The translations under genes and the position numbers were made by a program. This document shows positions 1 through 64,000 of a stretch of 64,000 bases of DNA, piece after piece. How positions within the stretch are numbered: the stretch's first letter is position 1; each line of letters opens with the position of its first letter. The notes beneath the pieces were generated by a model, which searched no databases, had not been told where the DNA came from, and worked only from the letters and a program-made list of their open reading frames with translations. Origin of the DNA: Winogradskyella pelagia (GTDB taxonomy: Bacteria > Bacteroidota > Bacteroidia > Flavobacteriales > Flavobacteriaceae); the NCBI RefSeq assembly GCF_017581965.1, contig NZ_JAGEVF010000001.1:186001-250000 (forward strand), written 5' to 3'.

Positions 1-1278
1 TCAGTTGGAGGAGAAGTGGGTTTTACTAGAACTGCTTTAATTGAGTTTGGTAAAATCGTACTCTTTGGTACTACATTTGGCTTTACGTTTGCCCACGCCT
101 TGGTTTTTGCCATTAATAAAAAATTTATTCCACACTATTTGCTAAACGTTGTCTCACTATCGGTAGTGCTATTGGTTTTTATAGAGTCTGAGATTTTTGC
201 TCATGAGTCAGGGCTGTTAGCCGTTGTGGTAATGGGTATGGTGATAGGGAATAGTAAATTAGAAAATATTAAGGAACTGCTCTATTTTAAGGAGTCGCTA
301 AGCGTTCTGTTAATTTCCATTTTATTTATTCTTCTTGCGGCAAATATCAATTATCAAGATATGTTATTGCTATATCGCTGGGAAACATTGGCCTTGTTTC
401 TTGTGGTAGTCTTTATAATTAGACCATTAGCCGTTTTTTTAAGCGCTACACAGTCTAAATTAAGAACAAACGAAAAGTTGTTTATTTCATGGGTTGGACC
501 AAGGGGAATTGTAGCTGCTGGTATAGCATCGCTTTTTGGCAGTAAACTTCAAACCGCAGGGGTCGTTGGTGCAGAGTATATAACACCTTTGGTTTTTATG
601 ATTGTTTTGGGGACAGTACTTCTCAATGCAACCACAGCACGTATTTTTGCGAAACTTTCGGGAGTATTTTTAACCAAATCCGAAGGTATTCTAATTGTGG
701 GAGCTTCTAAAGTGTCTAGGTTGATTGCACAATATTTATCCGATAACGGTAGACATGTCGTTCTTGTAGACAGCAATCAAAATAATATACAAGAGGCTCA
801 AAAAATTGGGATTGAAGCTTACACGGAAAATATCTACTCAGACACACTTCAAGATAATGTAGAATTTAGCGATATAGGCTATCTCTTAGCCTTAACAGGC
901 AACGCTGATATTAATAGATATGCTGTTGAAAAGTTTGGAGCTCAGTTTGGAGAAAATGGCTCTTTTAGGCTGGCTTCTAAGGCTGAACTTGAACAAAGGG
1001 ATATTTCACCAGAAGACGGTGTTTTTACGCTTTCTGATGATTTTAATAATCTTATTGAGGTTACGGACAATTTTCCAAACATTCGCGAGGCACCTATAAA
1101 GGATATAGATAGTTATAATATACTATTGGATAAGTTTAAGTCTAATAAAGAACAAATTCCTTTGTTTGTAAAAACAAGCAAGGGCGAATTACATATTATT
1201 CCATCAATAGATGATAAGTTGGAAAAGGAAATTGACGCAAAAAGCAAATTGGTTTACTTGGGTAAATCAGTGGATTAA
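1..1278 (+). CDS. Na+/H+ antiporter (CPA1 type) with TrkA-N domain, 5' partial
   Basis: The frame is open from base 1, so the gene begins outside the window; the GTG at 16 is internal. About the first 215 visible residues are hydrophobic membrane helices of the cation:proton antiporter fold, including the [11 protein letters not shown] stretch typical of CPA1/NhaP proteins. After them comes a Rossmann-like segment starting [17 protein letters not shown], which resembles a TrkA-N nucleotide-binding regulatory domain, then a charged tail. The likely role is Na+ or K+ export in exchange for protons at the inner membrane, gated by NAD(H) or a similar ligand. The ion is inferred, not seen. The stop overlaps the lepA stop by 4 nt (TTAA) in convergent orientation. 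Confidence 0.85.
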
Positions 1279-3071
1279 TCGTTAAGTTTAAGTACCGCCA
1301 TAAATGCTTGCTGTGGAATTTCTACATTACCAACTTGGCGCATTCGTTTTTTCCCTTTTTTCTGTTTCTCTAGGAGCTTGCGCTTACGCGAAATATCTCC
1401 TCCATAACATTTAGCGGTCACATCCTTACGTAGTGCTTTAATCGTTTCTCTAGCAATTATTTTAGCACCAATAGCTGCTTGGACCGGGATGTCAAATTGT
1501 TGTCTCGGGATTAACTGTCTTAGTTTTTCGGTCATTTTTTTACCGATAGAATAAGCATTGTCCGCATGGATTAATGCCGAAAGGGCATCTACCGTTTGCG
1601 AATTGAGTAAAATATCAACCCTAACCAATTTAGAAGCGCGCATACCTATCGGTGAATAATCAAAAGACGCATAGCCTTTTGATACTGTCTTTAATCTATC
1701 ATAAAAATCGAACACAATTTCTGCTAAAGGCATATCAAAACTAAGCTCAACTCGCTCAGTTGTTAAGTAAGTCTGATTTGTTATTTTACCTCGTTTTTCA
1801 ATACATAAGCTCATAACAGGACCAACAAAATCAGATTTTGTAATAATACTTGCTTTTATAAAAGGCTCTTCAACACGATTTAATGTTGAAGGTTCTGGCA
1901 AATCAGAAGGATTGTTTACAATAATGATATCATCTGGGTGCTTATTGGTAAATGCATGGTAGCTAACGTTTGGTACAGTGGTAATCACTGTCATGTCAAA
2001 CTCGCGTTCTAACCGTTCTTGTATGATTTCTAAGTGTAACATCCCTAAAAAACCACATCGAAAACCAAATCCTAAAGCAGCAGAGCTTTCTGGTTCAAAC
2101 ACCAACGATGCATCGTTGAGTTGTAGTTTTTCCATGGAAGCACGAAGCTCTTCGTAATCTTCGGTATCTACTGGGTATATCCCAGCAAAAACCATGGGTT
2201 TTACATCTTCAAAACCGGCTATGGCATTTGTTGTTGGATTTTTGGCATCGGTTATGGTGTCACCAACTTTTACCTCACGAGCGTCTTTAATGCCCGTAAT
2301 TAAGTAGCCCACATCACCTGCTTTTATTTCGTTTTTCTTAACCTGAGTAAGCTTTAAGGTACCAACCTCGTCCGCATAATATGTATTGTTTGTTGCTATA
2401 AATTTTATGTGCTGCCCTTTTTTTATGGAGCCATTTATAACCCTGAAATAGGTTTCAACACCTCGAAACGGATTGTAAACTGAATCAAAAATTAAAGCTT
2501 GTAAAGATTCATCAACATTCCCCTTTGGGGCAGGTACCCGTTCAATAATCGCCTTTAAAATGTTATCTACACCAAAGCCTGTTTTTCCACTTGCATGGAT
2601 GACCTCTTCTGGGTCACAGCCTAAAAGGTCAACAATATCGTCTGTGACTTCTTCTGGATTGGCACTCGGTAAATCGACCTTATTTAATACTGGAATGATT
2701 TCTAAGTCATTCTCTAATGCTAAATATAAATTAGAAATGGTTTGTGCTTGTATGCTTTGTGCAGCATCTACAATAAGTAAAGCGCCTTCACAAGCGGCAA
2801 TAGAACGAGACACTTCATAGGAAAAATCAACATGACCAGGTGTGTCTATTAAGTTTAAAACGTAGTCCTCTCCCTCATAGGTATACTCCATTTGAATAGC
2901 ATGCGATTTTATGGTTATACCACGTTCTCTCTCCAAATCCATATTATCCAAAAGCTGATCTTGTTTTTCTCTGTCGGTTACAGAGCCTGTAAAATCCAAC
3001 AATCGATCTGCCAAGGTACTTTTACCGTGATCGATATGGGCTATTATGCAAAAATTGCGAATGTTCTTCAT
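1275..3071 (-). CDS. lepA: Elongation factor 4 (LepA), back-translocating GTPase
   Basis: Full-length LepA of 598 aa, the usual size. It binds ribosomes and acts on stalled or mistranslocated elongation complexes and in 30S assembly. GTPase motifs are intact: P-loop AHIDHGKS at residues 11-18, DTPGH at 76-80 and NKVD at 130-133. The LepA-specific C-terminal domain is present, including the conserved [19 protein letters not shown] segment. The gene stands alone. A TANNTTTG box lies about 30 nt before the ATG. Its 3' end meets the antiporter gene with a 4-nt stop overlap. Confidence 0.98.
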
Positions 3072-3101
3072 TATCTTTTTCTAAAGCAATACTTGAGACT
3101 G

Positions 3102-3109
3102 CAAATATA
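3102..3109 (-). promoter_or_regulatory. -7 box TATATTTG for lepA
   Basis: On the minus strand the sequence reads TATATTTG followed by CAG, an exact match to the Bacteroidota -7 consensus TANNTTTG, 30 nt upstream of the lepA ATG. No well-spaced -33 TTG is evident. Confidence 0.6.
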
Positions 3110-3159
3110 AATTATTTATCGCGCTAGAGGTAGTGAACAAACTAATTTAACCTCGGTAA

Positions 3160-3176
3160 TTACGGTAAAACCGTAA
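3160..3176. promoter_or_regulatory. 17-nt inverted repeat upstream of the TonB-dependent receptor
   Basis: Perfect dyad TTACGGT-AAA-ACCGTAA. It lies about 46 nt before the receptor ATG and just upstream of an AT-rich stretch with a near-consensus -7 box (TATATTG at 3198-3204). It has no T-run, so an operator is likelier than a terminator. The cognate regulator is not visible. Confidence 0.4.
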
Positions 3177-3221
3177 CACCAAGTAAAAAACAATTTTTAT
3201 ATTGCAATCTAAACCTAACTA

Positions 3222-5639
3222 ATGAAAGTTCTCATTCGCATTGCGTTGTGCGTTTTATTTTTTTTAACTTCCTTTTTAGTAAACGCTCAAGAATTATCAA
3301 TTACGGGCAAAGTGGTAGACGCAAATGGTAATTCTATTGAATTTGCTAATGTGGTTTTGTTCGAGTCCAATTCTGAAATATTTTTAAAAGGAACATCAAC
3401 CGATGAAAAAGGAATTTTTTCATTGGAAAACCTTTCTCAAAACACCTATACTTTAAAGATTAGTTATATTGGTTTTCAATCTTTTGAACAGATTATCGTT
3501 TTAAATGGGAACCTTGATCTAAAAACAATTGAACTAGAGCAAGGTGCCGAAAGTCTTGATCAGGTAGATATTATTGCAACAAAACCAACAATTACAAGGA
3601 AACCGGACCGCTTGGTGTTTAATATAGAAAATACAGCGCTTACCCAAGGCTCTACGCTAGGGGTTTTGAAAAATACACCTGGTGTTATTGTTAGTGAAGG
3701 AGGGATTGCTATTAAAAGTGCTCAAGCTGCGGTTTATATAAACAATAAGCGCGTACAGCTTTCTACAGAAGAACTCATACAGCTATTAGATAGCGCACCT
3801 GCTAATTCCATAAAATCTGTTGAGGTTATAACAAACCCTCCTGCTAGTTATGATGCGGATAGTGGCTCTGTTATTAATATTGTAATGAGCAGAAATTTAA
3901 TTGCAGGATACAGAGGTAGTGTTTTTTCAGCATTTACCCAAGGGGTCTTTCCAAGATACAACTTTAATACTAGCCACTTTTTTAAAAATGAATCTATCAA
4001 CTTCAATGTTAACTATAACTATAACAATCAGAAAATAAATCAAATCAATGACGAACAAATAGACTATTTAGATTCATCTCTTCAGATTGACGAGGTGTGG
4101 ACCTCAAACATCAATAGAAACACTTGGTCTGAAACTCACAACCTTAATTTAAATTTTGACTATTTTATAACTGACAGCAGCACTCTTAGTTTAACAAGTA
4201 CAGGTCTTTACATGCCATACTTTAAGTACAGAATTAATAATAATACAAATATTAACGACGCTTCGGGTTTATTTCAGTCAAGATTTACAGCCAATAATCT
4301 TTCTAGAGACGATAAATACAATATTGGAACAGATTTAAGTTATACAAGTACTTTTGAAAATGGTTCTGATTTACTGATCAATGCACATTATACAACCTAT
4401 AATTATCAGAGAGATCAAGATGTTTTAAGTAATTTTTTTGATGGCAACAACAGCTTTGTAAATAGTTCAATCTTTAACACCTTAGCCAACCAAGAAACAG
4501 ACATCTTTACGGCTAAGTTGGACTATAACCTCCCTTTAAGCGAGACTTCGTCCATGGCCACTGGCTTAAAATTTGCCAATGTTTTAACGGACAGCGACAT
4601 AACAAAAACAGACTTTATAAATGGCCAGCCTGTAATTGATATTAACAATTCTGATGCGTTCAAATATGACGAAAAAGTTTTTGCCGCATACGTAGATTAT
4701 AGCCAATCTTGGGAAAAGTGGGATTTAAATATTGGGCTGCGTGTTGAGCAAACCAACATAGAAGGGGAATCGGTTAGTTTGTCGCAAACCAATACTCAAG
4801 ACTATTTTAATTGGTTTCCTACGGTAAGCCTATCGCATCAAATCTCAGATGAGGTTAGGATTTATGGTAACTATAAAAGAAGTATTGAAAGGCCTAATTT
4901 TAGAAACTTGAATCCATTTACTTTTTTTATAAATCAAAACAATGTCGCTGTTGGTAACCCTAATCTCAGACCAACCTATATAGACCATATTACTTTAGGG
5001 ACCAACTTCTTAGAGTACTTTACTGTTGAGGCGTATTATATGACCTATGATGGAAATATTTTGGAGTTGCCTCTCCAAAACAACACTACGAATGTTTTAG
5101 CATACACACCTGCTAATCTTGATAACATGGTTGATTTTGGTTTCGATTTTATAGTTGATTACATGATTACAAGTCGCTGGTATTTTTATGGGGTCACTTC
5201 GTTTTATAATATAACGCAAGAAGACGTTTTGCCGCAGGGTCCTGTAAGTTTAGATAGGTGGTCTAACCTTACCATCCTACAAAATAATCTCAGGTTATTG
5301 AAAGACAATAGCCTGTTGGTTGGTTTTAACCTTACCTATACTAATACTTATCTTCAAAACCTGGCGTTGATTGATACAAGATGGATAACCGGTTTGACCA
5401 TTTCAAAGTCAATTTTTAATAAGAAAGGGACCATTTCGTTAGCCGTTGAGGATTTATTTAACGAACAAGATTTTCTTCAACGTAATAGATACTTAGACCA
5501 ATCAAGCACTGTATTTAGTGATTATGACAACAGATTTATAAAAGTAGGCTTCCGCTATAATTTTGGCAACACCAAGCTAAGTACTAATGAGCGCGGCTCG
5601 TCAGCAGAAGAGCGCGATAGGATTAAGGATCTAAACTAA
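3222..5639 (+). CDS. TonB-dependent receptor-like outer membrane beta-barrel protein
   Basis: An 805-aa outer membrane protein. Residues 1-23 form a signal peptide ending in NAQ. A carboxypeptidase-regulatory-like (CNA-B type) beta domain follows at about 26-105 (SITGKVVDANGNSIEFANV), then a plug-like region at about 130-225, and a C-terminal beta-barrel rich in aromatic and Asn residues. This matches the flavobacterial outer membrane beta-barrel family (OMP_b-brl_3 type) rather than SusC, because it is shorter and has no adjacent SusD. The transported substrate cannot be told. The gene is single, and its stop overlaps that of the downstream lipoprotein gene by CTAA. Confidence 0.88.
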   Translation: MKVLIRIALCVLFFLTSFLVNAQELSITGKVVDANGNSIEFANVVLFESNSEIFLKGTSTDEKGIFSLENLSQNTYTLKISYIGFQSFEQIIVLNGNLDLKTIELEQGAESLDQVDIIATKPTITRKPDRLVFNIENTALTQGSTLGVLKNTPGVIVSEGGIAIKSAQAAVYINNKRVQLSTEELIQLLDSAPANSIKSVEVITNPPASYDADSGSVINIVMSRNLIAGYRGSVFSAFTQGVFPRYNFNTSHFFKNESINFNVNYNYNNQKINQINDEQIDYLDSSLQIDEVWTSNINRNTWSETHNLNLNFDYFITDSSTLSLTSTGLYMPYFKYRINNNTNINDASGLFQSRFTANNLSRDDKYNIGTDLSYTSTFENGSDLLINAHYTTYNYQRDQDVLSNFFDGNNSFVNSSIFNTLANQETDIFTAKLDYNLPLSETSSMATGLKFANVLTDSDITKTDFINGQPVIDINNSDAFKYDEKVFAAYVDYSQSWEKWDLNIGLRVEQTNIEGESVSLSQTNTQDYFNWFPTVSLSHQISDEVRIYGNYKRSIERPNFRNLNPFTFFINQNNVAVGNPNLRPTYIDHITLGTNFLEYFTVEAYYMTYDGNILELPLQNNTTNVLAYTPANLDNMVDFGFDFIVDYMITSRWYFYGVTSFYNITQEDVLPQGPVSLDRWSNLTILQNNLRLLKDNSLLVGFNLTYTNTYLQNLALIDTRWITGLTISKSIFNKKGTISLAVEDLFNEQDFLQRNRYLDQSSTVFSDYDNRFIKVGFRYNFGNTKLSTNERGSSAEERDRIKDLN

Positions 5640-6754
5640 TCCTGCCATTCGGCTATGAAGAGGTTTGTATCTCTTGTTCCGCCGTTATTTCTATTAGAAG
5701 AAAATGCCAGAAACTTTCCATTATTTGAAAAGACAGGGAAGGCATCAAAAGTTTCTCCATGTGTGATGCGTTCAAGGTTTTTTCCATCAATATCTATCAT
5801 GTAAAGATTAAATGGAAAACCACGCTCCGCTTCAAAGTTTGAAGAAAACAGAATTTTTTCACCAGAAGGATGAAAGAACGGGCTCCAATTGGCATTACCT
5901 AATTCTGTTAGCTGCCGCAAATCGCTACCATCAGCATTACAGATATAAAGTTCCATTTCTGTTGGCTCTACTAGTCCTTCTGCTAAAAGATCTTTATACT
6001 CTTTAATTTCTTGTTCAGTTCTAGGCCTAGAGGACCTAAAAATAATTTTAGAACCATCAGGTGAAAAGAATGCCCCTCCATCATAACCCAACTCATTGGT
6101 TATTTGCTTTACATCACTGCCATCTAGATTCATGGTGTAGAGCTCTAAGTCTCCACTTCTTGTTGAGGTAAAGACAATTTTATCGCCTTTAGGGGATACT
6201 GTAGGCTCCGCATCATATCCAATCTCATTGGTCAACTGCTTTACAATATTACCCTCTAAGTCAGCCACAAAAATGTCGTAACTATCATAAATAGGCCAAA
6301 TATATTTCCCATTCTTTCTTAAAGGTGTTTCGGGACAGTTTTCATCGCCCAAATGTGTAGAAGCATAAATAATGTGCTTATTGTCTGGTAAAAAATAAGA
6401 GCATGTTGTGCGTCCCCTTCCTGTGCTTACCATTGGCGGGGCAATACTATCGGTAAACGTGTCTTCAAAGTTCATTAAAAACATCTGGTCGCAACCTACA
6501 TTCCATTTAACATTGTTAGACTGAAACACTAATTGCTTGTCATCAAAACTCCAGTAAGCTTCGGCGTTATCACCACCAAAGGTGACTTGCCTAATGGATT
6601 TAAAATGTTTTTCTTCAGGGTATATTAACGGATTCGTTTGGCTTGTAACCTCACCACTATCAACCTCTGGCGTTATCTTCTTTGATTTTTCTTCTTCGCT
6701 CTTACAAGAAACTAATGCTGCGCACAATAAAAAAATACCGAATAATCTATTCAT
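5636..6754 (-). CDS. TolB-like WD40/PD40 beta-propeller lipoprotein
   Basis: A 372-aa lipoprotein when started at MNRLFG; an in-frame ATG 9 nt upstream (6763) is also possible. The signal peptide ends in a lipobox with the acylated Cys in LVSCK. At least five PD40 repeats follow, recognisable by SPKGDKIVF, SPDGSKIIF, HPSGEKILF and SNNGKFLAF blocks, the propeller type of TolB and DPP-IV N-domains. No peptidase domain follows, so it is probably a periplasmic or surface scaffold or sensor. Its promoter region is shared back to back with the M28 peptidase gene. Confidence 0.8.
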   Translation of the reverse strand: MNRLFGIFLLCAALVSCKSEEEKSKKITPEVDSGEVTSQTNPLIYPEEKHFKSIRQVTFGGDNAEAYWSFDDKQLVFQSNNVKWNVGCDQMFLMNFEDTFTDSIAPPMVSTGRGRTTCSYFLPDNKHIIYASTHLGDENCPETPLRKNGKYIWPIYDSYDIFVADLEGNIVKQLTNEIGYDAEPTVSPKGDKIVFTSTRSGDLELYTMNLDGSDVKQITNELGYDGGAFFSPDGSKIIFRSSRPRTEQEIKEYKDLLAEGLVEPTEMELYICNADGSDLRQLTELGNANWSPFFHPSGEKILFSSNFEAERGFPFNLYMIDIDGKNLERITHGETFDAFPVFSNNGKFLAFSSNRNNGGTRDTNLFIAEWQD

Positions 6755-6795
6755 AGCAATCAATTATACAATTATAATAAATGACTTTTAATACC

Positions 6796-6813
6796 TAATT
6801 TTGCGCAAAAATA
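6796..6813. promoter_or_regulatory. Back-to-back divergent -7 boxes forming a palindrome
   Basis: The plus strand reads TAATTTTG at 6796-6803 and the minus strand reads TATTTTTG at 6813-6806, two exact TANNTTTG boxes facing away from each other with only CG between them. The centre TTTTGCGCAAAA is a perfect 12-nt palindrome. The plus box would serve the M28 peptidase gene with a leader of about 100 nt, and the minus box the PD40 lipoprotein gene with a leader of about 45-50 nt. Confidence 0.5.
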
Positions 6814-6910
6814 AGATATAGACATGAAATGCACACTTATTTGTGACGCTTTGTAATGTTAACCTTAAATTAAAGAATTTAACCTTTCGATTAAGAAAAC
6901 TTTTTATATC

Positions 6911-8155
6911 ATGAAAAAGACCTTTATTATCTTCGTTTTATTCATTTTAACAGCCTGTAAAACAGAACCTAAAGTTGCAGAGAATAAAATAAAACAGGAT
7001 GTTGCTTTCCTTGCCGATGACAAATTAGAAGGCAGACAAACAGGTACCAAGGGAGAAGCACTTGCTGCAGATTACCTTATAGATCGCTTTAAAGAAATTG
7101 GACTCACCGAAAAAGGAACCGAGAAGTATTTGCAACCATTTTCATTTAAACCAAAAACAGACCCTCATAAAGAGGTTGAGTTTACTAAGAATTTAGATAG
7201 CACTATCACCGGAAATAATATTATTGGCTTCATAGATAACAACGCGGAAACTACTGTAGTTATTGGTGCTCATTATGATCATTTAGGTTACGGTGGTGAA
7301 GGCTCGTTATATAGAGGAGATGAAAAGGCTATTCACAATGGTGCAGACGATAATGCAAGCGGTGTTGCTTTAATGCTCAACTTGGCTAGTAGATTAAAAG
7401 TAAAAAATGATTTATCCCAAGCAAAAGATAAAAACAACTATATGTTTCTAGCGTTTTCTGGCGAGGAAATGGGTTTACTAGGTTCTAACTATTTTTCTAA
7501 GAACCCAACAATTGACGTATCTTCTATCAACTACATGATAAATATGGATATGGTAGGACGGATGAAGGCGGATAGCACCTTGGCAGTATATGGCACAGGA
7601 ACGTCACCAATTTTTAAACAGACACTTAAAGCCCATAACGAAAAATTTAAGCTTATTGAAAATGAAAGTGGTGTTGGACCAAGCGACCACACGTCCTTCT
7701 ACCTTATTGATATTCCTGTACTTCATTTCTTTACAGGCCAACACGAGGACTATCACAAGCCAGGAGATGATTCTGAAAAGCTTAACTATGATGGAATGAA
7801 TTTAATTTCGGATTACATTTTTGATATTATTTCCGACCTTGATGATAATGGTGAGTTGGCATTTAGAACTACAAAAAATGAGAGCGAAGAAACACCTCGA
7901 TTTAAAGTTGGATTAGGTGTAGTGCCAGATTATTTGTATGATGGAGAGGGTATGCGTATAGACGGAACCAGAGAAGAAACACCAGCGTATAGCGCAGGTC
8001 TAAAAAAAGGTGATATTGTAATTAAATTAGGAGATAGCACCATCACGGATATGATGAGTTATATGCGCGCACTATCTGTATTTGAAAAAGGAGACGAAAC
8101 CAACATTTCAGTAAAACGAGAAGGACAAACGATTAATACAACAGTGAAGTTTTAA
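6911..8155 (+). CDS. M28 family zinc aminopeptidase lipoprotein with C-terminal PDZ domain
   Basis: A 414-aa lipoprotein with lipobox LTACK (Cys16). The M28 (aminopeptidase S/Y-like) co-catalytic zinc site is recognisable: H121 in GAHYDH, the Asp pair of DDNASG at 146-151, the GEE acids at 184-186, D213 in NMDMVG and H282 in YHKPGDD. A PDZ domain occupies roughly residues 335-414 (AGLKKGDIVIKLGDS). The predicted role is cleavage of N-terminal residues from peptides in the periplasm or on the surface. The PDZ extension is common in flavobacterial members. The gene appears monocistronic with a divergent promoter. Confidence 0.9.
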   Translation: MKKTFIIFVLFILTACKTEPKVAENKIKQDVAFLADDKLEGRQTGTKGEALAADYLIDRFKEIGLTEKGTEKYLQPFSFKPKTDPHKEVEFTKNLDSTITGNNIIGFIDNNAETTVVIGAHYDHLGYGGEGSLYRGDEKAIHNGADDNASGVALMLNLASRLKVKNDLSQAKDKNNYMFLAFSGEEMGLLGSNYFSKNPTIDVSSINYMINMDMVGRMKADSTLAVYGTGTSPIFKQTLKAHNEKFKLIENESGVGPSDHTSFYLIDIPVLHFFTGQHEDYHKPGDDSEKLNYDGMNLISDYIFDIISDLDDNGELAFRTTKNESEETPRFKVGLGVVPDYLYDGEGMRIDGTREETPAYSAGLKKGDIVIKLGDSTITDMMSYMRALSVFEKGDETNISVKREGQTINTTVKF

Positions 8156-8225
8156 CACTTGCCCCTAATTTCATAGTGACTTTTTAATTTAATTGTACAT
8201 TAGAGCCTTAAATCAATAGTAAAAA

Positions 8226-9353
8226 ATGAAAAGAGTAGTTGCTTTATTTAGCCTATTTGCCTTATTAACCGCCTTTACGTGCGAGAATGAACCTTTGGAT
8301 GATGACATAATAATCGATAATGGAGGTGAAATTAATACAGATATTCTTGGTGTATGGAATCTTGTCGAGTTTGATGTAGAAACAAGTACAACCACTAACT
8401 TTAACGGAACGGAAGTTTCATCAGATGTGCAAATATTTAGTACTTCTGCCGACTATACTGTAAATTTCACAGAGTCCACTTTCACTACAAACGGAGGCTA
8501 CTCTTATAGCTCACTAGTAATTGTTAATGGAATGGAAATTCCTAACGATCCAGTGACATTGACAAATGTTTCTGGTAATGGAACATATGGGGTCAGCGGA
8601 AACGAGATGACTGTAAATGGACAGTTTTTTGAGTTTAGCTTAGATGGTGTTGATTCTTCGGTGTTTGGTGAAGATCAAACCCTTCAATTTCAGATTTCTG
8701 AGGACGGGCAAACTTTGACCTTTCTTCAAAACGAAACTCAAATAGCTAGCGACCCAACAACAGGGGCCGAGACAACAAGTGTAATAGAGGGCTTTTCAGT
8801 ATGGACTCGAGACTTTATAGATGACACTTGTACTGCAGAAGCGGCGACAAATGCAGCTGCTGAGGCCTTCAATGAAGATAGTACAAACGAAGATTTGTGT
8901 AACGCCTACAGACAAGCATTATTAGACCAAATTGAGGAATGTGGAGACGATGGAAGTCTCCAGGCTATTTTAAATGACCTTTCGGATTGTGCTGCTGTTA
9001 CATCAAGTGGAGAACTGAGGGTTAGGGCTGGTACATTAACCATAGAATTTGTTCAGCAAACAGTAAGTTTTGATGGCGGCATAATTACGGTTGAAGGAAT
9101 TAGCGCTCAAGGTGGTTATGAAATTTATTTCCAAGTCGCAGAAGGTGACACAGGCACCGATGTTTTCCAAAATTTTGTATTAACACTAAATGGAACTGAG
9201 TTCTTTCCGTCAACCCAGGGTTTTGAAGATTTCACATCTGACACTACAATAAGTAGCGGTAATATTTTGCAAGCTACATTTTTTGGAATCGTTGAAAGCG
9301 AAGAAGGGGCAGACCTTAGTCTAACCCAGGGTCTAGCCGATTTAACATATTAG
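8226..9353 (+). CDS. Lipocalin-like putative lipoprotein with a Cys-rich module
   Basis: A 375-aa secreted protein. The signal sequence ends near TAFTCEN, a plausible lipobox with Cys19. The first half starts with GVWNLVEF and alternates beta strands like the lipocalin-like domains of Bacteroidota lipoproteins. A middle stretch (about residues 195-255) is Ala-rich, probably helical, and carries four cysteines (DDTC, DLCNAY, EECGDD, LSDC). The last part is beta-rich. No catalytic residues are recognised and the function is unknown. It lies between the M28 peptidase gene and a small membrane protein gene. Confidence 0.6.
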   Translation: MKRVVALFSLFALLTAFTCENEPLDDDIIIDNGGEINTDILGVWNLVEFDVETSTTTNFNGTEVSSDVQIFSTSADYTVNFTESTFTTNGGYSYSSLVIVNGMEIPNDPVTLTNVSGNGTYGVSGNEMTVNGQFFEFSLDGVDSSVFGEDQTLQFQISEDGQTLTFLQNETQIASDPTTGAETTSVIEGFSVWTRDFIDDTCTAEAATNAAAEAFNEDSTNEDLCNAYRQALLDQIEECGDDGSLQAILNDLSDCAAVTSSGELRVRAGTLTIEFVQQTVSFDGGIITVEGISAQGGYEIYFQVAEGDTGTDVFQNFVLTLNGTEFFPSTQGFEDFTSDTTISSGNILQATFFGIVESEEGADLSLTQGLADLTY

Positions 9354-9384
9354 GTTAACCGAGAAAATTAAATCGCTGCTTTTG

Positions 9385-9786
9385 ATGTTTCTTGAAAAAG
9401 AACAAATATTTTCTAAGATCCATCTCTTAATATCGGTTGTAATTGTTGCACCTGCAGCAATTATCTACGGGTTTTCTCCAGACTTGTTTTTAGATTTACA
9501 AATTAACACAATCGATGAGATTAATATATTAAAGGCCATAACAGGTCTATACTTGGCATTTTCCTCAATTTGGTTATTGGCACTCTTTAAGAACTCATTA
9601 ATTCAAGTAGCTCAATCTTCTAATATGGTTTTTATGTTGGGTCTAGGCCTTGGTAGAGTGTTAAGTTTTATTCTCGACGGCGTACCCTCTTATGCACTAA
9701 TATATGGTGCAATAGGCGAATTGCTGTTAGGGTTTTACGGCATTTGGCTGTTGTTTTCGTACAACACCAAAAAACCGATACCTTAA
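9385..9786 (+). CDS. Small integral membrane protein, DUF4345-like
   Basis: A 133-aa protein with four predicted transmembrane segments (about residues 10-30, 45-65, 75-95 and 100-125). The order of helices and the GLYLAFSSIWLL and LGLGRVLSFILDG stretches resemble the DUF4345 family. Function is unknown. ATG at 9385 is preferred over the in-frame TTG just before it. It lies 31 nt after the preceding lipoprotein gene and could be cotranscribed with it. Confidence 0.65.
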   Translation: MFLEKEQIFSKIHLLISVVIVAPAAIIYGFSPDLFLDLQINTIDEINILKAITGLYLAFSSIWLLALFKNSLIQVAQSSNMVFMLGLGLGRVLSFILDGVPSYALIYGAIGELLLGFYGIWLLFSYNTKKPIP

Positions 9787-9817
9787 AAATGAGTAGATTT
9801 GCATCAAAAACAGGTAC

Positions 9818-10813
9818 TTGGTTAAAATAGGTCACATAGAACTCCCAGATTTCCCTTTGCTTTTAGCTCCTATGGAAGATGTAAGCGACCCTCCATTTCG
9901 CGCTCTGTGCAAAGAGCAAGGAGCAGATGTGGTATACACCGAATTTGTTTCTAGCGAGGGCTTAATTAGAAATGCGGCAAAAAGTGTAATGAAGCTAGAT
10001 ATCTATGAAAAGGAGCGTCCTGTTGGTATTCAGATTTTTGGTGCCAATATGGAAAGTATGCTTCAGACCATTGATATAGTGGAAAAATCTAATCCCGATA
10101 TTATAGACATTAATTTTGGTTGCCCGGTAAAAAAAGTCGTATCAAAAGGTGCCGGTGCTGGAATTCTAAAGGACATCTGTCTCATGGAGGAGCTTACGGC
10201 AGAAATGGTTAAACGCACCAATTTACCTGTTACCGTTAAAACCAGATTGGGCTGGGACCACGATTCTATAAAAATTGTAGAGGTCGCAGAACGATTGCAA
10301 GACGTAGGGATTAAGGCCATTTCCATTCACGGAAGAACAAGGGCCCAGATGTATAAGGGCAATGCCGATTGGAAACCCATCGCTGCGGTAAAAAACAATC
10401 CTAGAATGCATATCCCGGTTTTTGGGAATGGTGATATTAATACACCAGAACGTGCTGTAGAGATGAGAGATTCTTATGGTTTAGATGGGGCAATGATTGG
10501 GCGCGCTTCAATAGGTAATCCGTGGTTTTTTAAACAGGTAAAACACTATTTTAAAACAGGAGAACATTTGGCGCCAATAACTATTGAAGAGCGTGTTGAA
10601 GCAGCCAGACGACACCTCCAAATGTCCATAGATTGGAAAGGTGAAAAATTAGGGGTTTTTGAAACAAGGAGGCACTATACAAATTACTTTAAGGGCATTC
10701 CAGACTTCAAACCTTATCGAATGAAAATGGTAACAAGTGACCATTCTAAAGATGTATTTGACGCTTTTGATGAGGTGCTTGAAAAATTCTCGAATTATCA
10801 GTTTACGCACTAA
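9818..10813 (+). CDS. dusB: tRNA-dihydrouridine synthase (DusB type)
   Basis: A 331-aa flavoprotein that reduces uridine to dihydrouridine in the tRNA D-loop. It has the TIM-barrel signature LAPMEDVSDPPFR (residues 16-28), the NFGCPVKKV motif with catalytic Cys102, and the GRTRAQMYKG and IGRASIGNPW FMN-binding segments. Translation seems to begin at TTG: the conserved N-terminus MVKIGHIELPDFP starts exactly there, and the only nearby ATG (9789) is out of frame. The stop overlaps that of the convergent permease gene by CTAA. Confidence 0.95.
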   Translation: MVKIGHIELPDFPLLLAPMEDVSDPPFRALCKEQGADVVYTEFVSSEGLIRNAAKSVMKLDIYEKERPVGIQIFGANMESMLQTIDIVEKSNPDIIDINFGCPVKKVVSKGAGAGILKDICLMEELTAEMVKRTNLPVTVKTRLGWDHDSIKIVEVAERLQDVGIKAISIHGRTRAQMYKGNADWKPIAAVKNNPRMHIPVFGNGDINTPERAVEMRDSYGLDGAMIGRASIGNPWFFKQVKHYFKTGEHLAPITIEERVEAARRHLQMSIDWKGEKLGVFETRRHYTNYFKGIPDFKPYRMKMVTSDHSKDVFDAFDEVLEKFSNYQFTH

Positions 10814-12012
10814 GGTTTAATCAGGCTTTTTGTAATGCGCATCGTTGCAATGCGCGAAGCTGCTAGACCTAGCCCAACTATCGTTACAATAACAATAACA
10901 ACATTCATAAACTTTAGTTCAACAGGATAAGGTAATTGAGGTGTTAACATTACCAAATCAAAAGACTTTTGCATCAATACCACCACCACCCCTAAAGTAA
11001 CTCCAAAGAGCCCACTAAAAATAGTCATAAGACTACCCTGAAGGAAGAAAATAGATTTTATTGAACCCAATTCAGCTCCTAAATTAAAGAGCGTATTTAA
11101 CGACTTCTTTCGATCAAGAATCATCATAATAATAGCACCTATGATGTTAAAAAGCGCAATGATTATAACAAGCGTAAATATTAAATAAATAGCTAGGTTT
11201 TCAGTATTTAACATTTTGTACAGTGAATCATTGAGTTGCGCTCTGTTTTTTATAACAAATCTATCCACAAATTTTTTATTTATTGCATCGCGGACAACTC
11301 CTTCATTAACAGAATTATTTAATTTGATATCTATACTTGAGATTTGATTTTCCTTATAACTCAACAGTGATTTCGCTAAATTTATATCAGCGAAAATATA
11401 TTTGTAGTTTAGCTCTTCATTAACATCAAAAAGCCCCACATTTGAAACGTAGACAACATTGTAAGCACTTTTAAGTGATGAGATTTGACCTCTTCCTGGC
11501 TTAGGTACATAAAGTGAAAGTGGTTTTAAGTAATCAAAAACACCAAAAGAAAGGTTATTAGAAATACCCCAGCCAGAAACCACTTGGTTGCTATTGGGTT
11601 TTAACCATTGGCCCTGTTTAATCATCGAATCCACAGAAGTTACTTTCAAAAAATTTTTATCAACCCCCTTTAGTGTAGCCAGAAGATTCTTAGTATCCGA
11701 TTTAATGATAACGCGTTCTTCAACAATTTTGCTGAATGCACTAACACCAGCTATGCTTGACAGTTGCATAGCGTCGGCTTCAGTCCAAAAAAAGGATTTG
11801 CCTTGGGCAGCAGTGAGATTTAAATCGGGATCAAATACGGAAGTAAATTGGAGACTAAATGTTTTTAAGCCCGCGAAAACAGAAAGTACTATGAACAAGG
11901 CTGCTGAAGCTATAGTTACACCTCCCGAAGCTATTAGGCTCATGATATTAATAGCATTATTACTGCTTTTGCTAAAGAGGTAGCGTTTTGCTATATATAA
12001 AGGAAAATTCAC
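10810..12012 (-). CDS. FtsX-like ABC permease (LolC/LolE family)
   Basis: A 400-aa inner membrane protein with the FtsX/LolCE topology: one N-terminal helix (about residues 22-47), a large periplasmic MacB-PCD-like domain, then three C-terminal helices (about 270-295, 320-345 and 370-390). The N-terminus FPLYIAKRYLFSKSSNNAINI is typical of lipoprotein-releasing permeases in Bacteroidota. It probably works with a separately encoded LolD-type ATPase to extract lipoproteins from the inner membrane. The gene directly follows rbfA (stop next to start), so both are likely read from the rbfA promoter. Confidence 0.85.
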   Translation of the reverse strand: MNFPLYIAKRYLFSKSSNNAINIMSLIASGGVTIASAALFIVLSVFAGLKTFSLQFTSVFDPDLNLTAAQGKSFFWTEADAMQLSSIAGVSAFSKIVEERVIIKSDTKNLLATLKGVDKNFLKVTSVDSMIKQGQWLKPNSNQVVSGWGISNNLSFGVFDYLKPLSLYVPKPGRGQISSLKSAYNVVYVSNVGLFDVNEELNYKYIFADINLAKSLLSYKENQISSIDIKLNNSVNEGVVRDAINKKFVDRFVIKNRAQLNDSLYKMLNTENLAIYLIFTLVIIIALFNIIGAIIMMILDRKKSLNTLFNLGAELGSIKSIFFLQGSLMTIFSGLFGVTLGVVVVLMQKSFDLVMLTPQLPYPVELKFMNVVIVIVTIVGLGLAASRIATMRITKSLIKP

Positions 12013-12405
12013 TTATGATTTTTTTCGCTTTCCTAAAAGATTTGGGTCCTCAATAGGATTGTCTCCTCCCTTCAGTGAGCGCTCTATTTTATCAATATAA
12101 TCTAGGGAGTCATCAATAAAAAATTCGAGATTAGGCATTCGTCTGAGCTGGTGTCTAGTACGCTGAGCTAACTCGTGTCTAATTAATGGTTTATTGGATT
12201 TAATACCTTTTAGCAGTGCTTCCGCTTCTTTATTTGGAAAAATACTGAGGTAAACTTTTGCTATAGACAAGTCTGCCGTAACGTTTACTTTAGTTACAGA
12301 AATAATAACCCCTTTAAGGCCTCCCTCCGAAGCAGCACGTTGCAGTACATCTACTAAATCTTCTTGAAGTAATCCCGCTATTTTCTTTTGTCTATTGCTT
12401 TCCAT
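12013..12405 (-). CDS. rbfA: Ribosome-binding factor A
   Basis: A 130-aa KH-like 30S maturation factor that binds near the 16S rRNA 5' helix; the order NRQKKIAGLLQEDL, then VTADLSIAKVYLSIFP and RTRHQLRRMPNLEFFIDDSLDYIDKI is diagnostic. The start is set at ATG 12405. An in-frame ATG at 12423 would add MVYFCP, but those codons are the promoter box TATTTTTG itself. With only 4 nt between that box and the ATG, the mRNA is probably leaderless. It heads a likely two-gene unit with the FtsX-like permease gene. Confidence 0.95.
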   Translation of the reverse strand: MESNRQKKIAGLLQEDLVDVLQRAASEGGLKGVIISVTKVNVTADLSIAKVYLSIFPNKEAEALLKGIKSNKPLIRHELAQRTRHQLRRMPNLEFFIDDSLDYIDKIERSLKGGDNPIEDPNLLGKRKKS

Positions 12406-12409
12406 AGGG

Positions 12410-12417
12410 CAAAAATA
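12410..12417 (-). promoter_or_regulatory. -7 box TATTTTTG placed 4 nt before the rbfA ATG
   Basis: The minus strand reads TATTTTTG-CCCT-ATG. The box matches TANNTTTG exactly, and its spacing puts the expected transcription start at or within a base or two of the ATG, implying a leaderless message. The same box and spacing occur before the ABC ATPase gene at 33420. Confidence 0.6.
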
Positions 12418-12510
12418 TACCATATTTAATGATAAGTGCTGTTAATAGAACAAAAATCATATTCTGCATTTTTAATAATTGCGATATTTGGTGACTAAAA
12501 TCGATATAAC

Positions 12511-12915
12511 ATGAAAAAAATAGAACATATAGGTATTGCGGTTAAAGATATTGAGGTATCTAATGCATTATTTAAATTGCTTTTTGGAAAAGAGCATTAT
12601 AAAATTGAAGACGTAGAAAGCGAAGGTGTTAAAACATCGTTTTTTAAATGCGGGCCAAATAAAATAGAATTATTACAGGCCACAAAAGACGACAGTCCAA
12701 TAGCAAAGTTTATAGAAAAAAAAGGAGAGGGCATTCATCATATTGCTTTTGCCGTTGACGATATTGAAAGCGAAATAGAGCGCTTAAAAGCTGAAGGTTT
12801 TCAAATGATTAATAATATTCCTAAAAAAGGCGCAGACAATAAGATTATTGCATTTTTACACCCTAAGGCAACTAATGGAGTTTTGGTAGAGCTATGCCAA
12901 GATATTAGAGATTAA
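12511..12915 (+). CDS. mce: Methylmalonyl-CoA epimerase
   Basis: A 134-aa protein of the vicinal oxygen chelate (glyoxalase) superfamily, the normal epimerase length. It interconverts (R)- and (S)-methylmalonyl-CoA in propionate and branched-chain catabolism. Conserved features are the N-terminal KIEHIGIAVKD with the first metal His, IELLQ, GEGIHHIAFAVDDI with the second His, and a C-terminal VLVELCQ with the metal Glu. No mutase gene is nearby. A near-consensus -7 box (GATATTTG at 12483-12490) precedes it. Confidence 0.92.
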   Translation: MKKIEHIGIAVKDIEVSNALFKLLFGKEHYKIEDVESEGVKTSFFKCGPNKIELLQATKDDSPIAKFIEKKGEGIHHIAFAVDDIESEIERLKAEGFQMINNIPKKGADNKIIAFLHPKATNGVLVELCQDIRD

Positions 12916-12919
12916 TTTC

Positions 12920-12950
12920 TTGTAGAGTATTAAAATATATAGTAATATTG
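12920..12950 (+). promoter_or_regulatory. Promoter for the CAT-anticodon tRNA gene
   Basis: TTG at 12920-12922, a 20-nt spacer, and TAATATTG at 12943-12950 (one mismatch to TANNTTTG), followed by CACACTC. The tRNA begins 41 nt downstream of the box. Confidence 0.5.
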
Positions 12951-12991
12951 CACACTCTTTTAAAATAAAGAGAGCTTACAACATTCAAATT

Positions 12992-13065
12992 GGTCCTATA
13001 ACTCAGTTGGTTAGAGTATCTGACTCATAATCAGAAAGTCCCTGGTTCGAGCCCAGGTGGGACCA
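12992..13065 (+). tRNA. tRNA with CAT anticodon (elongator Met, or Ile2)
   Basis: A 74-nt cloverleaf. The acceptor stem GGTCCTA/TGGGACC is fully paired with one G-T wobble, the D stem is ACTC/GAGT, the anticodon stem TCTGA/TCAGA encloses CTCATAA, and the T arm is CCTGG-TTCGAGC-CCAGG, with discriminator A. CCA is not encoded. The anticodon CAT fits elongator Met or, if C34 is lysidinylated, Ile(AUA); primary sequence alone does not decide, though Met is preferred. A strong hairpin terminator follows at once. Confidence 0.93.
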
Positions 13066-13069
13066 CGAA

Positions 13070-13097
13070 AAAACCTTAGTGTAGCTAAGGTTTTTTT
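13070..13097 (+). terminator. Intrinsic terminator of the CAT-anticodon tRNA
   Basis: A 10-bp stem AAAACCTTAG / CTAAGGTTTT with loop TGTAG and a following T-run, 5 nt after the tRNA. Confidence 0.9.
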
Positions 13098-13182
13098 ATT
13101 TAAAAAAGGCAAGGGTCACTAAATAAAAAATAAATATTGCACGCTTCCTATTTAGAACTAAACAGTAATTATAAATTAATAT

Positions 13183-13190
13183 TATATTTG
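13183..13190 (+). promoter_or_regulatory. -7 box TATATTTG upstream of the PID-CTERM gene
   Basis: An exact TANNTTTG match followed directly by the 10-nt palindrome TCGTATACGA (13191-13200). It implies a leader of about 150 nt before ATG 13346. A second, weaker box (TAAATATTG at 13131-13139, followed by CACGC) lies about 50 nt further upstream. Confidence 0.5.
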
Positions 13191-13345
13191 TCGTATACGA
13201 TAAAAGAGCTGTGTGCACTACTTCCCTAACACGAGCACATTTTAACGTTTTGTCGATAATATTTACCGTTCAAAGACGTTTTTTAATAGAATTGATTTTG
13301 TTGGCTAGGATTTTTTTTTACTTTTACCACACCTTAATTAATATA

Positions 13346-13546
13346 ATGCCTAATAAAAATATGTTTGCCTCAATCTTATTTTTTTGCCTAGGCCTTGTTT
13401 CTTTGGCTCAGGGAGGCACACCTCCGCCGCCTACACCACCACCACCTCCTGGTTTACCTATTGATAATGGCGTTACTGCTGTGTTTGTTCTAGCATTATT
13501 ATATGGAGGCTATAAGGCGTATCAACGAACAAGACAGAAGGCCTAA
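13346..13546 (+). CDS. PID-CTERM sorting-signal mini-protein
   Basis: A 66-aa protein made almost only of a signal peptide (residues 1-22, ending LAQG), a poly-Pro linker (25-35), the tripeptide Pro-Ile-Asp at 38-40, a hydrophobic helix (43-57) and a basic tail RTRQKA. This matches the PID-CTERM protein-sorting domain described by annotators for Flavobacteriia, in which a C-terminal PxGLPID-helix-basic tail is presumed to be recognised by a membrane sorting enzyme. Almost no mature domain remains, so its function is unknown. Longer in-frame starts reach back to 13211 but read through untypical sequence. The stop overlaps the ribE stop by CTAA. Confidence 0.7.
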   Translation: MPNKNMFASILFFCLGLVSLAQGGTPPPPTPPPPPGLPIDNGVTAVFVLALLYGGYKAYQRTRQKA

Positions 13547-14133
13547 AGCCTTAACTCGTTCAAGCGCTTCACGTATTTACCAATAACATCAAATTCTAAA
13601 TTAACGGAATCTCCTACGGATAAATTTTTAAATGTAGTATGGTTGTAGGTATAAGGGATAATTGCAACCGAAAATTCATGTAACTTAGAATTTACAACCG
13701 TTAAACTTACACCATTAACAGTAATTGACCCCTTCTCAATAGTGACGTTGTTCAAAGCGGCATCATAGCTAAAACTAAAAATCCAGCTACCATCTTTTTC
13801 GTCAACAGCAGTACATATAGCAGTTTGGTCAATATGACCCTGAACAATATGGCCGTCTAATCGGTCCCCTAGTTTCATGGCACGTTCAATATTGATTTTG
13901 TCACCAATATTTAAGAATCCCAGATTGGTTTTTTCTAAAGTTTCCGCAATGGCAGTTACAGTATAAAATTCATCCTTAATATCCACTACAGTCAGACAGA
14001 CACCGTTATGAGCAACGCTCTGGTCTATTTTTAACTCGTCTGTGATAACAGTCTTTACAGTTATATCAAGATTACTTCCTGATTTATTCAAACTTTCAAC
14101 AGTACCTATTTCTTCAATAATGCCAGTAAACAT
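13543..14133 (-). CDS. ribE: Riboflavin synthase, alpha subunit
   Basis: A 196-aa enzyme that dismutates two 6,7-dimethyl-8-ribityllumazine molecules into riboflavin and a pyrimidinedione. It shows the duplicated lumazine-binding barrel: repeat one starts MFTGIIEEIGTV with NGVCLTVVD, and repeat two has GHIVQGHIDQTA and NGVSLTVVN. It stands alone, away from other rib genes, and no FMN riboswitch is visible in the short leader. A TANNTTTG box lies about 33 nt before the ATG. Confidence 0.96.
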   Translation of the reverse strand: MFTGIIEEIGTVESLNKSGSNLDITVKTVITDELKIDQSVAHNGVCLTVVDIKDEFYTVTAIAETLEKTNLGFLNIGDKINIERAMKLGDRLDGHIVQGHIDQTAICTAVDEKDGSWIFSFSYDAALNNVTIEKGSITVNGVSLTVVNSKLHEFSVAIIPYTYNHTTFKNLSVGDSVNLEFDVIGKYVKRLNELRL

Positions 14134-14166
14134 AAGTTGATATTTAATTAGTTAAATTTGTGTGCG

Positions 14167-14174
14167 CAAAGTTA
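14167..14174 (-). promoter_or_regulatory. -7 box TAACTTTG for ribE
   Basis: Exact TANNTTTG on the minus strand, 33 nt before the ribE start and followed by CGCAC. Confidence 0.5.
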
Positions 14175-14231
14175 ATTACTGATTTAATCCTATAGGTTAA
14201 TTTTAGCAAAAAAATAGCATATAACAGGCAC

Positions 14232-15272
14232 ATGAAGAAGACAGAGAAAACTATAGTAGGTATATCTATTGGCGATATCAATGGCATAGGTCCAGAAATA
14301 ATATTAAAAACCTATGAAGATGCTAGGATGTTAGAGCTTAATACGCCAATAATTTTTGCGTCTGCAAAACTCATGCAATTTTTAAAAAAGCATTTTAATA
14401 GCTCTATTAATTTTTTTAGTATAGATAATCCAGAAAAGGTTGTTCATGGTAAAGTGAATGTTGTTAATGTTTGGAAAGAAACCATCAAAATTGAATTTGG
14501 TAAAGAAGACAAAAAAATCGGTGAGTATGCCATAAAATCACTTGAAGCCGCTACAGAAGCACTAAAAAAGGGCTCTATAGACCTACTGGTCACGGCTCCA
14601 ATCAATAAGCACAACATTCAATCAGATAAGTTTAATTTCCCCGGACATACAGATTACTTGGCTAAGGCTTTAAATGGCGAAAGCTTAATGTTTATGGTAA
14701 CGGAAGGTTTAAGAGTCGGCCTATTAACAGACCACGTACCCCTTAAAGAGGCCTCTCAGCATATAACTGAAGACCTTATTATAAGTAAAATAAACACAAT
14801 AATAACCTCATTAAAGCGTGACTTTGGTATCGTAAAACCTAAGGTTGCCGTGTTAGGAATCAATCCCCATGCTGGCGATAGTGGAGTCATAGGGGAAGAG
14901 GATGACATCATTTTAAAGCCGACACTGCAAAGAATAAGAGATAATGGTCACTTGGTTTATGGACCTTATTCTGCAGACAGTTTTTTTGGATCTAACGCCT
15001 ATAAAAATTTTGATGCGATTGTAGCTTCATACCATGATCAAGGGCTTATCCCATTTAAAACCCTCTCTTTTGGAAACGGTGTTAATTACACGGCTGGGTT
15101 AAGCAAAGTAAGGACATCTCCAGACCACGGAACAGCTTATGAGATAGCAGGTAAAGGCACAGCAGATGAAAGCTCATTTAAACAAGCCATTTATACGGGG
15201 ATATCAATTCATAGAAACAGAATAAGGTTTGATGAGTACAGTAGAAACCCATTGAAAAAGGCCTCTAATTAG
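14232..15272 (+). CDS. pdxA: 4-hydroxythreonine-4-phosphate dehydrogenase
   Basis: A 346-aa enzyme of DXP-dependent pyridoxal phosphate synthesis that oxidises 4-phosphohydroxy-L-threonine with NAD+. The N-terminus GISIGDINGIGPEIIL is typical, and the three metal-binding histidines are in place: H168 (TDHVPL), H213 (NPHAG) and H268 (YHDQG). The PGHTDYLA substrate motif is at 137-144. It lies between ribE (divergent) and the DUF177-rpmF pair; a near-consensus -7 box (TAATTTTA) precedes it. Confidence 0.97.
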   Translation: MKKTEKTIVGISIGDINGIGPEIILKTYEDARMLELNTPIIFASAKLMQFLKKHFNSSINFFSIDNPEKVVHGKVNVVNVWKETIKIEFGKEDKKIGEYAIKSLEAATEALKKGSIDLLVTAPINKHNIQSDKFNFPGHTDYLAKALNGESLMFMVTEGLRVGLLTDHVPLKEASQHITEDLIISKINTIITSLKRDFGIVKPKVAVLGINPHAGDSGVIGEEDDIILKPTLQRIRDNGHLVYGPYSADSFFGSNAYKNFDAIVASYHDQGLIPFKTLSFGNGVNYTAGLSKVRTSPDHGTAYEIAGKGTADESSFKQAIYTGISIHRNRIRFDEYSRNPLKKASN

Positions 15273-15321
15273 ATGTAAACAAATTTTGTTAATATCTCAT
15301 CAGTAAATAAGTAAAAATTTA

Positions 15322-15329
15322 TATATTTG
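15322..15329 (+). promoter_or_regulatory. -7 box TATATTTG for the DUF177-rpmF genes
   Basis: Exact TANNTTTG followed by CACGCTC. It sits 22 nt before ATG 15352 and only 10 nt before the earlier ATG 15340. Confidence 0.55.
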
Positions 15330-15351
15330 CACGCTCAAAATGTGTGTGAGA

Positions 15352-15891
15352 ATGAAGGCATTAAAAGAATACAACATCCCATTTGTGGGATTGAAAACAG
15401 GAGATCATCATTTTGAGTACCATATAGGTAATACGTTCTTTCAGAATTTTGATTATGAGGATTTAAATGAGGCAAATGTTGAAATTGCACTTAAATTAGA
15501 GAAAAAACCAACGCTATTGGAATTGTATTTCGAGGCGTCAGGAACAGTAAATATAAATTGCGACCTCTCTAATGAGCCTTTCAACCAAGCCATAAAGGAT
15601 GATTATAAACTTGTGGTTAAGTTTGGAGAAGATTACAACGACGACAATGACGATATTTTAATTATTCCCCATGGCGAGTACCAAATTAATGTGGCACAGT
15701 ACATTTACGAGCTAATTGTATTGGCCATTCCAATAAAACGTGTACACCCTGGCATTGAAGACGGAACATTACAATCTGACATAGTCAATAAACTTAAAGA
15801 ATTAAGTCCGGAAACGGAAAAAAAGAAGAAATCTCAAGAACAAATTGACCCAAGATGGGATAATTTAAAAAAACTATTAACGGATAAATAA
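15352..15891 (+). CDS. DUF177 (YceD family) protein, 23S rRNA accumulation protein
   Basis: A 179-aa member of the YceD/DUF177 family, almost always encoded before rpmF as here (8 nt between). E. coli YceD is linked to 23S rRNA accumulation. The C-terminal part carries the family core ([15 protein letters not shown]) but lacks the CxxC...C zinc motif found in some bacteria. ATG 15352 ([15 protein letters not shown]) matches the usual flavobacterial N-terminus. An in-frame ATG 12 nt upstream would give a nearly leaderless message and is less likely. It is probably cotranscribed with rpmF. Confidence 0.85.
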
Positions 15892-15899
15892 CATTTAAA

Positions 15900-16103
15900 A
15901 TGGCACATCCAAAGCGCAAAATATCAAAAACTAGAAGAGACAAAAGAAGAACGCATTATAAAGCGTCTGTTCCTCAAATTGCCACATGTCCAACAACAGG
16001 TGAGCCACACTTATATCATAGAGCACATTGGCATGAAGGTAAATTATATTACAGAGGCCAAATTCTAATTGATAACTCGTCCCAAGAAGAAAACGCAGCA
16101 TAA
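15900..16103 (+). CDS. rpmF: 50S ribosomal protein L32
   Basis: A 67-aa basic protein beginning [20 protein letters not shown], the standard L32 N-terminus. The zinc cysteines of some L32 forms are reduced to a single Cys (TCPTTGEPH), so this is a Cys-poor Bacteroidota form. It follows DUF177 and is closed by an intrinsic terminator, so the fatty acid genes downstream need their own promoter. Confidence 0.97.
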
Positions 16104-16123
16104 CTATTATGCGCGCATACAAT

Positions 16124-16150
16124 AAAACGCTCCCATCGGAGCGTTTTTTT
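16124..16150 (+). terminator. Intrinsic terminator after rpmF
   Basis: Stem AAAACGCTCC / GGAGCGTTTT with loop CATC and a run of seven Ts. Confidence 0.9.
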
Positions 16151-16281
16151 ATTTTTATTTTCTCAATAAGCTAAAAACTACGTAATTTGCGGCATTATTT
16201 AGCAAAAATCAAAGAAAAACGGGCAAAAACGAACGGTTTTTGTCAATTTTATCTAATTTGCAATTAATCTAAGAGCTAATA

Positions 16282-17277
16282 ATGAGTAACATCAAAGCGG
16301 CCATTACAGCTGTAGGAGGCTACGTTCCAGACTATATTCTTACCAATCAAATTCTGGAAAAAATGGTAGACACTAACGACGAGTGGATTACTACCAGAAC
16401 TGGGATAAAAGAGAGACGCATTTTAAAAGAAGAAGGTAAAGGGTCGTCTTTTCTTGCTATTAAAGCTGCAGAGCAACTGATTAAAAAGTCGAACTTAGAT
16501 CCAAAGGAAATAGATTTGGTCATTGTAGCTACCGCTACTCCAGATATGAAGGCAGCTTCGACAGCAGCATACACAGCCACACAAATAGGTGCAGTAAACG
16601 CTTTTTCATTTGATTTGGAAGCGGCGTGCTCCAGTTTTTTGTTTGGTATGTCTACTGCGGCAGCATACATCGAATCTGGACGTTATAAAAAAATTCTTCT
16701 CATAGGAGCGGATAAGAATTCCTCATTCATTGATTATAAAGATAGAGCGACCTGCATCATTTTTGGAGATGGAGCGGGAGCTGTTCTATTTGAACCAAAC
16801 GATGAAGGTTTTGGGCTTCAAGATGAATATCTTAGAAGCAATGGAGAAGGAAGAGAATTTTTGCAAGCTACATTTGGAGGGTCCTCTTATCCCATAACTG
16901 CAGATACATTCCATGAAGGAAAGCACTATGTATTTCAAGATGGGAAGACCGTTTTTAAAAATGCCGTATTTAATATGGCTGATGTTGCCGAAAAGATTTT
17001 GGAGCGTAATCAATTAAGCCAGGAAGATATATCGTGGTTGGTTGCCCACCAAGCCAATAAAAGAATAATAGATGCAACCGCAAGTAGAATTAAACTAGAT
17101 GATTCAAAAGTAATGATGAACATCCAGAAGTATGGAAATACGACTTCTGCGACACTTCCTTTGCTTTTGCATGATTATGAATCGCAACTCAAAAAGGGGG
17201 ACAACTTAATTTTTGCTGCTTTTGGAGGTGGATTTACTTGGGGCTCTATTTATTTAAAATGGGCCTATAACTCATAA
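16282..17277 (+). CDS. fabH: Beta-ketoacyl-ACP synthase III
   Basis: A 331-aa condensing enzyme that starts fatty acid synthesis by joining an acyl-CoA (acetyl or branched) to malonyl-ACP. The catalytic triad is evident: Cys116 in EAACSSFLFGM, the His of WLVAHQANKRI and the Asn of YGNTTSAT. The N-terminal DEWITTRTGIKERR is characteristic. It lies 28 nt before accB and forms a classic fabH-accB-accC set. An AT-rich promoter-like region with TAATTTG (16254-16260) precedes it. Confidence 0.97.
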   Translation: MSNIKAAITAVGGYVPDYILTNQILEKMVDTNDEWITTRTGIKERRILKEEGKGSSFLAIKAAEQLIKKSNLDPKEIDLVIVATATPDMKAASTAAYTATQIGAVNAFSFDLEAACSSFLFGMSTAAAYIESGRYKKILLIGADKNSSFIDYKDRATCIIFGDGAGAVLFEPNDEGFGLQDEYLRSNGEGREFLQATFGGSSYPITADTFHEGKHYVFQDGKTVFKNAVFNMADVAEKILERNQLSQEDISWLVAHQANKRIIDATASRIKLDDSKVMMNIQKYGNTTSATLPLLLHDYESQLKKGDNLIFAAFGGGFTWGSIYLKWAYNS

Positions 17278-17305
17278 CACAACACTAACTAACAAATAAT
17301 ACATT

Positions 17306-17794
17306 ATGGATTTAAAGGAAATTCAGAATTTAATAAAGTTTGTTGCTAAGTCAGGAGCAAGCGAAGTTAAATTAGAAATGGATGATGTTAAAATTACGAT
17401 TAAAACAGGTTCAGATTCTGAAACTACAATCGTACAACAACTACCCGTTCAGGCAGCAGCACCTGTTGTGCAGCAACAAGCTCCTCCAGTCGCGGCACCA
17501 GCACCAGCTGCACCAGAAGCTTCTGCGCCGGCCGCCGCAAGTGATGATGCTAAATATATTACCATTAAATCTCCTATTATTGGAACATTTTACCGTAAAC
17601 CTTCTCCCGATAAACCTGTATTTGTGGAAGTCGGTTCTAGTATAAAAGAGGGTGATGTACTTTGTGTTATAGAGGCTATGAAATTATTCAACGAAATAGA
17701 GTCTGAAGTTACCGGTAAAATTGTTAAAGTGCTGGTAGATGATTCTTCTCCAGTAGAATTTGACCAACCACTGTTTTTGGTTGACCCATCATAA
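17306..17794 (+). CDS. accB: Biotin carboxyl carrier protein of acetyl-CoA carboxylase
   Basis: A 162-aa BCCP. The N-terminal assembly helix (MDLKEIQNLIKFVAKSGASE) is followed by an Ala/Pro/Gln-rich flexible linker at about 45-80 and a biotinyl domain whose EAMKL motif presents the biotinylated Lys126. It carries the carboxyl group from AccC to the carboxyltransferase. It is followed after 83 nt by accC; that gap holds a repeat-like palindromic sequence. Confidence 0.97.
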   Translation: MDLKEIQNLIKFVAKSGASEVKLEMDDVKITIKTGSDSETTIVQQLPVQAAAPVVQQQAPPVAAPAPAAPEASAPAAASDDAKYITIKSPIIGTFYRKPSPDKPVFVEVGSSIKEGDVLCVIEAMKLFNEIESEVTGKIVKVLVDDSSPVEFDQPLFLVDPS

Positions 17795-17858
17795 CAATTG
17801 AAAATTCCAATCTACAAATCCCAAAACCCAATTGTTGGAATTTGGTGCTTGGAAATTG
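17795..17858. repeat. Palindromic ATTCCAA-type intergenic repeat between accB and accC
   Basis: The 83-nt gap contains AAATTCCAA in its left part and TTGGAATTT plus TTGGAAATTG in its right part. The outer CAATT and AATTG arms also complement each other, so the segment can fold into an imperfect hairpin. The sequence is neither coding-like nor a T-tailed terminator. It resembles short dispersed intergenic repeats of Flavobacteriaceae; the family assignment is an inference. Confidence 0.4.
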
Positions 17859-17877
17859 AATTTTTAAATTAAAAGTT

Positions 17878-19230
17878 ATGTTCAAAAAAATATTGATAGC
17901 CAATAGAGGTGAAATAGCACTGCGTGTTATTAGAACCTGCAAAGAAATGGGAGTTAAAACAGTAGCAGTATATTCAACCGCTGATGCTGATAGCCTTCAC
18001 GTAAAATTTGCTGACGAGGCCGTCTGTATTGGCCCACCGTCTAGTAGTGAGTCTTATTTAAAAATATCTAATATTATTGCTGCGGCAGAGATAACCAATG
18101 CCGATGCAATACATCCAGGCTATGGATTTCTGTCCGAAAACGCCAAGTTTTCTAAAATATGCGAAGAGCACGGAATTAAGTTTATCGGTGCCTCAGAAGA
18201 AATGATATCCAAAATGGGTGACAAAGCAACCGCTAAGGCTACCATGAAAGCAGCAGGTGTGCCTTGTGTACCAGGAAGTGATGGTATCATAGAAGATTTT
18301 AAAGCTTGCGAAAAGATTGCTAAGGACATAGGTTACCCTGTAATGCTTAAAGCTACCGCAGGTGGTGGTGGTAAAGGGATGAGAGCTGTGTGGAAATCCG
18401 AAGACTTAAAGGCAGCTTGGGACTCTGCAAGACAAGAATCTAAGGCGGCTTTCGGAAATGACGGTATGTACATGGAGAAACTAATTGAAGAACCAAGACA
18501 TATTGAAATTCAAGTTGTAGGCGATTCTCGCGGAAAAGCTTGCCATTTGTCCGAAAGAGATTGCTCAATACAAAGGCGTCATCAAAAATTAACAGAAGAG
18601 GTGCCATCTCCATTTATGACTGATAAGTTAAGGGATAAAATGGGTAAGGCTGCGGTTAAAGCGGCGGAATACATAAAATACGAAGGAGCCGGGACGGTGG
18701 AGTTTCTTGTTGATAAACATCGAAATTTCTATTTTATGGAGATGAATACCAGAATACAAGTGGAGCATCCCATTACCGAACAAGTTATAGATTTTGACTT
18801 GATTAGAGAGCAAATTCTTGTTGCTGCAGGAGTGCCAATATCAGGAAAAAATTATACGCCTAATCTACATTCTATAGAATGTAGAATCAATGCAGAAGAC
18901 CCTTATAATGATTTTAGACCTTCACCTGGTAAAATAACAACTTTACATGCGCCAGGAGGTCATGGCGTGAGATTAGATACTCATGTTTATGCTGGTTATA
19001 GTATACCACCCAATTATGACTCCATGATTGCCAAGTTGATAACCACAGCTCAAACTAGGGAAGAAGCGATTAATAAAATGAAGCGCGCACTAGATGAGTT
19101 CGTAATTGAAGGTATTAAAACTACTATACCATTCCATCGACAACTGATGGAACATCCAGATTATTTGGCCGGTAACTATACCACCAAGTTTATGGAGGAT
19201 TTCGAAATTAAGAAAGAAGAGGACGAATAA
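17878..19230 (+). CDS. accC: Acetyl-CoA carboxylase, biotin carboxylase subunit
   Basis: A 450-aa ATP-grasp enzyme that carboxylates the biotin of AccB. The N-terminus [20 protein letters not shown], the glycine-rich ATP loop GGGGKGMR and the catalytic region [15 protein letters not shown] are all intact, and the length is standard. It is followed by a strong terminator. Together with fabH and accB it supplies malonyl-CoA, which would also serve as extender for the polyketide-type cluster at 23-32 kb. Confidence 0.98.
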
Positions 19231-19234
19231 TTAG

Positions 19235-19261
19235 AACCCAAGCTAACAGCTTGGGTTTTTT
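19235..19261 (+). terminator. Intrinsic terminator after accC
   Basis: A 10-bp stem AACCCAAGCT / AGCTTGGGTT, loop AAC, followed by a T-run. Confidence 0.92.
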
Positions 19262-19363
19262 GTTTAGCACCTTTACACGACAAGGCTTTTGCTGCTTAAT
19301 CTCAGAAATTCGCAATTAACACCAATTCCCTAAGGATAAGACCACTGGTTTGTTAAAAAATGT

Positions 19364-19371
19364 TAACTTTG
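19364..19371 (+). promoter_or_regulatory. -7 box TAACTTTG for the M43 protease gene
   Basis: Exact TANNTTTG, 46 nt before the ATG. A TTTG lies upstream at 19349-19352 but at short spacing. Confidence 0.45.
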
Positions 19372-19417
19372 ACATTCTTGGTTTGTCAAGATTTGAAAAA
19401 AAATTAAACAATAAAAC

Positions 19418-21508
19418 ATGAAAAACTTTACTTTAAAATTATTTTTTTCTGCAGTATTGATTTCTGTTTCGATTAATTCGTTCGCTCAAGAACGTACTTG
19501 TGGAATGGAGCAATATATGGAAGAAATGTTACAAGATCCCGTGTATGCAAAACAGTACGAAGAGAGTCAAAAGAAATTTAAACAACGTCTGGAGGAATAT
19601 TTGTCTAATCAAGATTTGAGAGCTAGTCAAAACACCATAGAAATTCCTGTTGCAGTACACTTCCCTGATGCCAACGAGGCCGATAGAGCCTGTTTAGAGG
19701 TATTAGCACAGAATCAAATAGACATTTTAAATGCAGATTATACAGCTACAAATTCAGATATTGCTACGTGGAATAGTTCTGTAAGATTTCTGTTTCCAGG
19801 TACAAATGCTGGCGTAGCCGATATCTCATTTTGTATTGCTACGTCTAATCACCCAAGTGGATTAGATCCAGAACTAATAGAAGGAAATCCTGCAATTACT
19901 ATAGGATATAATTTTGGTGGTGGAAATAACAGAGATAGCAATTGGGCGGGTTACCTAAACTTTGTTGTCCGTAATATTAATGGTGGTATCTTAGGTTTTT
20001 CTCCTCTTGGTGGAAGTGTTGCCTTAGGAGATGCTGTTACCATGAACCTTTTTGCATTCGGCTCTAATCAAGTGCCTAGCTGTCCCGGATCGGGAGTGGT
20101 TCCAGGAGCACCATATAATCTTGGGAGAACAACAACACACGAATTAGGTCACTTTTTTAATTTAAGACATACGTTTAATGGAGACGGCAACGGATCTTGT
20201 GGTTCTGGCGGTGATGGTATTGCAGATACTCCAGAAGTAGCAAATAGCACGTATAACTGTCCTTCACCAAGCGGTACCGCTTCTTGTGTTTCTGGACAGC
20301 CTGCTTTAACCATGAATTATATGGACTATGTTAACGATGCCTGCATGTATATGTTTAGTGCAGGGCAAATTAACGTGGCTGAAGCTTGGATAAACAGTAA
20401 TTTAGTTTCTGCCTTTAAACCAAATGTTTGCCAACCTGCTGCGCCTGGATTTATCATATTAGCTAACGATACAGAATTATTTACCTGCCCAGACACAGAT
20501 ACAGAAGCGGTTTTCAATTTCTCATATACCGCCGTTGCTGGATTTAACGAAAATACAGTGTTTAGTGCTTCAGGCTTACCATCTGGAGCTTCTGTTAGCT
20601 TTAGCCCAACTTCTCTGAACTCAGATGGTAATTTTACAATGACTGTAGGTAATTTAGATACCGCAGCTCAAGGCAACTTTACCATTACGGTTACGGGTAC
20701 TGCTCCGTCAGTATCAGAATCAATAGATGTGGAATTGACAAATGAATGTACTCAAGTCATTTGCGATAATACGGATTCCGACCCAAATCTTAATTTACCG
20801 ATACCAGATCCTTCAGGTGGGTTTGCAGGTGTAGTATCAGATGTTTTGACGATTTCCGAGTCTTCAATTATAGAGAGTATGACATTGTCTGTTGATGTAA
20901 GCCATACTTGGATTAGTGATTTACAAATTTTTATATTTCCACCAACAGCAACAACATTCCCAGATGATGCCATATTACTCTGGGAAAATGAATGCTCTGT
21001 AAGCGCGGGATCTGGGTATGATAATTTCTCAATAACTTTTGATGATACAGGAGCACCATTTCCTGGAACCAATGGTTGTAGTGATAATTTTACAGGCACG
21101 TACGCACCGCGTCAACCGCTAAGTTCTTTATCGGGAATTGATGCACAGGGAGATTGGGAAATAATTGTATTTGATTTCTTTAATGGAGATACAGGGACGT
21201 TAAATAACTGGTCTATGGAAATTTGTACGCGTCAACCATTAAGCACATCAGAATTTGAAATAAATAACTTGTCTATTTTCCCAAACCCTAATAATGGAGA
21301 ATTCAGCATTGGTTTTGATTCTAATTCTGGAGAAGATATTTCCGTTGAAATCTTTGATATAAGAGGTAGAGTAATTTATTCTCAGCGTTACAATTCTGTG
21401 AGTAGATTTGAGGAGGTTATTAATTTAAACAAGGCACAATCTGGTGTTTATTTGTTAAATATCTCAGACGGTCCTCAAAAAGTCACCAAGAAAATAATTG
21501 TTGAATAA
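19418..21508 (+). CDS. Secreted M43 (pappalysin-like) metalloprotease with P-domain and T9SS sorting tail
   Basis: A 696-aa secreted protein. It has a signal peptide (1-23, ending SFAQ) and a short pro-region. The metzincin zinc site HELGHFFNLRH (241-251) and Met-turn TMNYMDY (298-304) mark an M43 cytophagalysin/pappalysin-type protease. A beta-sandwich region follows (about 345-450), then a proprotein-convertase P-domain (about 455-605, with the typical VSHTWISDLQIFIFPP) and a type A T9SS C-terminal domain (about 625-696, SIFPNPNNGEF...VTKKIIVE). It is probably exported by the Por system and acts on extracellular protein. It is monocistronic, with promoter box and terminator both visible. 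Confidence 0.92.
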   Translation: MKNFTLKLFFSAVLISVSINSFAQERTCGMEQYMEEMLQDPVYAKQYEESQKKFKQRLEEYLSNQDLRASQNTIEIPVAVHFPDANEADRACLEVLAQNQIDILNADYTATNSDIATWNSSVRFLFPGTNAGVADISFCIATSNHPSGLDPELIEGNPAITIGYNFGGGNNRDSNWAGYLNFVVRNINGGILGFSPLGGSVALGDAVTMNLFAFGSNQVPSCPGSGVVPGAPYNLGRTTTHELGHFFNLRHTFNGDGNGSCGSGGDGIADTPEVANSTYNCPSPSGTASCVSGQPALTMNYMDYVNDACMYMFSAGQINVAEAWINSNLVSAFKPNVCQPAAPGFIILANDTELFTCPDTDTEAVFNFSYTAVAGFNENTVFSASGLPSGASVSFSPTSLNSDGNFTMTVGNLDTAAQGNFTITVTGTAPSVSESIDVELTNECTQVICDNTDSDPNLNLPIPDPSGGFAGVVSDVLTISESSIIESMTLSVDVSHTWISDLQIFIFPPTATTFPDDAILLWENECSVSAGSGYDNFSITFDDTGAPFPGTNGCSDNFTGTYAPRQPLSSLSGIDAQGDWEIIVFDFFNGDTGTLNNWSMEICTRQPLSTSEFEINNLSIFPNPNNGEFSIGFDSNSGEDISVEIFDIRGRVIYSQRYNSVSRFEEVINLNKAQSGVYLLNISDGPQKVTKKIIVE

Positions 21509-21526
21509 ATCAACCACATATTGATT

Positions 21527-21555
21527 AAAAGCTCCTATTTTTAGGAGCTTTTTTT
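21527..21555 (+). terminator. Intrinsic terminator after the M43 protease gene
   Basis: An 11-bp stem AAAAGCTCCTA / TAGGAGCTTTT, loop TTTT, with a T-run ending 5 nt before the next ATG. Confidence 0.92.
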
Positions 21556-21560
21556 ATGCT

Positions 21561-22673
21561 ATGAATTTATCATATTGGGAAATAAAGACCTGGTTGTCTC
21601 AACTTGACTTCACTATAATTGGAAGTGGAATTGTTGGTCTGAACACTGCTTTGCATTTAAAAAAAAGATTCCCTAAATCTAAGATCTTAGTATTGGAAAA
21701 AGGGATGCTACCACAAGGAGCAAGCACAAAAAATGCAGGATTTGCTTGTTTTGGTAGTTTGAGCGAAATTATTTCAGATTTACAAACTCATTCTGAGGAG
21801 GATGTCTTTAAACTTATTCAAAATAGAATTAGAGGCCTAAATCTGCTCCGTGATACTTTGGGAGATAACATAATTGATTATAACGGCTTTGGAGGTTACG
21901 AGTTATTCTTAGAGAATGATATTGAGCTATTTGAGCGCTGTTTAGCTCACCAATCAAAGGTGAACGCTTTATTAAAGCCTTTATTTAAGGCTGACATTTT
22001 TTCAATGCAGACTAATGACTTAGGCTTTAAGGGGATACAACCAAAGCTTTGCTTTAATAAATATGAAGGTCAGCTAGACACAGGAAAAATGATGGAAGCT
22101 CTGCTTCAAAAGGCCTATAAATTAGATATTAAAGTATTAAACAATTGCCATGTCCAGACCTTTAGTGAGAATAGCCGCTCGGTAGAAGTTGTTACTGAGG
22201 ATTTTAATTTTTCAACAGAGCAATTATTAATTGCAACTAATGGTTTTGCTTCACAATTAATATCTCAACCTATTAAGCCTGCAAGAGCCCAGGTTTTGAT
22301 AACAAAACCTATAAAGGACCTTCATATAAAAGGCACATTTCATTTAGATCAAGGCTACTATTATTTTAGAAATATCGATGATAGAATCTTATTTGGTGGT
22401 GGGCGTAACTTAGATTTTGAAACAGAGGAGACTACTGAGTTTGGATTAACAGAACGGATTCAGAATCAACTAAAAGAGTTGCTAAATAAGGTTATTTTAC
22501 CAAATACAGATTTTGAAGTTGACCACAGCTGGTCTGGTATTATGGGTATTGGTAAGCAGAAAAAACCAATTGTAAAATCCCTAAGCGGTCGTGTTCATTG
22601 TGGTGTTAGGCTTGGCGGAATGGGAGTTGCCATTGGAAGTTTGGTCGGAAAAGAATTATCAGAATTGTTGTAA
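21561..22673 (+). CDS. FAD-dependent oxidoreductase (D-amino acid oxidase/DAO family)
   Basis: A 370-aa flavoprotein with the dinucleotide motif GSGIVGLN at 21-28 and the DAO-family C-terminal block SGIMGIGKQKKPIV...GVRLGGMGVAIGS. It probably oxidises the C-N bond of an amino acid or related amine; the substrate is unknown. The ATG begins right after the upstream terminator, so its promoter must overlap that hairpin region, and none was recognised. It is coupled to the next gene (TAATG junction). Confidence 0.82.
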   Translation: MNLSYWEIKTWLSQLDFTIIGSGIVGLNTALHLKKRFPKSKILVLEKGMLPQGASTKNAGFACFGSLSEIISDLQTHSEEDVFKLIQNRIRGLNLLRDTLGDNIIDYNGFGGYELFLENDIELFERCLAHQSKVNALLKPLFKADIFSMQTNDLGFKGIQPKLCFNKYEGQLDTGKMMEALLQKAYKLDIKVLNNCHVQTFSENSRSVEVVTEDFNFSTEQLLIATNGFASQLISQPIKPARAQVLITKPIKDLHIKGTFHLDQGYYYFRNIDDRILFGGGRNLDFETEETTEFGLTERIQNQLKELLNKVILPNTDFEVDHSWSGIMGIGKQKKPIVKSLSGRVHCGVRLGGMGVAIGSLVGKELSELL

Positions 22674-23134
22674 TGTCACAGTCTATTAACTTAAAGCAAA
22701 GGCTAACCAATATCTGCCAGAAACAAATACAACTGAGATTAGAGCGTATAAAATCTAAAATTAGAGATTTACATGAGGCTTTAAATTCAGAAGCTAAAAG
22801 CTCCGCTGGTGATAAACACGAGACAGGTCGAGCAATGATCCAGTTGGAGCGGGAGAAATTAGGATTTCAGCTTGCCGAAATCGAACAGATAATAAAAACT
22901 GTTCAGCGAATAGATACTTCAGAACTGCATACGAACGCGCGTTTGGGAAGTGTGGTCTTTACCACACAATTCAATTATTTTATCGCTGCGAGCTGTGGTG
23001 AAATAGATTTGGATAACACTAAATTTTATACCATATCTTCTGCTGCACCTCTGGCACAATTACTTTTATCTAAGAAACAAGGCGATGTTTTTGAGTTTAG
23101 GGGAAATGAAATCACAATACTTAAAATTGTGTAA
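22673..23134 (+). CDS. GreA/GreB-like protein (often mislabelled 3-oxoacyl-ACP synthase)
   Basis: A 153-aa protein. Residues 1-80 are a long charged helical hairpin (coiled coil), and residues 88-153 form a small beta domain with LGSVVFTTQFNYFIAASCG and ...FRGNEITILKIV, the layout of transcript cleavage factors GreA/GreB (N-terminal coiled coil plus FKBP-like C-terminal domain). Bacteroidota members are commonly given a misleading condensing-enzyme name; no thiolase fold is present. It could bind RNA polymerase, but the acidic tip expected of true Gre factors is not clear. It overlaps the previous gene by 1 nt. Confidence 0.65.
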   Translation: MSQSINLKQRLTNICQKQIQLRLERIKSKIRDLHEALNSEAKSSAGDKHETGRAMIQLEREKLGFQLAEIEQIIKTVQRIDTSELHTNARLGSVVFTTQFNYFIAASCGEIDLDNTKFYTISSAAPLAQLLLSKKQGDVFEFRGNEITILKIV

Positions 23135-23197
23135 AAAACAAGCTGTTTCTTTTCTAGTCTATGATATGTAGCGTAAATTCATGTTTCAAAATGCACT

Positions 23198-23716
23198 ATG
23201 ATAAAAACCTTTATTACATTTTTGGCTTTTTTTTACCTGACATGTGTATGTGGCCAAGATAAGTCTAGTGTCGAATTTATCATTAAAAATGTGGGAATCA
23301 ATGTTGATGGGCATTTTAATAATTTTCAAATTAAGGCTGCTTTCAATTCTTCAAACACACTTACTTCAGTTAATGGCGAAATTGACGTGGCATCCCTAGA
23401 AACAGGTATTGAAAGTAGGGACGAGCATTTGCTTAAAGAGGATTATTTTAATTCTGAAGATTATCCAAAAATTAGTTTAAGAAGTTATAAAATCACCAAG
23501 AATTCCATCACAGATTATACGGTAAGGGCCAAGTTATCTATAAAAAAGACAACTAAGGAAATCACTATTCCTATAAGTGTTGAAACTTTAAACAAACAGT
23601 GGAAACTCCAATCGAATTTTGAAATTAACAGAAAGGACTTCGACGTAGGAGGAGGAAGTTTTGTTTTAGGCAAAACGGTTAAAGTCAAGGTTCTTCATTA
23701 TCAGCCCATCGAATGA
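23198..23716 (+). CDS. YceI family periplasmic lipid-binding-like protein
   Basis: A 172-aa protein with a signal peptide (1-19, ending VCGQ) followed by the YceI lipocalin-like domain: VEFIIKNVGINVDGHF, the EIDVASLETGIESRDEHL block, and KKTTKEITIPI. Members of this family bind polyisoprenoid or quinone-like lipids in an elongated barrel. Its stop overlaps the ATG of the flavoprotein gene by 4 nt, so it belongs to the biosynthetic operon, where it may shuttle the lipid product across the periplasm (inference). Confidence 0.88.
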   Translation: MIKTFITFLAFFYLTCVCGQDKSSVEFIIKNVGINVDGHFNNFQIKAAFNSSNTLTSVNGEIDVASLETGIESRDEHLLKEDYFNSEDYPKISLRSYKITKNSITDYTVRAKLSIKKTTKEITIPISVETLNKQWKLQSNFEINRKDFDVGGGSFVLGKTVKVKVLHYQPIE

Positions 23717-24858
23717 AAAAAATAGAATTTGATGTTGTGGTTGTTGGTGGTGGACTAGCTGGGTTGTGCAGTGCCATTCATTTAGCAAAGTCAAAATTCA
23801 AGGTGTTGCTTTTAGAAAAAAACACCTATCCAAAGCACAAGGTGTGTGGTGAATATATATCAAATGAGGTATTGCCATATGTGAAATGGTTGGGGTTTGA
23901 TCCCTTTTCTTTTAGTGCTAAACGCATTAGTAACTTTGAATTAACAACCCATAATAACAAACATATTTCGGCACGATTACCGTTAGGAGGTTTCGGAATG
24001 AGCCGCTTTGAAATGGATTATCAACTTGCTCAAATAGCTTTGGATAATAATGTGACGTTTATTCACACCTCAGTAATTGACATCAAATTTGAGGAAGCAT
24101 CAGACGAATTTAAAACAACAACTAAATCAGGAGATAATTACAGATCAAAAATCGTTATAGGAGCATATGGGAAGCGCTCTAATTTAGACGTAACTTTAAA
24201 ACGTAAATTCATTAAAAACCGCGCACCGTACCTTGGTGTTAAGGCACATGTTTCGGGTAATTTTCCTGAGGATAAGGTAGCACTTCATAATTTTAAAGGC
24301 GGTTATTGTGGAGTGTCTAAGGTAGAAAACGATTATATTAACCTGTGCTATATCACAAATTTTAAATCATTTAAAAAGTTTAAGGACATAAAGTCATTTC
24401 AAGAACAAGTGCTCTTTAAAAATAAAGCGCTTAGAAGTATATTTACTGAAAGCATAATGGAATTTACAAAGCCATTAACTATCAGTCAGATTTCTTTTGA
24501 TACCAAAACTCCTGTTGAAAATCATATTTTAATGTGCGGCGATACCGCAGGAATGATCCATCCCTTGTGCGGAAATGGTATGGGAATGGCAATAAGAAGT
24601 GCTCAATTAGCATCAGATTTGATTATTGAGTATCTTCAAGAAAAAATTGAAACTCGAGAGAAACTAGAGAAATTATATATCAAGTCTTGGAAGAAGAGCT
24701 TTAGTTGGCGCCTAAGAGCAGGTCACACTATAGCATATTTATTTCGTCAAGATTGGTTGGCACCGAAACTTTTGATTCTACTGAGGTGGTTTCCTTTTTT
24801 GGTTCCAAATATTATAAAAATGACACATGGCAAACCCATGATAGTACCTTTTAAATGA
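23713..24858 (+). CDS. FAD-dependent monooxygenase / geranylgeranyl-reductase-like oxidoreductase
   Basis: A 381-aa class A flavoprotein: GGGLAG at 12-17, the RFEMDYQLA region near 98-106 and the GD motif MCGDTAGMIHPLCGNG at 274-289. This layout is shared by p-hydroxybenzoate-hydroxylase-like enzymes and geranylgeranyl reductases. The sequence CGEYIS (45-50) after the FAD motif is typical of the reductase-like subgroup. Placed directly before a methyltransferase and a type III PKS, it is the counterpart of SrsC, which hydroxylates alkylresorcinols. Reaction and substrate are inferred. It overlaps both neighbours by 4 nt. Confidence 0.85.
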   Translation: MKKIEFDVVVVGGGLAGLCSAIHLAKSKFKVLLLEKNTYPKHKVCGEYISNEVLPYVKWLGFDPFSFSAKRISNFELTTHNNKHISARLPLGGFGMSRFEMDYQLAQIALDNNVTFIHTSVIDIKFEEASDEFKTTTKSGDNYRSKIVIGAYGKRSNLDVTLKRKFIKNRAPYLGVKAHVSGNFPEDKVALHNFKGGYCGVSKVENDYINLCYITNFKSFKKFKDIKSFQEQVLFKNKALRSIFTESIMEFTKPLTISQISFDTKTPVENHILMCGDTAGMIHPLCGNGMGMAIRSAQLASDLIIEYLQEKIETREKLEKLYIKSWKKSFSWRLRAGHTIAYLFRQDWLAPKLLILLRWFPFLVPNIIKMTHGKPMIVPFK

Positions 24859-25565
24859 GCTTATTCATAGATACAACATATCGCAGCAAGGAGTCAGAGC
24901 TCATGGATGATTTTTCTATGGAAGGTGAGTTGTTACGCGATACTCTAGATAAATTGGGCACTATAAATAAGTGGCTTGGAGGTAATAGGGTAACCCTTAA
25001 CGGCATTAAACAATTACTAAAAGAGCAACCTAAGGACAGAACATATACCATCATAGATCTGGGCTGTGGTCATGGAGATATATTAAGACTAGTAGCTGAT
25101 TTTGGAAAAAACAACAATTATTCATTTCAATTGATAGGAATAGATGCCAATGAAGATGCAATTTCTTATGCAAGACTGCTGTCGCGAGATTATAACGAAC
25201 TATCTTTTATGGGTTTGGATATTTTTTCAGAAGAGTTCAAAAATTTAAAGTTTGATATAGCGTTATCCACTTTATTTTTACATCACTTTAATGAAGGGGA
25301 GATTAGTATATTACTTCAGGGATTGTCTAAAACCGCTAAGTTAGGTGTTGTTGTAAATGATTTACAACGAAGTGAGATAGCCTATGGATTATTTAAATCT
25401 CTGGGATTGTTCATATCTAATCATATGATTGTTCAAGATGGATTAACCTCAATTTTAAGAGCGTTTAAAAGAAATGAATTAGAAGAAATGTCCAATCAAT
25501 TAAACCTTAAATCCAAGATTCGCTGGAAATGGGCTTTTCGTTATCAGTGGCTTATTTTTAGATAA
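24855..25565 (+). CDS. SAM-dependent methyltransferase in the type III PKS cluster
   Basis: A 236-aa class I methyltransferase with motif I DLGCGHGD at 68-75, the acidic loop GIDANEDAI near 95-103, and a post-I region ALSTLFLHHF. This resembles UbiE-like and small-molecule O- or C-methyltransferases. It overlaps the flavoprotein gene by ATGA and precedes the type III PKS, as SrsB accompanies SrsA in Streptomyces. The acceptor is presumably the phenolic polyketide. A 140-nt gap separates it from the PKS gene. Confidence 0.85.
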   Translation: MSLFIDTTYRSKESELMDDFSMEGELLRDTLDKLGTINKWLGGNRVTLNGIKQLLKEQPKDRTYTIIDLGCGHGDILRLVADFGKNNNYSFQLIGIDANEDAISYARLLSRDYNELSFMGLDIFSEEFKNLKFDIALSTLFLHHFNEGEISILLQGLSKTAKLGVVVNDLQRSEIAYGLFKSLGLFISNHMIVQDGLTSILRAFKRNELEEMSNQLNLKSKIRWKWAFRYQWLIFR

Positions 25566-25705
25566 GAGTTTTTTTAGTTGATTTGACCATAAAAACAAAT
25601 TGTACTCAGATGACATGCTGACATCATCAAGGTGTTTGTTATCATGAGAAATGAAAAATTCAATATAAATAATTAAGAAGCGTCCTGTCTTCACAGGAAA
25701 TAAAT
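25566..25705 (+). other. Noncoding gap within the type III PKS cluster
   Basis: 140 nt with no credible reading frame. It holds a small hairpin CCTGT-CTTC-ACAGG ending about 10 nt before the PKS ATG, and an imperfect GATGA...TCATC dyad. No clear T-tailed terminator or TANNTTTG box was found. Confidence 0.4.
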
Positions 25706-26758
25706 ATGGCGGTAAGAATCACATCAGTTGCAAAACAACTACCAAAATACACTAGGGAAACCAAAGATATTCTTCCTTTTGTTGAGCTTTGGCTGCAAGG
25801 ACAGGAAGAACGCTTTAAGCGCAAAGTCTTAAAGATTTTTGAGAATGCAGCTGTAGACAGACGCTATGCGATTATGGATGCTGAGGAGGTTTTTAATAAC
25901 ACATCCTTTGAAGAAAAGAATAATACCTACAGCAGGGAATCTATTAAGTTGGCAGAAAAGAGTTTAATGAAAGCGTTGAATAAAGCCCAATTAAGCCCTA
26001 AGGACATCGATTATATCATTACAGTGAGCTGCACAGGTATCATGATACCGTCTTTAGACGCTTATCTCATTAATAGCCTAAAAATGAAACAAGACATTGT
26101 GAGATTACCAGTTACTGAAATGGGATGTGCGGCAGGTGTATCGGGCATCCTTTATGCTAAGAATTTTCTTAAGGCCAATCCAAATAAACGTGCAGCAGTG
26201 ATTGCTGTGGAGTCTCCAACTTCTACTTTTCAGCTAAATGACTATTCTATGGTTAACATTGTAAGTGCTGCGATTTTTGGTGACGGCTGCGCTAGTGTAA
26301 TTTTATCTTCCTATGAAGAAGAGAATGGCCCAGAAATAATAGATGAAGCAATGTATCATTTTTATAACGCCGAACATATGATGGGCTTTAATCTTAGAAA
26401 TACAGGCTTACAAATGGTTTTAGATCAATCTGTACCGCAGACTATTGCAGACCATTTTCCAAAAATCATCCATCCGTTTTTAGACAAGAACGGTTTAACG
26501 ATTGAAGACATAAATCATTTGGTATTTCATCCGGGTGGAAAAAAAATAGTTCAAACGGTAGAAGATTTATTCGGAGCCTTAGGAAAAAATATAGACGATA
26601 CTAAGGAAGTTTTGCGTTTATATGGTAATATGAGTAGCGCCACAGTTCTTTACGTTTTAGAACGTTTTATGGATAGAGATTTACCTAAAGGTGATAAAGG
26701 AATTATGTTGAGTTTCGGACCAGGATTTTCAGCACAACGTATTTTATTAGAGTGGTAA
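25706..26758 (+). CDS. Type III polyketide synthase (chalcone/stilbene synthase family)
   Basis: A 350-aa homodimeric-type condensing enzyme. The Cys-His-Asn triad is intact: Cys141 in TEMGCAAGVSG, His275 in LVFHPGGKK and Asn308 in LYGNMSSATV; the C-terminal GFGPG-like loop is FGPGFSAQ. It would extend an acyl starter with malonyl-CoA and cyclise to a resorcinol, pyrone or phloroglucinol. Because an acyl-ACP toolkit is encoded directly downstream, a long or modified acyl starter seems likely, giving an alkyl-phenol lipid (inference). The core of a 9-kb biosynthetic cluster. Confidence 0.93.
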   Translation: MAVRITSVAKQLPKYTRETKDILPFVELWLQGQEERFKRKVLKIFENAAVDRRYAIMDAEEVFNNTSFEEKNNTYSRESIKLAEKSLMKALNKAQLSPKDIDYIITVSCTGIMIPSLDAYLINSLKMKQDIVRLPVTEMGCAAGVSGILYAKNFLKANPNKRAAVIAVESPTSTFQLNDYSMVNIVSAAIFGDGCASVILSSYEEENGPEIIDEAMYHFYNAEHMMGFNLRNTGLQMVLDQSVPQTIADHFPKIIHPFLDKNGLTIEDINHLVFHPGGKKIVQTVEDLFGALGKNIDDTKEVLRLYGNMSSATVLYVLERFMDRDLPKGDKGIMLSFGPGFSAQRILLEW

Positions 26759-26770
26759 CAACAATTATTC

Positions 26771-26800
26771 TGTCATGCTGAATTTATTTCAGCATCTCAT
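26771..26800. repeat. REP-like hairpin between the PKS and reductase genes
   Basis: An 8-bp perfect stem ATGCTGAA / TTCAGCAT (loop TTTAT) inside a TGTCATGCTGAA...CAGCATCTCAT context. This motif resembles short dispersed palindromes common in flavobacterial intergenic DNA. It lacks a T-run directly after the stem, so it is a poor terminator but may stabilise or process the operon mRNA. Confidence 0.5.
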
Positions 26801-26812
26801 AAATAAAAAAAA

Positions 26813-27607
26813 ATGAAAGAATTTCAAGATAAAAATGAATGGGCTTTAATTCTTGGCGGTAGTTCTGGGTTGGGTTTAGCAACTGCCAAAAAACTTGCTA
26901 ATCATGGCATGAATATCTGTATTATCCATCGTAACTCAAAAATGCAGGAGCCGGACGTTAATGCTGAATTTGAAACCATAAAGAATAAGAATATTCAGTT
27001 TAAGTCATTTAATAGCGATGCCTTTAAGCCAGAAAAAAGGGATACTATTATAGAGGATTTAAAAGCTATTTTAGGTTTAAATCACAAGATTAAAGTATTA
27101 GTGCATAGTGTTGCGAAAGGAAATTTAAAACCTATGGTTTCTAATGAAAATCCAGTGCTCAAAAATGACGATTTTGCTCTAACTATCAATGCTATGGCCA
27201 TTAGTTTGTACGATTGGAGTAAGGCCTTATTTGAAGCGCAATTATTTGCAAAAGACACACGTATTGTAAGTTTTACGAGTGAAGGGAACACTAAGGCCTG
27301 GCAAAATTATGCAGCTGTTTCAGCAGCAAAAGTAGCTTTAGAAGCTATTACAAGAAATATAGCTTTAGAGTTCGCCCAGTTTGGAATAAAAGCCAATTGT
27401 ATTCAGGCAGGAGTAACAGATACCGCTTCTTTGCGAATGATACCAGGTAGCCATAAAATTATAGAACACAGCTTAAAAAGAAACCCAAATAAACGATTGA
27501 CATTGCCTGAAGATGTGGCTAATGCCGTTTATTTATTAAGTAGAGATGAAGCCTCTTGGATTACCGGAACAGTTATTCCCGTAGATGGCGGTGAGCATTT
27601 ATCGTAG
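26813..27607 (+). CDS. SDR oxidoreductase, FabL/FabI-like enoyl-ACP reductase
   Basis: A 264-aa short-chain dehydrogenase with cofactor loop GGSSGLG (15-21) and C-terminal GTVIPVDGG. The active-site spacing is Tyr166-x6-Lys173 (YAAVSAAK), the spacing of enoyl-ACP reductases FabI and FabL, not the Y-x3-K of ketoreductases. The following KANCIQAGVTDT also resembles FabL. It is therefore predicted to reduce enoyl-ACP intermediates in the acyl-chain branch of this cluster. No separate ketoreductase gene is seen nearby. Confidence 0.8.
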   Translation: MKEFQDKNEWALILGGSSGLGLATAKKLANHGMNICIIHRNSKMQEPDVNAEFETIKNKNIQFKSFNSDAFKPEKRDTIIEDLKAILGLNHKIKVLVHSVAKGNLKPMVSNENPVLKNDDFALTINAMAISLYDWSKALFEAQLFAKDTRIVSFTSEGNTKAWQNYAAVSAAKVALEAITRNIALEFAQFGIKANCIQAGVTDTASLRMIPGSHKIIEHSLKRNPNKRLTLPEDVANAVYLLSRDEASWITGTVIPVDGGEHLS

Positions 27608-27709
27608 CGAAAAAAACGGTAACTCCTCTGTGATTCTTGAGTAATAAAATTGTATAGAGAAGTGTTTCATCACATTAATAAGATTACTACTTCAGCAGTT
27701 ATTAAAAAA

Positions 27710-28147
27710 ATGAATAAAGAAGATATTATATCGCTTTTGCCCTATCAAGAACCATTTTTATTTGTAGATGGTATAGATACCATTTCAGAATCTGGTATTA
27801 CGGGATATTATAACTTCAAAAAAGACGAATTATTCTATAGAGGGCACTTTAAAAACAATCCTGTAACACCCGGTGTTATTCTTACCGAATGCATGGCACA
27901 AATAGGGTTGGTTTGTTTGGGGATTTACCTTTTGAAAGACGAAATTAGAGAGAGTCAAAATCCACAAATAGCCCTAACCTCTCATCAGATGGATTTTTAT
28001 TTACCAGTCTTACCTAATGAAAAGGTTACGATTGTTTCAAAAAAGGAAGTCTTTAGGTTTAACAAATTACGTTGTCACGTAAAAATGTTCAACAACAAGA
28101 ACGAACTTGTATGCAAAGGTGTAATTTCAGGAATGTTTAAAGCATGA
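27710..28147 (+). CDS. FabZ-like 3-hydroxyacyl-ACP dehydratase
   Basis: A 145-aa single hotdog domain. The signature GHFKNNPVTPGVILTE places catalytic His46 and Glu60 as in FabZ/FabA. It would dehydrate 3-hydroxyacyl-ACP to enoyl-ACP for the FabL-like enzyme encoded before it. ATG 27710 is preferred; a TTG at 27650 would add 20 residues unlike the family. Its stop overlaps the ketosynthase ATG by 4 nt. Confidence 0.85.
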   Translation: MNKEDIISLLPYQEPFLFVDGIDTISESGITGYYNFKKDELFYRGHFKNNPVTPGVILTECMAQIGLVCLGIYLLKDEIRESQNPQIALTSHQMDFYLPVLPNEKVTIVSKKEVFRFNKLRCHVKMFNNKNELVCKGVISGMFKA

Positions 28148-29418
28148 AAAAAAGAGTCGTCATAACAGGCTTAGGTGTGGTCGCACCAAACGGAGTTGGC
28201 TTATCTGCCTTTACCAAAGCGTTAAAGGAAGGGACTTCAGGAATTACCTTTCATAAAGCGTTAAAGGACCTTAATTTTTCTTGTCAGATAGGAGGAGTTC
28301 CAAAGATTTCAGAAGTGTTAAAAGCGCAGTATTTTACAGAGTTACAACTTAGGGGATTTAATAGTTCGGGTATTTTATACGGCTGTATTGCGGGAATTGA
28401 TGCTTGGGAAGATGCAGGATTTCAAACCGACTCGGACAGCCCATTAGATTATGATACGGGCTTAATTTTTGGTACAGGCACCTCAGGCGTAGAGAAATTT
28501 AGGGAAGCTATTTACAAACTCGACGACGGTCAAGTACGAAGACTAGGAAGTACCGTTGTACTACAAACAATGGCCAGTGGTGTTAGTGCTTATTTGAGCG
28601 GTATGTTGGGCATAGGCAATCAAGTGACTACAAATTCCTCAGCATGTACTACGGGAACCGAAGCGCTTATTATGGGATTTGACCGTATCCAAAACGGCAA
28701 ATCAAAACGTATGCTCGTTGGTAGTTGTAGTGATCATGGCCCATACCTTTGGGGAGGTTTCGATGCTATGCGAGTTATGACCTATAAGCACAATGATAGT
28801 CCAGAAGCAGGGTCAAGACCAATGAGTGCAACAGCATCTGGTTTTGTGCCAGGAAGTGGCGCCGGAGCATTGGTCTTAGAATCGTTAGAAAGTGCTTTAG
28901 AGCGAGGAGCAAAAATCTATGCGGAGGTCTTAGGTGGCGAAATTAACTCTGGCGGACAGCGACATGGTGGGACACTAACAGCTCCAAATGCAGAAGCTGT
29001 TCAAAGGTGTATTAAAAAAGCAATTGATAACTCAGGGATTGAGCCAAAAGAAATTGATGTTATTAATGGACACCTAACCGCGACATCAAAAGACGTTTTA
29101 GAAATAGAGAATTGGACTAAAGCCTTAGATAGAAAAGGCGAAGCGTTCCCTTATATTAATTCTACCAAATCCTTAATTGGGCATTGCCTAGCCGCCGCAG
29201 GCGCAATAGAATGTGTGGCTAGCATCATTCAGTTAAAAAGTCAATTTTTAGCTCCAAATATAAATTGCGAGGACCTTCATCCTGAGATTATAAATTTAAT
29301 TCATGCAGAATGTATACCAACAAGGTCACAAGAAATAAACATTGACATAGTTGCTAAAGCCAGTTTTGGATTTGGAGATGTAAATGCCTGTGTTTTATTT
29401 AAACGTTTTAAAGCGTAA
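28144..29418 (+). CDS. Beta-ketoacyl-ACP synthase (KAS I/II type)
   Basis: A 424-aa condensing enzyme with N-terminal KKRVVITGLGVVAPNG and a full Cys-His-His triad: Cys168 (NSSACTTGTEA), His310 (INGHLTATSKD, where housekeeping FabF has NAHGTST) and His347 (KSLIGHCLAAAG). The changed surroundings of His310 mark it as a specialised secondary-metabolism ketosynthase rather than the housekeeping FabF. No paired chain-length factor is present. It is predicted to elongate the acyl chain on the cluster's own ACP. Confidence 0.9.
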   Translation: MKKRVVITGLGVVAPNGVGLSAFTKALKEGTSGITFHKALKDLNFSCQIGGVPKISEVLKAQYFTELQLRGFNSSGILYGCIAGIDAWEDAGFQTDSDSPLDYDTGLIFGTGTSGVEKFREAIYKLDDGQVRRLGSTVVLQTMASGVSAYLSGMLGIGNQVTTNSSACTTGTEALIMGFDRIQNGKSKRMLVGSCSDHGPYLWGGFDAMRVMTYKHNDSPEAGSRPMSATASGFVPGSGAGALVLESLESALERGAKIYAEVLGGEINSGGQRHGGTLTAPNAEAVQRCIKKAIDNSGIEPKEIDVINGHLTATSKDVLEIENWTKALDRKGEAFPYINSTKSLIGHCLAAAGAIECVASIIQLKSQFLAPNINCEDLHPEIINLIHAECIPTRSQEINIDIVAKASFGFGDVNACVLFKRFKA

Positions 29419-29440
29419 CTTTGGTTTATAAAATGATGCT

Positions 29441-29692
29441 ATGACTAAAGACGATTTAATTTCTAGATTAAAGACGATTGTTGCTCCATATGTTCAAGAT
29501 GAAGAAGCTTTTAAATCACTAACAGAAGACACTGATTTTGTCAAGGATTTGAAGATTAACTCTGCTAATTTGGTAGATATCATACTGGATATTGAAGATG
29601 AATTTGATATCAGACTGGAGAATGAAGATATGGAACAAATGCTCGATGTAAAATCTGCAATGACCATTGTTACCGCCAAATTAAAAGAGTAA
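29441..29692 (+). CDS. Acyl carrier protein of the PKS/FAS-like cluster
   Basis: An 83-aa acidic four-helix ACP. The phosphopantetheine site is DLKINSANLVD with Ser41, where the canonical DSL reads NSA, so it differs clearly from housekeeping AcpP. The remaining LDIEDEFDIRLENEDME and LDVKSAMTIV helices are standard. Its stop overlaps the ATG of the phosphopantetheinyl transferase gene by 1 nt (TAATG), suggesting the transferase is dedicated to it. Confidence 0.9.
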   Translation: MTKDDLISRLKTIVAPYVQDEEAFKSLTEDTDFVKDLKINSANLVDIILDIEDEFDIRLENEDMEQMLDVKSAMTIVTAKLKE

Positions 29693-30255
29693 TGGTTGGC
29701 AATGATATTATTGATATTGCTGAGGCCAAAATCTCATCTAATTATAAACGACCGCGCTTTTTAGAGACACTATTTTCTCTGAAAGAACAACAACATATTT
29801 ATAACTCTAACAATCCGTTTCAAACGGTTTGGCGCTTGTGGAGTATGAAAGAGGCGGCTTACAAACTATACACCCAAGGTTCTCCAAGTCGATTTTATAA
29901 TCCAAAAAAATTTGAATGTTTCATCGAAGCTACTTTTGGAATTGTGAAATTTCGAAATTTTAAGTGTTATGTAGCCACAGAAATCACGTTGGATTATATT
30001 ATATCTGAAGCCAGGTTAAAACCATTGACATTAAATTCTGAAGTGGTGAAGTTTAATTCTAAACATCTTCAAAATCAAAGTGAGTTCTTAAAAAGTAAAC
30101 TTATTAGATCAATTTCAAAAAAGTTTCATATTCCTGAAAGTGAATTAGCTTTTAAAAAGAACAATTACGGTATTCCAACTGTAGAATTCAATGAAATAAA
30201 AAAACATATTAGCTTGACGCATCACGGCAATTTTGGTGCTTTTGCAATTTCTTAG
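29692..30255 (+). CDS. 4'-phosphopantetheinyl transferase superfamily protein
   Basis: A 187-aa Sfp/AcpS superfamily member. The metal-binding GNDIID (3-8) and WSMKEAAYK (50-58, with Glu54) motifs are present, and a C-terminal LTHHGNFGAFA motif resembles the SxSH region. It would load phosphopantetheine from CoA onto Ser41 of the adjacent ACP. It is intermediate in size between AcpS and Sfp. It sits 1 nt before the exporter gene. Confidence 0.88.
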   Translation: MVGNDIIDIAEAKISSNYKRPRFLETLFSLKEQQHIYNSNNPFQTVWRLWSMKEAAYKLYTQGSPSRFYNPKKFECFIEATFGIVKFRNFKCYVATEITLDYIISEARLKPLTLNSEVVKFNSKHLQNQSEFLKSKLIRSISKKFHIPESELAFKKNNYGIPTVEFNEIKKHISLTHHGNFGAFAIS

Positions 30256-30256
30256 A

Positions 30257-32506
30257 ATGAAAAGGCTCAAAACTATCATAGCGATTATTATCAAATTCAG
30301 AATAGCCATTATTTTGGTTTTGGTACTTGCCATGGGTTTTTCTGGATATCAAACCCTTAATAAGTTAAGCGTAGATAATTCTCTGGGTATTTGGTTTTTA
30401 GAAGACGACCCTAGCTACAAAGCCTATATTGATTATCAAGAGCAATTTGGTTCTGATGAGATTTTTGTTGGGATGTTTCCTATTGAGAACGCTTTAGACG
30501 AAGAAAATATACTTCAGCTAGAAAAGTTGCACACCGCTTTAGATTCGCTTTGGTACGTTAAAACAACCTTTAGTTTAGCGACGGCCAAGTATCCTATTTA
30601 CGCTAATAACAAATTATACTTTGATGATTTGTATAATTCAAAACGAAGTGAAAAAGGATTAAAGAACTTATTTAAAAAACTACCCAACATTACGCAGCAA
30701 TTGGTCACTGATGATTACAGGAATCTATTCTTTTACATACAGCTCAACCCTACACCAACCATAGAAGAGAAACGCGATATTATTGCGGGAGAGATTAGGA
30801 CCGTCATTGAGAATTATTATATCGATTATTATTTAACAGGTGCACCAGTCCTCAATGAAGCGTATAGTAAAGGCATTTATAAAGAGAGTTTGGTATTTGG
30901 AATTTTAACCGTTCTAGTAATAACTATAATGCTTCTATTTCTATTACCAAGTAAACGATATTTAGTTGTCTCGTTGTTGTGTGTTGCACTACCAATTTCA
31001 GTATTATTTGGAATTATTACGTCTTTTGGTTTCGCACTGAACATGATTTCAATGTTAATACCGACTATACTCATGGTTTATTCTGTAAGTGATGCGGTAC
31101 ATATTATAAACATCTACCACAAAGAAGGTATTGACAACGAAAACCTTTCAAAATTAGATTTGATGACGCTAGCTGTTCGTAAAAGTATCACACCGTGTTT
31201 CTATACGACCTTAACCACTTTTGTCGGCTATTTTGCTTTGTATTTATCACCATTACCAGCATTTAAAAATATGGGTGTCTTTACCTGTATTGGTTTGGTT
31301 ATGGCTTTTATTTTAGTCTATGTAATTACAATTATAGGGTTCAGTTTTATGGATTTGAAATTTAAATCGGCTAAACCTATTCTAAGCTTAAAACGTTACA
31401 GTCAGACCAAGACCATTAATTGGTTAAACCAATTTAGCTCTCAATATAAGACTAGTATTATAGTAATATCAACAGTAATACTATTATTTGGGTTGTATTC
31501 TATTTTTAAGGTAAAAATAGACACCAATTCTTTAGACTTGTTAGCGGAAGGTAAAGCGAAGCAAGAGTTGCGTTATGTTGAAAGTAAGCTAAATAGCAGT
31601 TCGCGTTTACAACTTAATATCACCTCTAAAAACGGAACGATGTTAGACCGTGACGCTGTCTACCGTTTGGAAAAACTTCAAACCGAATTAGACGTAAATA
31701 GTTTACTCTCAGCACCAGTTTCTGTAGTAAACATTAAGCAGTTTTTAGAAAAACGCTCTCCAGTTTTATTTCAGTCTAATATTTCAAAAGCTACTATTGA
31801 TGCGACATTAACGGATATTGGAGATAATAGCAGTGAATTCTTCAAACTATATTCTAAAGACTATAAAACAGCAGGAATTACTCTTGGTGTTAAAGAGATA
31901 AAAACATCTGAATTAGAGCTTGTTTTAGCAGACATAAAAACAGCTTTTCAAAAGCATTTTGAACCTGATAAATACCAACTAAAGATTAACGGATTTTCAG
32001 TGGTGTTTTCTCAATTAAACAACTTTATTTTAGAAACACAATTCAAGTCCTTTTTTGCGGCATTTTTTGTTGCGTTTTTGTGCTTATGGTTTTTTATAAA
32101 GAGTATAAAAACAACACTCTTAGTTTTAATACCCAATATTTTACCATTAGCGATTCTGGCCATATTTATGAGTTTGTTAGATATCCCACTTGATGTTTCT
32201 ACAGCTATGATTACGCCAATAATGTTGGGAATTGCTATGGATGACACTATTCATTTGGTTCATAAATACCGAAAAAGCAAACATGTTCAAGGGTCGCCCG
32301 AAGCACGTATGGATAAAGCCATGCATTATACAGGGAGCGCTTTGTTTTCGACAACAATTGCTTTGGTCGGAGGGTTTTTAATTATAGCGTCAAGTGCCGT
32401 GCCGTCCGTTAGAGATTTTGGCTTATTGTGCGCAGTTACAGTTGCCATTGCTTTGATTACAGATGTTTTTTATTTACCGGCTTTGTTGAAGAAGTTTGAT
32501 AAGTAA
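30257..32506 (+). CDS. RND superfamily (MMPL-type) exporter
   Basis: A 749-aa inner membrane protein with two repeats, each of one helix, a periplasmic loop of 150-200 residues, and a five-helix bundle (clusters at about 215-360 and 590-745). The conserved Asp motifs appear as YSVSDAVHIINIYH and IAMDDTIHLVHKYR. Hydrophobe/lipid-exporting HpnN/MMPL proteins share this layout. As the last gene of the biosynthetic operon it probably exports the lipid product. ATG 30257 directly follows the PPTase stop; an earlier in-frame ATG at 30233 lies inside that gene. Confidence 0.85.
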   Translation: MKRLKTIIAIIIKFRIAIILVLVLAMGFSGYQTLNKLSVDNSLGIWFLEDDPSYKAYIDYQEQFGSDEIFVGMFPIENALDEENILQLEKLHTALDSLWYVKTTFSLATAKYPIYANNKLYFDDLYNSKRSEKGLKNLFKKLPNITQQLVTDDYRNLFFYIQLNPTPTIEEKRDIIAGEIRTVIENYYIDYYLTGAPVLNEAYSKGIYKESLVFGILTVLVITIMLLFLLPSKRYLVVSLLCVALPISVLFGIITSFGFALNMISMLIPTILMVYSVSDAVHIINIYHKEGIDNENLSKLDLMTLAVRKSITPCFYTTLTTFVGYFALYLSPLPAFKNMGVFTCIGLVMAFILVYVITIIGFSFMDLKFKSAKPILSLKRYSQTKTINWLNQFSSQYKTSIIVISTVILLFGLYSIFKVKIDTNSLDLLAEGKAKQELRYVESKLNSSSRLQLNITSKNGTMLDRDAVYRLEKLQTELDVNSLLSAPVSVVNIKQFLEKRSPVLFQSNISKATIDATLTDIGDNSSEFFKLYSKDYKTAGITLGVKEIKTSELELVLADIKTAFQKHFEPDKYQLKINGFSVVFSQLNNFILETQFKSFFAAFFVAFLCLWFFIKSIKTTLLVLIPNILPLAILAIFMSLLDIPLDVSTAMITPIMLGIAMDDTIHLVHKYRKSKHVQGSPEARMDKAMHYTGSALFSTTIALVGGFLIIASSAVPSVRDFGLLCAVTVAIALITDVFYLPALLKKFDK

Positions 32507-32511
32507 AAGCG

Positions 32512-33420
32512 CTAGGATATTTTAAAAGACACAACCTCTCCGTTTTCTAAGTGCTCCTTGTGTTCAATGAAAATTAATTGAGAAGAGTAGTCTACTTCAA
32601 GCAGCCAAGATGCTCCATTAAAATATGAAGTTTTAACAACACCTTTTAAGTTAGATGTTTCTACTATTTTGAGTTGGTGCGCGTAATAAATTTCACCATT
32701 AATAACATTAAACTCTCCAAAAAACGAGGCTACGAAAGGAATCTTTGGGTTTTTGTATAGTTCGTTAGGACTTCCCCTAGAGATAATATTTTTATTGTAA
32801 AGGACAAGCATTTCATCCGCAAACCCAAGGACATCATCTTTATCATGGGTAGCTACAACACAGGTGATTTTTTCCTTTTTTAGGTAGTTAAATACATTAC
32901 GCCTTAAAGACTGTTTTTTAAAATTATCAATATGGCTAAAAGGTTCGTCAAGCAAAAGCATTTCGGGCTTTTTTGCTAGGGCTCTAGCTAAAGCAACTCG
33001 CTGTTTTTGACCACCACTTAAGTATTTTACTTTTGTTTTAGCAAAGTCCTCTAATTCTACAACTTTAATAAGTTCGTCAATGCGTTTTTGACGATTTTTT
33101 AGATAGAACCTAGACAGAAATTTTCCGATATTATTCTCTACGCTAGTCACAGGCATTAAGTCAAATTCTTGAGTGACCTGCTTCATAAAATCGTATCCCA
33201 CTACAAGGTTAAATTTAGGACCCAAAATTTCGGTGTCTTTCCATAAAATGTGGCCCTTATCTACATCGAATTCACCATAGATTAGTTTTAGAAGTGTACT
33301 TTTTCCAGAACCACTCTCCCCAATGACAGCCAGATTCTTACCTTGGGCAATACTAAAAGATATATCTTCTAGAACGGCGATCTTAGAATAACTAAATGAA
33401 ATATTGTCGACCCGAAGCAT
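32512..33420 (-). CDS. ABC transporter ATP-binding protein (orphan)
   Basis: A 302-aa ATPase with Walker A GESGSGKST at 34-42, signature LSGGQKQRVALARAL and Walker B MLLLDEPFSHID. The C-terminal about 90 residues form an extra beta-rich domain of the TOBE type used in importers of the PotA/FbpC class. No permease or binding-protein gene is adjacent, so its partner is unknown. ATG 33420 is chosen; the codons before it encode YFC within the promoter box TATTTTTG, 4 nt upstream. Only 5 nt separate its stop from the convergent exporter gene. Confidence 0.85.
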   Translation of the reverse strand: MLRVDNISFSYSKIAVLEDISFSIAQGKNLAVIGESGSGKSTLLKLIYGEFDVDKGHILWKDTEILGPKFNLVVGYDFMKQVTQEFDLMPVTSVENNIGKFLSRFYLKNRQKRIDELIKVVELEDFAKTKVKYLSGGQKQRVALARALAKKPEMLLLDEPFSHIDNFKKQSLRRNVFNYLKKEKITCVVATHDKDDVLGFADEMLVLYNKNIISRGSPNELYKNPKIPFVASFFGEFNVINGEIYYAHQLKIVETSNLKGVVKTSYFNGASWLLEVDYSSQLIFIEHKEHLENGEVVSFKIS

Positions 33421-33424
33421 GCCA

Positions 33425-33432
33425 CAAAAATA
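33425..33432 (-). promoter_or_regulatory. -7 box TATTTTTG placed 4 nt before the ABC ATPase ATG
   Basis: The minus strand reads TATTTTTG-TGGC-ATG, identical in box and spacing to the rbfA promoter. It overlaps the terminator of the upstream gene's 3' flank. A leaderless transcript is predicted. Confidence 0.6.
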
Positions 33433-33435
33433 CCA

Positions 33436-33466
33436 CAAAAAAACCGCTTGATTTAAATCAGGCGGC
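33436..33466 (-). terminator. Intrinsic terminator of the VCBS/UnbV gene
   Basis: On the minus strand an 11-bp stem CCGCCTGATTT / AAATCAAGCGG (one G-T wobble) is followed by seven Ts, 24 nt after the stop at 33490. Confidence 0.85.
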
Positions 33467-33489
33467 TTCCGAACAACTAGAGGTTCATT

Positions 33490-35961
33490 TTATTTTTTTA
33501 TAAACTTCCGTTTAATACTTTTTCCGTTAGATTCAATTCTTAAGAAGTAGATTCCTTCTTGTAAATTAGAAACATTTAATACATCTGTCTCTAATTTTTG
33601 GTTGAGAACGCGTTTACCATTAAGGTCGAAAACAGTAGCTATTCTTCCAGTTAGTTGTGCCGAAGTTGTAATGGTAAGAACATCTTCAACTGGATTAGGG
33701 TAGATGACTGCATCAACTAACTCCTCGTCAAGTATTGAAAGCGTAGATCCTTCTATAACAGAAACCGTTGTATTGATACCTGGACCAGATATAACATCGA
33801 CATTTCCAGACGGCCAGTAAATTGTGATATCTGTAATAGTTGTTTCTGTCCCTAAACCAAAGTGTGTGTTTAAACTGCTCATATACTCAAATCCCTCACC
33901 GCTTCTTACGTCCCTTATTTGAGTACCACTTGGCGTATTCAGCACTACTCTTGCTCCAATACCGTTAATGTTACTATCTGTTCCTATCGTGTTTATCTTA
34001 ATCCAATTATTACTATTGGTGTTGTTAATGTAAAGGGTACCACTTCGGAAGACATCTAAAAAACCATCATTATTGGCATCTCCAATAGCTCCTGTTGGTG
34101 GCATATTATTTGGATAATTTGTAAATGTAAAATTACCATTGTTAAATAGCACATCGCCGTTAGACATAATATCTACGAAGCCATCATTGTCAAAGTCTGC
34201 TGGAGCATTTTCAATACCCAGTTGAGCATCAAGCACGCCAGAAGCCGCAGTGACGTCTGTAAATGTTCCGTCGCCATTATTTCTCATTAGCTTAGAATTA
34301 CCGTTTGAGGTACTGCTAGCACCAACAAAGACATCCATATCACCATCATTATCAAAATCTGCCCAAGCAGAAGACCAGGTTTGTACATTGTCTCCCAGAT
34401 TTGAGGAATTATTGTGGCCATCGCTAGGATAATTAGTATTGTACCATCCGTTACTATCGGCAACATTTACGAATACACCATTGCCATCATTACGCCATAG
34501 CTCATTGGTGCTAATAGTTGTGGAGCCACCTCGGCACTTGGCTATGAATAGATCCATATCTCGGTCATTATCAAAGTCAATCCAAACCGTGCCATAGTTT
34601 CCACCTCCAGGCGTTAAACCAAGACCATTAGGCACTACTCCCGGTGAGCGCCCTTGATAAAAGTTTAAATTACCAGAACCATCATTAATATAATAAACAT
34701 TAGCCTCAACATCATGACAAACAAAAGCATCTAAATGCCCATCGTTATTTATATCAACAAAATTAGAACGTTGAGAAAACACATCTTCAGGACCAGATAT
34801 CTCGGTATAACCCGTACCGTCGTTGTTAGCTTTCATGAAAGTTACTCCATTTGTGGCACCATAGACCAAATCATTATAACCGTTGGCATCGAAATCCCCT
34901 GCTGCTAAACTCCAAGTAGGAAGATAATCTGCCGGAGTTGTTGTAATGTTTACATTATTAAAGCCACCACCTGGCAATTGATAATTGACATTGATAGTGG
35001 TACTACCAACAGATACTACATCATCAAGAAAATCTCCATTAAGATCAACCAATGCTATATCATATTGCTGAGGTGCAGAGATGCTATTTGAGGTGAACGT
35101 TGTTGGATAGCCAGACAAATCTGTTCCCGTAGTGAACCCTCGGCTTTCCCAGTTACTAAAGCCATTTCCAACACAAACAGCTCTAACATAAAACACATAA
35201 TCTGTTTCTTGGGTTAGCCCTGTCATTGAAAATGATGTAGAACTAACTTCTGTTCCCGAGCTTGGAGAACCATCTGTTGCTAATCTTACCGATACTTCCC
35301 ACGTACTTTCAGAGCCTCCTGCATTCCAATTGGCAAGGGCACTATTAGAATTAACATTACTTATACCTAAATTGGCAACATTAGGACAGGCAGGGGGCAT
35401 AATTGAATTAATTGTCGGAGAGGTAACACAAAAACCCCATCCCCAAGTGGTATTATCATTATAGAAAATGCGATACCTAAAGTTCTGAAGTTGATTGGAT
35501 GAAAACCCAGAAATATTGAGTGATTCACTTATGAAATTACCTCCAGAAAAAGTACAAAAGTTGTTTTGGGCTCCAGAATTAGCCGCTAAGGAGGTTTGCC
35601 AGTTTTGCCAAGTACTTGAATCTGCATCCCAATATTGCACAAACAAATCTTGACCTCCTTGATAAATATTGTAATTGTAACTAAAACTTACAACTATTTC
35701 AGTTTCACTAGCACTAAAGGCATTAGTAAGATTTATAACAGGTGATTCAGCAGCAATAGTGTTGTCAGATGCACTACCAGGAGCGTCATCATTAAATGAA
35801 AATGAATTATCACTAGTTGGATCAGCATCTAAATAAGTCGCGTCGTATACTCCAGTTAAAATCCAATTCGTATTTGGCCAATTAGCAGGTTGGTTGAGTG
35901 TTTGTGCCAATACCATTCCGTTAATAGCGAGTGTTAAAATGATTAGTAATGTTTTTTTCAT
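33490..35961 (-). CDS. Secreted FG-GAP/VCBS-repeat protein with ASPIC/UnbV and T9SS tail
   Basis: An 823-aa secreted protein: signal peptide (1-19, ending VLAQ), an N-terminal beta domain with Asn/Trp-rich sequence, one fibronectin type III domain (about 195-280), then many FG-GAP/VCBS repeats with DxDxDGxxD calcium loops (DFDNDGDMDVF, DANNDGFLDVF). An ASPIC/UnbV domain follows (about 665-735, NGIGARVVLNTPSG...ITIYWPSG), then a T9SS type A sorting domain (about 750-823, IYPNPVEDVL...IKRKFIKK). It is likely an adhesin-like or polymer-binding surface protein. The diheme-type lipoprotein gene lies just upstream, 10 nt away, as one unit. Confidence 0.88.
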   Translation of the reverse strand: MKKTLLIILTLAINGMVLAQTLNQPANWPNTNWILTGVYDATYLDADPTSDNSFSFNDDAPGSASDNTIAAESPVINLTNAFSASETEIVVSFSYNYNIYQGGQDLFVQYWDADSSTWQNWQTSLAANSGAQNNFCTFSGGNFISESLNISGFSSNQLQNFRYRIFYNDNTTWGWGFCVTSPTINSIMPPACPNVANLGISNVNSNSALANWNAGGSESTWEVSVRLATDGSPSSGTEVSSTSFSMTGLTQETDYVFYVRAVCVGNGFSNWESRGFTTGTDLSGYPTTFTSNSISAPQQYDIALVDLNGDFLDDVVSVGSTTINVNYQLPGGGFNNVNITTTPADYLPTWSLAAGDFDANGYNDLVYGATNGVTFMKANNDGTGYTEISGPEDVFSQRSNFVDINNDGHLDAFVCHDVEANVYYINDGSGNLNFYQGRSPGVVPNGLGLTPGGGNYGTVWIDFDNDRDMDLFIAKCRGGSTTISTNELWRNDGNGVFVNVADSNGWYNTNYPSDGHNNSSNLGDNVQTWSSAWADFDNDGDMDVFVGASSTSNGNSKLMRNNGDGTFTDVTAASGVLDAQLGIENAPADFDNDGFVDIMSNGDVLFNNGNFTFTNYPNNMPPTGAIGDANNDGFLDVFRSGTLYINNTNSNNWIKINTIGTDSNINGIGARVVLNTPSGTQIRDVRSGEGFEYMSSLNTHFGLGTETTITDITIYWPSGNVDVISGPGINTTVSVIEGSTLSILDEELVDAVIYPNPVEDVLTITTSAQLTGRIATVFDLNGKRVLNQKLETDVLNVSNLQEGIYFLRIESNGKSIKRKFIKK

Positions 35962-35971
35962 ATCTAAAAGT

Positions 35972-37339
35972 TTAGTTGCATTCTGTATTTAAGGAATCTA
36001 TCCATTCTTCTATTAAGCTTACACCCTCTGCATGCATTAATGTTCTTCCAAGCAAAGGCATACGCATTGAGGGCTCTGTTGAATTCACTCTAAAATGAAG
36101 TACTGAATTACGTGCATCTCCAGGTTCAATAATATGGCCCAAATCTTCTCCTAGGTCTGTGTCTGGATCAACACAAACTCCCATATTGGTAAAATTATCA
36201 GTGTCACTGAAATCTAACCGCAATGGCCTATATGCGCAATGTGTTTCTTCAGAATGACAATGGGCACAATTAACGTCTAAATAGGCTCTAACTCTCAGTT
36301 CTAGAGGTTGAGTCTCATCATTATAATCTGGAAGCGCAGAAACAGTTCCTGGTAATGTTGCATCGAGATAGCCAAATTCAATCCATTTATTGAGTTGGTT
36401 TTTTAATCCATCATTATAGCTATAATCACGGTTTAGATTTCTTGGCTTGGGACCTATAGGTTCGGCGATTTCCATTATTTTATGACAAGTAAAACACTTT
36501 GCACCTGATGGAATTCTATAATCAACAGTATTTGTAGAACCGTTTTCAAGCCATTCTATGTTTACTGTGCTGCCGTTGAGGTCAAAGAATGCTTCAGTTT
36601 GTTCATCGTTCCAAACGTAATTAGCAAATGTCCACCCCTCAGCCTTCTTTATCATTAAACGTGTTTCTATAATTTTAGTGTCATTATTCGGAAGGACATT
36701 TTCATAGTAAAAATTCTTTATTAATATGGCACCAATAGGAAATTCTAGGTGAACATTGTCATTAACATAATTAGCCTTAGAGTTATTCGGAAGCCAAACA
36801 AAGCGTTTCTTTTTTGCATAATCACTAAATAATTTAGAGTTTAATGAATAAGGAAGAACACCAAAACTTGGCTCAAGATTTTTCATATCACCTTCAAAGA
36901 AACGATACTCGGATAAGGTTTGATATGGCATAACCTCGAGATTAAACGCTACAGTATTCTCACTAGATATGTTGATAGATACTACCGCAGTACTGCAATT
37001 GTTATTTCCTCCACAAATGGTGTATTCAAACTGATCGGCTCCAATTTTGTTAGGATTAGCTGTATATCTTATAATATTATCGCTAGGATTATTTGGGCTA
37101 TTGTTGGGGTCTAGTATTTCTAAAACCCCTAGGGATGGAGTGGTAACTGATAGATTCCCTTGCACAGGTATATTTATATCGTTTAAAAAAACAGATATTT
37201 CAATAGATGTGTTTTGAGCAAGTGTTACCGCATCTGCATTGGCTTCAACAATTAATGGAGAAATACTGTCATCTTGATTACACGAAACCAAAATGAGTAA
37301 AATAAAAAGGTATAGACCTCTTGAATAATTCTTAAGCAT
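35972..37339 (-). CDS. SO2930/HNE_0200-family diheme c-type lipoprotein
   Basis: A 455-aa lipoprotein (lipobox ILVSC, Cys20). A cadherin/Ig-like domain (about 30-125) precedes the family core, which starts LSEYRFFEGDM and has LPYSLNSKLFSDYAKKKRF. Two c-type heme motifs are visible, CFTCH (282-286) and CAHCH (358-362), near the C-terminus. Families of this type are often encoded beside parallel beta-helix proteins; here the partner is instead a VCBS/UnbV T9SS protein. Electron transfer at the cell surface or periplasm is inferred. No clear promoter box was found in the 324-nt region before it. Confidence 0.8.
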   Translation of the reverse strand: MLKNYSRGLYLFILLILVSCNQDDSISPLIVEANADAVTLAQNTSIEISVFLNDINIPVQGNLSVTTPSLGVLEILDPNNSPNNPSDNIIRYTANPNKIGADQFEYTICGGNNNCSTAVVSINISSENTVAFNLEVMPYQTLSEYRFFEGDMKNLEPSFGVLPYSLNSKLFSDYAKKKRFVWLPNNSKANYVNDNVHLEFPIGAILIKNFYYENVLPNNDTKIIETRLMIKKAEGWTFANYVWNDEQTEAFFDLNGSTVNIEWLENGSTNTVDYRIPSGAKCFTCHKIMEIAEPIGPKPRNLNRDYSYNDGLKNQLNKWIEFGYLDATLPGTVSALPDYNDETQPLELRVRAYLDVNCAHCHSEETHCAYRPLRLDFSDTDNFTNMGVCVDPDTDLGEDLGHIIEPGDARNSVLHFRVNSTEPSMRMPLLGRTLMHAEGVSLIEEWIDSLNTECN

Positions 37340-37663
37340 AAACTAACTTTCTTTCTCTTATATAACAGTTAAAGAAACTAAATCCCTAATCGTAAATAAG
37401 GAAAACGGCTAAATCTAAGACTTTTTTTTAAAACACTTAATAAGCAGCGGATTAAATGCTATTTAAGGAAGTTGTATTTTAATAAAAAGTACTAAATATC
37501 TACTCATCCAGAAACAAGGTTTAATAATCAGAAGAGGAATTATTAAAAAAAGAGCATATACCTTAACAGTTTTGGTGTCTTTTGCTGGGCTCGTTAGTTA
37601 ATGGCTCAAGGTTTATAATTTTTTATCTAAAACCGTAGTTTATCATTAGCAAGCATCAAATTA
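37340..37663. other. 324-nt noncoding region
   Basis: The longest gene-free stretch. It lies upstream of the diheme lipoprotein gene and downstream of the prolyl oligopeptidase gene (both minus strand). It is AT-rich with stops in all frames. It contains no exact TANNTTTG box on the minus strand, no strong hairpin and no tRNA-like fold that I can see. Confidence 0.6.
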
Positions 37664-39829
37664 TTAACCTTTTAACTTTTCTTTGGTTTTGCTAGGTAAC
37701 ACGTCAAAGCCCATATTATAGAGCGTAAAGCCAAATATATCTGCATATTGCTCTAGGGTTTTGCTCACTGGAGTTCCTGCGCCGTGGCCAGCGTCTGTTT
37801 CAATTCTAATAAGAGTTGGATTCTCCCCAGTTTGTTTAGCTTGCAGCTCGGCAGCAAATTTAAAACTATGAGCTGGTACAACCCTATCGTCATGGTCTCC
37901 TGTTGTTACTAAGGTAGCCGGATATTCAGCACCATCTTTTACGTTATGCACAGGGGAATATCCTTTTAGATATTCAAACATCTCTTTACTATCTTCGGCA
38001 GTTCCATAATCATAAGCCCAACCGGCCCCAGCCGTAAAGGTGTGGTATCTTAACATATCCAAAACACCAACTGCAGGCAGAGCAACTTTCATTAAATCTG
38101 GTCGCTGTGTCATTGTAGCACCAACTAATAAACCGCCATTAGAGCCACCTCTAATCGCCAAATAATCTGATGAGGTGTATTTCTCTTTTATAAGGTATTC
38201 TGCTGCTGCAATAAAATCATCAAAAACATTCTGTTTTTTCATTTGTGTTCCAGCGTCGTGCCAAGCCTTACCATATTCGCCACCACCTCTTAAGTTGGGC
38301 ACAGCATATACTCCACCTTGCTCCATCCAAACCGCATTGGCAATACTAAAGCTAGGCGTAAGACTAATATTAAATCCACCATAACCATAAAGGATTGTTG
38401 GATTTTTACCGTTGAGTTCTAGGTCTTTTTTATGAGTTATAATCATAGGCACCTTAGTGCCGTCCTTAGAGGTGTAAAACACTTGGTTACTTTCATAATC
38501 CTCAGGATTAAAATCTATGGCTGGTTTGCGGAAGAGTTCTGACTTACCACTTTTTATATCATATTTATAAATACTTCCTGGGGTTACATAATTGGTAAAA
38601 GAGTAATACAATTCTGTTTCCTCCTTTTTGGCTCCAAAACCTCCTGCGGAACCAACACCGGGCAGTTCAATTTCTCTAACTAGGCTGCCCTTATAGTCAT
38701 ATTGTAGTACCTTAGAAACCGCATCTACCATATATTCTGCAAAGAAATAGCCGCCTCCCGTTGACGGACTGAGTACGTTTTCAGTCTCTGGTATAAAATC
38801 CACCCAATTTTCGGGAGTTGGATTAGAAGCATCAACCGTTACAATTTTTTGGTTAGGTGCATTTAAATTCGTCATGATGAAGAGTTTTGACCCTTCATTT
38901 TCAATAATGTTAGAATCGCTATCTGTATGATTTAATATGGTAACAAATTCTGAATTAGGCTTTGTTAAATCTTTAATAAGTAGCTTATTACCAGAGGTTG
39001 AAACTCTTGGTGTAATAATAAGGTAACGGTTGTCTTCGGTTACGCCACCATATATGTAGCGATGCTTTTCTTCGGCAGTACCACCATAAATCAATTGGTC
39101 TTCGGATTGTTTTGTTCCAAGTTTGTGATAGTATACTTTATGCTGATCTGTTTTTGCTGATAATTCACTTCCTTTTGGTTTGTCATAGCTAGAATAGTAG
39201 AAGCCTTCATTTTTATACCAGGACATTCCACTGAATTTAATATCTACAAGCGTGTCTTCGATAATTTCTTTGGATTCTGCGTCCATAACCAGAATTTTAC
39301 GCCAGTCGCTGCCACCCTCTGAAATGGAGTAGGCTAGTGTTTTTCCGTTTTTTGAAAAGCTTAGACCTCCTAGAGAAATGGTACCATCTTCCTTAAAGGT
39401 GTTAGGGTCTAAGAAGACTTCTGCTGTTGAAGGGTCTTCCTCTGTTTTGTAGCGGTAAATCACATATTGATTTTGAAGGCCATCATTTTTTCTGAAATAC
39501 GTGTAGTCGCCTTCCTTAAAGGGTGCTCCAATTTTTTCATAATTCCACAACTTTGAGAGTCTGTCCTTTAATTCCTCACGATAAGGGATGTTGTCGAGGT
39601 ATCCAAAGGTAACTTCATTCTGACTTTTAACCCATGCTTCTGTAGCTTCGCTTCTATCATCTTCTAGCCAACGGTAAGGGTCTTTAACTTCAACTCCAAA
39701 ATAGGTGTCTAGAGTGTCTACCTTTGTAGTTTCAGGGTAAGTCACAGCAATGGATTTAGTTGCTTTTGTTTCATTTTTACAGGACACAAAAGTACAAAGT
39801 ACGGCAATAAGCAAAAGTATTCTTCTCAT
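37664..39829 (-). CDS. Prolyl oligopeptidase (S9A) lipoprotein
   Basis: A 721-aa protein with lipobox FVSCK (Cys17). The beta-propeller spans about 70-455, and the catalytic alpha/beta-hydrolase domain covers the N-terminal edge and about 460-715. The triad is Ser563 (GGSNGGLL), Asp648 (GDHDDRVVP) and His682 (DAGHGAG). It cleaves short peptides after proline, here in the periplasm or on the outer membrane. It appears monocistronic. A POP-specific sequence [15 protein letters not shown] follows the lipid anchor. Confidence 0.95.
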
Positions 39830-39980
39830 GATATGGAATATTAAAAATAAACTTGTTTCACAAGATACTAACTTATCGCCATTTTTCTGAATTCTTTAAA
39901 TAAAATGCATAGTACATGCTTTACCAATAACGGTGTTTCATCAAATTATTGAGTAAAAAAATAAACCGACTTATAAAAAC

Positions 39981-40970
39981 TTACACTAAACCTTCTGAAA
40001 CCAGATATTCAGCAATTTGAACCGTATTGGTGGCCGCACCTTTTCTTAAGTTATCACTTACAATCCAAAGATTTAAACTGTTTGGTTGCGAGGTATCTCT
40101 TCGTATTCTCCCCACAAAAACATCGTCTTTTCCATTGGCATACATTGGCATTGGATATAGGTTTACATCTAAATTATCTTGTACTACGACACCCTCTGTT
40201 TCACTAAGCAGCTTTCTTACGGCGCCTAAATCAAAGTCATTTTCAAACTCTACGTTTACGGCTTCGCTGTGGCCACCAGCTGTTGGAATCCTCACCGCAG
40301 TTGCAGTTACCGCAATAGTGCTATCTCCGAGTATTTTTTGGGTTTCGCGGACTAGTTTCATTTCCTCTTTAGTGTAGCCATTCTCTTCAAATACATCGCA
40401 ATGCGGGATGGCGTTTTTATGAATAGGATAAGGGTAGGCCATTTCGGCTTTTTTGCCCAGTATTTCATTTTCTAATTGTTCAACGGCTTTTACGCCTGTA
40501 CCAGAAACGGATTGATAAGTTGACACTACAATACGTTTTATTTTGTATGTTTTGTGTAGCGGTGCTAAGGCCATAACCATTTGTATGGTAGAGCAGTTTG
40601 GGTTGGCTATGATTTTGTCTGTCTTGTTGAGTTCTTGGGCATTGATTTCTGGAACCACCAATTTTTTATCTAGATCCATACGCCAGGCAGAAGAGTTATC
40701 AATAACCGTAGTGCCAACCTCTGCAAATTTTGGTGCCCATTCCAATGAGGTGCTTCCACCAGCAGAAAACAAAGCAATATCTGGGCGTTTTGAAATTGCT
40801 TCAGAAATGCTAATTACTTTATAATCGTTTCCTTTAAACATTATTGTTTTGCCAACAGAACGTTCAGAGGCTACCACCAAAAGTTCATCTATTGGAAAAT
40901 TACGCTCTTCTAATACATTTAGCATTACATTGCCGACCAAGCCAGTCGCGCCAACCACAGCTACTTTCAT
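39981..40970 (-). CDS. asd: Aspartate-semialdehyde dehydrogenase
   Basis: A 329-aa enzyme that reduces aspartyl phosphate to aspartate semialdehyde for Lys, Met, Thr and DAP synthesis. It has the NADP motif GATGLVG (7-13), active-site Cys126 in NPNCSTIQ and the catalytic His of GGHSEAVNVEF. It stands alone, with an exact TANNTTTG box 25 nt upstream of the start. Confidence 0.97.
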   Translation of the reverse strand: MKVAVVGATGLVGNVMLNVLEERNFPIDELLVVASERSVGKTIMFKGNDYKVISISEAISKRPDIALFSAGGSTSLEWAPKFAEVGTTVIDNSSAWRMDLDKKLVVPEINAQELNKTDKIIANPNCSTIQMVMALAPLHKTYKIKRIVVSTYQSVSGTGVKAVEQLENEILGKKAEMAYPYPIHKNAIPHCDVFEENGYTKEEMKLVRETQKILGDSTIAVTATAVRIPTAGGHSEAVNVEFENDFDLGAVRKLLSETEGVVVQDNLDVNLYPMPMYANGKDDVFVGRIRRDTSQPNSLNLWIVSDNLRKGAATNTVQIAEYLVSEGLV

Positions 40971-40995
40971 TTGTGAGAGTTAAAGAATTATCGTG

Positions 40996-41003
40996 CAAAA
41001 TTA
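40996..41003 (-). promoter_or_regulatory. -7 box TAATTTTG for asd
   Basis: Exact TANNTTTG followed by CACG on the minus strand, 25 nt before the asd ATG. About 55 nt further upstream lies the palindrome GTTAATTAATTAAC (41063-41076) within a wider AGC...GCT dyad (41059-41080). Confidence 0.55.
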
Positions 41004-41224
41004 CACAAAAACACCATCGTCTTTACTTTAAATCAAATCCTTTTAACAACAAAAAGAGAGCTGTTAATTAATTAACGGCTGTAATAGCAGCTATATTTTT
41101 AATTAGCGTCAAGTAGTGTGTTGGCTATTAGTATGTACCTAACCAAAAGACGAGTGGCTCAGTATAATTACCAGTTCACGCATTGGCAGTTGATACAATA
41201 AAAGTTTTCACTTAGTTTTATGGT

Positions 41225-41836
41225 ATGAAACCAATGAAAAAAAGATTAATAATTCTTGTAGCTATCACATGCTTTGCCTGCAAGGCACAGTCTATTATAG
41301 TTCCTAAAGGTAGTGGATTAGAGATACAAGAGCATCCAAATTATTACTTAAAGGATGTGAATAATGAATTTGGCAAGTTTGTTGGCGAATGGAAATTTGA
41401 TAATGGAAATTCTGTAATCGTTTTAAAACTTAAAAAAGAAGAGCTTTATCAGACCAATAGCTCCGCCTATTATCAAGATTTACTAGTTGGAGAATATAAA
41501 TATGTCCAAAATGGACTGGAAATTGTAAATACCCTGAATAATTTTGATAATGCCGATTTATCCGGATATGAACATGGTATCAGCGGAGGAATTTTTTCTC
41601 GACGACTTCCAAATTGGTGCACTGATAATAGTACAACCCAAGAAATAAAAGTTGAGCTATTTATTGAACATCCTAATAATGACTTAATCGAGGGAAACTT
41701 AATTTTGCGCCATATCATAGATAACGGTGTTGAAAAACTTGAGACCTGTATTTATCACGAGTCTAACTTATCGTATGATACTAACGCGCGCATCCCTATA
41801 CCAGATGGCAACTATGTGTTTGTAAAGCAGGATTAA
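41225..41836 (+). CDS. DUF6705-like lipoprotein
   Basis: A 203-aa protein with a signal sequence ending CFACKAQ, a plausible lipobox. The core (YYLKDVNNEFGKFVGEWKFDNGNSV...DLLVGEYKYVQNGLEIVNTL) matches the DUF6705 pattern of Flavobacteriia, a beta-rich lipocalin-like fold by appearance. Function is unknown. ATG 41225 or 41234 may be the start. It is flanked by asd (divergent) and mscL (convergent). Confidence 0.65.
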   Translation: MKPMKKRLIILVAITCFACKAQSIIVPKGSGLEIQEHPNYYLKDVNNEFGKFVGEWKFDNGNSVIVLKLKKEELYQTNSSAYYQDLLVGEYKYVQNGLEIVNTLNNFDNADLSGYEHGISGGIFSRRLPNWCTDNSTTQEIKVELFIEHPNNDLIEGNLILRHIIDNGVEKLETCIYHESNLSYDTNARIPIPDGNYVFVKQD

Positions 41837-41904
41837 AAAGAGGCATTCTTTAGTTTTACCATTTTTATTAATAGGCATATTTTTATGGGCCATATTATAA
41901 TGAA

Positions 41905-41932
41905 AGAAAAACCCAGGTCATTGCCTGGGTTT
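41905..41932 (-). terminator. Intrinsic terminator of mscL
   Basis: Stem AAACCCAGG / CCTGGGTTT, loop of 6 nt. On the minus strand it ends in TTTTTC. It lies 41 nt past the mscL stop. A smaller dyad TAGCG-GTGT-CGCTA lies between at 41955-41968. Confidence 0.8.
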
Positions 41933-41972
41933 AAAATTGAACTTACATGTAGTGTAGCGGTGTCGCTATACG

Positions 41973-42374
41973 TTATTTCTTTAATAAGTCTCTTATTTCA
42001 GATAATAATTCCTCCTGTGTTGGACCCGCTGGTGCTTCTGGAGCTGGCTCTTCTTTCTTTTTCATATTGTTAACGCCTTTTACAACTAGAAACATCACAA
42101 AGGCTATAATGATAAAGTCAATTACATTGGTTAAGAATGTGCCATACTCTAACCAAACTTCGCCTATCATTTCCCCAGCGTCATTAGCCGTACCGTCTTT
42201 TAATTTGTACCGTAGTGCTTTAAAGTCACTATCGAAGATTAAACCAATTAAAGGCGAAACGATTCCCCCCGTGAATGCAGTAACTACTTCTTTAAAAGCA
42301 GCACCCATTACAAAACCCACTGCAATGTCAACAAGGTTGCCCTTCATTGCAAATTCTTTGAACTCTTTTAGCAT
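41973..42374 (-). CDS. mscL: Large-conductance mechanosensitive channel
   Basis: A 133-aa pentameric osmotic safety valve. The N-terminal helix and first transmembrane segment (FKEFAMKGNLVDIAVGFVMGAAFKEVV) carry the conserved hydrophobic gate. A second helix (about 78-103) follows the periplasmic loop, then a charged C-terminal bundle EELLSEIRDLLKK. The normal length for the family. Confidence 0.97.
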   Translation of the reverse strand: MLKEFKEFAMKGNLVDIAVGFVMGAAFKEVVTAFTGGIVSPLIGLIFDSDFKALRYKLKDGTANDAGEMIGEVWLEYGTFLTNVIDFIIIAFVMFLVVKGVNNMKKKEEPAPEAPAGPTQEELLSEIRDLLKK

Positions 42375-42442
42375 AATTTAGTGTATTTAGTTAGTTGTAT
42401 GACACTAAGTTAAACAAAAAAGTCACATTTCAAATTAAATAA

Positions 42443-43549
42443 TTATTTTAAGAATTTACGCTTCACACGTTGTGATATTGCGGTAAGAATCTCGTAGGAT
42501 ATGGTGTTTGCAGATTCAGCAAGGGTAGAGGCCTTGTGAATACCATCAAAAATAATGACCTCATCACCTTCGGAGCACTCAATATTGGTCACGTCGACCA
42601 TAATCATATCCATACATACATTGCCTATTATCGGAGCCTTTAAGCCTTTTATAAAAACAAATCCTTGCTTGTTACCATATTGGCGCGATATACCATCGGC
42701 ATGACCAATGGGAATAGTAGCTGTTTTTTGATGGCCTTCGGCCATAAAGGCGCGATTGTAACCCACGGTTTCATTTGGCTTTATTTTGTGAATCTGTGAA
42801 ATAACCGATTTTAAGCTTGCAACAGGGTTTAAATTTTGGTCTTCATTTGCCGAATTTCCGAATCCGTAAAGTCCAATACCACAGCGCACCATATCAAAGT
42901 GGGCTTCTGGGTAATGAATGACTCCAGAGGTATTGCACATATGTAACCATGGCTTGTAACCTATTAAGGATTCAAGATTTTTAGCTACAGCTCTAAAAGT
43001 GGAAATTTGATGTAAAGTGAATTCTTTTTCATTTAAGTCTTCGCTGGCGGCTAAATGAGAAAAAATAGACTTGGCTTTCACAGCCGCTGTTGCTTTTAAT
43101 TTTTCAACGATATTATTGCAATCAGATGCTCTAAAACCCAAGCGATTTAAACCCGTATTGAATTTTAAATGTATTGGATAATCCTGTTGCTTACAATGAG
43201 AAGCGGTTGAAATAAATTCATCTAACACCTTAAAACTATAAATACTTGGCTCTAAACAGTGGTCAATTAGGGTTTTGAAGTTCGTGGGTTGTGGATGGAG
43301 TACAAGTATGGGTGTTTTAATTCCTGCCTCACGTAAGACAAAACCTTCACTTGTATAGGCAACGGCAAAATAATCTACACCAAGAGCTTCGAGATGTTTT
43401 GCAACAGCTACACTGTCGCTTCCATAGGCAAAAGCTTTTACCACCGCAAGGAAATTGGTATTAGACTCTAACTTGGATTTTAAATAACTATAGTTGTGAG
43501 TTAAAGCACTAAGATTAATTTCGAGGGTTGTTTCGGTGGTTTTAGGCAT
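42443..43549 (-). CDS. alr: Alanine racemase
   Basis: A 368-aa PLP enzyme making D-alanine for peptidoglycan. The PLP lysine is Lys38 in [10 protein letters not shown] (usual consensus VKANAYG), and the second catalytic Tyr lies in VGYNRAF. ATG 43549 is chosen because [20 protein letters not shown] matches the family; it overlaps the tdk stop by 8 nt. Longer starts within tdk add untypical residues. It is translationally coupled to tdk. Confidence 0.95.
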
Positions 43550-44189
43550 CAGGATTTTTGTCTTGGGAGTTAATTTCCTCTGCATCATTAACTTTCATTT
43601 GCCTTACCTTGTCTCTTAGCATACTTTTATAGTATGCCGCTCTGCTCAAAGGCTCGTATTCTTCAACTTCACCTAGCAGAACTAAATCATCACTTTTGCC
43701 TTTTCGGTAACTGTACTGGGCTAAGTTTCCCGTTCTGGTGCAAATGGCATGTACCTTAGTAACATATTCTGCTGTAGCCATTAAATAAGGCATTGGGCCA
43801 AAAGGGTTCCCTTTGAAGTCCATATCTAACCCAGCAACAATAACGCGTACGCCTTTGTTGGCTAAATCATTACAAACGCGTACTATTTCATCATCAAAAA
43901 ATTGGGCTTCATCTATACCTACAACATCACATCCATCTGCTAAAATCGGAATATTTGCTGCAGCTGGTACAGGTGTGGAGCGTATTTCGTTATCATCATG
44001 AGACACCACCATTTCATCGTCATATCGCACATCGACAGCAGGTTTAAAAATTTCAACTTTTTGTCTAGCGAATTTTGCACGTTTTAGCCGACGAATTAAT
44101 TCTTCAGTTTTACCAGAGAACATTGACCCACAAATCACTTCAATCCATCCAAATTGTTCTTTATGATTTACTGTATTTTCAAGAAACAT
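43542..44189 (-). CDS. tdk: Thymidine kinase (type II)
   Basis: A 215-aa salvage kinase that makes dTMP from thymidine. P-loop GSMFSGKT is at 21-28 and the DEAQFF motif is intact. The zinc ribbon cysteines of the family are mostly lost: the lid reads [16 protein letters not shown] with only one Cys, as in other Flavobacteriia. It overlaps alr at its 3' end. It is divergent from the coiled-coil gene with about 80 nt between. Confidence 0.95.
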
Positions 44190-44271
44190 TTCGTAAATTT
44201 AGCACTAAAACATAGCGTTTTTTCGTTATGATAAAGGTCAATCAAATTTATTAAAAATCAAAAGTAAACCG

Positions 44272-45018
44272 ATGAAAAAGAAATTAGAATCAGAATTAAT
44301 GAGCATTGCCCATGGGATTCTAAAACTGAAGGGTAGAGAAGATGTAGATAAAATGCATGAGGAGGTTTCTAAACTATATGAAAAACTTACCGTTCTAAAA
44401 TTTGCCCACGAAAATTTTGAAGATAAAATGCCAACCATTGGCAATGATTCCTCATTTTTTGAAATGCTAGACACGGCTTTTAACAACAAAGTGAGTGACA
44501 ACATTGAAGTAGGGAACAAAGTTTACGTTAATTTAGATGATATTGAAGATGACGATATCATGGAACCCGTAATGGAAAAAATTAAGGATATGGTGGCTCA
44601 AATGCCGCAAGAAACCCAGCAGGTTGACTTGATTTTAGAAAAAACACTACCGCAAGAAAAAACCAACACTGTTGAATTTGAACATATTAGTTCAGAATAT
44701 GCTACTATACCAGAGTTTGAACCTAAGGAAGAAGCCGAAAGACGCGAGGCGGAACAAGAGAAAAAATCACTCAACGATAAATTAAAACCACATCAACTTC
44801 AAATAGGTCTTAACGATAAAATTGCCTTTATAAAACATTTGTTTGAAGGAAAAAACGAGGATTACGATAGGGTTATCTCACAAATTAATACAGCTCCTAG
44901 TTTAACAGATGCACAATCCCTAATTCATAATATGGTTAAACCAGATTATAACAACTGGGAAGGTAAAGAGGAATATGCAGACCGTTTTATGGAGTTAGTT
45001 GAAAATAAATTCAACTAA
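44272..45018 (+). CDS. Conserved Bacteroidota hypothetical protein, partly coiled coil
   Basis: A 248-aa soluble protein with no signal peptide. The first about 60 residues are a charged helix pair, a very acidic linker (DDIEDDDIMEP, then a Glu/Arg stretch at about 150-165) follows, and the C-terminal about 70 residues (GLNDKIAFIKHLFEGKNEDYDRVISQIN ... KPDYNNWEGKEEYADRFME) are the best conserved part of the family as I recall it. No enzymatic motif is seen. It lies 27 nt before rsmI and is probably cotranscribed with it. Confidence 0.7.
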   Translation: MKKKLESELMSIAHGILKLKGREDVDKMHEEVSKLYEKLTVLKFAHENFEDKMPTIGNDSSFFEMLDTAFNNKVSDNIEVGNKVYVNLDDIEDDDIMEPVMEKIKDMVAQMPQETQQVDLILEKTLPQEKTNTVEFEHISSEYATIPEFEPKEEAERREAEQEKKSLNDKLKPHQLQIGLNDKIAFIKHLFEGKNEDYDRVISQINTAPSLTDAQSLIHNMVKPDYNNWEGKEEYADRFMELVENKFN

Positions 45019-45045
45019 CAAATTCTCGTAGCCTATATATCTTAT

Positions 45046-45726
45046 ATGGACATTACGTCTAAACTTTATATTGTACCAACACCAATAGGTAATCTAAAGG
45101 ACATCACCTTTAGAGCAATAGAAGTATTAAAAGGAGCAGATTTAATTCTCGCCGAAGATACCCGAACTTCAGGTAAGCTACTGAAGCATTACGGTATAGC
45201 AACACCCATGCAAAGCCATCATATGCACAATGAGCATAAAACAGTAAAGGGCTTAGTAGAAAGATTAAAATCAGGCATATCAATTGCCCTTATTAGCGAT
45301 GCAGGTACACCAGCAATCTCAGACCCAGGATTTTTATTGGTTAGAGCTTGCGTAGAAAATAACATTGAAGTCGATTGCCTACCTGGCGCTACGGCGTTTG
45401 TTCCTGCATTAGTCAATAGTGGTTTACCCAACGATAAATTTGTATTTGAAGGATTTTTACCTGTAAAGAAAGGACGGCAAACTAGGTTAATCCTATTGGC
45501 CGAGGAGACTAGAACTATGATTTTTTACGAAAGTCCGCATAAATTAATAAAGACCTTAGGACATTTCTGTGAGTACTTTGGTGAAGACAGATTAGTGTCG
45601 GTATCTAGAGAATTATCTAAACTCTATGAAGAAACTATTCGAGGAACAGCTAAATATGTATTGAAATATTACACCAGCAAACCACCAAAAGGTGAGATTG
45701 TTATTGTTGTAGCAGGCAAAGACTAA
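45046..45726 (+). CDS. rsmI: 16S rRNA (cytidine-1402-2'-O)-methyltransferase RsmI
   Basis: A 226-aa SPOUT-independent (tetrapyrrole-methylase fold) enzyme that 2'-O-methylates C1402 in the 16S P site. The N-terminus LYIVPTPIGNLKDITFRA and the AEDTRTSGKLLKHYG block are diagnostic, as is SDAGTPAISDPG. It is shorter than E. coli RsmI, lacking its C-terminal extension. It ends in a region without a recognisable terminator, convergent to the AhpD-like gene 38 nt away. Confidence 0.95.
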   Translation: MDITSKLYIVPTPIGNLKDITFRAIEVLKGADLILAEDTRTSGKLLKHYGIATPMQSHHMHNEHKTVKGLVERLKSGISIALISDAGTPAISDPGFLLVRACVENNIEVDCLPGATAFVPALVNSGLPNDKFVFEGFLPVKKGRQTRLILLAEETRTMIFYESPHKLIKTLGHFCEYFGEDRLVSVSRELSKLYEETIRGTAKYVLKYYTSKPPKGEIVIVVAGKD

Positions 45727-45764
45727 GAACTTATTTTTTGGAGAACGCAAAGACGGTTTTTTCT

Positions 45765-46367
45765 TTAATACTCGGACCCATCATGTTTGCCCACTTCAAA
45801 ACCGTGTTTTCCTAAAAATTGATTACCACTTTTAATAGCGCCTTCTTCCATTGTAGTTCCCATAGAGTCATTCCAGCGATTTAAGTAACCAAACAGGGAG
45901 ATAACTCCTAGCATTTCTACAATTTCACCTTCATCCCAATATTGGTATAAACGCTCTTTAATTTCTGCATTTACACCATTTGGTATTTGGCTTGCTGCCA
46001 GGCTAAAATCTAAAGCAGCGCGTTCAGCTTCAGAAAAAGCCGGATGCGTTCTGTAGTCCCAGATATTATCTAACTGTTCCTGTTCCGCTCCATAACGCTC
46101 TGCGGCCCTAATAGCGTGGGCTTGGCAATAGCGACAACCAGTAGAATTACTGCTTACCCATGCAATCATGCGCTTTAGAGCTGAGGTTACGCGACCTTCA
46201 TTGGCCATAACAGCCTTATTGAGATTGATAAAGGCTTTGCTAATAGCTGGTCTGCGTTGCATAGTCAATACTGAATTTGGGCAAAAACCCAAGGTTTCAT
46301 TAAAGAATTCTGCAAGTTCTTTTGTTTCTATATCATGCTCTGGTGACAAAGGTGTTACTAATGCCAT
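45765..46367 (-). CDS. Carboxymuconolactone decarboxylase/AhpD-like peroxidase-related protein
   Basis: A 200-aa all-helical protein of the CMD/AhpD superfamily. The redox pair is Cys78 and Cys81 with His84 (GCRYCQAH), following the conserved region TSALKRMIAWVSSNSTG. Members act as alkylhydroperoxidase-like reductases; in this size class the substrate is unknown. It is divergent from the OsmC gene, another peroxide-detoxifying family, which suggests a shared oxidative-stress role (inference). Confidence 0.83.
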   Translation of the reverse strand: MALVTPLSPEHDIETKELAEFFNETLGFCPNSVLTMQRRPAISKAFINLNKAVMANEGRVTSALKRMIAWVSSNSTGCRYCQAHAIRAAERYGAEQEQLDNIWDYRTHPAFSEAERAALDFSLAASQIPNGVNAEIKERLYQYWDEGEIVEMLGVISLFGYLNRWNDSMGTTMEEGAIKSGNQFLGKHGFEVGKHDGSEY

Positions 46368-46385
46368 AATTGTTATTTTTAATGG

Positions 46386-46393
46386 TATTTTTG
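46386..46393 (+). promoter_or_regulatory. -7 box TATTTTTG for the OsmC-recJ genes
   Basis: Exact TANNTTTG, 41 nt before the OsmC ATG. Confidence 0.45.
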
Positions 46394-46434
46394 AATCTAC
46401 AATATAGGAGTTCTAACAAACAAATAGAAGTGTT

Positions 46435-46866
46435 ATGGCCGATAAAATAACAACGCATTGGAAGGGTGATTTAACCTTTGAATCGAACAATCCAAGTGGC
46501 AATTTTGTAACAATGGACACCGCATTTGAAGGACGAGATAAAAGATTTGGTCTATCGCCCAAGGCCATGATGTTATCTTCTCTTGCGGGATGCTCAGCTT
46601 TAGATGTTATCTCAATTTTAGATAAGATGAATGTTGAGATAGATGATTTTAAAATTGATGTAACGGGAGAACTTACGGAAGAACACCCAAAATATTATCA
46701 TGAGGTACTAGTAGAATACCATTTTTACGGATCTGATTTAAATAAGAAAAAGTGCGAACGCGCAGTAGAATTATCTGTAGAAAAGTACTGTGGGGTTATG
46801 GAAATGTTTAGGCAATTTGCTAATGTAAAAACTAAAGTACATTACCACATAGGGACTAAAAGATAG
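46435..46866 (+). CDS. OsmC/Ohr family protein
   Basis: A 143-aa OsmC-fold protein. The two redox cysteines are Cys53 (LAGCSALDV) and Cys119 (EKYCGVM), at typical family positions, so a thiol peroxidase or hydroperoxide reductase role is likely. It lies 13 nt before recJ and opposite a CMD/AhpD-like gene. Confidence 0.9.
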   Translation: MADKITTHWKGDLTFESNNPSGNFVTMDTAFEGRDKRFGLSPKAMMLSSLAGCSALDVISILDKMNVEIDDFKIDVTGELTEEHPKYYHEVLVEYHFYGSDLNKKKCERAVELSVEKYCGVMEMFRQFANVKTKVHYHIGTKR

Positions 46867-46879
46867 GTTTTTATTTGTT

Positions 46880-48571
46880 ATGAGATGGACTTTAAAGCCA
46901 AAACCAGAAGCGTCTAAAGTAAAAGCTTTAAAAGAAGCCTTAAATGTTGATGAAATTGTCGCTACACTATTATTGCAACGCGGTATTGAAACCTATGAAG
47001 CCGCTAAAACCTTTTTTAGGCCCAGCTTAGACGATTTACACGACCCGTTTCTAATGAAGGATATGGCTCAAGCTGTAGACCGCATAGAATTGGCATTAAG
47101 AAATAACGAAAATATTCTAGTTTATGGAGATTATGATGTTGATGGAACCACAGCTGTTGCATTAATGTCTTCTTATCTCAGAACATTGAGCGATAGGATA
47201 GCTACCTACATTCCTGATCGTTATGATGAAGGTTATGGTATTTCCTGTAAAGGCATTGATTTTGCTCACGACAATGACTTCTCCCTGATTATTGCTTTAG
47301 ACTGTGGTATTAAGGCCATAGATAAAATAAAATATGCCAAAGAAAAAGGTATTGATTTTATTATATGCGACCACCATAGGCCTGGTGATGTTATACCAAA
47401 GGCAGTTGCTATTTTAGACCCTAAACGTGAAGATTGTTCCTATCCGTTTAAAGAATTGTGCGGTTGTGGTGTTGGCTTTAAGTTGGTGACAGCGTTAGCT
47501 ACAAAACGAGGTCAAGATTTAGAAGACCTAGTTCAGTATTTAGACTTGGTTGCTACAGCAATAGGTGCAGATATCGTACCAATAATTGACGAAAATAGAG
47601 CATTGGCCTATTTTGGTCTTCAAGTGATAAATACTAATCCGCGCCCAGGAATGAAAGCCATAATTGCAGAGGTTAAAAAGGAAGAGCTCAGCATCATAGA
47701 TGTTGTTTTTATTATAGCTCCAAGAATTAATGCCGCTGGCCGTATGAAGCACGGTAACCATGCCGTAACGCTTTTAATCGAAACAGATTTTAACTTAGCG
47801 GCACAATATGCTTTAGATATTGATCAGTTTAATACAGACCGCCGTGAGGCTGATAAGCGTATTACAGAAGAGGCTTTAGTTCAGATTGAAAAAAATGGAG
47901 AACAAGAGGCTTTCACCACTATAGTTTACGATGAGAATTGGCATAAAGGTGTTATAGGTATCGTAGCATCGAGATTGACAGAAACCTACTATAGACCAAC
48001 ATTGGTCTTTACAAAGAGCGGCGATAAACTAGCCGCGTCAGCACGCTCGGTAAAAGGGTTTGACATCTACAATGCTTTGGAGGCCTGTTCAGACTGTATT
48101 GAACAGTTTGGAGGTCATAAATATGCAGCTGGACTAACCTTGTTACCAGAGAATTATTTAAAGTTTAAAGAGAAGTTTGAAACTGTCGTAAAGGAAACCA
48201 TTGACCCTAAATTATTAACCCCAGAATTAAGGGTTGATTTAGAAATCGATTTAAATCAAATTGATACTAAGCTTTTTCGAATTATCCGTCAGTTTGCGCC
48301 CTTTGGGCCGGGCAATATGACACCTGTTTTTATGACTCAAAATGTTAAGGATACAGGTTGGGGCAAATGTGTTGGCGAGGACAAGACCCATTTGAGATTT
48401 ACCGCAACACAGTCGTTCGATACTAAAATTGTTTGTATTGGTTTTGGACTAGGAGATAAAATGGATTTGATTGCCAACCAGAAACCATTCAGTGCAGTTT
48501 ATACTATTGATGAAAATCATTGGAATGGCAATACAACACTTCAACTAAAAATAAAGGATATAAAACCCTAA
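46880..48571 (+). CDS. recJ: Single-stranded-DNA-specific exonuclease RecJ
   Basis: A 563-aa 5'-3' ssDNA exonuclease of the DHH family used in recombination and mismatch repair. Metal motifs are DYDVDGT (84-90) and DHH at 164-166 (ICDHHRPGD), followed by the DHHA1 region with ARSVKGFDIYNALE and GGHKYAAG, and an OB-fold C-terminus. It probably begins an operon with the MFS gene 4 nt downstream of its stop. Confidence 0.96.
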   Translation: MRWTLKPKPEASKVKALKEALNVDEIVATLLLQRGIETYEAAKTFFRPSLDDLHDPFLMKDMAQAVDRIELALRNNENILVYGDYDVDGTTAVALMSSYLRTLSDRIATYIPDRYDEGYGISCKGIDFAHDNDFSLIIALDCGIKAIDKIKYAKEKGIDFIICDHHRPGDVIPKAVAILDPKREDCSYPFKELCGCGVGFKLVTALATKRGQDLEDLVQYLDLVATAIGADIVPIIDENRALAYFGLQVINTNPRPGMKAIIAEVKKEELSIIDVVFIIAPRINAAGRMKHGNHAVTLLIETDFNLAAQYALDIDQFNTDRREADKRITEEALVQIEKNGEQEAFTTIVYDENWHKGVIGIVASRLTETYYRPTLVFTKSGDKLAASARSVKGFDIYNALEACSDCIEQFGGHKYAAGLTLLPENYLKFKEKFETVVKETIDPKLLTPELRVDLEIDLNQIDTKLFRIIRQFAPFGPGNMTPVFMTQNVKDTGWGKCVGEDKTHLRFTATQSFDTKIVCIGFGLGDKMDLIANQKPFSAVYTIDENHWNGNTTLQLKIKDIKP

Positions 48572-48575
48572 TTCA

Positions 48576-49856
48576 GTGACTAAAAATGATCCATATGCTG
48601 CGTTGCGCTTCAAAGAATTTAATATCTTTTTATTAGTGCGCTTTGCTTTGGTTTTTGGTTGGTCCATGCAATTTGTGGTTATTGAATGGCAAGTTTATGC
48701 AATGACTAATGACGAATTAAGTCTCGGTATTATAGGGCTTTGCGAATTTTTACCTGCATTTTTTTTAGCACCAATTGCAGGACATATTGTTGATAAAAAA
48801 GAAAAACGAAACTTATTCACGCTATGCATTGCGTTGTTTTCTTTAATCAGTTTTGGGCTGTATTGGTTAACGTCTAGTAGTCTAGAAGAAGCATGGGATA
48901 CCAACACCATATTATATAGTATTTATGGGTTGGTGTTTTTTGGTGGTGTACTAAGGTCTTTTTTTGGCCCAACAATATTTTCTCTTATTGCACTTCTTGT
49001 ACCGAAGAAAGCCTATCCAAATGCGGCAACATGGAGTAGCAGTACTTGGAAAGGCGCCAGTGTTTTTGGGGCCTTGTGTGGTGGCTTTCTAATTGCATGG
49101 ATAAACGTGCACCACACTTTGGGTATTATTTTTCTGTTAGTAATGCTAGCGTTGATATTGGTTTTTCAGATTGGTAAAAAACCTATTTTAAATACAAAGA
49201 CCAATGAATCTGTGAAGGAGAGTTTAAAGGTTGGTCTTCGGTTTGTATTTAATGATAAAGTTATCTTGGGCGCGCTTACCTTAGATATGATTGCAGTCTT
49301 ATTTGGAGGAGCTGTTGCCATATTCGCCGTATTTGCAAAAGACATATTAGATGCTGGACCAAAAGGATTTGGTGTTTTGAATGCTGCACTTTCTTCTGGA
49401 AGTATCATTACAATGCTTGCCACTACTTATATTCCCATAACACGGAGTACTGGTAAAAAGTTACTGGTGTCCGTAGTTGGTTTTGGAGTTTGTATGATAA
49501 TATTTGGGGCTTCAAGATTGATGTGGCTTAGTGTATTGGCATTGTTCTTTTCTGGTGTGTTCGATGGAATCTCCATGGTGATCAGACAGACCATCCTTCA
49601 ATTAAAAACACCCGACGAAATGAGAGGACGAGTCGGTGCTGTTAACTCAATGTTTGTTGGGTCTTCTAACGAACTAGGTGCCTTAGAAAGTGGTATTGCT
49701 GCAAGATTATTTGGGGCGCCTTTGGCAGTTATTCTGGGTGGTACAGTAACATTACTTACGGTCGCTGTGATTGGGTTAAAAAACAAGCCTTTGAGACAGC
49801 TCGATTTACGACAGGATGTTGAAGAACACTATGAAGAAGGTAAGGAGGAGTCGTAA
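48576..49856 (+). CDS. MFS transporter
   Basis: A 426-aa inner membrane protein with about 11-12 transmembrane helices. The loop-2 motif GHIVDKKEKRN (about 68-78) is a variant of the MFS GxxxDRxGRR signature, and the second half repeats it (RGRVGAVNSMF). It resembles the EntS/MFS_3 group of exporters. Substrate unknown. The start is GTG at 48576, 4 nt after the recJ stop. The 3' end overlaps the convergent lpxH gene by 28 nt. Confidence 0.85.
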   Translation: MTKNDPYAALRFKEFNIFLLVRFALVFGWSMQFVVIEWQVYAMTNDELSLGIIGLCEFLPAFFLAPIAGHIVDKKEKRNLFTLCIALFSLISFGLYWLTSSSLEEAWDTNTILYSIYGLVFFGGVLRSFFGPTIFSLIALLVPKKAYPNAATWSSSTWKGASVFGALCGGFLIAWINVHHTLGIIFLLVMLALILVFQIGKKPILNTKTNESVKESLKVGLRFVFNDKVILGALTLDMIAVLFGGAVAIFAVFAKDILDAGPKGFGVLNAALSSGSIITMLATTYIPITRSTGKKLLVSVVGFGVCMIIFGASRLMWLSVLALFFSGVFDGISMVIRQTILQLKTPDEMRGRVGAVNSMFVGSSNELGALESGIAARLFGAPLAVILGGTVTLLTVAVIGLKNKPLRQLDLRQDVEEHYEEGKEES

Positions 49857-50620
49857 CTTTTAAGCTCAAAACTGTTACCATCAAATTCTCCGTAGGTATA
49901 ATAAGTAATCCAGTCGCCAAGATTAATATATTTTGAAGCGGTGCTCAATTCTATTTCTAATGGCAAATGCCTGTGACCAAAAACAAAATAATCACGATAC
50001 TTTTCTTCTAACTTTCTCCTGCTATATTGAGCCAACCACTCGTTATCCTCTCCTAGGAAGGTAGCATCTTCATCGCCAGAAATCAATTTATTTTTTACGG
50101 ATAAATATTGTGCTAATCGTACTCCGATATCAGGATGAAGCCATTTAAAAAGCCATTTAAAAAAAGGGTTTGTAAATACCTTTTTCATACGTTTATAGCC
50201 TTTATCGCCAGGTCCTAAACCGTCACCATGACCAATGTAGAATAATGCGTTGTTCAATTGAAATTCTTGGGGCTTATGAAATACAGGAATACCTAATTCT
50301 TCTTCAAAATAGCCATTCATCCACAAATCGTGATTACCAACAAAATAGAAAATTGAGATACCGTTATCACTTAGTTCTGCAAGCTTACCTAACGTTCGAG
50401 TAAACCCTTTAGGAACTACTTTGTTATACTCAAACCAAAAATCAAACAAATCACCCATTAAGAAAATTGCTGCAGCATCTTCTTTTACCTCATTGAGCCA
50501 ATTTACAAATTTTCTCTCTCTAGGAAGAGATTGTTCCGTTGTGGGTGCACCTAGGTGATTGTCGGAAGCAAAATAGACTTTCTGGCCTTTTTCGATATGT
50601 ATACGGTGAGTTTTACTCAT
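49829..50620 (-). CDS. lpxH: UDP-2,3-diacylglucosamine diphosphatase (LpxH-type)
   Basis: A 263-aa metallophosphoesterase that yields lipid X in lipid A synthesis. The dimetal site shows Asp20-Asn-His22 (ASDNHLGA), GDLFDFW (56-62) and GNHDLW (95-100), then HGDGLGPGDKGYK and the C-terminal GHRHLP. The second and later motifs fit LpxH or its LpxI/LpxG-independent relatives. It overlaps queD by 8 nt at the start and the MFS gene by 28 nt at the end. Confidence 0.88.
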   Translation of the reverse strand: MSKTHRIHIEKGQKVYFASDNHLGAPTTEQSLPRERKFVNWLNEVKEDAAAIFLMGDLFDFWFEYNKVVPKGFTRTLGKLAELSDNGISIFYFVGNHDLWMNGYFEEELGIPVFHKPQEFQLNNALFYIGHGDGLGPGDKGYKRMKKVFTNPFFKWLFKWLHPDIGVRLAQYLSVKNKLISGDEDATFLGEDNEWLAQYSRRKLEEKYRDYFVFGHRHLPLEIELSTASKYINLGDWITYYTYGEFDGNSFELKSYDSSLPSS

Positions 50621-51065
50621 TATCTGAAGCGTACCATTCTGCGAAACTTGTTGCCGTTTCCTGTAGCTTTAACGAATGTAATTTTATGTTTTTTGGTAAT
50701 CGAAGTTTTATTTTTTCAGCAAAATCAATTACCATCATTTCGCTAGTTGGCTGGTAATCTACCAATAGTACATTGTGCCCTCGGTCTGCAAGTTCTTTTG
50801 CCAATTCTACATGAGGCGTATTTTTATTAAATACAGTGGCATGGTCAAATATATCTACAATTTCTTCTTTCACTATTTTTTTTAAATCTCCAAAATCTAT
50901 AACCATCCCGTATTTAACGTTGCTTTTATCATCTATAGGTTTTCCTATGACAGTAACGTCTAAGCGATAGCTATGACCATGTACATTTTTACACTTACCG
51001 TCGTAACCGTATAAGGCATGTCCTGTTTCGAAAGAAAATTGTTTGGTTATACGAATTTTTCTCAT
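50613..51065 (-). CDS. queD: 6-carboxytetrahydropterin synthase (QueD/PTPS family)
   Basis: A 150-aa T-fold enzyme converting 7,8-dihydroneopterin triphosphate to 6-carboxy-tetrahydropterin in queuosine synthesis. Zinc ligands are His16 (ETGHAL), His29 and His31 (VHGHSY), and the catalytic Cys is Cys25 (GKCKNVHG). The substrate-binding Glu lies in LQETATSF. It is coupled by an ATGA junction to a tiny membrane ORF upstream and overlaps lpxH downstream. Confidence 0.94.
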   Translation of the reverse strand: MRKIRITKQFSFETGHALYGYDGKCKNVHGHSYRLDVTVIGKPIDDKSNVKYGMVIDFGDLKKIVKEEIVDIFDHATVFNKNTPHVELAKELADRGHNVLLVDYQPTSEMMVIDFAEKIKLRLPKNIKLHSLKLQETATSFAEWYASDNE

Positions 51066-51142
51066 TTAGGTCTTCTGTTTCGGTTAATGAAATAGATGAC
51101 TATTAATGCAATAGCCAATACTAAGAAAAGATAATTTCCCAT
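51062..51142 (-). CDS. 26-aa single-helix membrane micro-ORF before queD
   Basis: ATG 51142 opens 26 codons: a short N-terminus, one hydrophobic helix (residues 4-18, LFLVLAIALIVIYF region) and a basic tail NRNRRPK. Its TGA shares bases with the queD ATG (ATGA), and its ATG directly abuts the TAA of the 58-aa ORF before it. The tight coupling and positive-inside tail argue that it is translated. No function is known. Confidence 0.55.
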   Translation of the reverse strand: MGNYLFLVLAIALIVIYFINRNRRPK

Positions 51143-51319
51143 TTAATCCTTGTTAAGTTTATTTTTATTGTATCTGTAAATTAAGTAAGCAATGAGTACC
51201 AAAACTATAAAAGGTAGCAGAGTTCCAATAAAGACACCGATACCATAACTACCGTCGGGAGCTTCTTTTAGTTTCTGGTCAATATCTACTTCTTGTAATA
51301 AAGCGATGAGAAAAGTCAT
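51143..51319 (-). CDS. 58-aa single-helix membrane small protein
   Basis: ATG 51319 opens 58 codons: a short acidic N-terminal part (QEVDIDQKLKEAPDGSYG), one transmembrane helix (about 29-48) and a basic tail RYNKNKLNKD. A TANNTTTG box lies 19 nt upstream, and the next small ORF follows without a gap. I know similar small proteins from Flavobacteriia only as hypotheticals. It is likely the first cistron of a unit with the 26-aa ORF, queD and lpxH. Confidence 0.65.
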   Translation of the reverse strand: MTFLIALLQEVDIDQKLKEAPDGSYGIGVFIGTLLPFIVLVLIAYLIYRYNKNKLNKD

Positions 51320-51338
51320 CAATCAACATTTTATTGAC

Positions 51339-51346
51339 CAAATTTA
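51339..51346 (-). promoter_or_regulatory. -7 box TAAATTTG for the small-protein/queD/lpxH unit
   Basis: Exact TANNTTTG on the minus strand, 19 nt before the 58-aa ORF and overlapping the stop of the MATE gene. Confidence 0.5.
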
Positions 51347-52678
51347 AGTGTTTTGCGCAAGTGTGGAATACGTTTTCCGGAATTTTATAATTAAAGGTAT
51401 GCCTCGAGCAATGATCCAAAGTGTAAATGCACAGAATATGCCGTAAAGTTTGTAGCCAAAATAATCTGTTATTAATACAACTGGTATAAAAACTAAAAGC
51501 GTTGAAAATAAAAGAACATTTCTTAAATACTGCATCTTGCCTAGGCCTTTAAAAACACCATCAAATATAAAGGCTAAAGCACATAGTGGTTGCATAGCAA
51601 GAACAATCCAAAATACCTTATAGAATTCCTTTAATACGGCTTTATCATTGGTAAATATATGTCCAATAGGAAAATAAAGTAAAGCACCTAAAACCGCTAT
51701 AACCGTACCGACCATGATACCATATCTTATAAGCTTGGTACTAAGTGTTATGAGTGAAGAATAGGCCTTGGCTCCAAGAAGTTTTCCAGATAAAATATTT
51801 CCCGCACTGGCATAACCATCAATTAAAAATGCTCCTAGAAACCACAGATTAATAGCTATAGTATAGGCAGCAATATAAACTGGTCCGTACTTTGTGGCTA
51901 AGCTCGTGCCAAAATAAAGCGCAACATTTAAGGCAATGGTTCTGATAAAAAGATTGACAATCATTAATATAAAACGCTTTATTTCTGGATTAAAAGGAAA
52001 AGTAATAAGTAAAGGGATATTTGTTTTTTTTAATATATAATTAGCGGACAATAAAGCCATTAAAATTTGGGCGCCAACGCTGGCATATGCAGCACCTTTT
52101 ATATGCATTGGAGCTATAACACCCTCAATACCATAAACTAAAATAACATCAAGCACAATATTTGCAGACGCACCAACAATAGCAATAATCATTGGAATAA
52201 AGGTGTTTTGTAAACCCCTAAATGTGCCAAATACAGCAATTGTGAAAAGGGTAAACGGAAATCCAAAAACCCGTATTTGGTAGTAGTCTACACTATAATT
52301 TAGTATAAGGTCGGAGGCATTGTATAACTGAAAAATTTGTGCCGCAAATGGATACGTCGTTAAAATAATAATTACACTTAAAGAGGTAATAATAAACATG
52401 GCTTGGGCAGGCAGGTTTTTTACAGCCTCTAAATTTTTAGCACCTAAGTACTGTGAGACAATAGAGGATATGGCGCTCCGTGTTTGGCCTAAAACCCAAA
52501 TTAACATGGAAAGAAAAGTTGTCACTATGCCTACAGCCGCTAAGGATTCTGTAGCATTATTATCCATGTTGCCAATAATTGCAGCATCAGTTAAGGACAA
52601 GATAGGTTCAGAAACGCCAGAAATTAGTGCTGGAATAGCTAGCTTATTGATTTGTTTTAATGAAATGTCTGTGCTCAA
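51344..52678 (-). CDS. MATE family efflux transporter (DinF-like)
   Basis: A 444-aa protein with 12 predicted transmembrane helices in two six-helix bundles. The N-terminus ISLKQINKLAIPALISGVSEPILSLTDAAIIGN is typical of the DinF subgroup, and the second bundle has FLIDGYASAGNILSGKLLGA. It exports drugs or metabolites with Na+ or H+. It overlaps the GNAT gene by 4 nt (coupled). Confidence 0.9.
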   Translation of the reverse strand: MSTDISLKQINKLAIPALISGVSEPILSLTDAAIIGNMDNNATESLAAVGIVTTFLSMLIWVLGQTRSAISSIVSQYLGAKNLEAVKNLPAQAMFIITSLSVIIILTTYPFAAQIFQLYNASDLILNYSVDYYQIRVFGFPFTLFTIAVFGTFRGLQNTFIPMIIAIVGASANIVLDVILVYGIEGVIAPMHIKGAAYASVGAQILMALLSANYILKKTNIPLLITFPFNPEIKRFILMIVNLFIRTIALNVALYFGTSLATKYGPVYIAAYTIAINLWFLGAFLIDGYASAGNILSGKLLGAKAYSSLITLSTKLIRYGIMVGTVIAVLGALLYFPIGHIFTNDKAVLKEFYKVFWIVLAMQPLCALAFIFDGVFKGLGKMQYLRNVLLFSTLLVFIPVVLITDYFGYKLYGIFCAFTLWIIARGIPLIIKFRKTYSTLAQNT

Positions 52679-53175
52679 AGGATTAGTTCATAACAATGAA
52701 ATGGGTACTCACTTTGTCTAGGAAAGTAGATGTCACCCAATCTTTTATATCCGCGAAGTTCGTAAAATTTCTGATTTTTTTTGTTTTGAGAGAAGGTATC
52801 TAATCTAATAGAGATATAGTTATTTTCAATGGCATATTGTTCTGCAAAATCCATTAGTCTCTGGGCATGGCCCTTACCTTGAAAAGTTGGATGAACTGCC
52901 AGTCGATGAATGTAGATGTTATTTCTATTTGCAGTTAGCCATTGGATTGGACTATATTCTTTATCCATAAATGTAGAAATTACAAAACAACCAATTATTT
53001 TTTCATTACGCTCTAAGACGTAAAGTTCATCGCGGATTATGTCATTTTTAAAAGCAGAACTATTTGGATAAAAGTCATTCCATTGAAAGATGCCTTTTTT
53101 CATCATATGTCTGGCACAAGCTGTGGTCATTGCTATGATAGATTCTAAGTCTCCTTCTTCACCCTTACGTATCAT
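52675..53175 (-). CDS. GNAT family N-acetyltransferase
   Basis: A 166-aa acetyltransferase. The acetyl-CoA loop is IHRLAVHPTFQGKGHAQRLMDFA, with the R/Q-x-x-G-x-G/A signature as QGKGHA. ATG 53175 (MIRKGEEGDLESI) is chosen; a frame extending to 53274 runs through the divergent Usp gene and its promoter. Substrate unknown. It heads a two-gene unit with the MATE transporter, an arrangement seen with resistance functions, though this is inference. Confidence 0.82.
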   Translation of the reverse strand: MIRKGEEGDLESIIAMTTACARHMMKKGIFQWNDFYPNSSAFKNDIIRDELYVLERNEKIIGCFVISTFMDKEYSPIQWLTANRNNIYIHRLAVHPTFQGKGHAQRLMDFAEQYAIENNYISIRLDTFSQNKKNQKFYELRGYKRLGDIYFPRQSEYPFHCYELIL

Positions 53176-53184
53176 TATTATATG

Positions 53185-53192
53185 TACTTTTG
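53185..53192 (+). promoter_or_regulatory. -7 box TACTTTTG for the Usp gene
   Basis: Exact TANNTTTG, 17 nt before ATG 53210, in the 34-nt gap between the divergent GNAT and Usp starts. Confidence 0.55.
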
Positions 53193-53209
53193 TTCTAAAT
53201 TTTACCGCT

Positions 53210-54007
53210 ATGAAAACAATCCTAGTTCCTGTTGGGTCTTCAAAAAATGCGAAGTCCCATTTACAATACGCCATTGACTTTGCTCGAGCTTTTGGAGCAA
53301 AGGTTTATGTGGTGCAAATATATAATGTCTATACCAAAGCAGGGACTATGATTAAGATAGACCATATTCTTCAAAGAGAGTCTATGGCTTTTTTGGAATC
53401 TCATATTGCCTCTATTGATAAAAAGGGTGTTGAAGTAATTGCCAAAACCTTTAAGGGCGATTTAATTGACACTATTGAGGGTGTTTGTAAAAGCCTAGAA
53501 GTGGACTTAATCATACTTGAACCAAGAACCAATTCCATCAAGGAGGAGGTTTACTTAGGAAAAACATCTGGCAAAATTGTAAAACGGACACAAATACCAG
53601 CCTTAATTGTACCTGAAGGGTATCAGTACAAACCCATTGTGAAAATTCTTTTAGCCCTAAAATCAGCAATTATTAAAAAGAATGATGTTTTACAACCGTT
53701 GATAGATATTAAGAATCAGTTTAAGGCAGTGCTCAACATACTTCTGGTTAAAACGCCTTATCATAAAAAAGAAGATTTTGAATTAAATAATCAATTAGAG
53801 GCTATGATTACCAATTCTACTATTGCAGAGAGGCCCACGACCTTCCAAGCAGTGCTAGAACATTACCAAAGTAATAATCCAGATTTATTATGCGTTGTTA
53901 GGCGAAAGCGAGGATTCTTCTCTAAGTTGTGGGAAAAAGATACCATATTAAAAAAGGACTTTCATGCTAACAAAATGCCAGTTCTAGTGCTTAGCGGACT
54001 TAAGTAA
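53210..54007 (+). CDS. Universal stress protein
   Basis: A 265-aa protein starting MKTILVPVGSSKNAKSHLQYAIDFA. The first Usp domain (about 1-140) is clear, with LGKTSGKIVKRTQIPALIVP near its end; its G-x2-G-x9-G-S ATP loop is altered (GKTSGKIVKRT). The second half (about 145-265) is a divergent second Usp-like domain ending MPVLVLSGLK. Longer in-frame starts cross the promoter box and are rejected. It lies 5 nt before the DNA methyltransferase gene. Confidence 0.87.
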   Translation: MKTILVPVGSSKNAKSHLQYAIDFARAFGAKVYVVQIYNVYTKAGTMIKIDHILQRESMAFLESHIASIDKKGVEVIAKTFKGDLIDTIEGVCKSLEVDLIILEPRTNSIKEEVYLGKTSGKIVKRTQIPALIVPEGYQYKPIVKILLALKSAIIKKNDVLQPLIDIKNQFKAVLNILLVKTPYHKKEDFELNNQLEAMITNSTIAERPTTFQAVLEHYQSNNPDLLCVVRRKRGFFSKLWEKDTILKKDFHANKMPVLVLSGLK

Positions 54008-54012
54008 TTTTT

Positions 54013-55278
54013 ATGCCGAACCATACAATTAAAACAGTTGAACTTTTTGCTGGTGTTGGTGGCTTTAGAATCGGACTAGAAGGCTATCCCAGAAAAGAAA
54101 ACAGCCCCTATAAAGTTGTTTGGAGCAATCAATGGGAACCTAGCACCAAACTTCAGCATGCAAATTTAGTTTACAATAACAAATGGCCCTCATCCAATCA
54201 TTGCGGCGATGATATCGCTAGTGTTGTAGTTGAAGCTATCCCTGATCATGATTTACTTGTTGGTGGTTTTCCATGCCAAGATTACTCCGTGGCAACAACC
54301 TTAAAACGCAGCGGTGGGTTAATAGGTAAAAAAGGAGTGTTATGGTGGCAAATCTATCGAATTTTAGAAGGTAAGAAAGGAAGAAAACCAAAGTACCTAT
54401 TATTAGAAAATGTAGATCGCTTATTGAAGTCTCCAGCTTCCCAGCGTGGGCGCGATTTTGCAATGATGCTCTCATCTTTGAATAGTCTAGGTTATGCTGT
54501 TGAGTGGAAGGTTATTAATGCTGCTGAGTATGGTATGCCACAAAGACGACGACGGATTTTTATAATAGGATATCATAAAAGCACGGTCTTATATAAGAAA
54601 TTAAAGCGCCAAAAAGATAAGGCAGCGTGGTTGTTTCAAGATGGTATTTCAGCAAAAGCTTTTCCCGGTGTTAGCCAGAATAATTCTTGTTTTCAAGGTG
54701 AGGTACCGAACGATTTAGTTGAGGTCTCTGAGAATTTTAACAAAGGCCAGAAGTTATCGCCATTTCAAAACACTGGAGTAATGATTAACGGTACATACTG
54801 GACAGAAAAGTATACTGCAGAGTATGACGGAAATTTCAAAAGTTTAGGTGATATCTTAGTACCTGAAGAAGAGGTGTCAGAAGAGTTTTATTTGCAAGAT
54901 GATACTCTAGATAAGTGGATGTATTTAAAAGGAGCTAAAAACGAGAAACGCTATAATAAAGCCAATGACTTTTGGTATAACTATAACGAGGGAAGTATGG
55001 TTTTCCCTGATGCGCTAGATAGGCCATCTCGCACAATTATCACAGGAGAAGGTGGCAAATCGGCATCTAGATTTAAGCATGTTGTTTTGGTCAATGGCCG
55101 TTTAAGGAGGCTTACACCAATTGAATTGGAGCGGTTAAATATGTTTCCAGATAACCATACCATGGTTGATGGAATTACTGATGCCAAGAGAGCATTTTTT
55201 ATGGGGAATGCCCTTGTTGTTGGTGTAGTGCAACAATTAGGAGAGGTCCTAGCACAAGAGATTAAAGCTGATAAATAG
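54013..55278 (+). CDS. DNA (cytosine-5)-methyltransferase
   Basis: A 421-aa C5-MTase. Motif I is ELFAGVGGFRIGL (10-22), the catalytic PCQ motif has Cys88 (GGFPCQDYS), ENV is at 132-134 and motif VIII QRRRRIFIIGY at 177-187; the target-recognition region spans about 195-335, and motifs IX-X (RRLTPIELERLNMFPD, then FMGNALVVGV) close the fold. The target site cannot be read from sequence alone. It is encoded convergent with a nuclease-like gene (17-nt 3' overlap), so it is probably the methylase half of a type II restriction-modification system. Confidence 0.95.
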   Translation: MPNHTIKTVELFAGVGGFRIGLEGYPRKENSPYKVVWSNQWEPSTKLQHANLVYNNKWPSSNHCGDDIASVVVEAIPDHDLLVGGFPCQDYSVATTLKRSGGLIGKKGVLWWQIYRILEGKKGRKPKYLLLENVDRLLKSPASQRGRDFAMMLSSLNSLGYAVEWKVINAAEYGMPQRRRRIFIIGYHKSTVLYKKLKRQKDKAAWLFQDGISAKAFPGVSQNNSCFQGEVPNDLVEVSENFNKGQKLSPFQNTGVMINGTYWTEKYTAEYDGNFKSLGDILVPEEEVSEEFYLQDDTLDKWMYLKGAKNEKRYNKANDFWYNYNEGSMVFPDALDRPSRTIITGEGGKSASRFKHVVLVNGRLRRLTPIELERLNMFPDNHTMVDGITDAKRAFFMGNALVVGVVQQLGEVLAQEIKADK

Positions 55279-55894
55279 TTTTACCAACATTTTCCTTAAT
55301 GAGATAATCTAGTTTTAGAACCAAATTAATGGGCTGTTCGCTTTTATTGTTTTTTGAAAAAAACAAGACGCCCTCAGATTTATAATCTAATGCTTTAATA
55401 GGATGTCTTCCGTGTTTCCCGTGATTACGGATTTCTTTTTCCATACGGAATAAAGTGCTTTCCGTTAGACCTTTATCACTAAGTAAGTTCAGCAATTTAT
55501 CTTTATAAATACCTGTAATTTTTAAGTGAGAAAGCTCTTTATCTGTTGAATTCTCTCTGAAATGAATATTGGTAATTAAAAAATAGATATCTGTTTTTTT
55601 TGATTTGTCGTAAAGCCAACCTTGATGCCAAATACCATTTTTTAAATACGAAAGTTCAAAAGCAAATGTTGGTAATGTTGTATTGAGATAGTCGAGCTGC
55701 GCTTTTTCATCTACAAAATATTCTTTTTCCGAGTTGCGCAGAATTAAATCTATCCCGATGTGCTGTTTTTTAATGTCGTAAACCCGTTCTGTACTGTAAT
55801 TGGTAGCGTTAAATATTTTTGGATAAAGTTGATCCAAACACTTAGCCAGTTGCGCTTCGTTATTCAAATCGTTTTGAAAATTAGAATCTGGCAT
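55262..55894 (-). CDS. Putative type II restriction endonuclease (PD-(D/E)xK-like)
   Basis: A 210-aa protein from ATG 55894. A PD-(D/E)xK-like core is visible: Asp49 in IGIDLIL and Asp62-Glu-Lys64 in FVDEKAQ. It converges on the cytosine methyltransferase gene with a 17-nt overlap, which supports a cognate restriction enzyme. A longer frame reaches 55969, but its extra N-terminus contains the predicted promoter of the neighbouring tRNA-Ala gene, so the shorter start is favoured. No close family is recognised by name, and nuclease activity is an inference. Confidence 0.6.
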   Translation of the reverse strand: MPDSNFQNDLNNEAQLAKCLDQLYPKIFNATNYSTERVYDIKKQHIGIDLILRNSEKEYFVDEKAQLDYLNTTLPTFAFELSYLKNGIWHQGWLYDKSKKTDIYFLITNIHFRENSTDKELSHLKITGIYKDKLLNLLSDKGLTESTLFRMEKEIRNHGKHGRHPIKALDYKSEGVLFFSKNNKSEQPINLVLKLDYLIKENVGKTIYQL

Positions 55895-55904
55895 TTGTAA
55901 TATC

Positions 55905-55938
55905 TTTTGTATTGGTGATTTAAATTTAGCTAATTTTG
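55905..55938 (+). promoter_or_regulatory. Promoter for tRNA-Ala
   Basis: -33 TTTTG at 55905-55909, a 21-nt spacer and -7 TAATTTTG at 55931-55938, 40 nt before the tRNA. It lies in the divergent gap upstream of the nuclease-like gene start. Confidence 0.55.
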
Positions 55939-55978
55939 CATAATGTATTGATTTATGCTTTATTTGCATAGCTGAAAA

Positions 55979-56052
55979 GGGGATGTAGCTCAGTTGGCTA
56001 GAGCGCTTGACTGGCAGTCAAGAGGTCGTCGGTTCGAGCCCGATCTTCTCCA
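55979..56052 (+). tRNA. tRNA-Ala (GGC)
   Basis: A 74-nt cloverleaf with D stem GCTC/GAGC, anticodon stem CTTGA/TCAAG enclosing CTGGCAG (anticodon GGC, reading GCC/GCU), T arm GTCGG-TTCGAGC-CCGAT and discriminator A. The acceptor stem GGGGATG/CTTCTCC contains the alanine identity pair G3-T70 and, unusually, a T6-T67 mismatch. CCA is not encoded. It is followed by a terminator. Confidence 0.93.
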
Positions 56053-56055
56053 CTG

Positions 56056-56082
56056 AATGCCCCAATAATTGGGGCATTTTTA
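56056..56082 (+). terminator. Intrinsic terminator of tRNA-Ala
   Basis: A 10-bp stem AATGCCCCAA / TTGGGGCATT with loop TAA and a T-run, starting 4 nt after the tRNA. Confidence 0.9.
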
Positions 56083-56919
56083 TTTTATGAAATCAATTAT
56101 ATTTTCAACAACAAGATTAAGCTCTTCAGATAACTCATCCTTATCCCATGGATGTTTAGTGTTAAAAACGTGGTCCGCCCCTTTAATTATCTCAAGTTTA
56201 CTTTTGGGATTCCATTGGTGTAAGGCTATGGCCTCGTCGATCTTAACGGATGTATCGTTGTTACCATGAATAATAAGATGTGGTATGCTGATATTTTTTG
56301 TGGCGTTTTTAATATTTAATCGTTCTTTGTTGGCTAGATAATCCTCGTAGAACTGATAGTAGTGCGGCATTTCTTGTTTTGTCCTGCCATTAATGACATG
56401 TTTTACTCCACTTTTTTCCCACAATTCAATCTCTTCGGGATTACCAAATCTAGTTTCAAAATCACTAACTCCTGCCAATGTTATAACCTTCTTAATCCTA
56501 ACGTCTTCTGCGGTTTTAAGAATAACAATTCCACCACCACGGCTGTGGCCAATTAAATTGATATTTGATGGATTAACGAAGCTATTGTTTCTAAAATGGT
56601 TCTGTGTCCAATCGAGGATATCGTTCAAATCATTGAGCTCTTTACTATAATTATTTTGTCCAAAAGCCTCAAGATCTGGGAAATCAATGGGATTTTCTGT
56701 TGTTCCACCGTTATGAGAAAAATTAAATTTAACCACACCCATCCCTAAATTTGCTAGGTATTGGCACATTAAATTCCAGGCGCCCCAATCTTTGAACCCC
56801 TTGTATCCGTGGCAAAAAATGACTATCGGTTGATTTTTAAATTCTTTTGAATAGAAAGTGTCTAGGACAATAGATCTATTTTTAGGTCTCTTTAAAATGA
56901 TATTTCTTACTTCTTCCAT
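56080..56919 (-). CDS. Alpha/beta hydrolase
   Basis: A 279-aa serine hydrolase. The triad is Ser126 in GHSRGGG, Asp222 in HGNNDTSV and His250 in GADHVF; the oxyanion segment is HGYKGF (37-42). No signal peptide. It resembles dienelactone-hydrolase/osmotically induced esterase-like families, substrate unknown. The ATG shares one base with the addB-like stop (TGATG), so the two are translationally coupled. Confidence 0.88.
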   Translation of the reverse strand: MEEVRNIILKRPKNRSIVLDTFYSKEFKNQPIVIFCHGYKGFKDWGAWNLMCQYLANLGMGVVKFNFSHNGGTTENPIDFPDLEAFGQNNYSKELNDLNDILDWTQNHFRNNSFVNPSNINLIGHSRGGGIVILKTAEDVRIKKVITLAGVSDFETRFGNPEEIELWEKSGVKHVINGRTKQEMPHYYQFYEDYLANKERLNIKNATKNISIPHLIIHGNNDTSVKIDEAIALHQWNPKSKLEIIKGADHVFNTKHPWDKDELSEELNLVVENIIDFIK

Positions 56920-59672
56920 CAGTCAGTTTCTTTTTCTATAAAATCAATCGCTGGATTGAATATTTCTAGTATCAGTTTATGAAGTTCATTTTCGAATGCT
57001 CTCAACGTTTCTTCTGTTATAGCCTCATCTCTTTTGTTTTTCTGATCTGGATTTATCTTTGTGAATTTTAGAAGGCCAGCGCTTAGGTTTTTAAACGAGT
57101 AAATTCCTGCTTCAACAGGAAGTGTGATTTTATTTTGTTTAAACATCATATAGGTGTAGCACAGTAATTGAAAGGGTTTACTGTATTTATTGTAATCAGT
57201 AGCGATTTCATTCCACACACCAATTACCACTTTATTTTTTTCAACTTTACCAGATTTATAGTCTATAATCCTAATTACACCATTAAATTCATCAACTCTA
57301 TCAACTTTACCTTTGATTATAATAGGGATATCTAATCCTTCAATTTGTAATGAAGTACTTTCATCTGTTTCAATGGCAAGAATTTTAATGGTATTTCCCT
57401 TTTTAATGCTTTCTAATTCTATGTCTATAAAGTTTAATATAAAATGTTGTGCAATTTCGAATACAATGAGGTTCTTCCCTTTGGTAAAACCCCCTTCTTT
57501 GTAAGTGGCTTTAAATTCATTGGCAACTGCTTCTTGGACCTTTTCTTTAAAAGAAAGGAGCAATTCTTCCGTCAAAGTACAATTTTCATAGGGCTTATAA
57601 AATTGCTCTAAAGTATTATGAATAACTGTACCTAATGTATTTGCTGCAATACTTTCTTCAACATCTTCAAATTCTTTTATTTTAAGCAGTTTTTCGTAAT
57701 AAAAATCTAAAGGATTTCTGATATAGCTTGTTAATGAAGATGGAGAAAATCCACCTTCAGCTAAAGCTTTAATCTCTTTAATAAGTTCAGGTGTCTTTTT
57801 TATAGTTTTGTTTAAAGCATCAATAACCGGAATTTGAGGTTGGGCAAGTACCTGCTCAATGGAATGTATGCCCTCCACTTCTAGCTGTGCTATAAACCTA
57901 CTTTTTTCGCCGCCTTTTAATGCATCAGACTCAGTATTGTAGATGATATAAACCTCTTTTGCACGTTGTAGAAGCCTGTAAAAATGATAAGTGTATACAG
58001 CATCTTTTTCTTTAAAGGTTGGTAAAGCGTTCTCAATTTTTACATCATAAGGAATAAAGGAATTGTTGGTTTTACCAGCAGGTAGAATACCCTCATTAAC
58101 AGAACTTATAATCACTGTTTCAAAATCTAAAGCCCTAGATTCTAACATTCCCATAATTTGTAAGCCTTCTAAGGGCTCACCTTGAAAATCCATGGTTTCC
58201 ATATTCAATAGTTCTTTAAAAAGGGTGTAAAGACTAGAAATATTTTCGAGGTAGTTGTATTGGCTATGAAGGTCGTTAAGTCTATTAAATAAGTTATGGA
58301 AACAATATAGATATTCCATTTCCAATCGTTGCACCGATGGGTCTAATTGCTCTTTTATTTTGTAGATAAGCGCACTAATTCTCTCAATTGCGATTTGAGG
58401 ATTATCATCCCAGGACCCAAAGATTAAATCAATACTATTTTCTTCATCAGGTATTATAGATTTGATTTTTTCGGTGTCTAAATATATGATGTTGTTTTGC
58501 TGAATATACTCAATAAGTTCATTGGCCTTATTAGAAGAATTTTGTTGAAACAGTCTATATACTGATGGCAGCACCAGAAGGTCTACGACATCCTTATAAT
58601 AAAATGAGTTTGAAGACTGTTTATGTAAATTGAATAGGGAAATAAAAAGGTTTGCCAGTGGTACAAATTTTAAAGGTAGCCCCATGGTTACGTTAATAGA
58701 ATTGATAGACTCCGGTAACGAATTTAGAAGTGGTAGCAACAGATTTTCTTCCCCTAAAACCACGGCCACATGTTCTAAAGAACGCTTTTTACTATGAATA
58801 GTCTCTAGGAGCTGACCGATATATTTTGCCTGACCGACGTTTTTAGGAACTCCAATGGCTTTTATAGATTTAGCCTCCCTATATGTATTTGAAGCCCATT
58901 TTAAAGGTCCGTTTTTAAAGTGCTTCCAGTTAGAAGTGTATTCTCTTATAAATAAACCTGCATCATGGTATTTATCGTTTAGAAAGGTAGAGTCAATATC
59001 CCAGTATATTTGGGCTAAGTCATTGTCAATTAATTCCTGTATGATTCTTTTTTCAGAAGTATTTAATGCATTAAAGCCTAGGAAAACGTGGTTGAGCTTG
59101 GGATGGTTAACCATATACAATTCTAAATTATTACAAGCTTCCCTGTAGAGTAGACCTTGATAGCCTTGATTGTTCTTCAATAGGTCTCTTGCAAAAGTTT
59201 TATAGAACTGTTTTAATTTGTTCCAAAATTTTAGATGTTGTTTAATTAATGGTGTTTGATTCTCTGCAAGCGACCAATGATTTAATTCTTTTATGGCCTT
59301 TAGATAATCAAAAATATTATTTTGATTTATAAGGTAGCGGTCAATTTCATTAAAGTCTTGCAATAAGACATTTGCCCATGTAAAGAAAGACTCAAAGGGT
59401 TCTTGCTCGTCTTGTGGTGTTAACTTAAGATAAGATTCATAAAGTTTAAAAATAAGTTCTGAATCTGGTAAAAGCTTTAGGTCAGATAGCTCCTCAACAA
59501 ATTCTTCAATACTAATAATTGAAGGTGAAAATATCGGTCGTCGTAGTAATGTAGAAAGTTCATTTTTTAAAAATACACCAGCTCGTTTGCTAGGGAGAAC
59601 AAATACGATAGTATCAAGACTAACATTTTTATCATTTAAATCTTGTAGTACCTGCTTAATAAAACTGTCCAT
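56919..59672 (-). CDS. AddB-like PD-(D/E)xK exonuclease/helicase-fold subunit
   Basis: A 917-aa protein. The N-terminal two thirds have the inactivated UvrD/RecB-type helicase fold of AddB (start SFIKQVLQDL, VFVLPSKRAG in place of a strong Walker motif), and the last 270 residues form a RecB-like nuclease domain with GKVDRVDEFNGVIRIIDYKSGK. It would pair with the AddA-type helicase encoded at the right edge to process double-strand breaks. Two genes (ompA-like, kbl) lie between the two subunit genes on the same strand. Confidence 0.82.
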   Translation of the reverse strand: MDSFIKQVLQDLNDKNVSLDTIVFVLPSKRAGVFLKNELSTLLRRPIFSPSIISIEEFVEELSDLKLLPDSELIFKLYESYLKLTPQDEQEPFESFFTWANVLLQDFNEIDRYLINQNNIFDYLKAIKELNHWSLAENQTPLIKQHLKFWNKLKQFYKTFARDLLKNNQGYQGLLYREACNNLELYMVNHPKLNHVFLGFNALNTSEKRIIQELIDNDLAQIYWDIDSTFLNDKYHDAGLFIREYTSNWKHFKNGPLKWASNTYREAKSIKAIGVPKNVGQAKYIGQLLETIHSKKRSLEHVAVVLGEENLLLPLLNSLPESINSINVTMGLPLKFVPLANLFISLFNLHKQSSNSFYYKDVVDLLVLPSVYRLFQQNSSNKANELIEYIQQNNIIYLDTEKIKSIIPDEENSIDLIFGSWDDNPQIAIERISALIYKIKEQLDPSVQRLEMEYLYCFHNLFNRLNDLHSQYNYLENISSLYTLFKELLNMETMDFQGEPLEGLQIMGMLESRALDFETVIISSVNEGILPAGKTNNSFIPYDVKIENALPTFKEKDAVYTYHFYRLLQRAKEVYIIYNTESDALKGGEKSRFIAQLEVEGIHSIEQVLAQPQIPVIDALNKTIKKTPELIKEIKALAEGGFSPSSLTSYIRNPLDFYYEKLLKIKEFEDVEESIAANTLGTVIHNTLEQFYKPYENCTLTEELLLSFKEKVQEAVANEFKATYKEGGFTKGKNLIVFEIAQHFILNFIDIELESIKKGNTIKILAIETDESTSLQIEGLDIPIIIKGKVDRVDEFNGVIRIIDYKSGKVEKNKVVIGVWNEIATDYNKYSKPFQLLCYTYMMFKQNKITLPVEAGIYSFKNLSAGLLKFTKINPDQKNKRDEAITEETLRAFENELHKLILEIFNPAIDFIEKETD

Positions 59673-59684
59673 ACTATAAAAATA

Positions 59685-59713
59685 AAAAACGCTCCGAATT
59701 TCGGAGCGTTTTT
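59685..59713 (-). terminator. Intrinsic terminator after the OmpA-like gene
   Basis: A 13-bp stem AAAAACGCTCCGA / TCGGAGCGTTTTT with loop ATT. It is T-tailed on both strands, lies 26 nt past the OmpA-like stop and 13 nt before the addB-like start, so addB is likely separately transcribed. Confidence 0.9.
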
Positions 59714-59738
59714 CTAATTTATATAAGTGTCTATTTAA

Positions 59739-61154
59739 TTACTTCTGTGGGTTTAATAGAACTACTTCAACACGTCTGTTGTTTTTTCTTCCGCTTCTAG
59801 TTTTATTATCTGCTATTGGCTTGGCTTCACCATATCCTTTAGCTTCTAAACGATCTGCTGCAATTCCATTTGCTATTAAATAGTCTCTTACAGAATTTGC
59901 TCTTCTTTCAGATAATAATTGATTTGTTCTTTCAGAACCAGTACTATCAGTGTGTCCGTCAATTGAGAATCTAGAGTTTGGATATTCTTTCAATATCGCA
60001 ACAATGTTATCTACAACTTGCTCAGAATCACCTTTAATAGAGGCTTTACCTGTATCAAATAAGATGGTCTTAGCGTAGTCATTTAATGTTTTCATTACTG
60101 CAGGGCTAGGTGCAACTCTTGGACAACCGTCTAATTCAGCTAAACCAGCTTCGTTAGGACATTTGTCATCTTTATCAAGAATTCCATCACCATCAGTATC
60201 TGGCCAAGGACATCCGTTGTTGGCTGCAGGACCAGCTTCGTTAGGACAGTTATCATCGCCGTCAGCAACACCGTCACCATCAGCATCAGGACAACCCATT
60301 AGTTCTTTTAAGCCAGGAACAGTAGGACACTTGTCATCTTTATCCATTACACCATCACCGTCTGTATCAGGACATCCATTAAATTCAGCTAAACCAGCAT
60401 CGTTAGGACAGTCATCTTTTGAATCTTGGATTCCATCGTTATCAGAATCAGGACATCCGTTGAAGATTTCTAAACCAGCCTCTTCTGGACATGCATCTTC
60501 ATTGTCATATATACCATCACCATCTGTGTCAGTACCACCAAATTTAAATACTACACCAGCTGTATGTTGCCAGTGGATTGGTAAGTAATCTTCAAATGCA
60601 TGCTTGTATGTTGTACGAAGGTCCAAACCAACTTTTTCTGAGAACCAAAATCTTAAGCCAGCAGAACCGTTCAAAGTTCCAGCTCCGATTCCGTCTACCC
60701 ATGAGTAACCACCACCAACACCAAGTAATGGCTCAATAGTATTAGAGCTAATTAATTCTTGGAAACTGTAGGACACCATACCATCAACAGCGAAATATGG
60801 TAATGTTTGATTATTTAAAGGCTTAACAGTAGACTCTTTACCAGTTATAGGGTCAGAAATACTTCCTAATTTGTTGATTCTGTTAAAACTACCTGTTGCG
60901 GAAAACGTAAATCCTGCATCTAAATATTTCGATATTGTAGCCGAACTTATGATTGGAATGATATTCCAATGATCGTTGGCATTAAAGAATTCATCAAAAA
61001 TAGGTCCAGATGGAGTAGGTTCTCCTGTTGGATAAAGATCAACAGCGTTAAGACCAAAGCTGAAAGCCCATGGATTGTTTTTATCTTGCGCATTTGTAGT
61101 GCTAATACCCAATAAAAGCACTGCAACTAATAGTACTCTGCTAAGATTTTTCAT
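59739..61154 (-). CDS. OmpA family protein with TSP type-3 calcium repeats
   Basis: A 471-aa outer membrane protein: signal peptide (1-22, ending TNAQ), an N-terminal beta-barrel of about 190 residues, then five thrombospondin type-3-like repeats (about 210-350) with the DxDGDGxxDxxDxCP calcium motif, and a C-terminal OmpA peptidoglycan-binding domain (about 360-471) with [24 protein letters not shown]. It links outer membrane and cell wall. An excellent promoter (TTG, N19, TACTTTTG) and a strong terminator suggest high, monocistronic expression. Confidence 0.95.
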
Positions 61155-61191
61155 ACTCTAATTAATTTTAATTTTAAGTGTTAATTGTTGG

Positions 61192-61221
61192 CAAAAGTAA
61201 ATTGTTAAATGTTATTAACAA
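61192..61221 (-). promoter_or_regulatory. Strong promoter of the OmpA-like gene
   Basis: On the minus strand: TTG (61221-61219), 19-nt spacer, TACTTTTG (61199-61192), a near-perfect Bacteroidota promoter 37 nt before the ATG. Confidence 0.75.
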
Positions 61222-61278
61222 AGACAAATATATAAAAATATTGTTACAAAGCCCCAAAATACAAAGATTGTAGCAAAA

Positions 61279-62472
61279 TTAAATGATTCCGAGGGTTTTG
61301 CCCACCTTTGTGAAGGCCGAAATGGCCTTATCTAATTGTTCTTTTGAATGAGCAGCTGAAAGCTGTACTCTTATCCGCGCTTTGTCTTTGGGAACAACAG
61401 GATAAAAGAAACCAATGACATAAATTCCTTCTTCTAGCAGCATATTGGCCATATTTTGGGAAAGTTTAGCGTCATATAGCATCACTGGGACAATTGCAGA
61501 ATCGCCATCAATAATATCAAAACCTGCGTTTTTCAACCCGGTTTTGAAGTAAGCCGTATTTAATTCTAACTTATCCCTTAGGGAAGTGTCATTCTTTAGC
61601 ATATCAAATACCTTTATTGAAGCACCTACAATTGTAGGTGCAAGAGAATTTGAAAATAAATAGGGCCTAGATCGCTGTCTTAAAATTTCAATAATTTCTT
61701 TTTTTGCCGTTGTGTAGCCTCCCATAGCACCCCCTAAAGCTTTACCAAGTGTTCCGGTAATAATATCAATTCGTCCTAACACACCTTTCTCTTCTAAAGT
61801 ACCTATGCCTGTTTCACCGATAAACCCTGTAGCATGGCACTCATCAATCATGACCATGGCGTCATATTTCTCTGCTAAATCACAGATTTTATCTAGCGGA
61901 GCAACAAGACCGTCCATAGAAAATACACCGTCAGTGACAACTAGTTTATATCTTGCACCACTAGCATTGGCCGCTTGAAGTTGTTTTTCAAGATCAGCCA
62001 TATCATTATTTTGATATCTATAACGTGCCGCTTTACAGAGCCTAACACCGTCTATAATAGAGGCATGGTTTAGGGAATCTGAAATAATGGCGTCTTCTTT
62101 TGTTAACAAGGGTTCAAACACACCACCATTAGCATCAAAAGCTGCAGCATATAAAATGGTGTCTTCTGTACCGTAAAAATCCGCTATTTTTTGTTCTAAT
62201 TCCTTGTGAATATCTTGGGTGCCACATATAAAGCGCACAGAAGACATACCAAAGCCATGGCTGTCTAACGTGTCCTTTGCAGCTTTTATAACCTCTGGGT
62301 GTGCCGATAATCCTAGGTAATTATTAGCGCAGAAATTTAATACCTTCTGACCTGTGTTTAATGTTATTTCAGAACCTTGAGGCGATGTTATAATACGCTC
62401 CTCTTTAAATAATCCAGCCTCTTTAATGGCTTCAATTTCACTTTGCAAGTGGGTTTTAATATTTCCGTACAT
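61279..62472 (-). CDS. kbl: Glycine C-acetyltransferase (2-amino-3-ketobutyrate CoA ligase)
   Basis: A 397-aa PLP enzyme of the alpha-oxoamine synthase family. It interconverts 2-amino-3-ketobutyrate plus CoA with glycine plus acetyl-CoA in threonine breakdown. The PLP Lys is Lys244 ([10 protein letters not shown]), with [10 protein letters not shown] and [11 protein letters not shown] also typical. No tdh (threonine dehydrogenase) is adjacent. A TANNTTTG box lies 21 nt upstream of the start. Confidence 0.95.
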
Positions 62473-62493
62473 TTTATGGTTTTTATTTTACGA

Positions 62494-62501
62494 CAAAGAT
62501 A
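62494..62501 (-). promoter_or_regulatory. -7 box TATCTTTG for kbl
   Basis: Exact TANNTTTG on the minus strand, 21 nt before the kbl ATG and 12 nt after the stop of the addA-like gene. Confidence 0.55.
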
Positions 62502-62512
62502 ACATTCGACAA

Positions 62513-64000
62513 CTAGACTTCAATTATTTCAATACTGTCATTTATGTAAATAATCATTTTTTTTATGACAATAAAATCCATCTGATTCAATACTTCATCA
62601 TAGTAATTTATTTGTTCTTGGTGGTGCGATTTTTTAAAACCTGTTTTATAGTCTATAATAGTCACTTCATTTTTTGAGTTAAGGTTTATTCTATCGGGTC
62701 TTATCAATTTTCCAGACTCCAATAAAATATCGTGCTCGTTTAATACTCCATAGTCGTCCTCAAAATATTCCGTCAATTCAGGATGAAAAACAACTTTTTC
62801 AACTAATGGCCTTAGAAGTCTTGCACTATTCTCATTAATGTCGCCAGATATTTTTAGCTCATTAAAGGCAAAGTCTAAATCTCCCTTAGTATTAATTTTA
62901 GATAGAATAAGGTGTATAAGATTGCCGCGTTCTATAGCCTCTTGTTGACTTGAGTCCCACAATAACGATGCTTTTGTTACAATTTTTAGATTATTGCTTT
63001 CTTTTTGGTTAGAAATCAAATGGAGTATTTCTGAAGGTACACTTGGAGTTTTGGATTTTACCTGGTGCTGTTCCCCAAAGCTATAATTTTCTTCAGAATC
63101 TATCCATAAGTTCTTGGATATAAGATAAGAAATAAACAAGCCAGAAAATGTATTTGGATTGGTGTCTCCTTTAGACGTGAAATCCCTCTTAGAAATCACA
63201 TAAAGTTCAGTCTCGGGTCTAGTCATTACAACATAAAGTAAGTTGATGTTGTCTAAAACGAGCTGTTGACGATGCTTTTCATAAAGATTGGGGCCAGGGG
63301 CTCTATAATTTTCTACGTCTTTATTAAAGTTAATAAGTAAATTGTCAAAGCCATTATAGAGTTGCTTATCTACAGGAAACCATAATTTAGGGCTCATTTC
63401 TCTATAAATATCTAAATCCGCGAAAGGGTAAATAACAATCGGAAATTCCAAGCCTTTAGATTTATGAATAGTCATTATTTGAACAGCGTTTATATCGCTC
63501 GAAACAACAACACTAAGCTTATCTTCTTTAGCTTCAAAATATCTTATGAAGCTAGCTATATCAGATTGTTTGGATTGTACAAAACCTAATACTTCATCTA
63601 GAAAAAACTGCAAATAGGCATCAGAAACTTTGTTAAGCTCAAAGAGCCCGATAAACTGTTCAACAAGCTCGTATAAAGACAGTTGTAATAAAGAGTTGGT
63701 TTTAATGTTTACATCTTGTGTACACAAGTCGCTTAAGAAAACATCTAAGTTTTCTGAGAGATGCCTTATATAAAACTCATGCTTGTCCTCAATGCCTTGT
63801 CGATGTGCTAAAAACTCAAGAGCTTCAATTTTTAATTGATTGGCAGAAGGCTTCAAAAGTAGCTTGAGCAAAGTCAATAAAAACTTCACCTTAGGCGAGT
63901 TCTTTAAAAGTAGTGTTTCTGAGGAGGTTATAGGGATTTTATTTTCGCTTAAATATTGCGCTATAACAACACCTTCTTTACGTTTTCTGGTAATAATACA
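62513..64000 (-). CDS. AddA-like UvrD/RecB helicase-nuclease, 5' partial
   Basis: The frame is open to base 64000, so 495 C-terminal residues are visible and the start lies outside. GTG 63889 is internal: upstream codons continue the family sequence (ITRKRKEGVVIAQYLS...SSETLLLKNSPKV). Helicase motifs V and VI appear as QIMTIHKSKGLEFPIV and LLYVVMTRPETELYVI. The end is a RecB-like nuclease core with DRINLN and TIIDYKTG...HHQEQINYY. It is the likely catalytic partner of the AddB-like protein at 56.9-59.7 kb. Confidence 0.88.
   Translation of the reverse strand, partial: CIITRKRKEGVVIAQYLSENKIPITSSETLLLKNSPKVKFLLTLLKLLLKPSANQLKIEALEFLAHRQGIEDKHEFYIRHLSENLDVFLSDLCTQDVNIKTNSLLQLSLYELVEQFIGLFELNKVSDAYLQFFLDEVLGFVQSKQSDIASFIRYFEAKEDKLSVVVSSDINAVQIMTIHKSKGLEFPIVIYPFADLDIYREMSPKLWFPVDKQLYNGFDNLLINFNKDVENYRAPGPNLYEKHRQQLVLDNINLLYVVMTRPETELYVISKRDFTSKGDTNPNTFSGLFISYLISKNLWIDSEENYSFGEQHQVKSKTPSVPSEILHLISNQKESNNLKIVTKASLLWDSSQQEAIERGNLIHLILSKINTKGDLDFAFNELKISGDINENSARLLRPLVEKVVFHPELTEYFEDDYGVLNEHDILLESGKLIRPDRINLNSKNEVTIIDYKTGFKKSHHQEQINYYDEVLNQMDFIVIKKMIIYINDSIEIIEV

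Follow-up and report, generated by a model that had tools for sequence, protein, structure and literature searches.

A conserved flavobacterial gene cluster linking a type III polyketide synthase to fatty-acid-like genes, predicted to make an aromatic lipid

Type III polyketide synthases (PKSs) were long thought to accept CoA substrates only, according to the available text of one report, which also describes CylI as accepting a PKS-made chain (PMC8086630). Likewise, ArsB and ArsC receive the acyl group from the acyl carrier protein (ACP) of ArsA, as stated in the accessible part of another (PMC6274091). PKSs taken from planctomycete operons of the methyltransferase-oxidoreductase-type III PKS kind gave alkylresorcinols in a heterologous host, as summarized in the available portion of (PMC10896814). 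Clusters with a type III PKS (T3PKS) are already known in Flavobacteriaceae from genome surveys, and they make up 10.74% of the biosynthetic gene clusters counted in Flavobacteriaceae and Weeksellaceae (PMC10734526). In the literature searched, we found no characterized product for clusters of the type described below.

The window analyzed in this work is a stretch of 64,000 nt from Winogradskyella pelagia. It contains ten adjacent open reading frames on the + strand at 23198-32506 (Table 1), all of which belong to the families assigned to them in the earlier note on this DNA. The dehydratase probably starts at ATG 27710 in place of TTG 27650, and the exporter probably at ATG 30257 in place of TTG 30233. 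With these starts, four of the nine gene junctions overlap (by 4, 4, 4 and 1 nt) and the remaining five are gaps of 140, 54, 102, 22 and 1 nt, hence the previous description of many genes overlapping by 1-4 nt is correct for the former and somewhat generous for the whole. Counts of promoter-like sites (47 vs 38.8 expected, sd 5.7) and terminator-like sites (7 vs 5.5 expected) were uninformative.

Table 1. Genes of the cluster in the window, with their status and the matches or residues on which the assignment is based
Predicted product	Status	Position	Strand	Evidence
YceI-like secreted lipid-binding protein	optional neighbor	23198..23716	+	Pfam YceI 1.4e-27
FAD-dependent oxygenase/reductase-fold tailoring enzyme	core	23713..24858	+	TIGR02032 112.6 bits, cut-off 158.8 not reached
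SAM methyltransferase	core	24855..25565	+	Methyltransf_31 1.1e-12; NF004851 136.9 bits, cut-off 243 not reached
Type III polyketide synthase	core	25706..26758	+	Chal_sti_synt_C 2.7e-21; C141/H275/N308
FabL-like SDR, probable enoyl reductase	optional	26813..27607	+	NF005975 150.8 bits, cut-off 328 not reached; Y-x6-K
FabZ-like 3-hydroxyacyl dehydratase	core	27710..28147	+	Pfam FabA 2.2e-14; H46/E60
FabF-like ketosynthase	core	28144..29418	+	TIGR03150 280.6 bits, cut-off 493.75 not reached; C168/H310/H347
Dedicated acyl carrier protein	core	29441..29692	+	PP-binding 3.3e-05; S41
Phosphopantetheinyl transferase	clade-specific	29692..30255	+	ACPS 2.3e-11
RND/MMPL exporter (HAE3-like)	lineage-specific	30257..32506	+	TIGR00921 1.9e-52, 178.3 bits, cut-off 351.9 not reached

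Residue conservation was counted over alignment rows at most 15% off the median length, the window sequence among them. The Cys-His-Asn triad of the PKS is invariant in 137/137 aligned family members and, together with the chalcone/stilbene synthase domains, identifies the window protein as a type III PKS; its match to the NCBIfam model of DpgA (3,5-dihydroxyphenylacetyl-CoA synthase) remained below the cut-off (177.2 bits vs 425). Equally invariant are the catalytic residues of the ketosynthase (KS, 131/131) and the dehydratase (DH, 129/129), S41 of the ACP (106/106) and Y166-x6-K173 of the reductase (116/116), thus the active sites of the PKS, KS, DH and reductase, reported earlier as intact, show no variation among the aligned sequences. 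We take the Y-x6-K site to be the motif of FabL enoyl reductases (ERs); the curated NCBIfam cut-off for FabL was not reached by the window protein (Table 1).

Gene order was compared in two sets of loci that share organisms and whose counts are not summed: a named set (best 80 of 431 relatives, of which 68 have full flanks, i.e. >2.7 kb upstream and >7.5 kb downstream of the PKS start) and a one-per-genus set (59 of 60 loci with full flanks). Sixty of the 64 T3PKS places in Flavobacteriaceae were retrieved, those left out being G000 (the window), G066, G072 and G150. The core genes follow a single order in the 68 named and 59 one-per-genus loci and none of them is antisense in either set (YceI excluded from the count), which indicates that the cluster is more than a product of chance. 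The FAD enzyme, methyltransferase, type III PKS, (ER), DH, KS and ACP form a real conserved unit, with the methyltransferase present in 67/68 named and 59/59 one-per-genus loci and the ER present in 54/68 and 51/59 (absent from 14/68 and 8/59). The phosphopantetheinyl transferase (PPTase; 67/68 and 18/59, with no detection in 41/59 one-per-genus loci), the exporter (25/68 and 4/59) and a same-strand YceI gene near the PKS (42/68 and 5/59) are lineage-specific and lie outside the core. All three had been counted as parts of the set; for the PPTase this overstates its status, while for the exporter and YceI the counts rule out a core role. In the other clade, an E1 dehydrogenase gene, considered as a possible source of starters, is found upstream and separated from the operon by two envelope-type genes.

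Among 199 Flavobacteriaceae genomes, an ortholog of the KS occurs in 62, all of which also carry the PKS, and one further genome possesses the PKS without the KS ortholog. The PKS clade comprises 63 of the 64 T3PKS-bearing Flavobacteriaceae genomes, as assigned by identity and not by tree: the T3PKS of G072 (32% identity) was excluded, and the other 63 show at least 55% identity (G150 in two pieces, 57% and 68%). Phylum-wide, the clade is present in 33 of 394 genomes, and the KS accompanies it in 33/33. G144 and G190 have kept both halves of the system even though the DH-KS-ACP genes are separated from the PKS. The earlier note had proposed co-conservation of the PKS and the FAS-like genes as a test of its own reading; this co-conservation was found and, together with the single gene order, bears out the claim of one biosynthetic unit. 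Three relatives contain a DH-KS-ACP set but neither the PKS clade nor an adjoining DarB.

The best guess for the product of the cluster is an aromatic compound of the lipid type. We consider it fairly probable that this is an alkyl aromatic (phenolic) lipid, whose chain is built on the local ACP and whose ring is formed by the type III PKS, then methylated and oxidized. The growing chain would sit on the local ACP, activated by the PPTase in those clusters that have one. It would be extended by the local KS, reduced at the keto group by a FabG-type reductase of the host, dehydrated by the local DH and, if the cluster encodes an ER, saturated by that enzyme. Once complete, the acyl-ACP (or another thioester formed from it) would prime the type III PKS, which would add about three malonyl units and close the ring. 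Decoration of the ring by the methyltransferase and the FAD oxygenase would follow (O- or C-methylation, hydroxylation/oxidation), and in Winogradskyella the MMPL pump and the YceI protein probably carry the lipid to the envelope.

In favor of this proposal are the single gene order, the co-occurrence of KS and PKS, the related cassette near DarB and the structural matches to PKS11 and CylI (both described below), and the planctomycete, ArsB/ArsC and CylI precedents. Against it count the missing KR, malonyl transferase and starter KS, the loci that lack an ER, the triad clusters described below and the three relatives that have a DH-KS-ACP set but not the PKS clade; the use of acyl-CoA by the PKS is equally possible. 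A rival reading, which we regard as unlikely, is that the PKS uses ordinary acyl-CoA or housekeeping acyl-ACP and KS-DH-ER-ACP makes a second lipid part, e.g. an acyl group for later attachment to the aromatic ring; this and the other rivals discussed below do not all exclude the main reading or each other. Flexirubin provides a precedent, since the available text of (PMC3992019) has its aryl polyene proposed to arise from FAS-like enzymes and esterified to a separately made resorcinol, and in L249 and L250 a related DH-KS-ACP set resides near a GT2 glycosyltransferase (with a putative counterpart of the latter gene in L251) in genomes without the PKS clade; however, the conserved unit as defined includes no acyltransferase or ligase, hence no obvious joining enzyme.

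The fatty-acid-like genes had been described as a private toolkit, but this toolkit is partial: none of the ten genes was recognized as a ketoreductase (KR), malonyl transferase or KAS III (starter KS), the SDR being a possible KR, and the ER is sometimes absent. A complete private FAS is ruled out, as the ten genes include no recognized KR or malonyl transferase. The genome yields a single further KS (E<=1e-5), with 35% identity to that of the cluster, as well as two other PP-binding matches and one other PPTase match. A search of ten ER-less genomes revealed no ER ortholog elsewhere (E<=1e-25), which rules out a second ER as the cause of ER loss in these genomes. A link between ER loss and DarB presence, looked for by eye, was confounded by one genus and dropped.

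In a quick tree of 27 cassette-linked PKSs, 45 of the 67 other PKSs of the phylum and 7 PDB segments, the cassette-linked PKSs form one clade (SH-aLRT 100). Fixed changes in this clade are P171, F228 and Q344 (137/137 aligned), found in 0/45 of the other Bacteroidota type III PKSs compared. Two of them affect positions that are otherwise conserved: position 171 (Cys/Ser/Thr to Pro) aligns with C205 of PKS18, and position 344 is changed from Glu to Gln. The solved structures nearest to the PKS model are PKS11 of M. tuberculosis, which makes alkylpyrones, and CylI (resorcinol complex). The former match and the optional character of the ER would suit a pyrone or a polyene-type aromatic pigment in place of a saturated alkylresorcinol, with ER-less versions yielding unsaturated chains, but the ER occurs in most loci and the oxygenase-methyltransferase pair seems to fit a phenol better than a pyrone, so we find this option somewhat doubtful. 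A phylum survey (71 loci picked by hand among the places listed for 186 matches, about one per genus, and 10 more places later) revealed Bacteroidota triad clusters, in which related tailoring enzymes are paired with a different PKS lineage. The triad PKSs are 24-29% identical to the window PKS (8 triad rows) and lie away from it in the quick tree. In 24 triad clusters the surroundings of the PKS showed no KS, DH or ACP of this type, which suggests that the related tailoring pair there does its work with no private FAS.

The ten best matches of the FAD enzyme model include the Bmp2 brominase, squalene epoxidase and 3-hydroxybenzoate 6-hydroxylase. Since the flavin halogenases Bmp2, Mpy16 and PltA are among the best sequence and fold matches, the enzyme could be imagined to be a halogenase and the product a halogenated phenolic lipid. 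Yet the WxWxIP motif, which we take to be typical of flavin-dependent halogenases, is missing from 137/137 aligned sequences, and we regard halogenation as very improbable.

A related ER-DH-KS-ACP-PPT cassette is found in the same order near DarB (dialkylresorcinol synthase) in two genomes of other families (G294 and G573); in loci L247 and L248 it is located two genes from darB, with identities to the window genes of 42-45% (ER), 48-49% (DH), 51-52% (KS), 37-40% (ACP) and 21-23% (PPT). In the KS tree the dar-linked KS adjoins the T3PKS-linked KS (93/95; the root is one very long FabF branch). We tentatively speculate that ER-DH-KS-ACP-PPT is a portable chain-building module plugged into two unrelated ring-forming enzymes (DarB and the type III PKS), and that the PKS clade it joined became obligately ACP-fed, as marked by the changes at 171 and 344, and took its tailoring pair from an older triad cluster of a different PKS lineage. 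If true, this would illustrate the transfer of a chain-making module from one ring-forming system to an unrelated one, and a whole PKS clade linked to an ACP and KS of its own would offer a natural and testable example of a type III PKS fed by an ACP. The cluster could explain part of the uncharacterized T3PKS clusters in Flavobacteriaceae and Weeksellaceae, and its product may be a widespread, unrecognized envelope lipid of marine flavobacteria.

Several known systems come close to the locus. With the DarA/DarB dialkylresorcinol-flexirubin clusters it shares the related cassette that stands near darB in L247 and L248, but their ring is built by DarB, whereas the window has a type III PKS and its genome (G000) yields no DarB match at E<=1e-100. 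The adjacent methyltransferase, oxidoreductase and T3PKS genes in the window correspond to the trio of hierridin-type hidABC and the planctomycete operon, for which the ER-DH-KS-ACP set goes unmentioned in the available text of the reports (PMC10896814, PMC8086630). In the cylindrocyclophane cluster the type III PKS CylI is fed from an ACP with a PKS-made chain; in the accessible account, this chain is supplied by a free-standing ACP together with type I PKSs, and not by a KS-DH-reductase mini-set as proposed for the window (PMC8086630). Finally, the ars system of Azotobacter has a dedicated fatty acid synthase that hands acyl chains to type III PKSs, as proposed for the window; in the portion of the source available, this synthase is the single protein ArsA with an ACP domain, and an FAD enzyme-methyltransferase pair is not mentioned (PMC6274091).

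Gene calls and family profiles bear out the ten same-strand genes of named families that the earlier note had described (see the table), with overlaps of 1-4 nt at four of the nine junctions. Among the best 80 of 431 relatives (the named loci), the nearest are mostly from Winogradskyella, with PKS identity of up to 92%. A group of FabH-like, biotin carboxyl carrier-like and biotin carboxylase-like genes ends ~4 kb upstream of the cluster, and ACP- and KS-like genes lie on the same contig beyond the window.

Gene block and nearby features (window coordinates unless a contig is given)
Feature	Position	Strand	Basis
Ten-gene block	23198-32506	+	gene calls, family profiles
1 YceI		+	family profile
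2 FAD enzyme		+	family profile
3 Methyltransferase (MT)		+	family profile
4 Type III PKS		+	family profile
5 FabL-like reductase (ER)		+	family profile
6 FabZ-like dehydratase (DH)	27710 (probable start)	+	family profile
7 FabF-like ketosynthase (KS)		+	family profile
8 ACP		+	family profile
9 Phosphopantetheinyl transferase (PPT)		+	family profile
10 MMPL pump	30257 (probable start)	+	family profile
FabH-like gene, with BCCP- and biotin carboxylase-like genes	16282-19230		match (FabH); by eye (others)
ACP- and KS-like genes	G000:C11:258751-260224		

The core of the ten-gene region is a unit. Full flanks (>2.7 kb before and >7.5 kb after the PKS start) were available for 68 of the 80 named loci and for 59 of 60 one-per-genus loci, two sets that overlap in organisms. 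The named loci contained FAD (68), MT (67), ER (54), DH (68), KS (67), ACP (67), PPT (67), YceI (42) and MMPL (25); the corresponding numbers for the one-per-genus loci were 59, 59, 51, 55, 56, 56, 18, 5 and 4. Core gene order was identical throughout both sets, and no opposite-strand core genes were counted in them, YceI aside. Since the genes upstream of the block differ between clades (DAO-like and GreA-like in one, an E1 dehydrogenase with lipocalin-like and OmpA-like genes in the other), the block is more than frozen synteny.

Several relatives show local deviations. In Lacinutrix neustonica (L076, about 8100-13950) the FAD, MT and KS genes appear as several short pieces, owing to either decay or indel errors. 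Three loci (L067, L070, L072) carry an extra methyltransferase-like gene before PPT, about 3.9 kb past the PKS start (Methyltransf_25 according to Pfam, scanned in L067 only), which suggests a doubly methylated product there. One family of small ORFs (8 members in 7 loci) is inserted within the operon of several relatives, with inserts noted at L035, L039, L051, L060, L075 and L076; the L035 copy appears GIY-YIG-like, as judged by eye only.

The earlier note had set a lack of co-conservation between the PKS and the FAS-like genes as refuting its proposal; at both levels examined, the two are co-conserved. A KS ortholog (E<=1e-100) was found in 62 of 199 Flavobacteriaceae genomes, all 62 of which encode the PKS; the PKS itself (E<=1e-30) matched in 64, at >=55% identity in 63, with G072 as the sole outlier (32%). 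Only G138 combines a >=55% PKS with no KS ortholog, and its locus retains a 77-residue dehydratase fragment near a contig end, ~9 kb from the reductase, with other genes between. In G144 and G190 the PKS is far from the KS, yet DH-KS-ACP remain adjacent. At phylum level (394 Bacteroidota genomes), 33 encode the PKS (E<=1e-80) and 38 the KS (E<=1e-85), the latter comprising all 33 with the PKS and five more.

The PKS clade is thus missing from 5/38 KS-bearing genomes. Two of these (G294 and G573) encode ER-DH-KS-ACP-PPT in the same order, divergent to and two genes from DarB (634.8 and 614.7 bits versus a cut-off of 550), and G294 also has a DarH match. Identities to the window are 42-45% for ER, 48-49% for DH, 51-52% for KS, 37-40% for ACP and 21-23% for PPT. 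In the KS tree, rooted on one very long FabF branch, the T3PKS-linked group (97/97) is joined to the dar-linked pair at 93/95. At E<=1e-100, 33 of the 394 genomes have a DarB match, 29 of them above its cut-off, and a cassette KS of this strength stands beside it in only two of the 33, so this arrangement is an exception rather than the rule. The remaining three genomes (loci L249, L250 and L251) contain a related DH-KS-ACP set, with ER in L250 only and a GT2 glycosyltransferase nearby (scanned in L249 and L250; a look-alike gene in L251). These sets appear to be a different, unexplained lipid system. L249 also has a GNAT-like protein in the neighborhood.

The catalytic triad of the PKS shows no variation in the alignment. 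Sequence searches ranked PKS11, RppA and CylI first, and the nearest structures to the AlphaFold model (pLDDT 95.4) are Mtb PKS11 and CylI. A quick 79-row tree places the 27 cassette-linked PKSs in a single clade (SH-aLRT 100, without bootstrap) on the RppA/PKS11/CylI side, away from the Bacteroidota triad-cluster PKSs described below; deeper joins are unsure because of long branches and partial PDB segments. P171, F228 and Q344 are fixed in 137/137 aligned cassette-linked PKSs, versus C, W and E in 45/45 other Bacteroidota PKSs; seven PDB chains all have E at 344, with C, S or T at 171 and a variable 228. Position 171 aligns with C205 of PKS18, which we take to line the acyl tunnel. A structure of the PKS18 C205F mutant is on record (1tee). 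In another Bacteroidota family (L240, genome G310), KS-like and SDR-like genes lie near a type III PKS that is divergent, scoring 75 bits against the family model.

Of 67 loci in the phylum that fall outside the cassette clade, 24 are triads, with MT (>90 bits) and FAD enzyme (>200 bits) both beside a PKS. The eight triad PKSs compared are 24-29% identical to the window's, while FAD enzymes show 37-46% identity in 11 class-level triads and 26-32% in 7 more distant ones; two PKS lineages are thus accompanied by related tailoring enzymes. The AlphaFold model of the FAD enzyme (pLDDT 92.5) resembles flavin halogenases as well as aromatic or squalene oxygenases. As the halogenase motif (WxWxIP) was found in 0/137 FAD enzymes, a ring oxygenase is more probable.

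The window's own genome has one further match to the cluster KS at E<=1e-5 (35% identity), one further PPTase match and two further PP-binding matches; the cluster thus holds a second set in addition to the primary one. In the most likely scheme, a chain held on the cluster's ACP would be lengthened by its KS, then dehydrated by DH and, where ER is present, saturated by it; the finished ACP-borne chain would prime the type III PKS, and MT and the FAD enzyme would complete the ring. None of the cluster's genes was recognised as a separate ketoreductase, malonyl transferase or starter KS, and in this scheme the host would supply them. No ER ortholog was found elsewhere at E<=1e-25 in the ten ER-less genomes searched; chains in such species may be unsaturated, or completed by another reductase. 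The literature offers precedents for acyl hand-over to type III PKSs, from ArsA to ArsB/C (PMC6274091) and for CylI, with HidC putative (PMC8086630), and reports alkylresorcinols from planctomycete PKSs (PMC10896814).

Genomic surveys of flavobacteria put T3PKS clusters at 10.74% (PMC10734526) and 9% (PMC7440613) of BGCs, counts of the class that do not imply identity with the present cluster. Likewise at class level, two further papers report at least one T3PKS cluster, with 'likely novel' products, in every Aquimarina genome of one study (PMC9323603) and one in Kordia antarctica (PMC7477175). No title or abstract opening described the set or its product, which is weak evidence of absence, since subscription journals largely and preprints fell outside the search. 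Among type III PKS clusters for aromatic lipids, this one is a real and conserved variant, as far as could be found uncharacterised, and its new element is the shared chain-building cassette.
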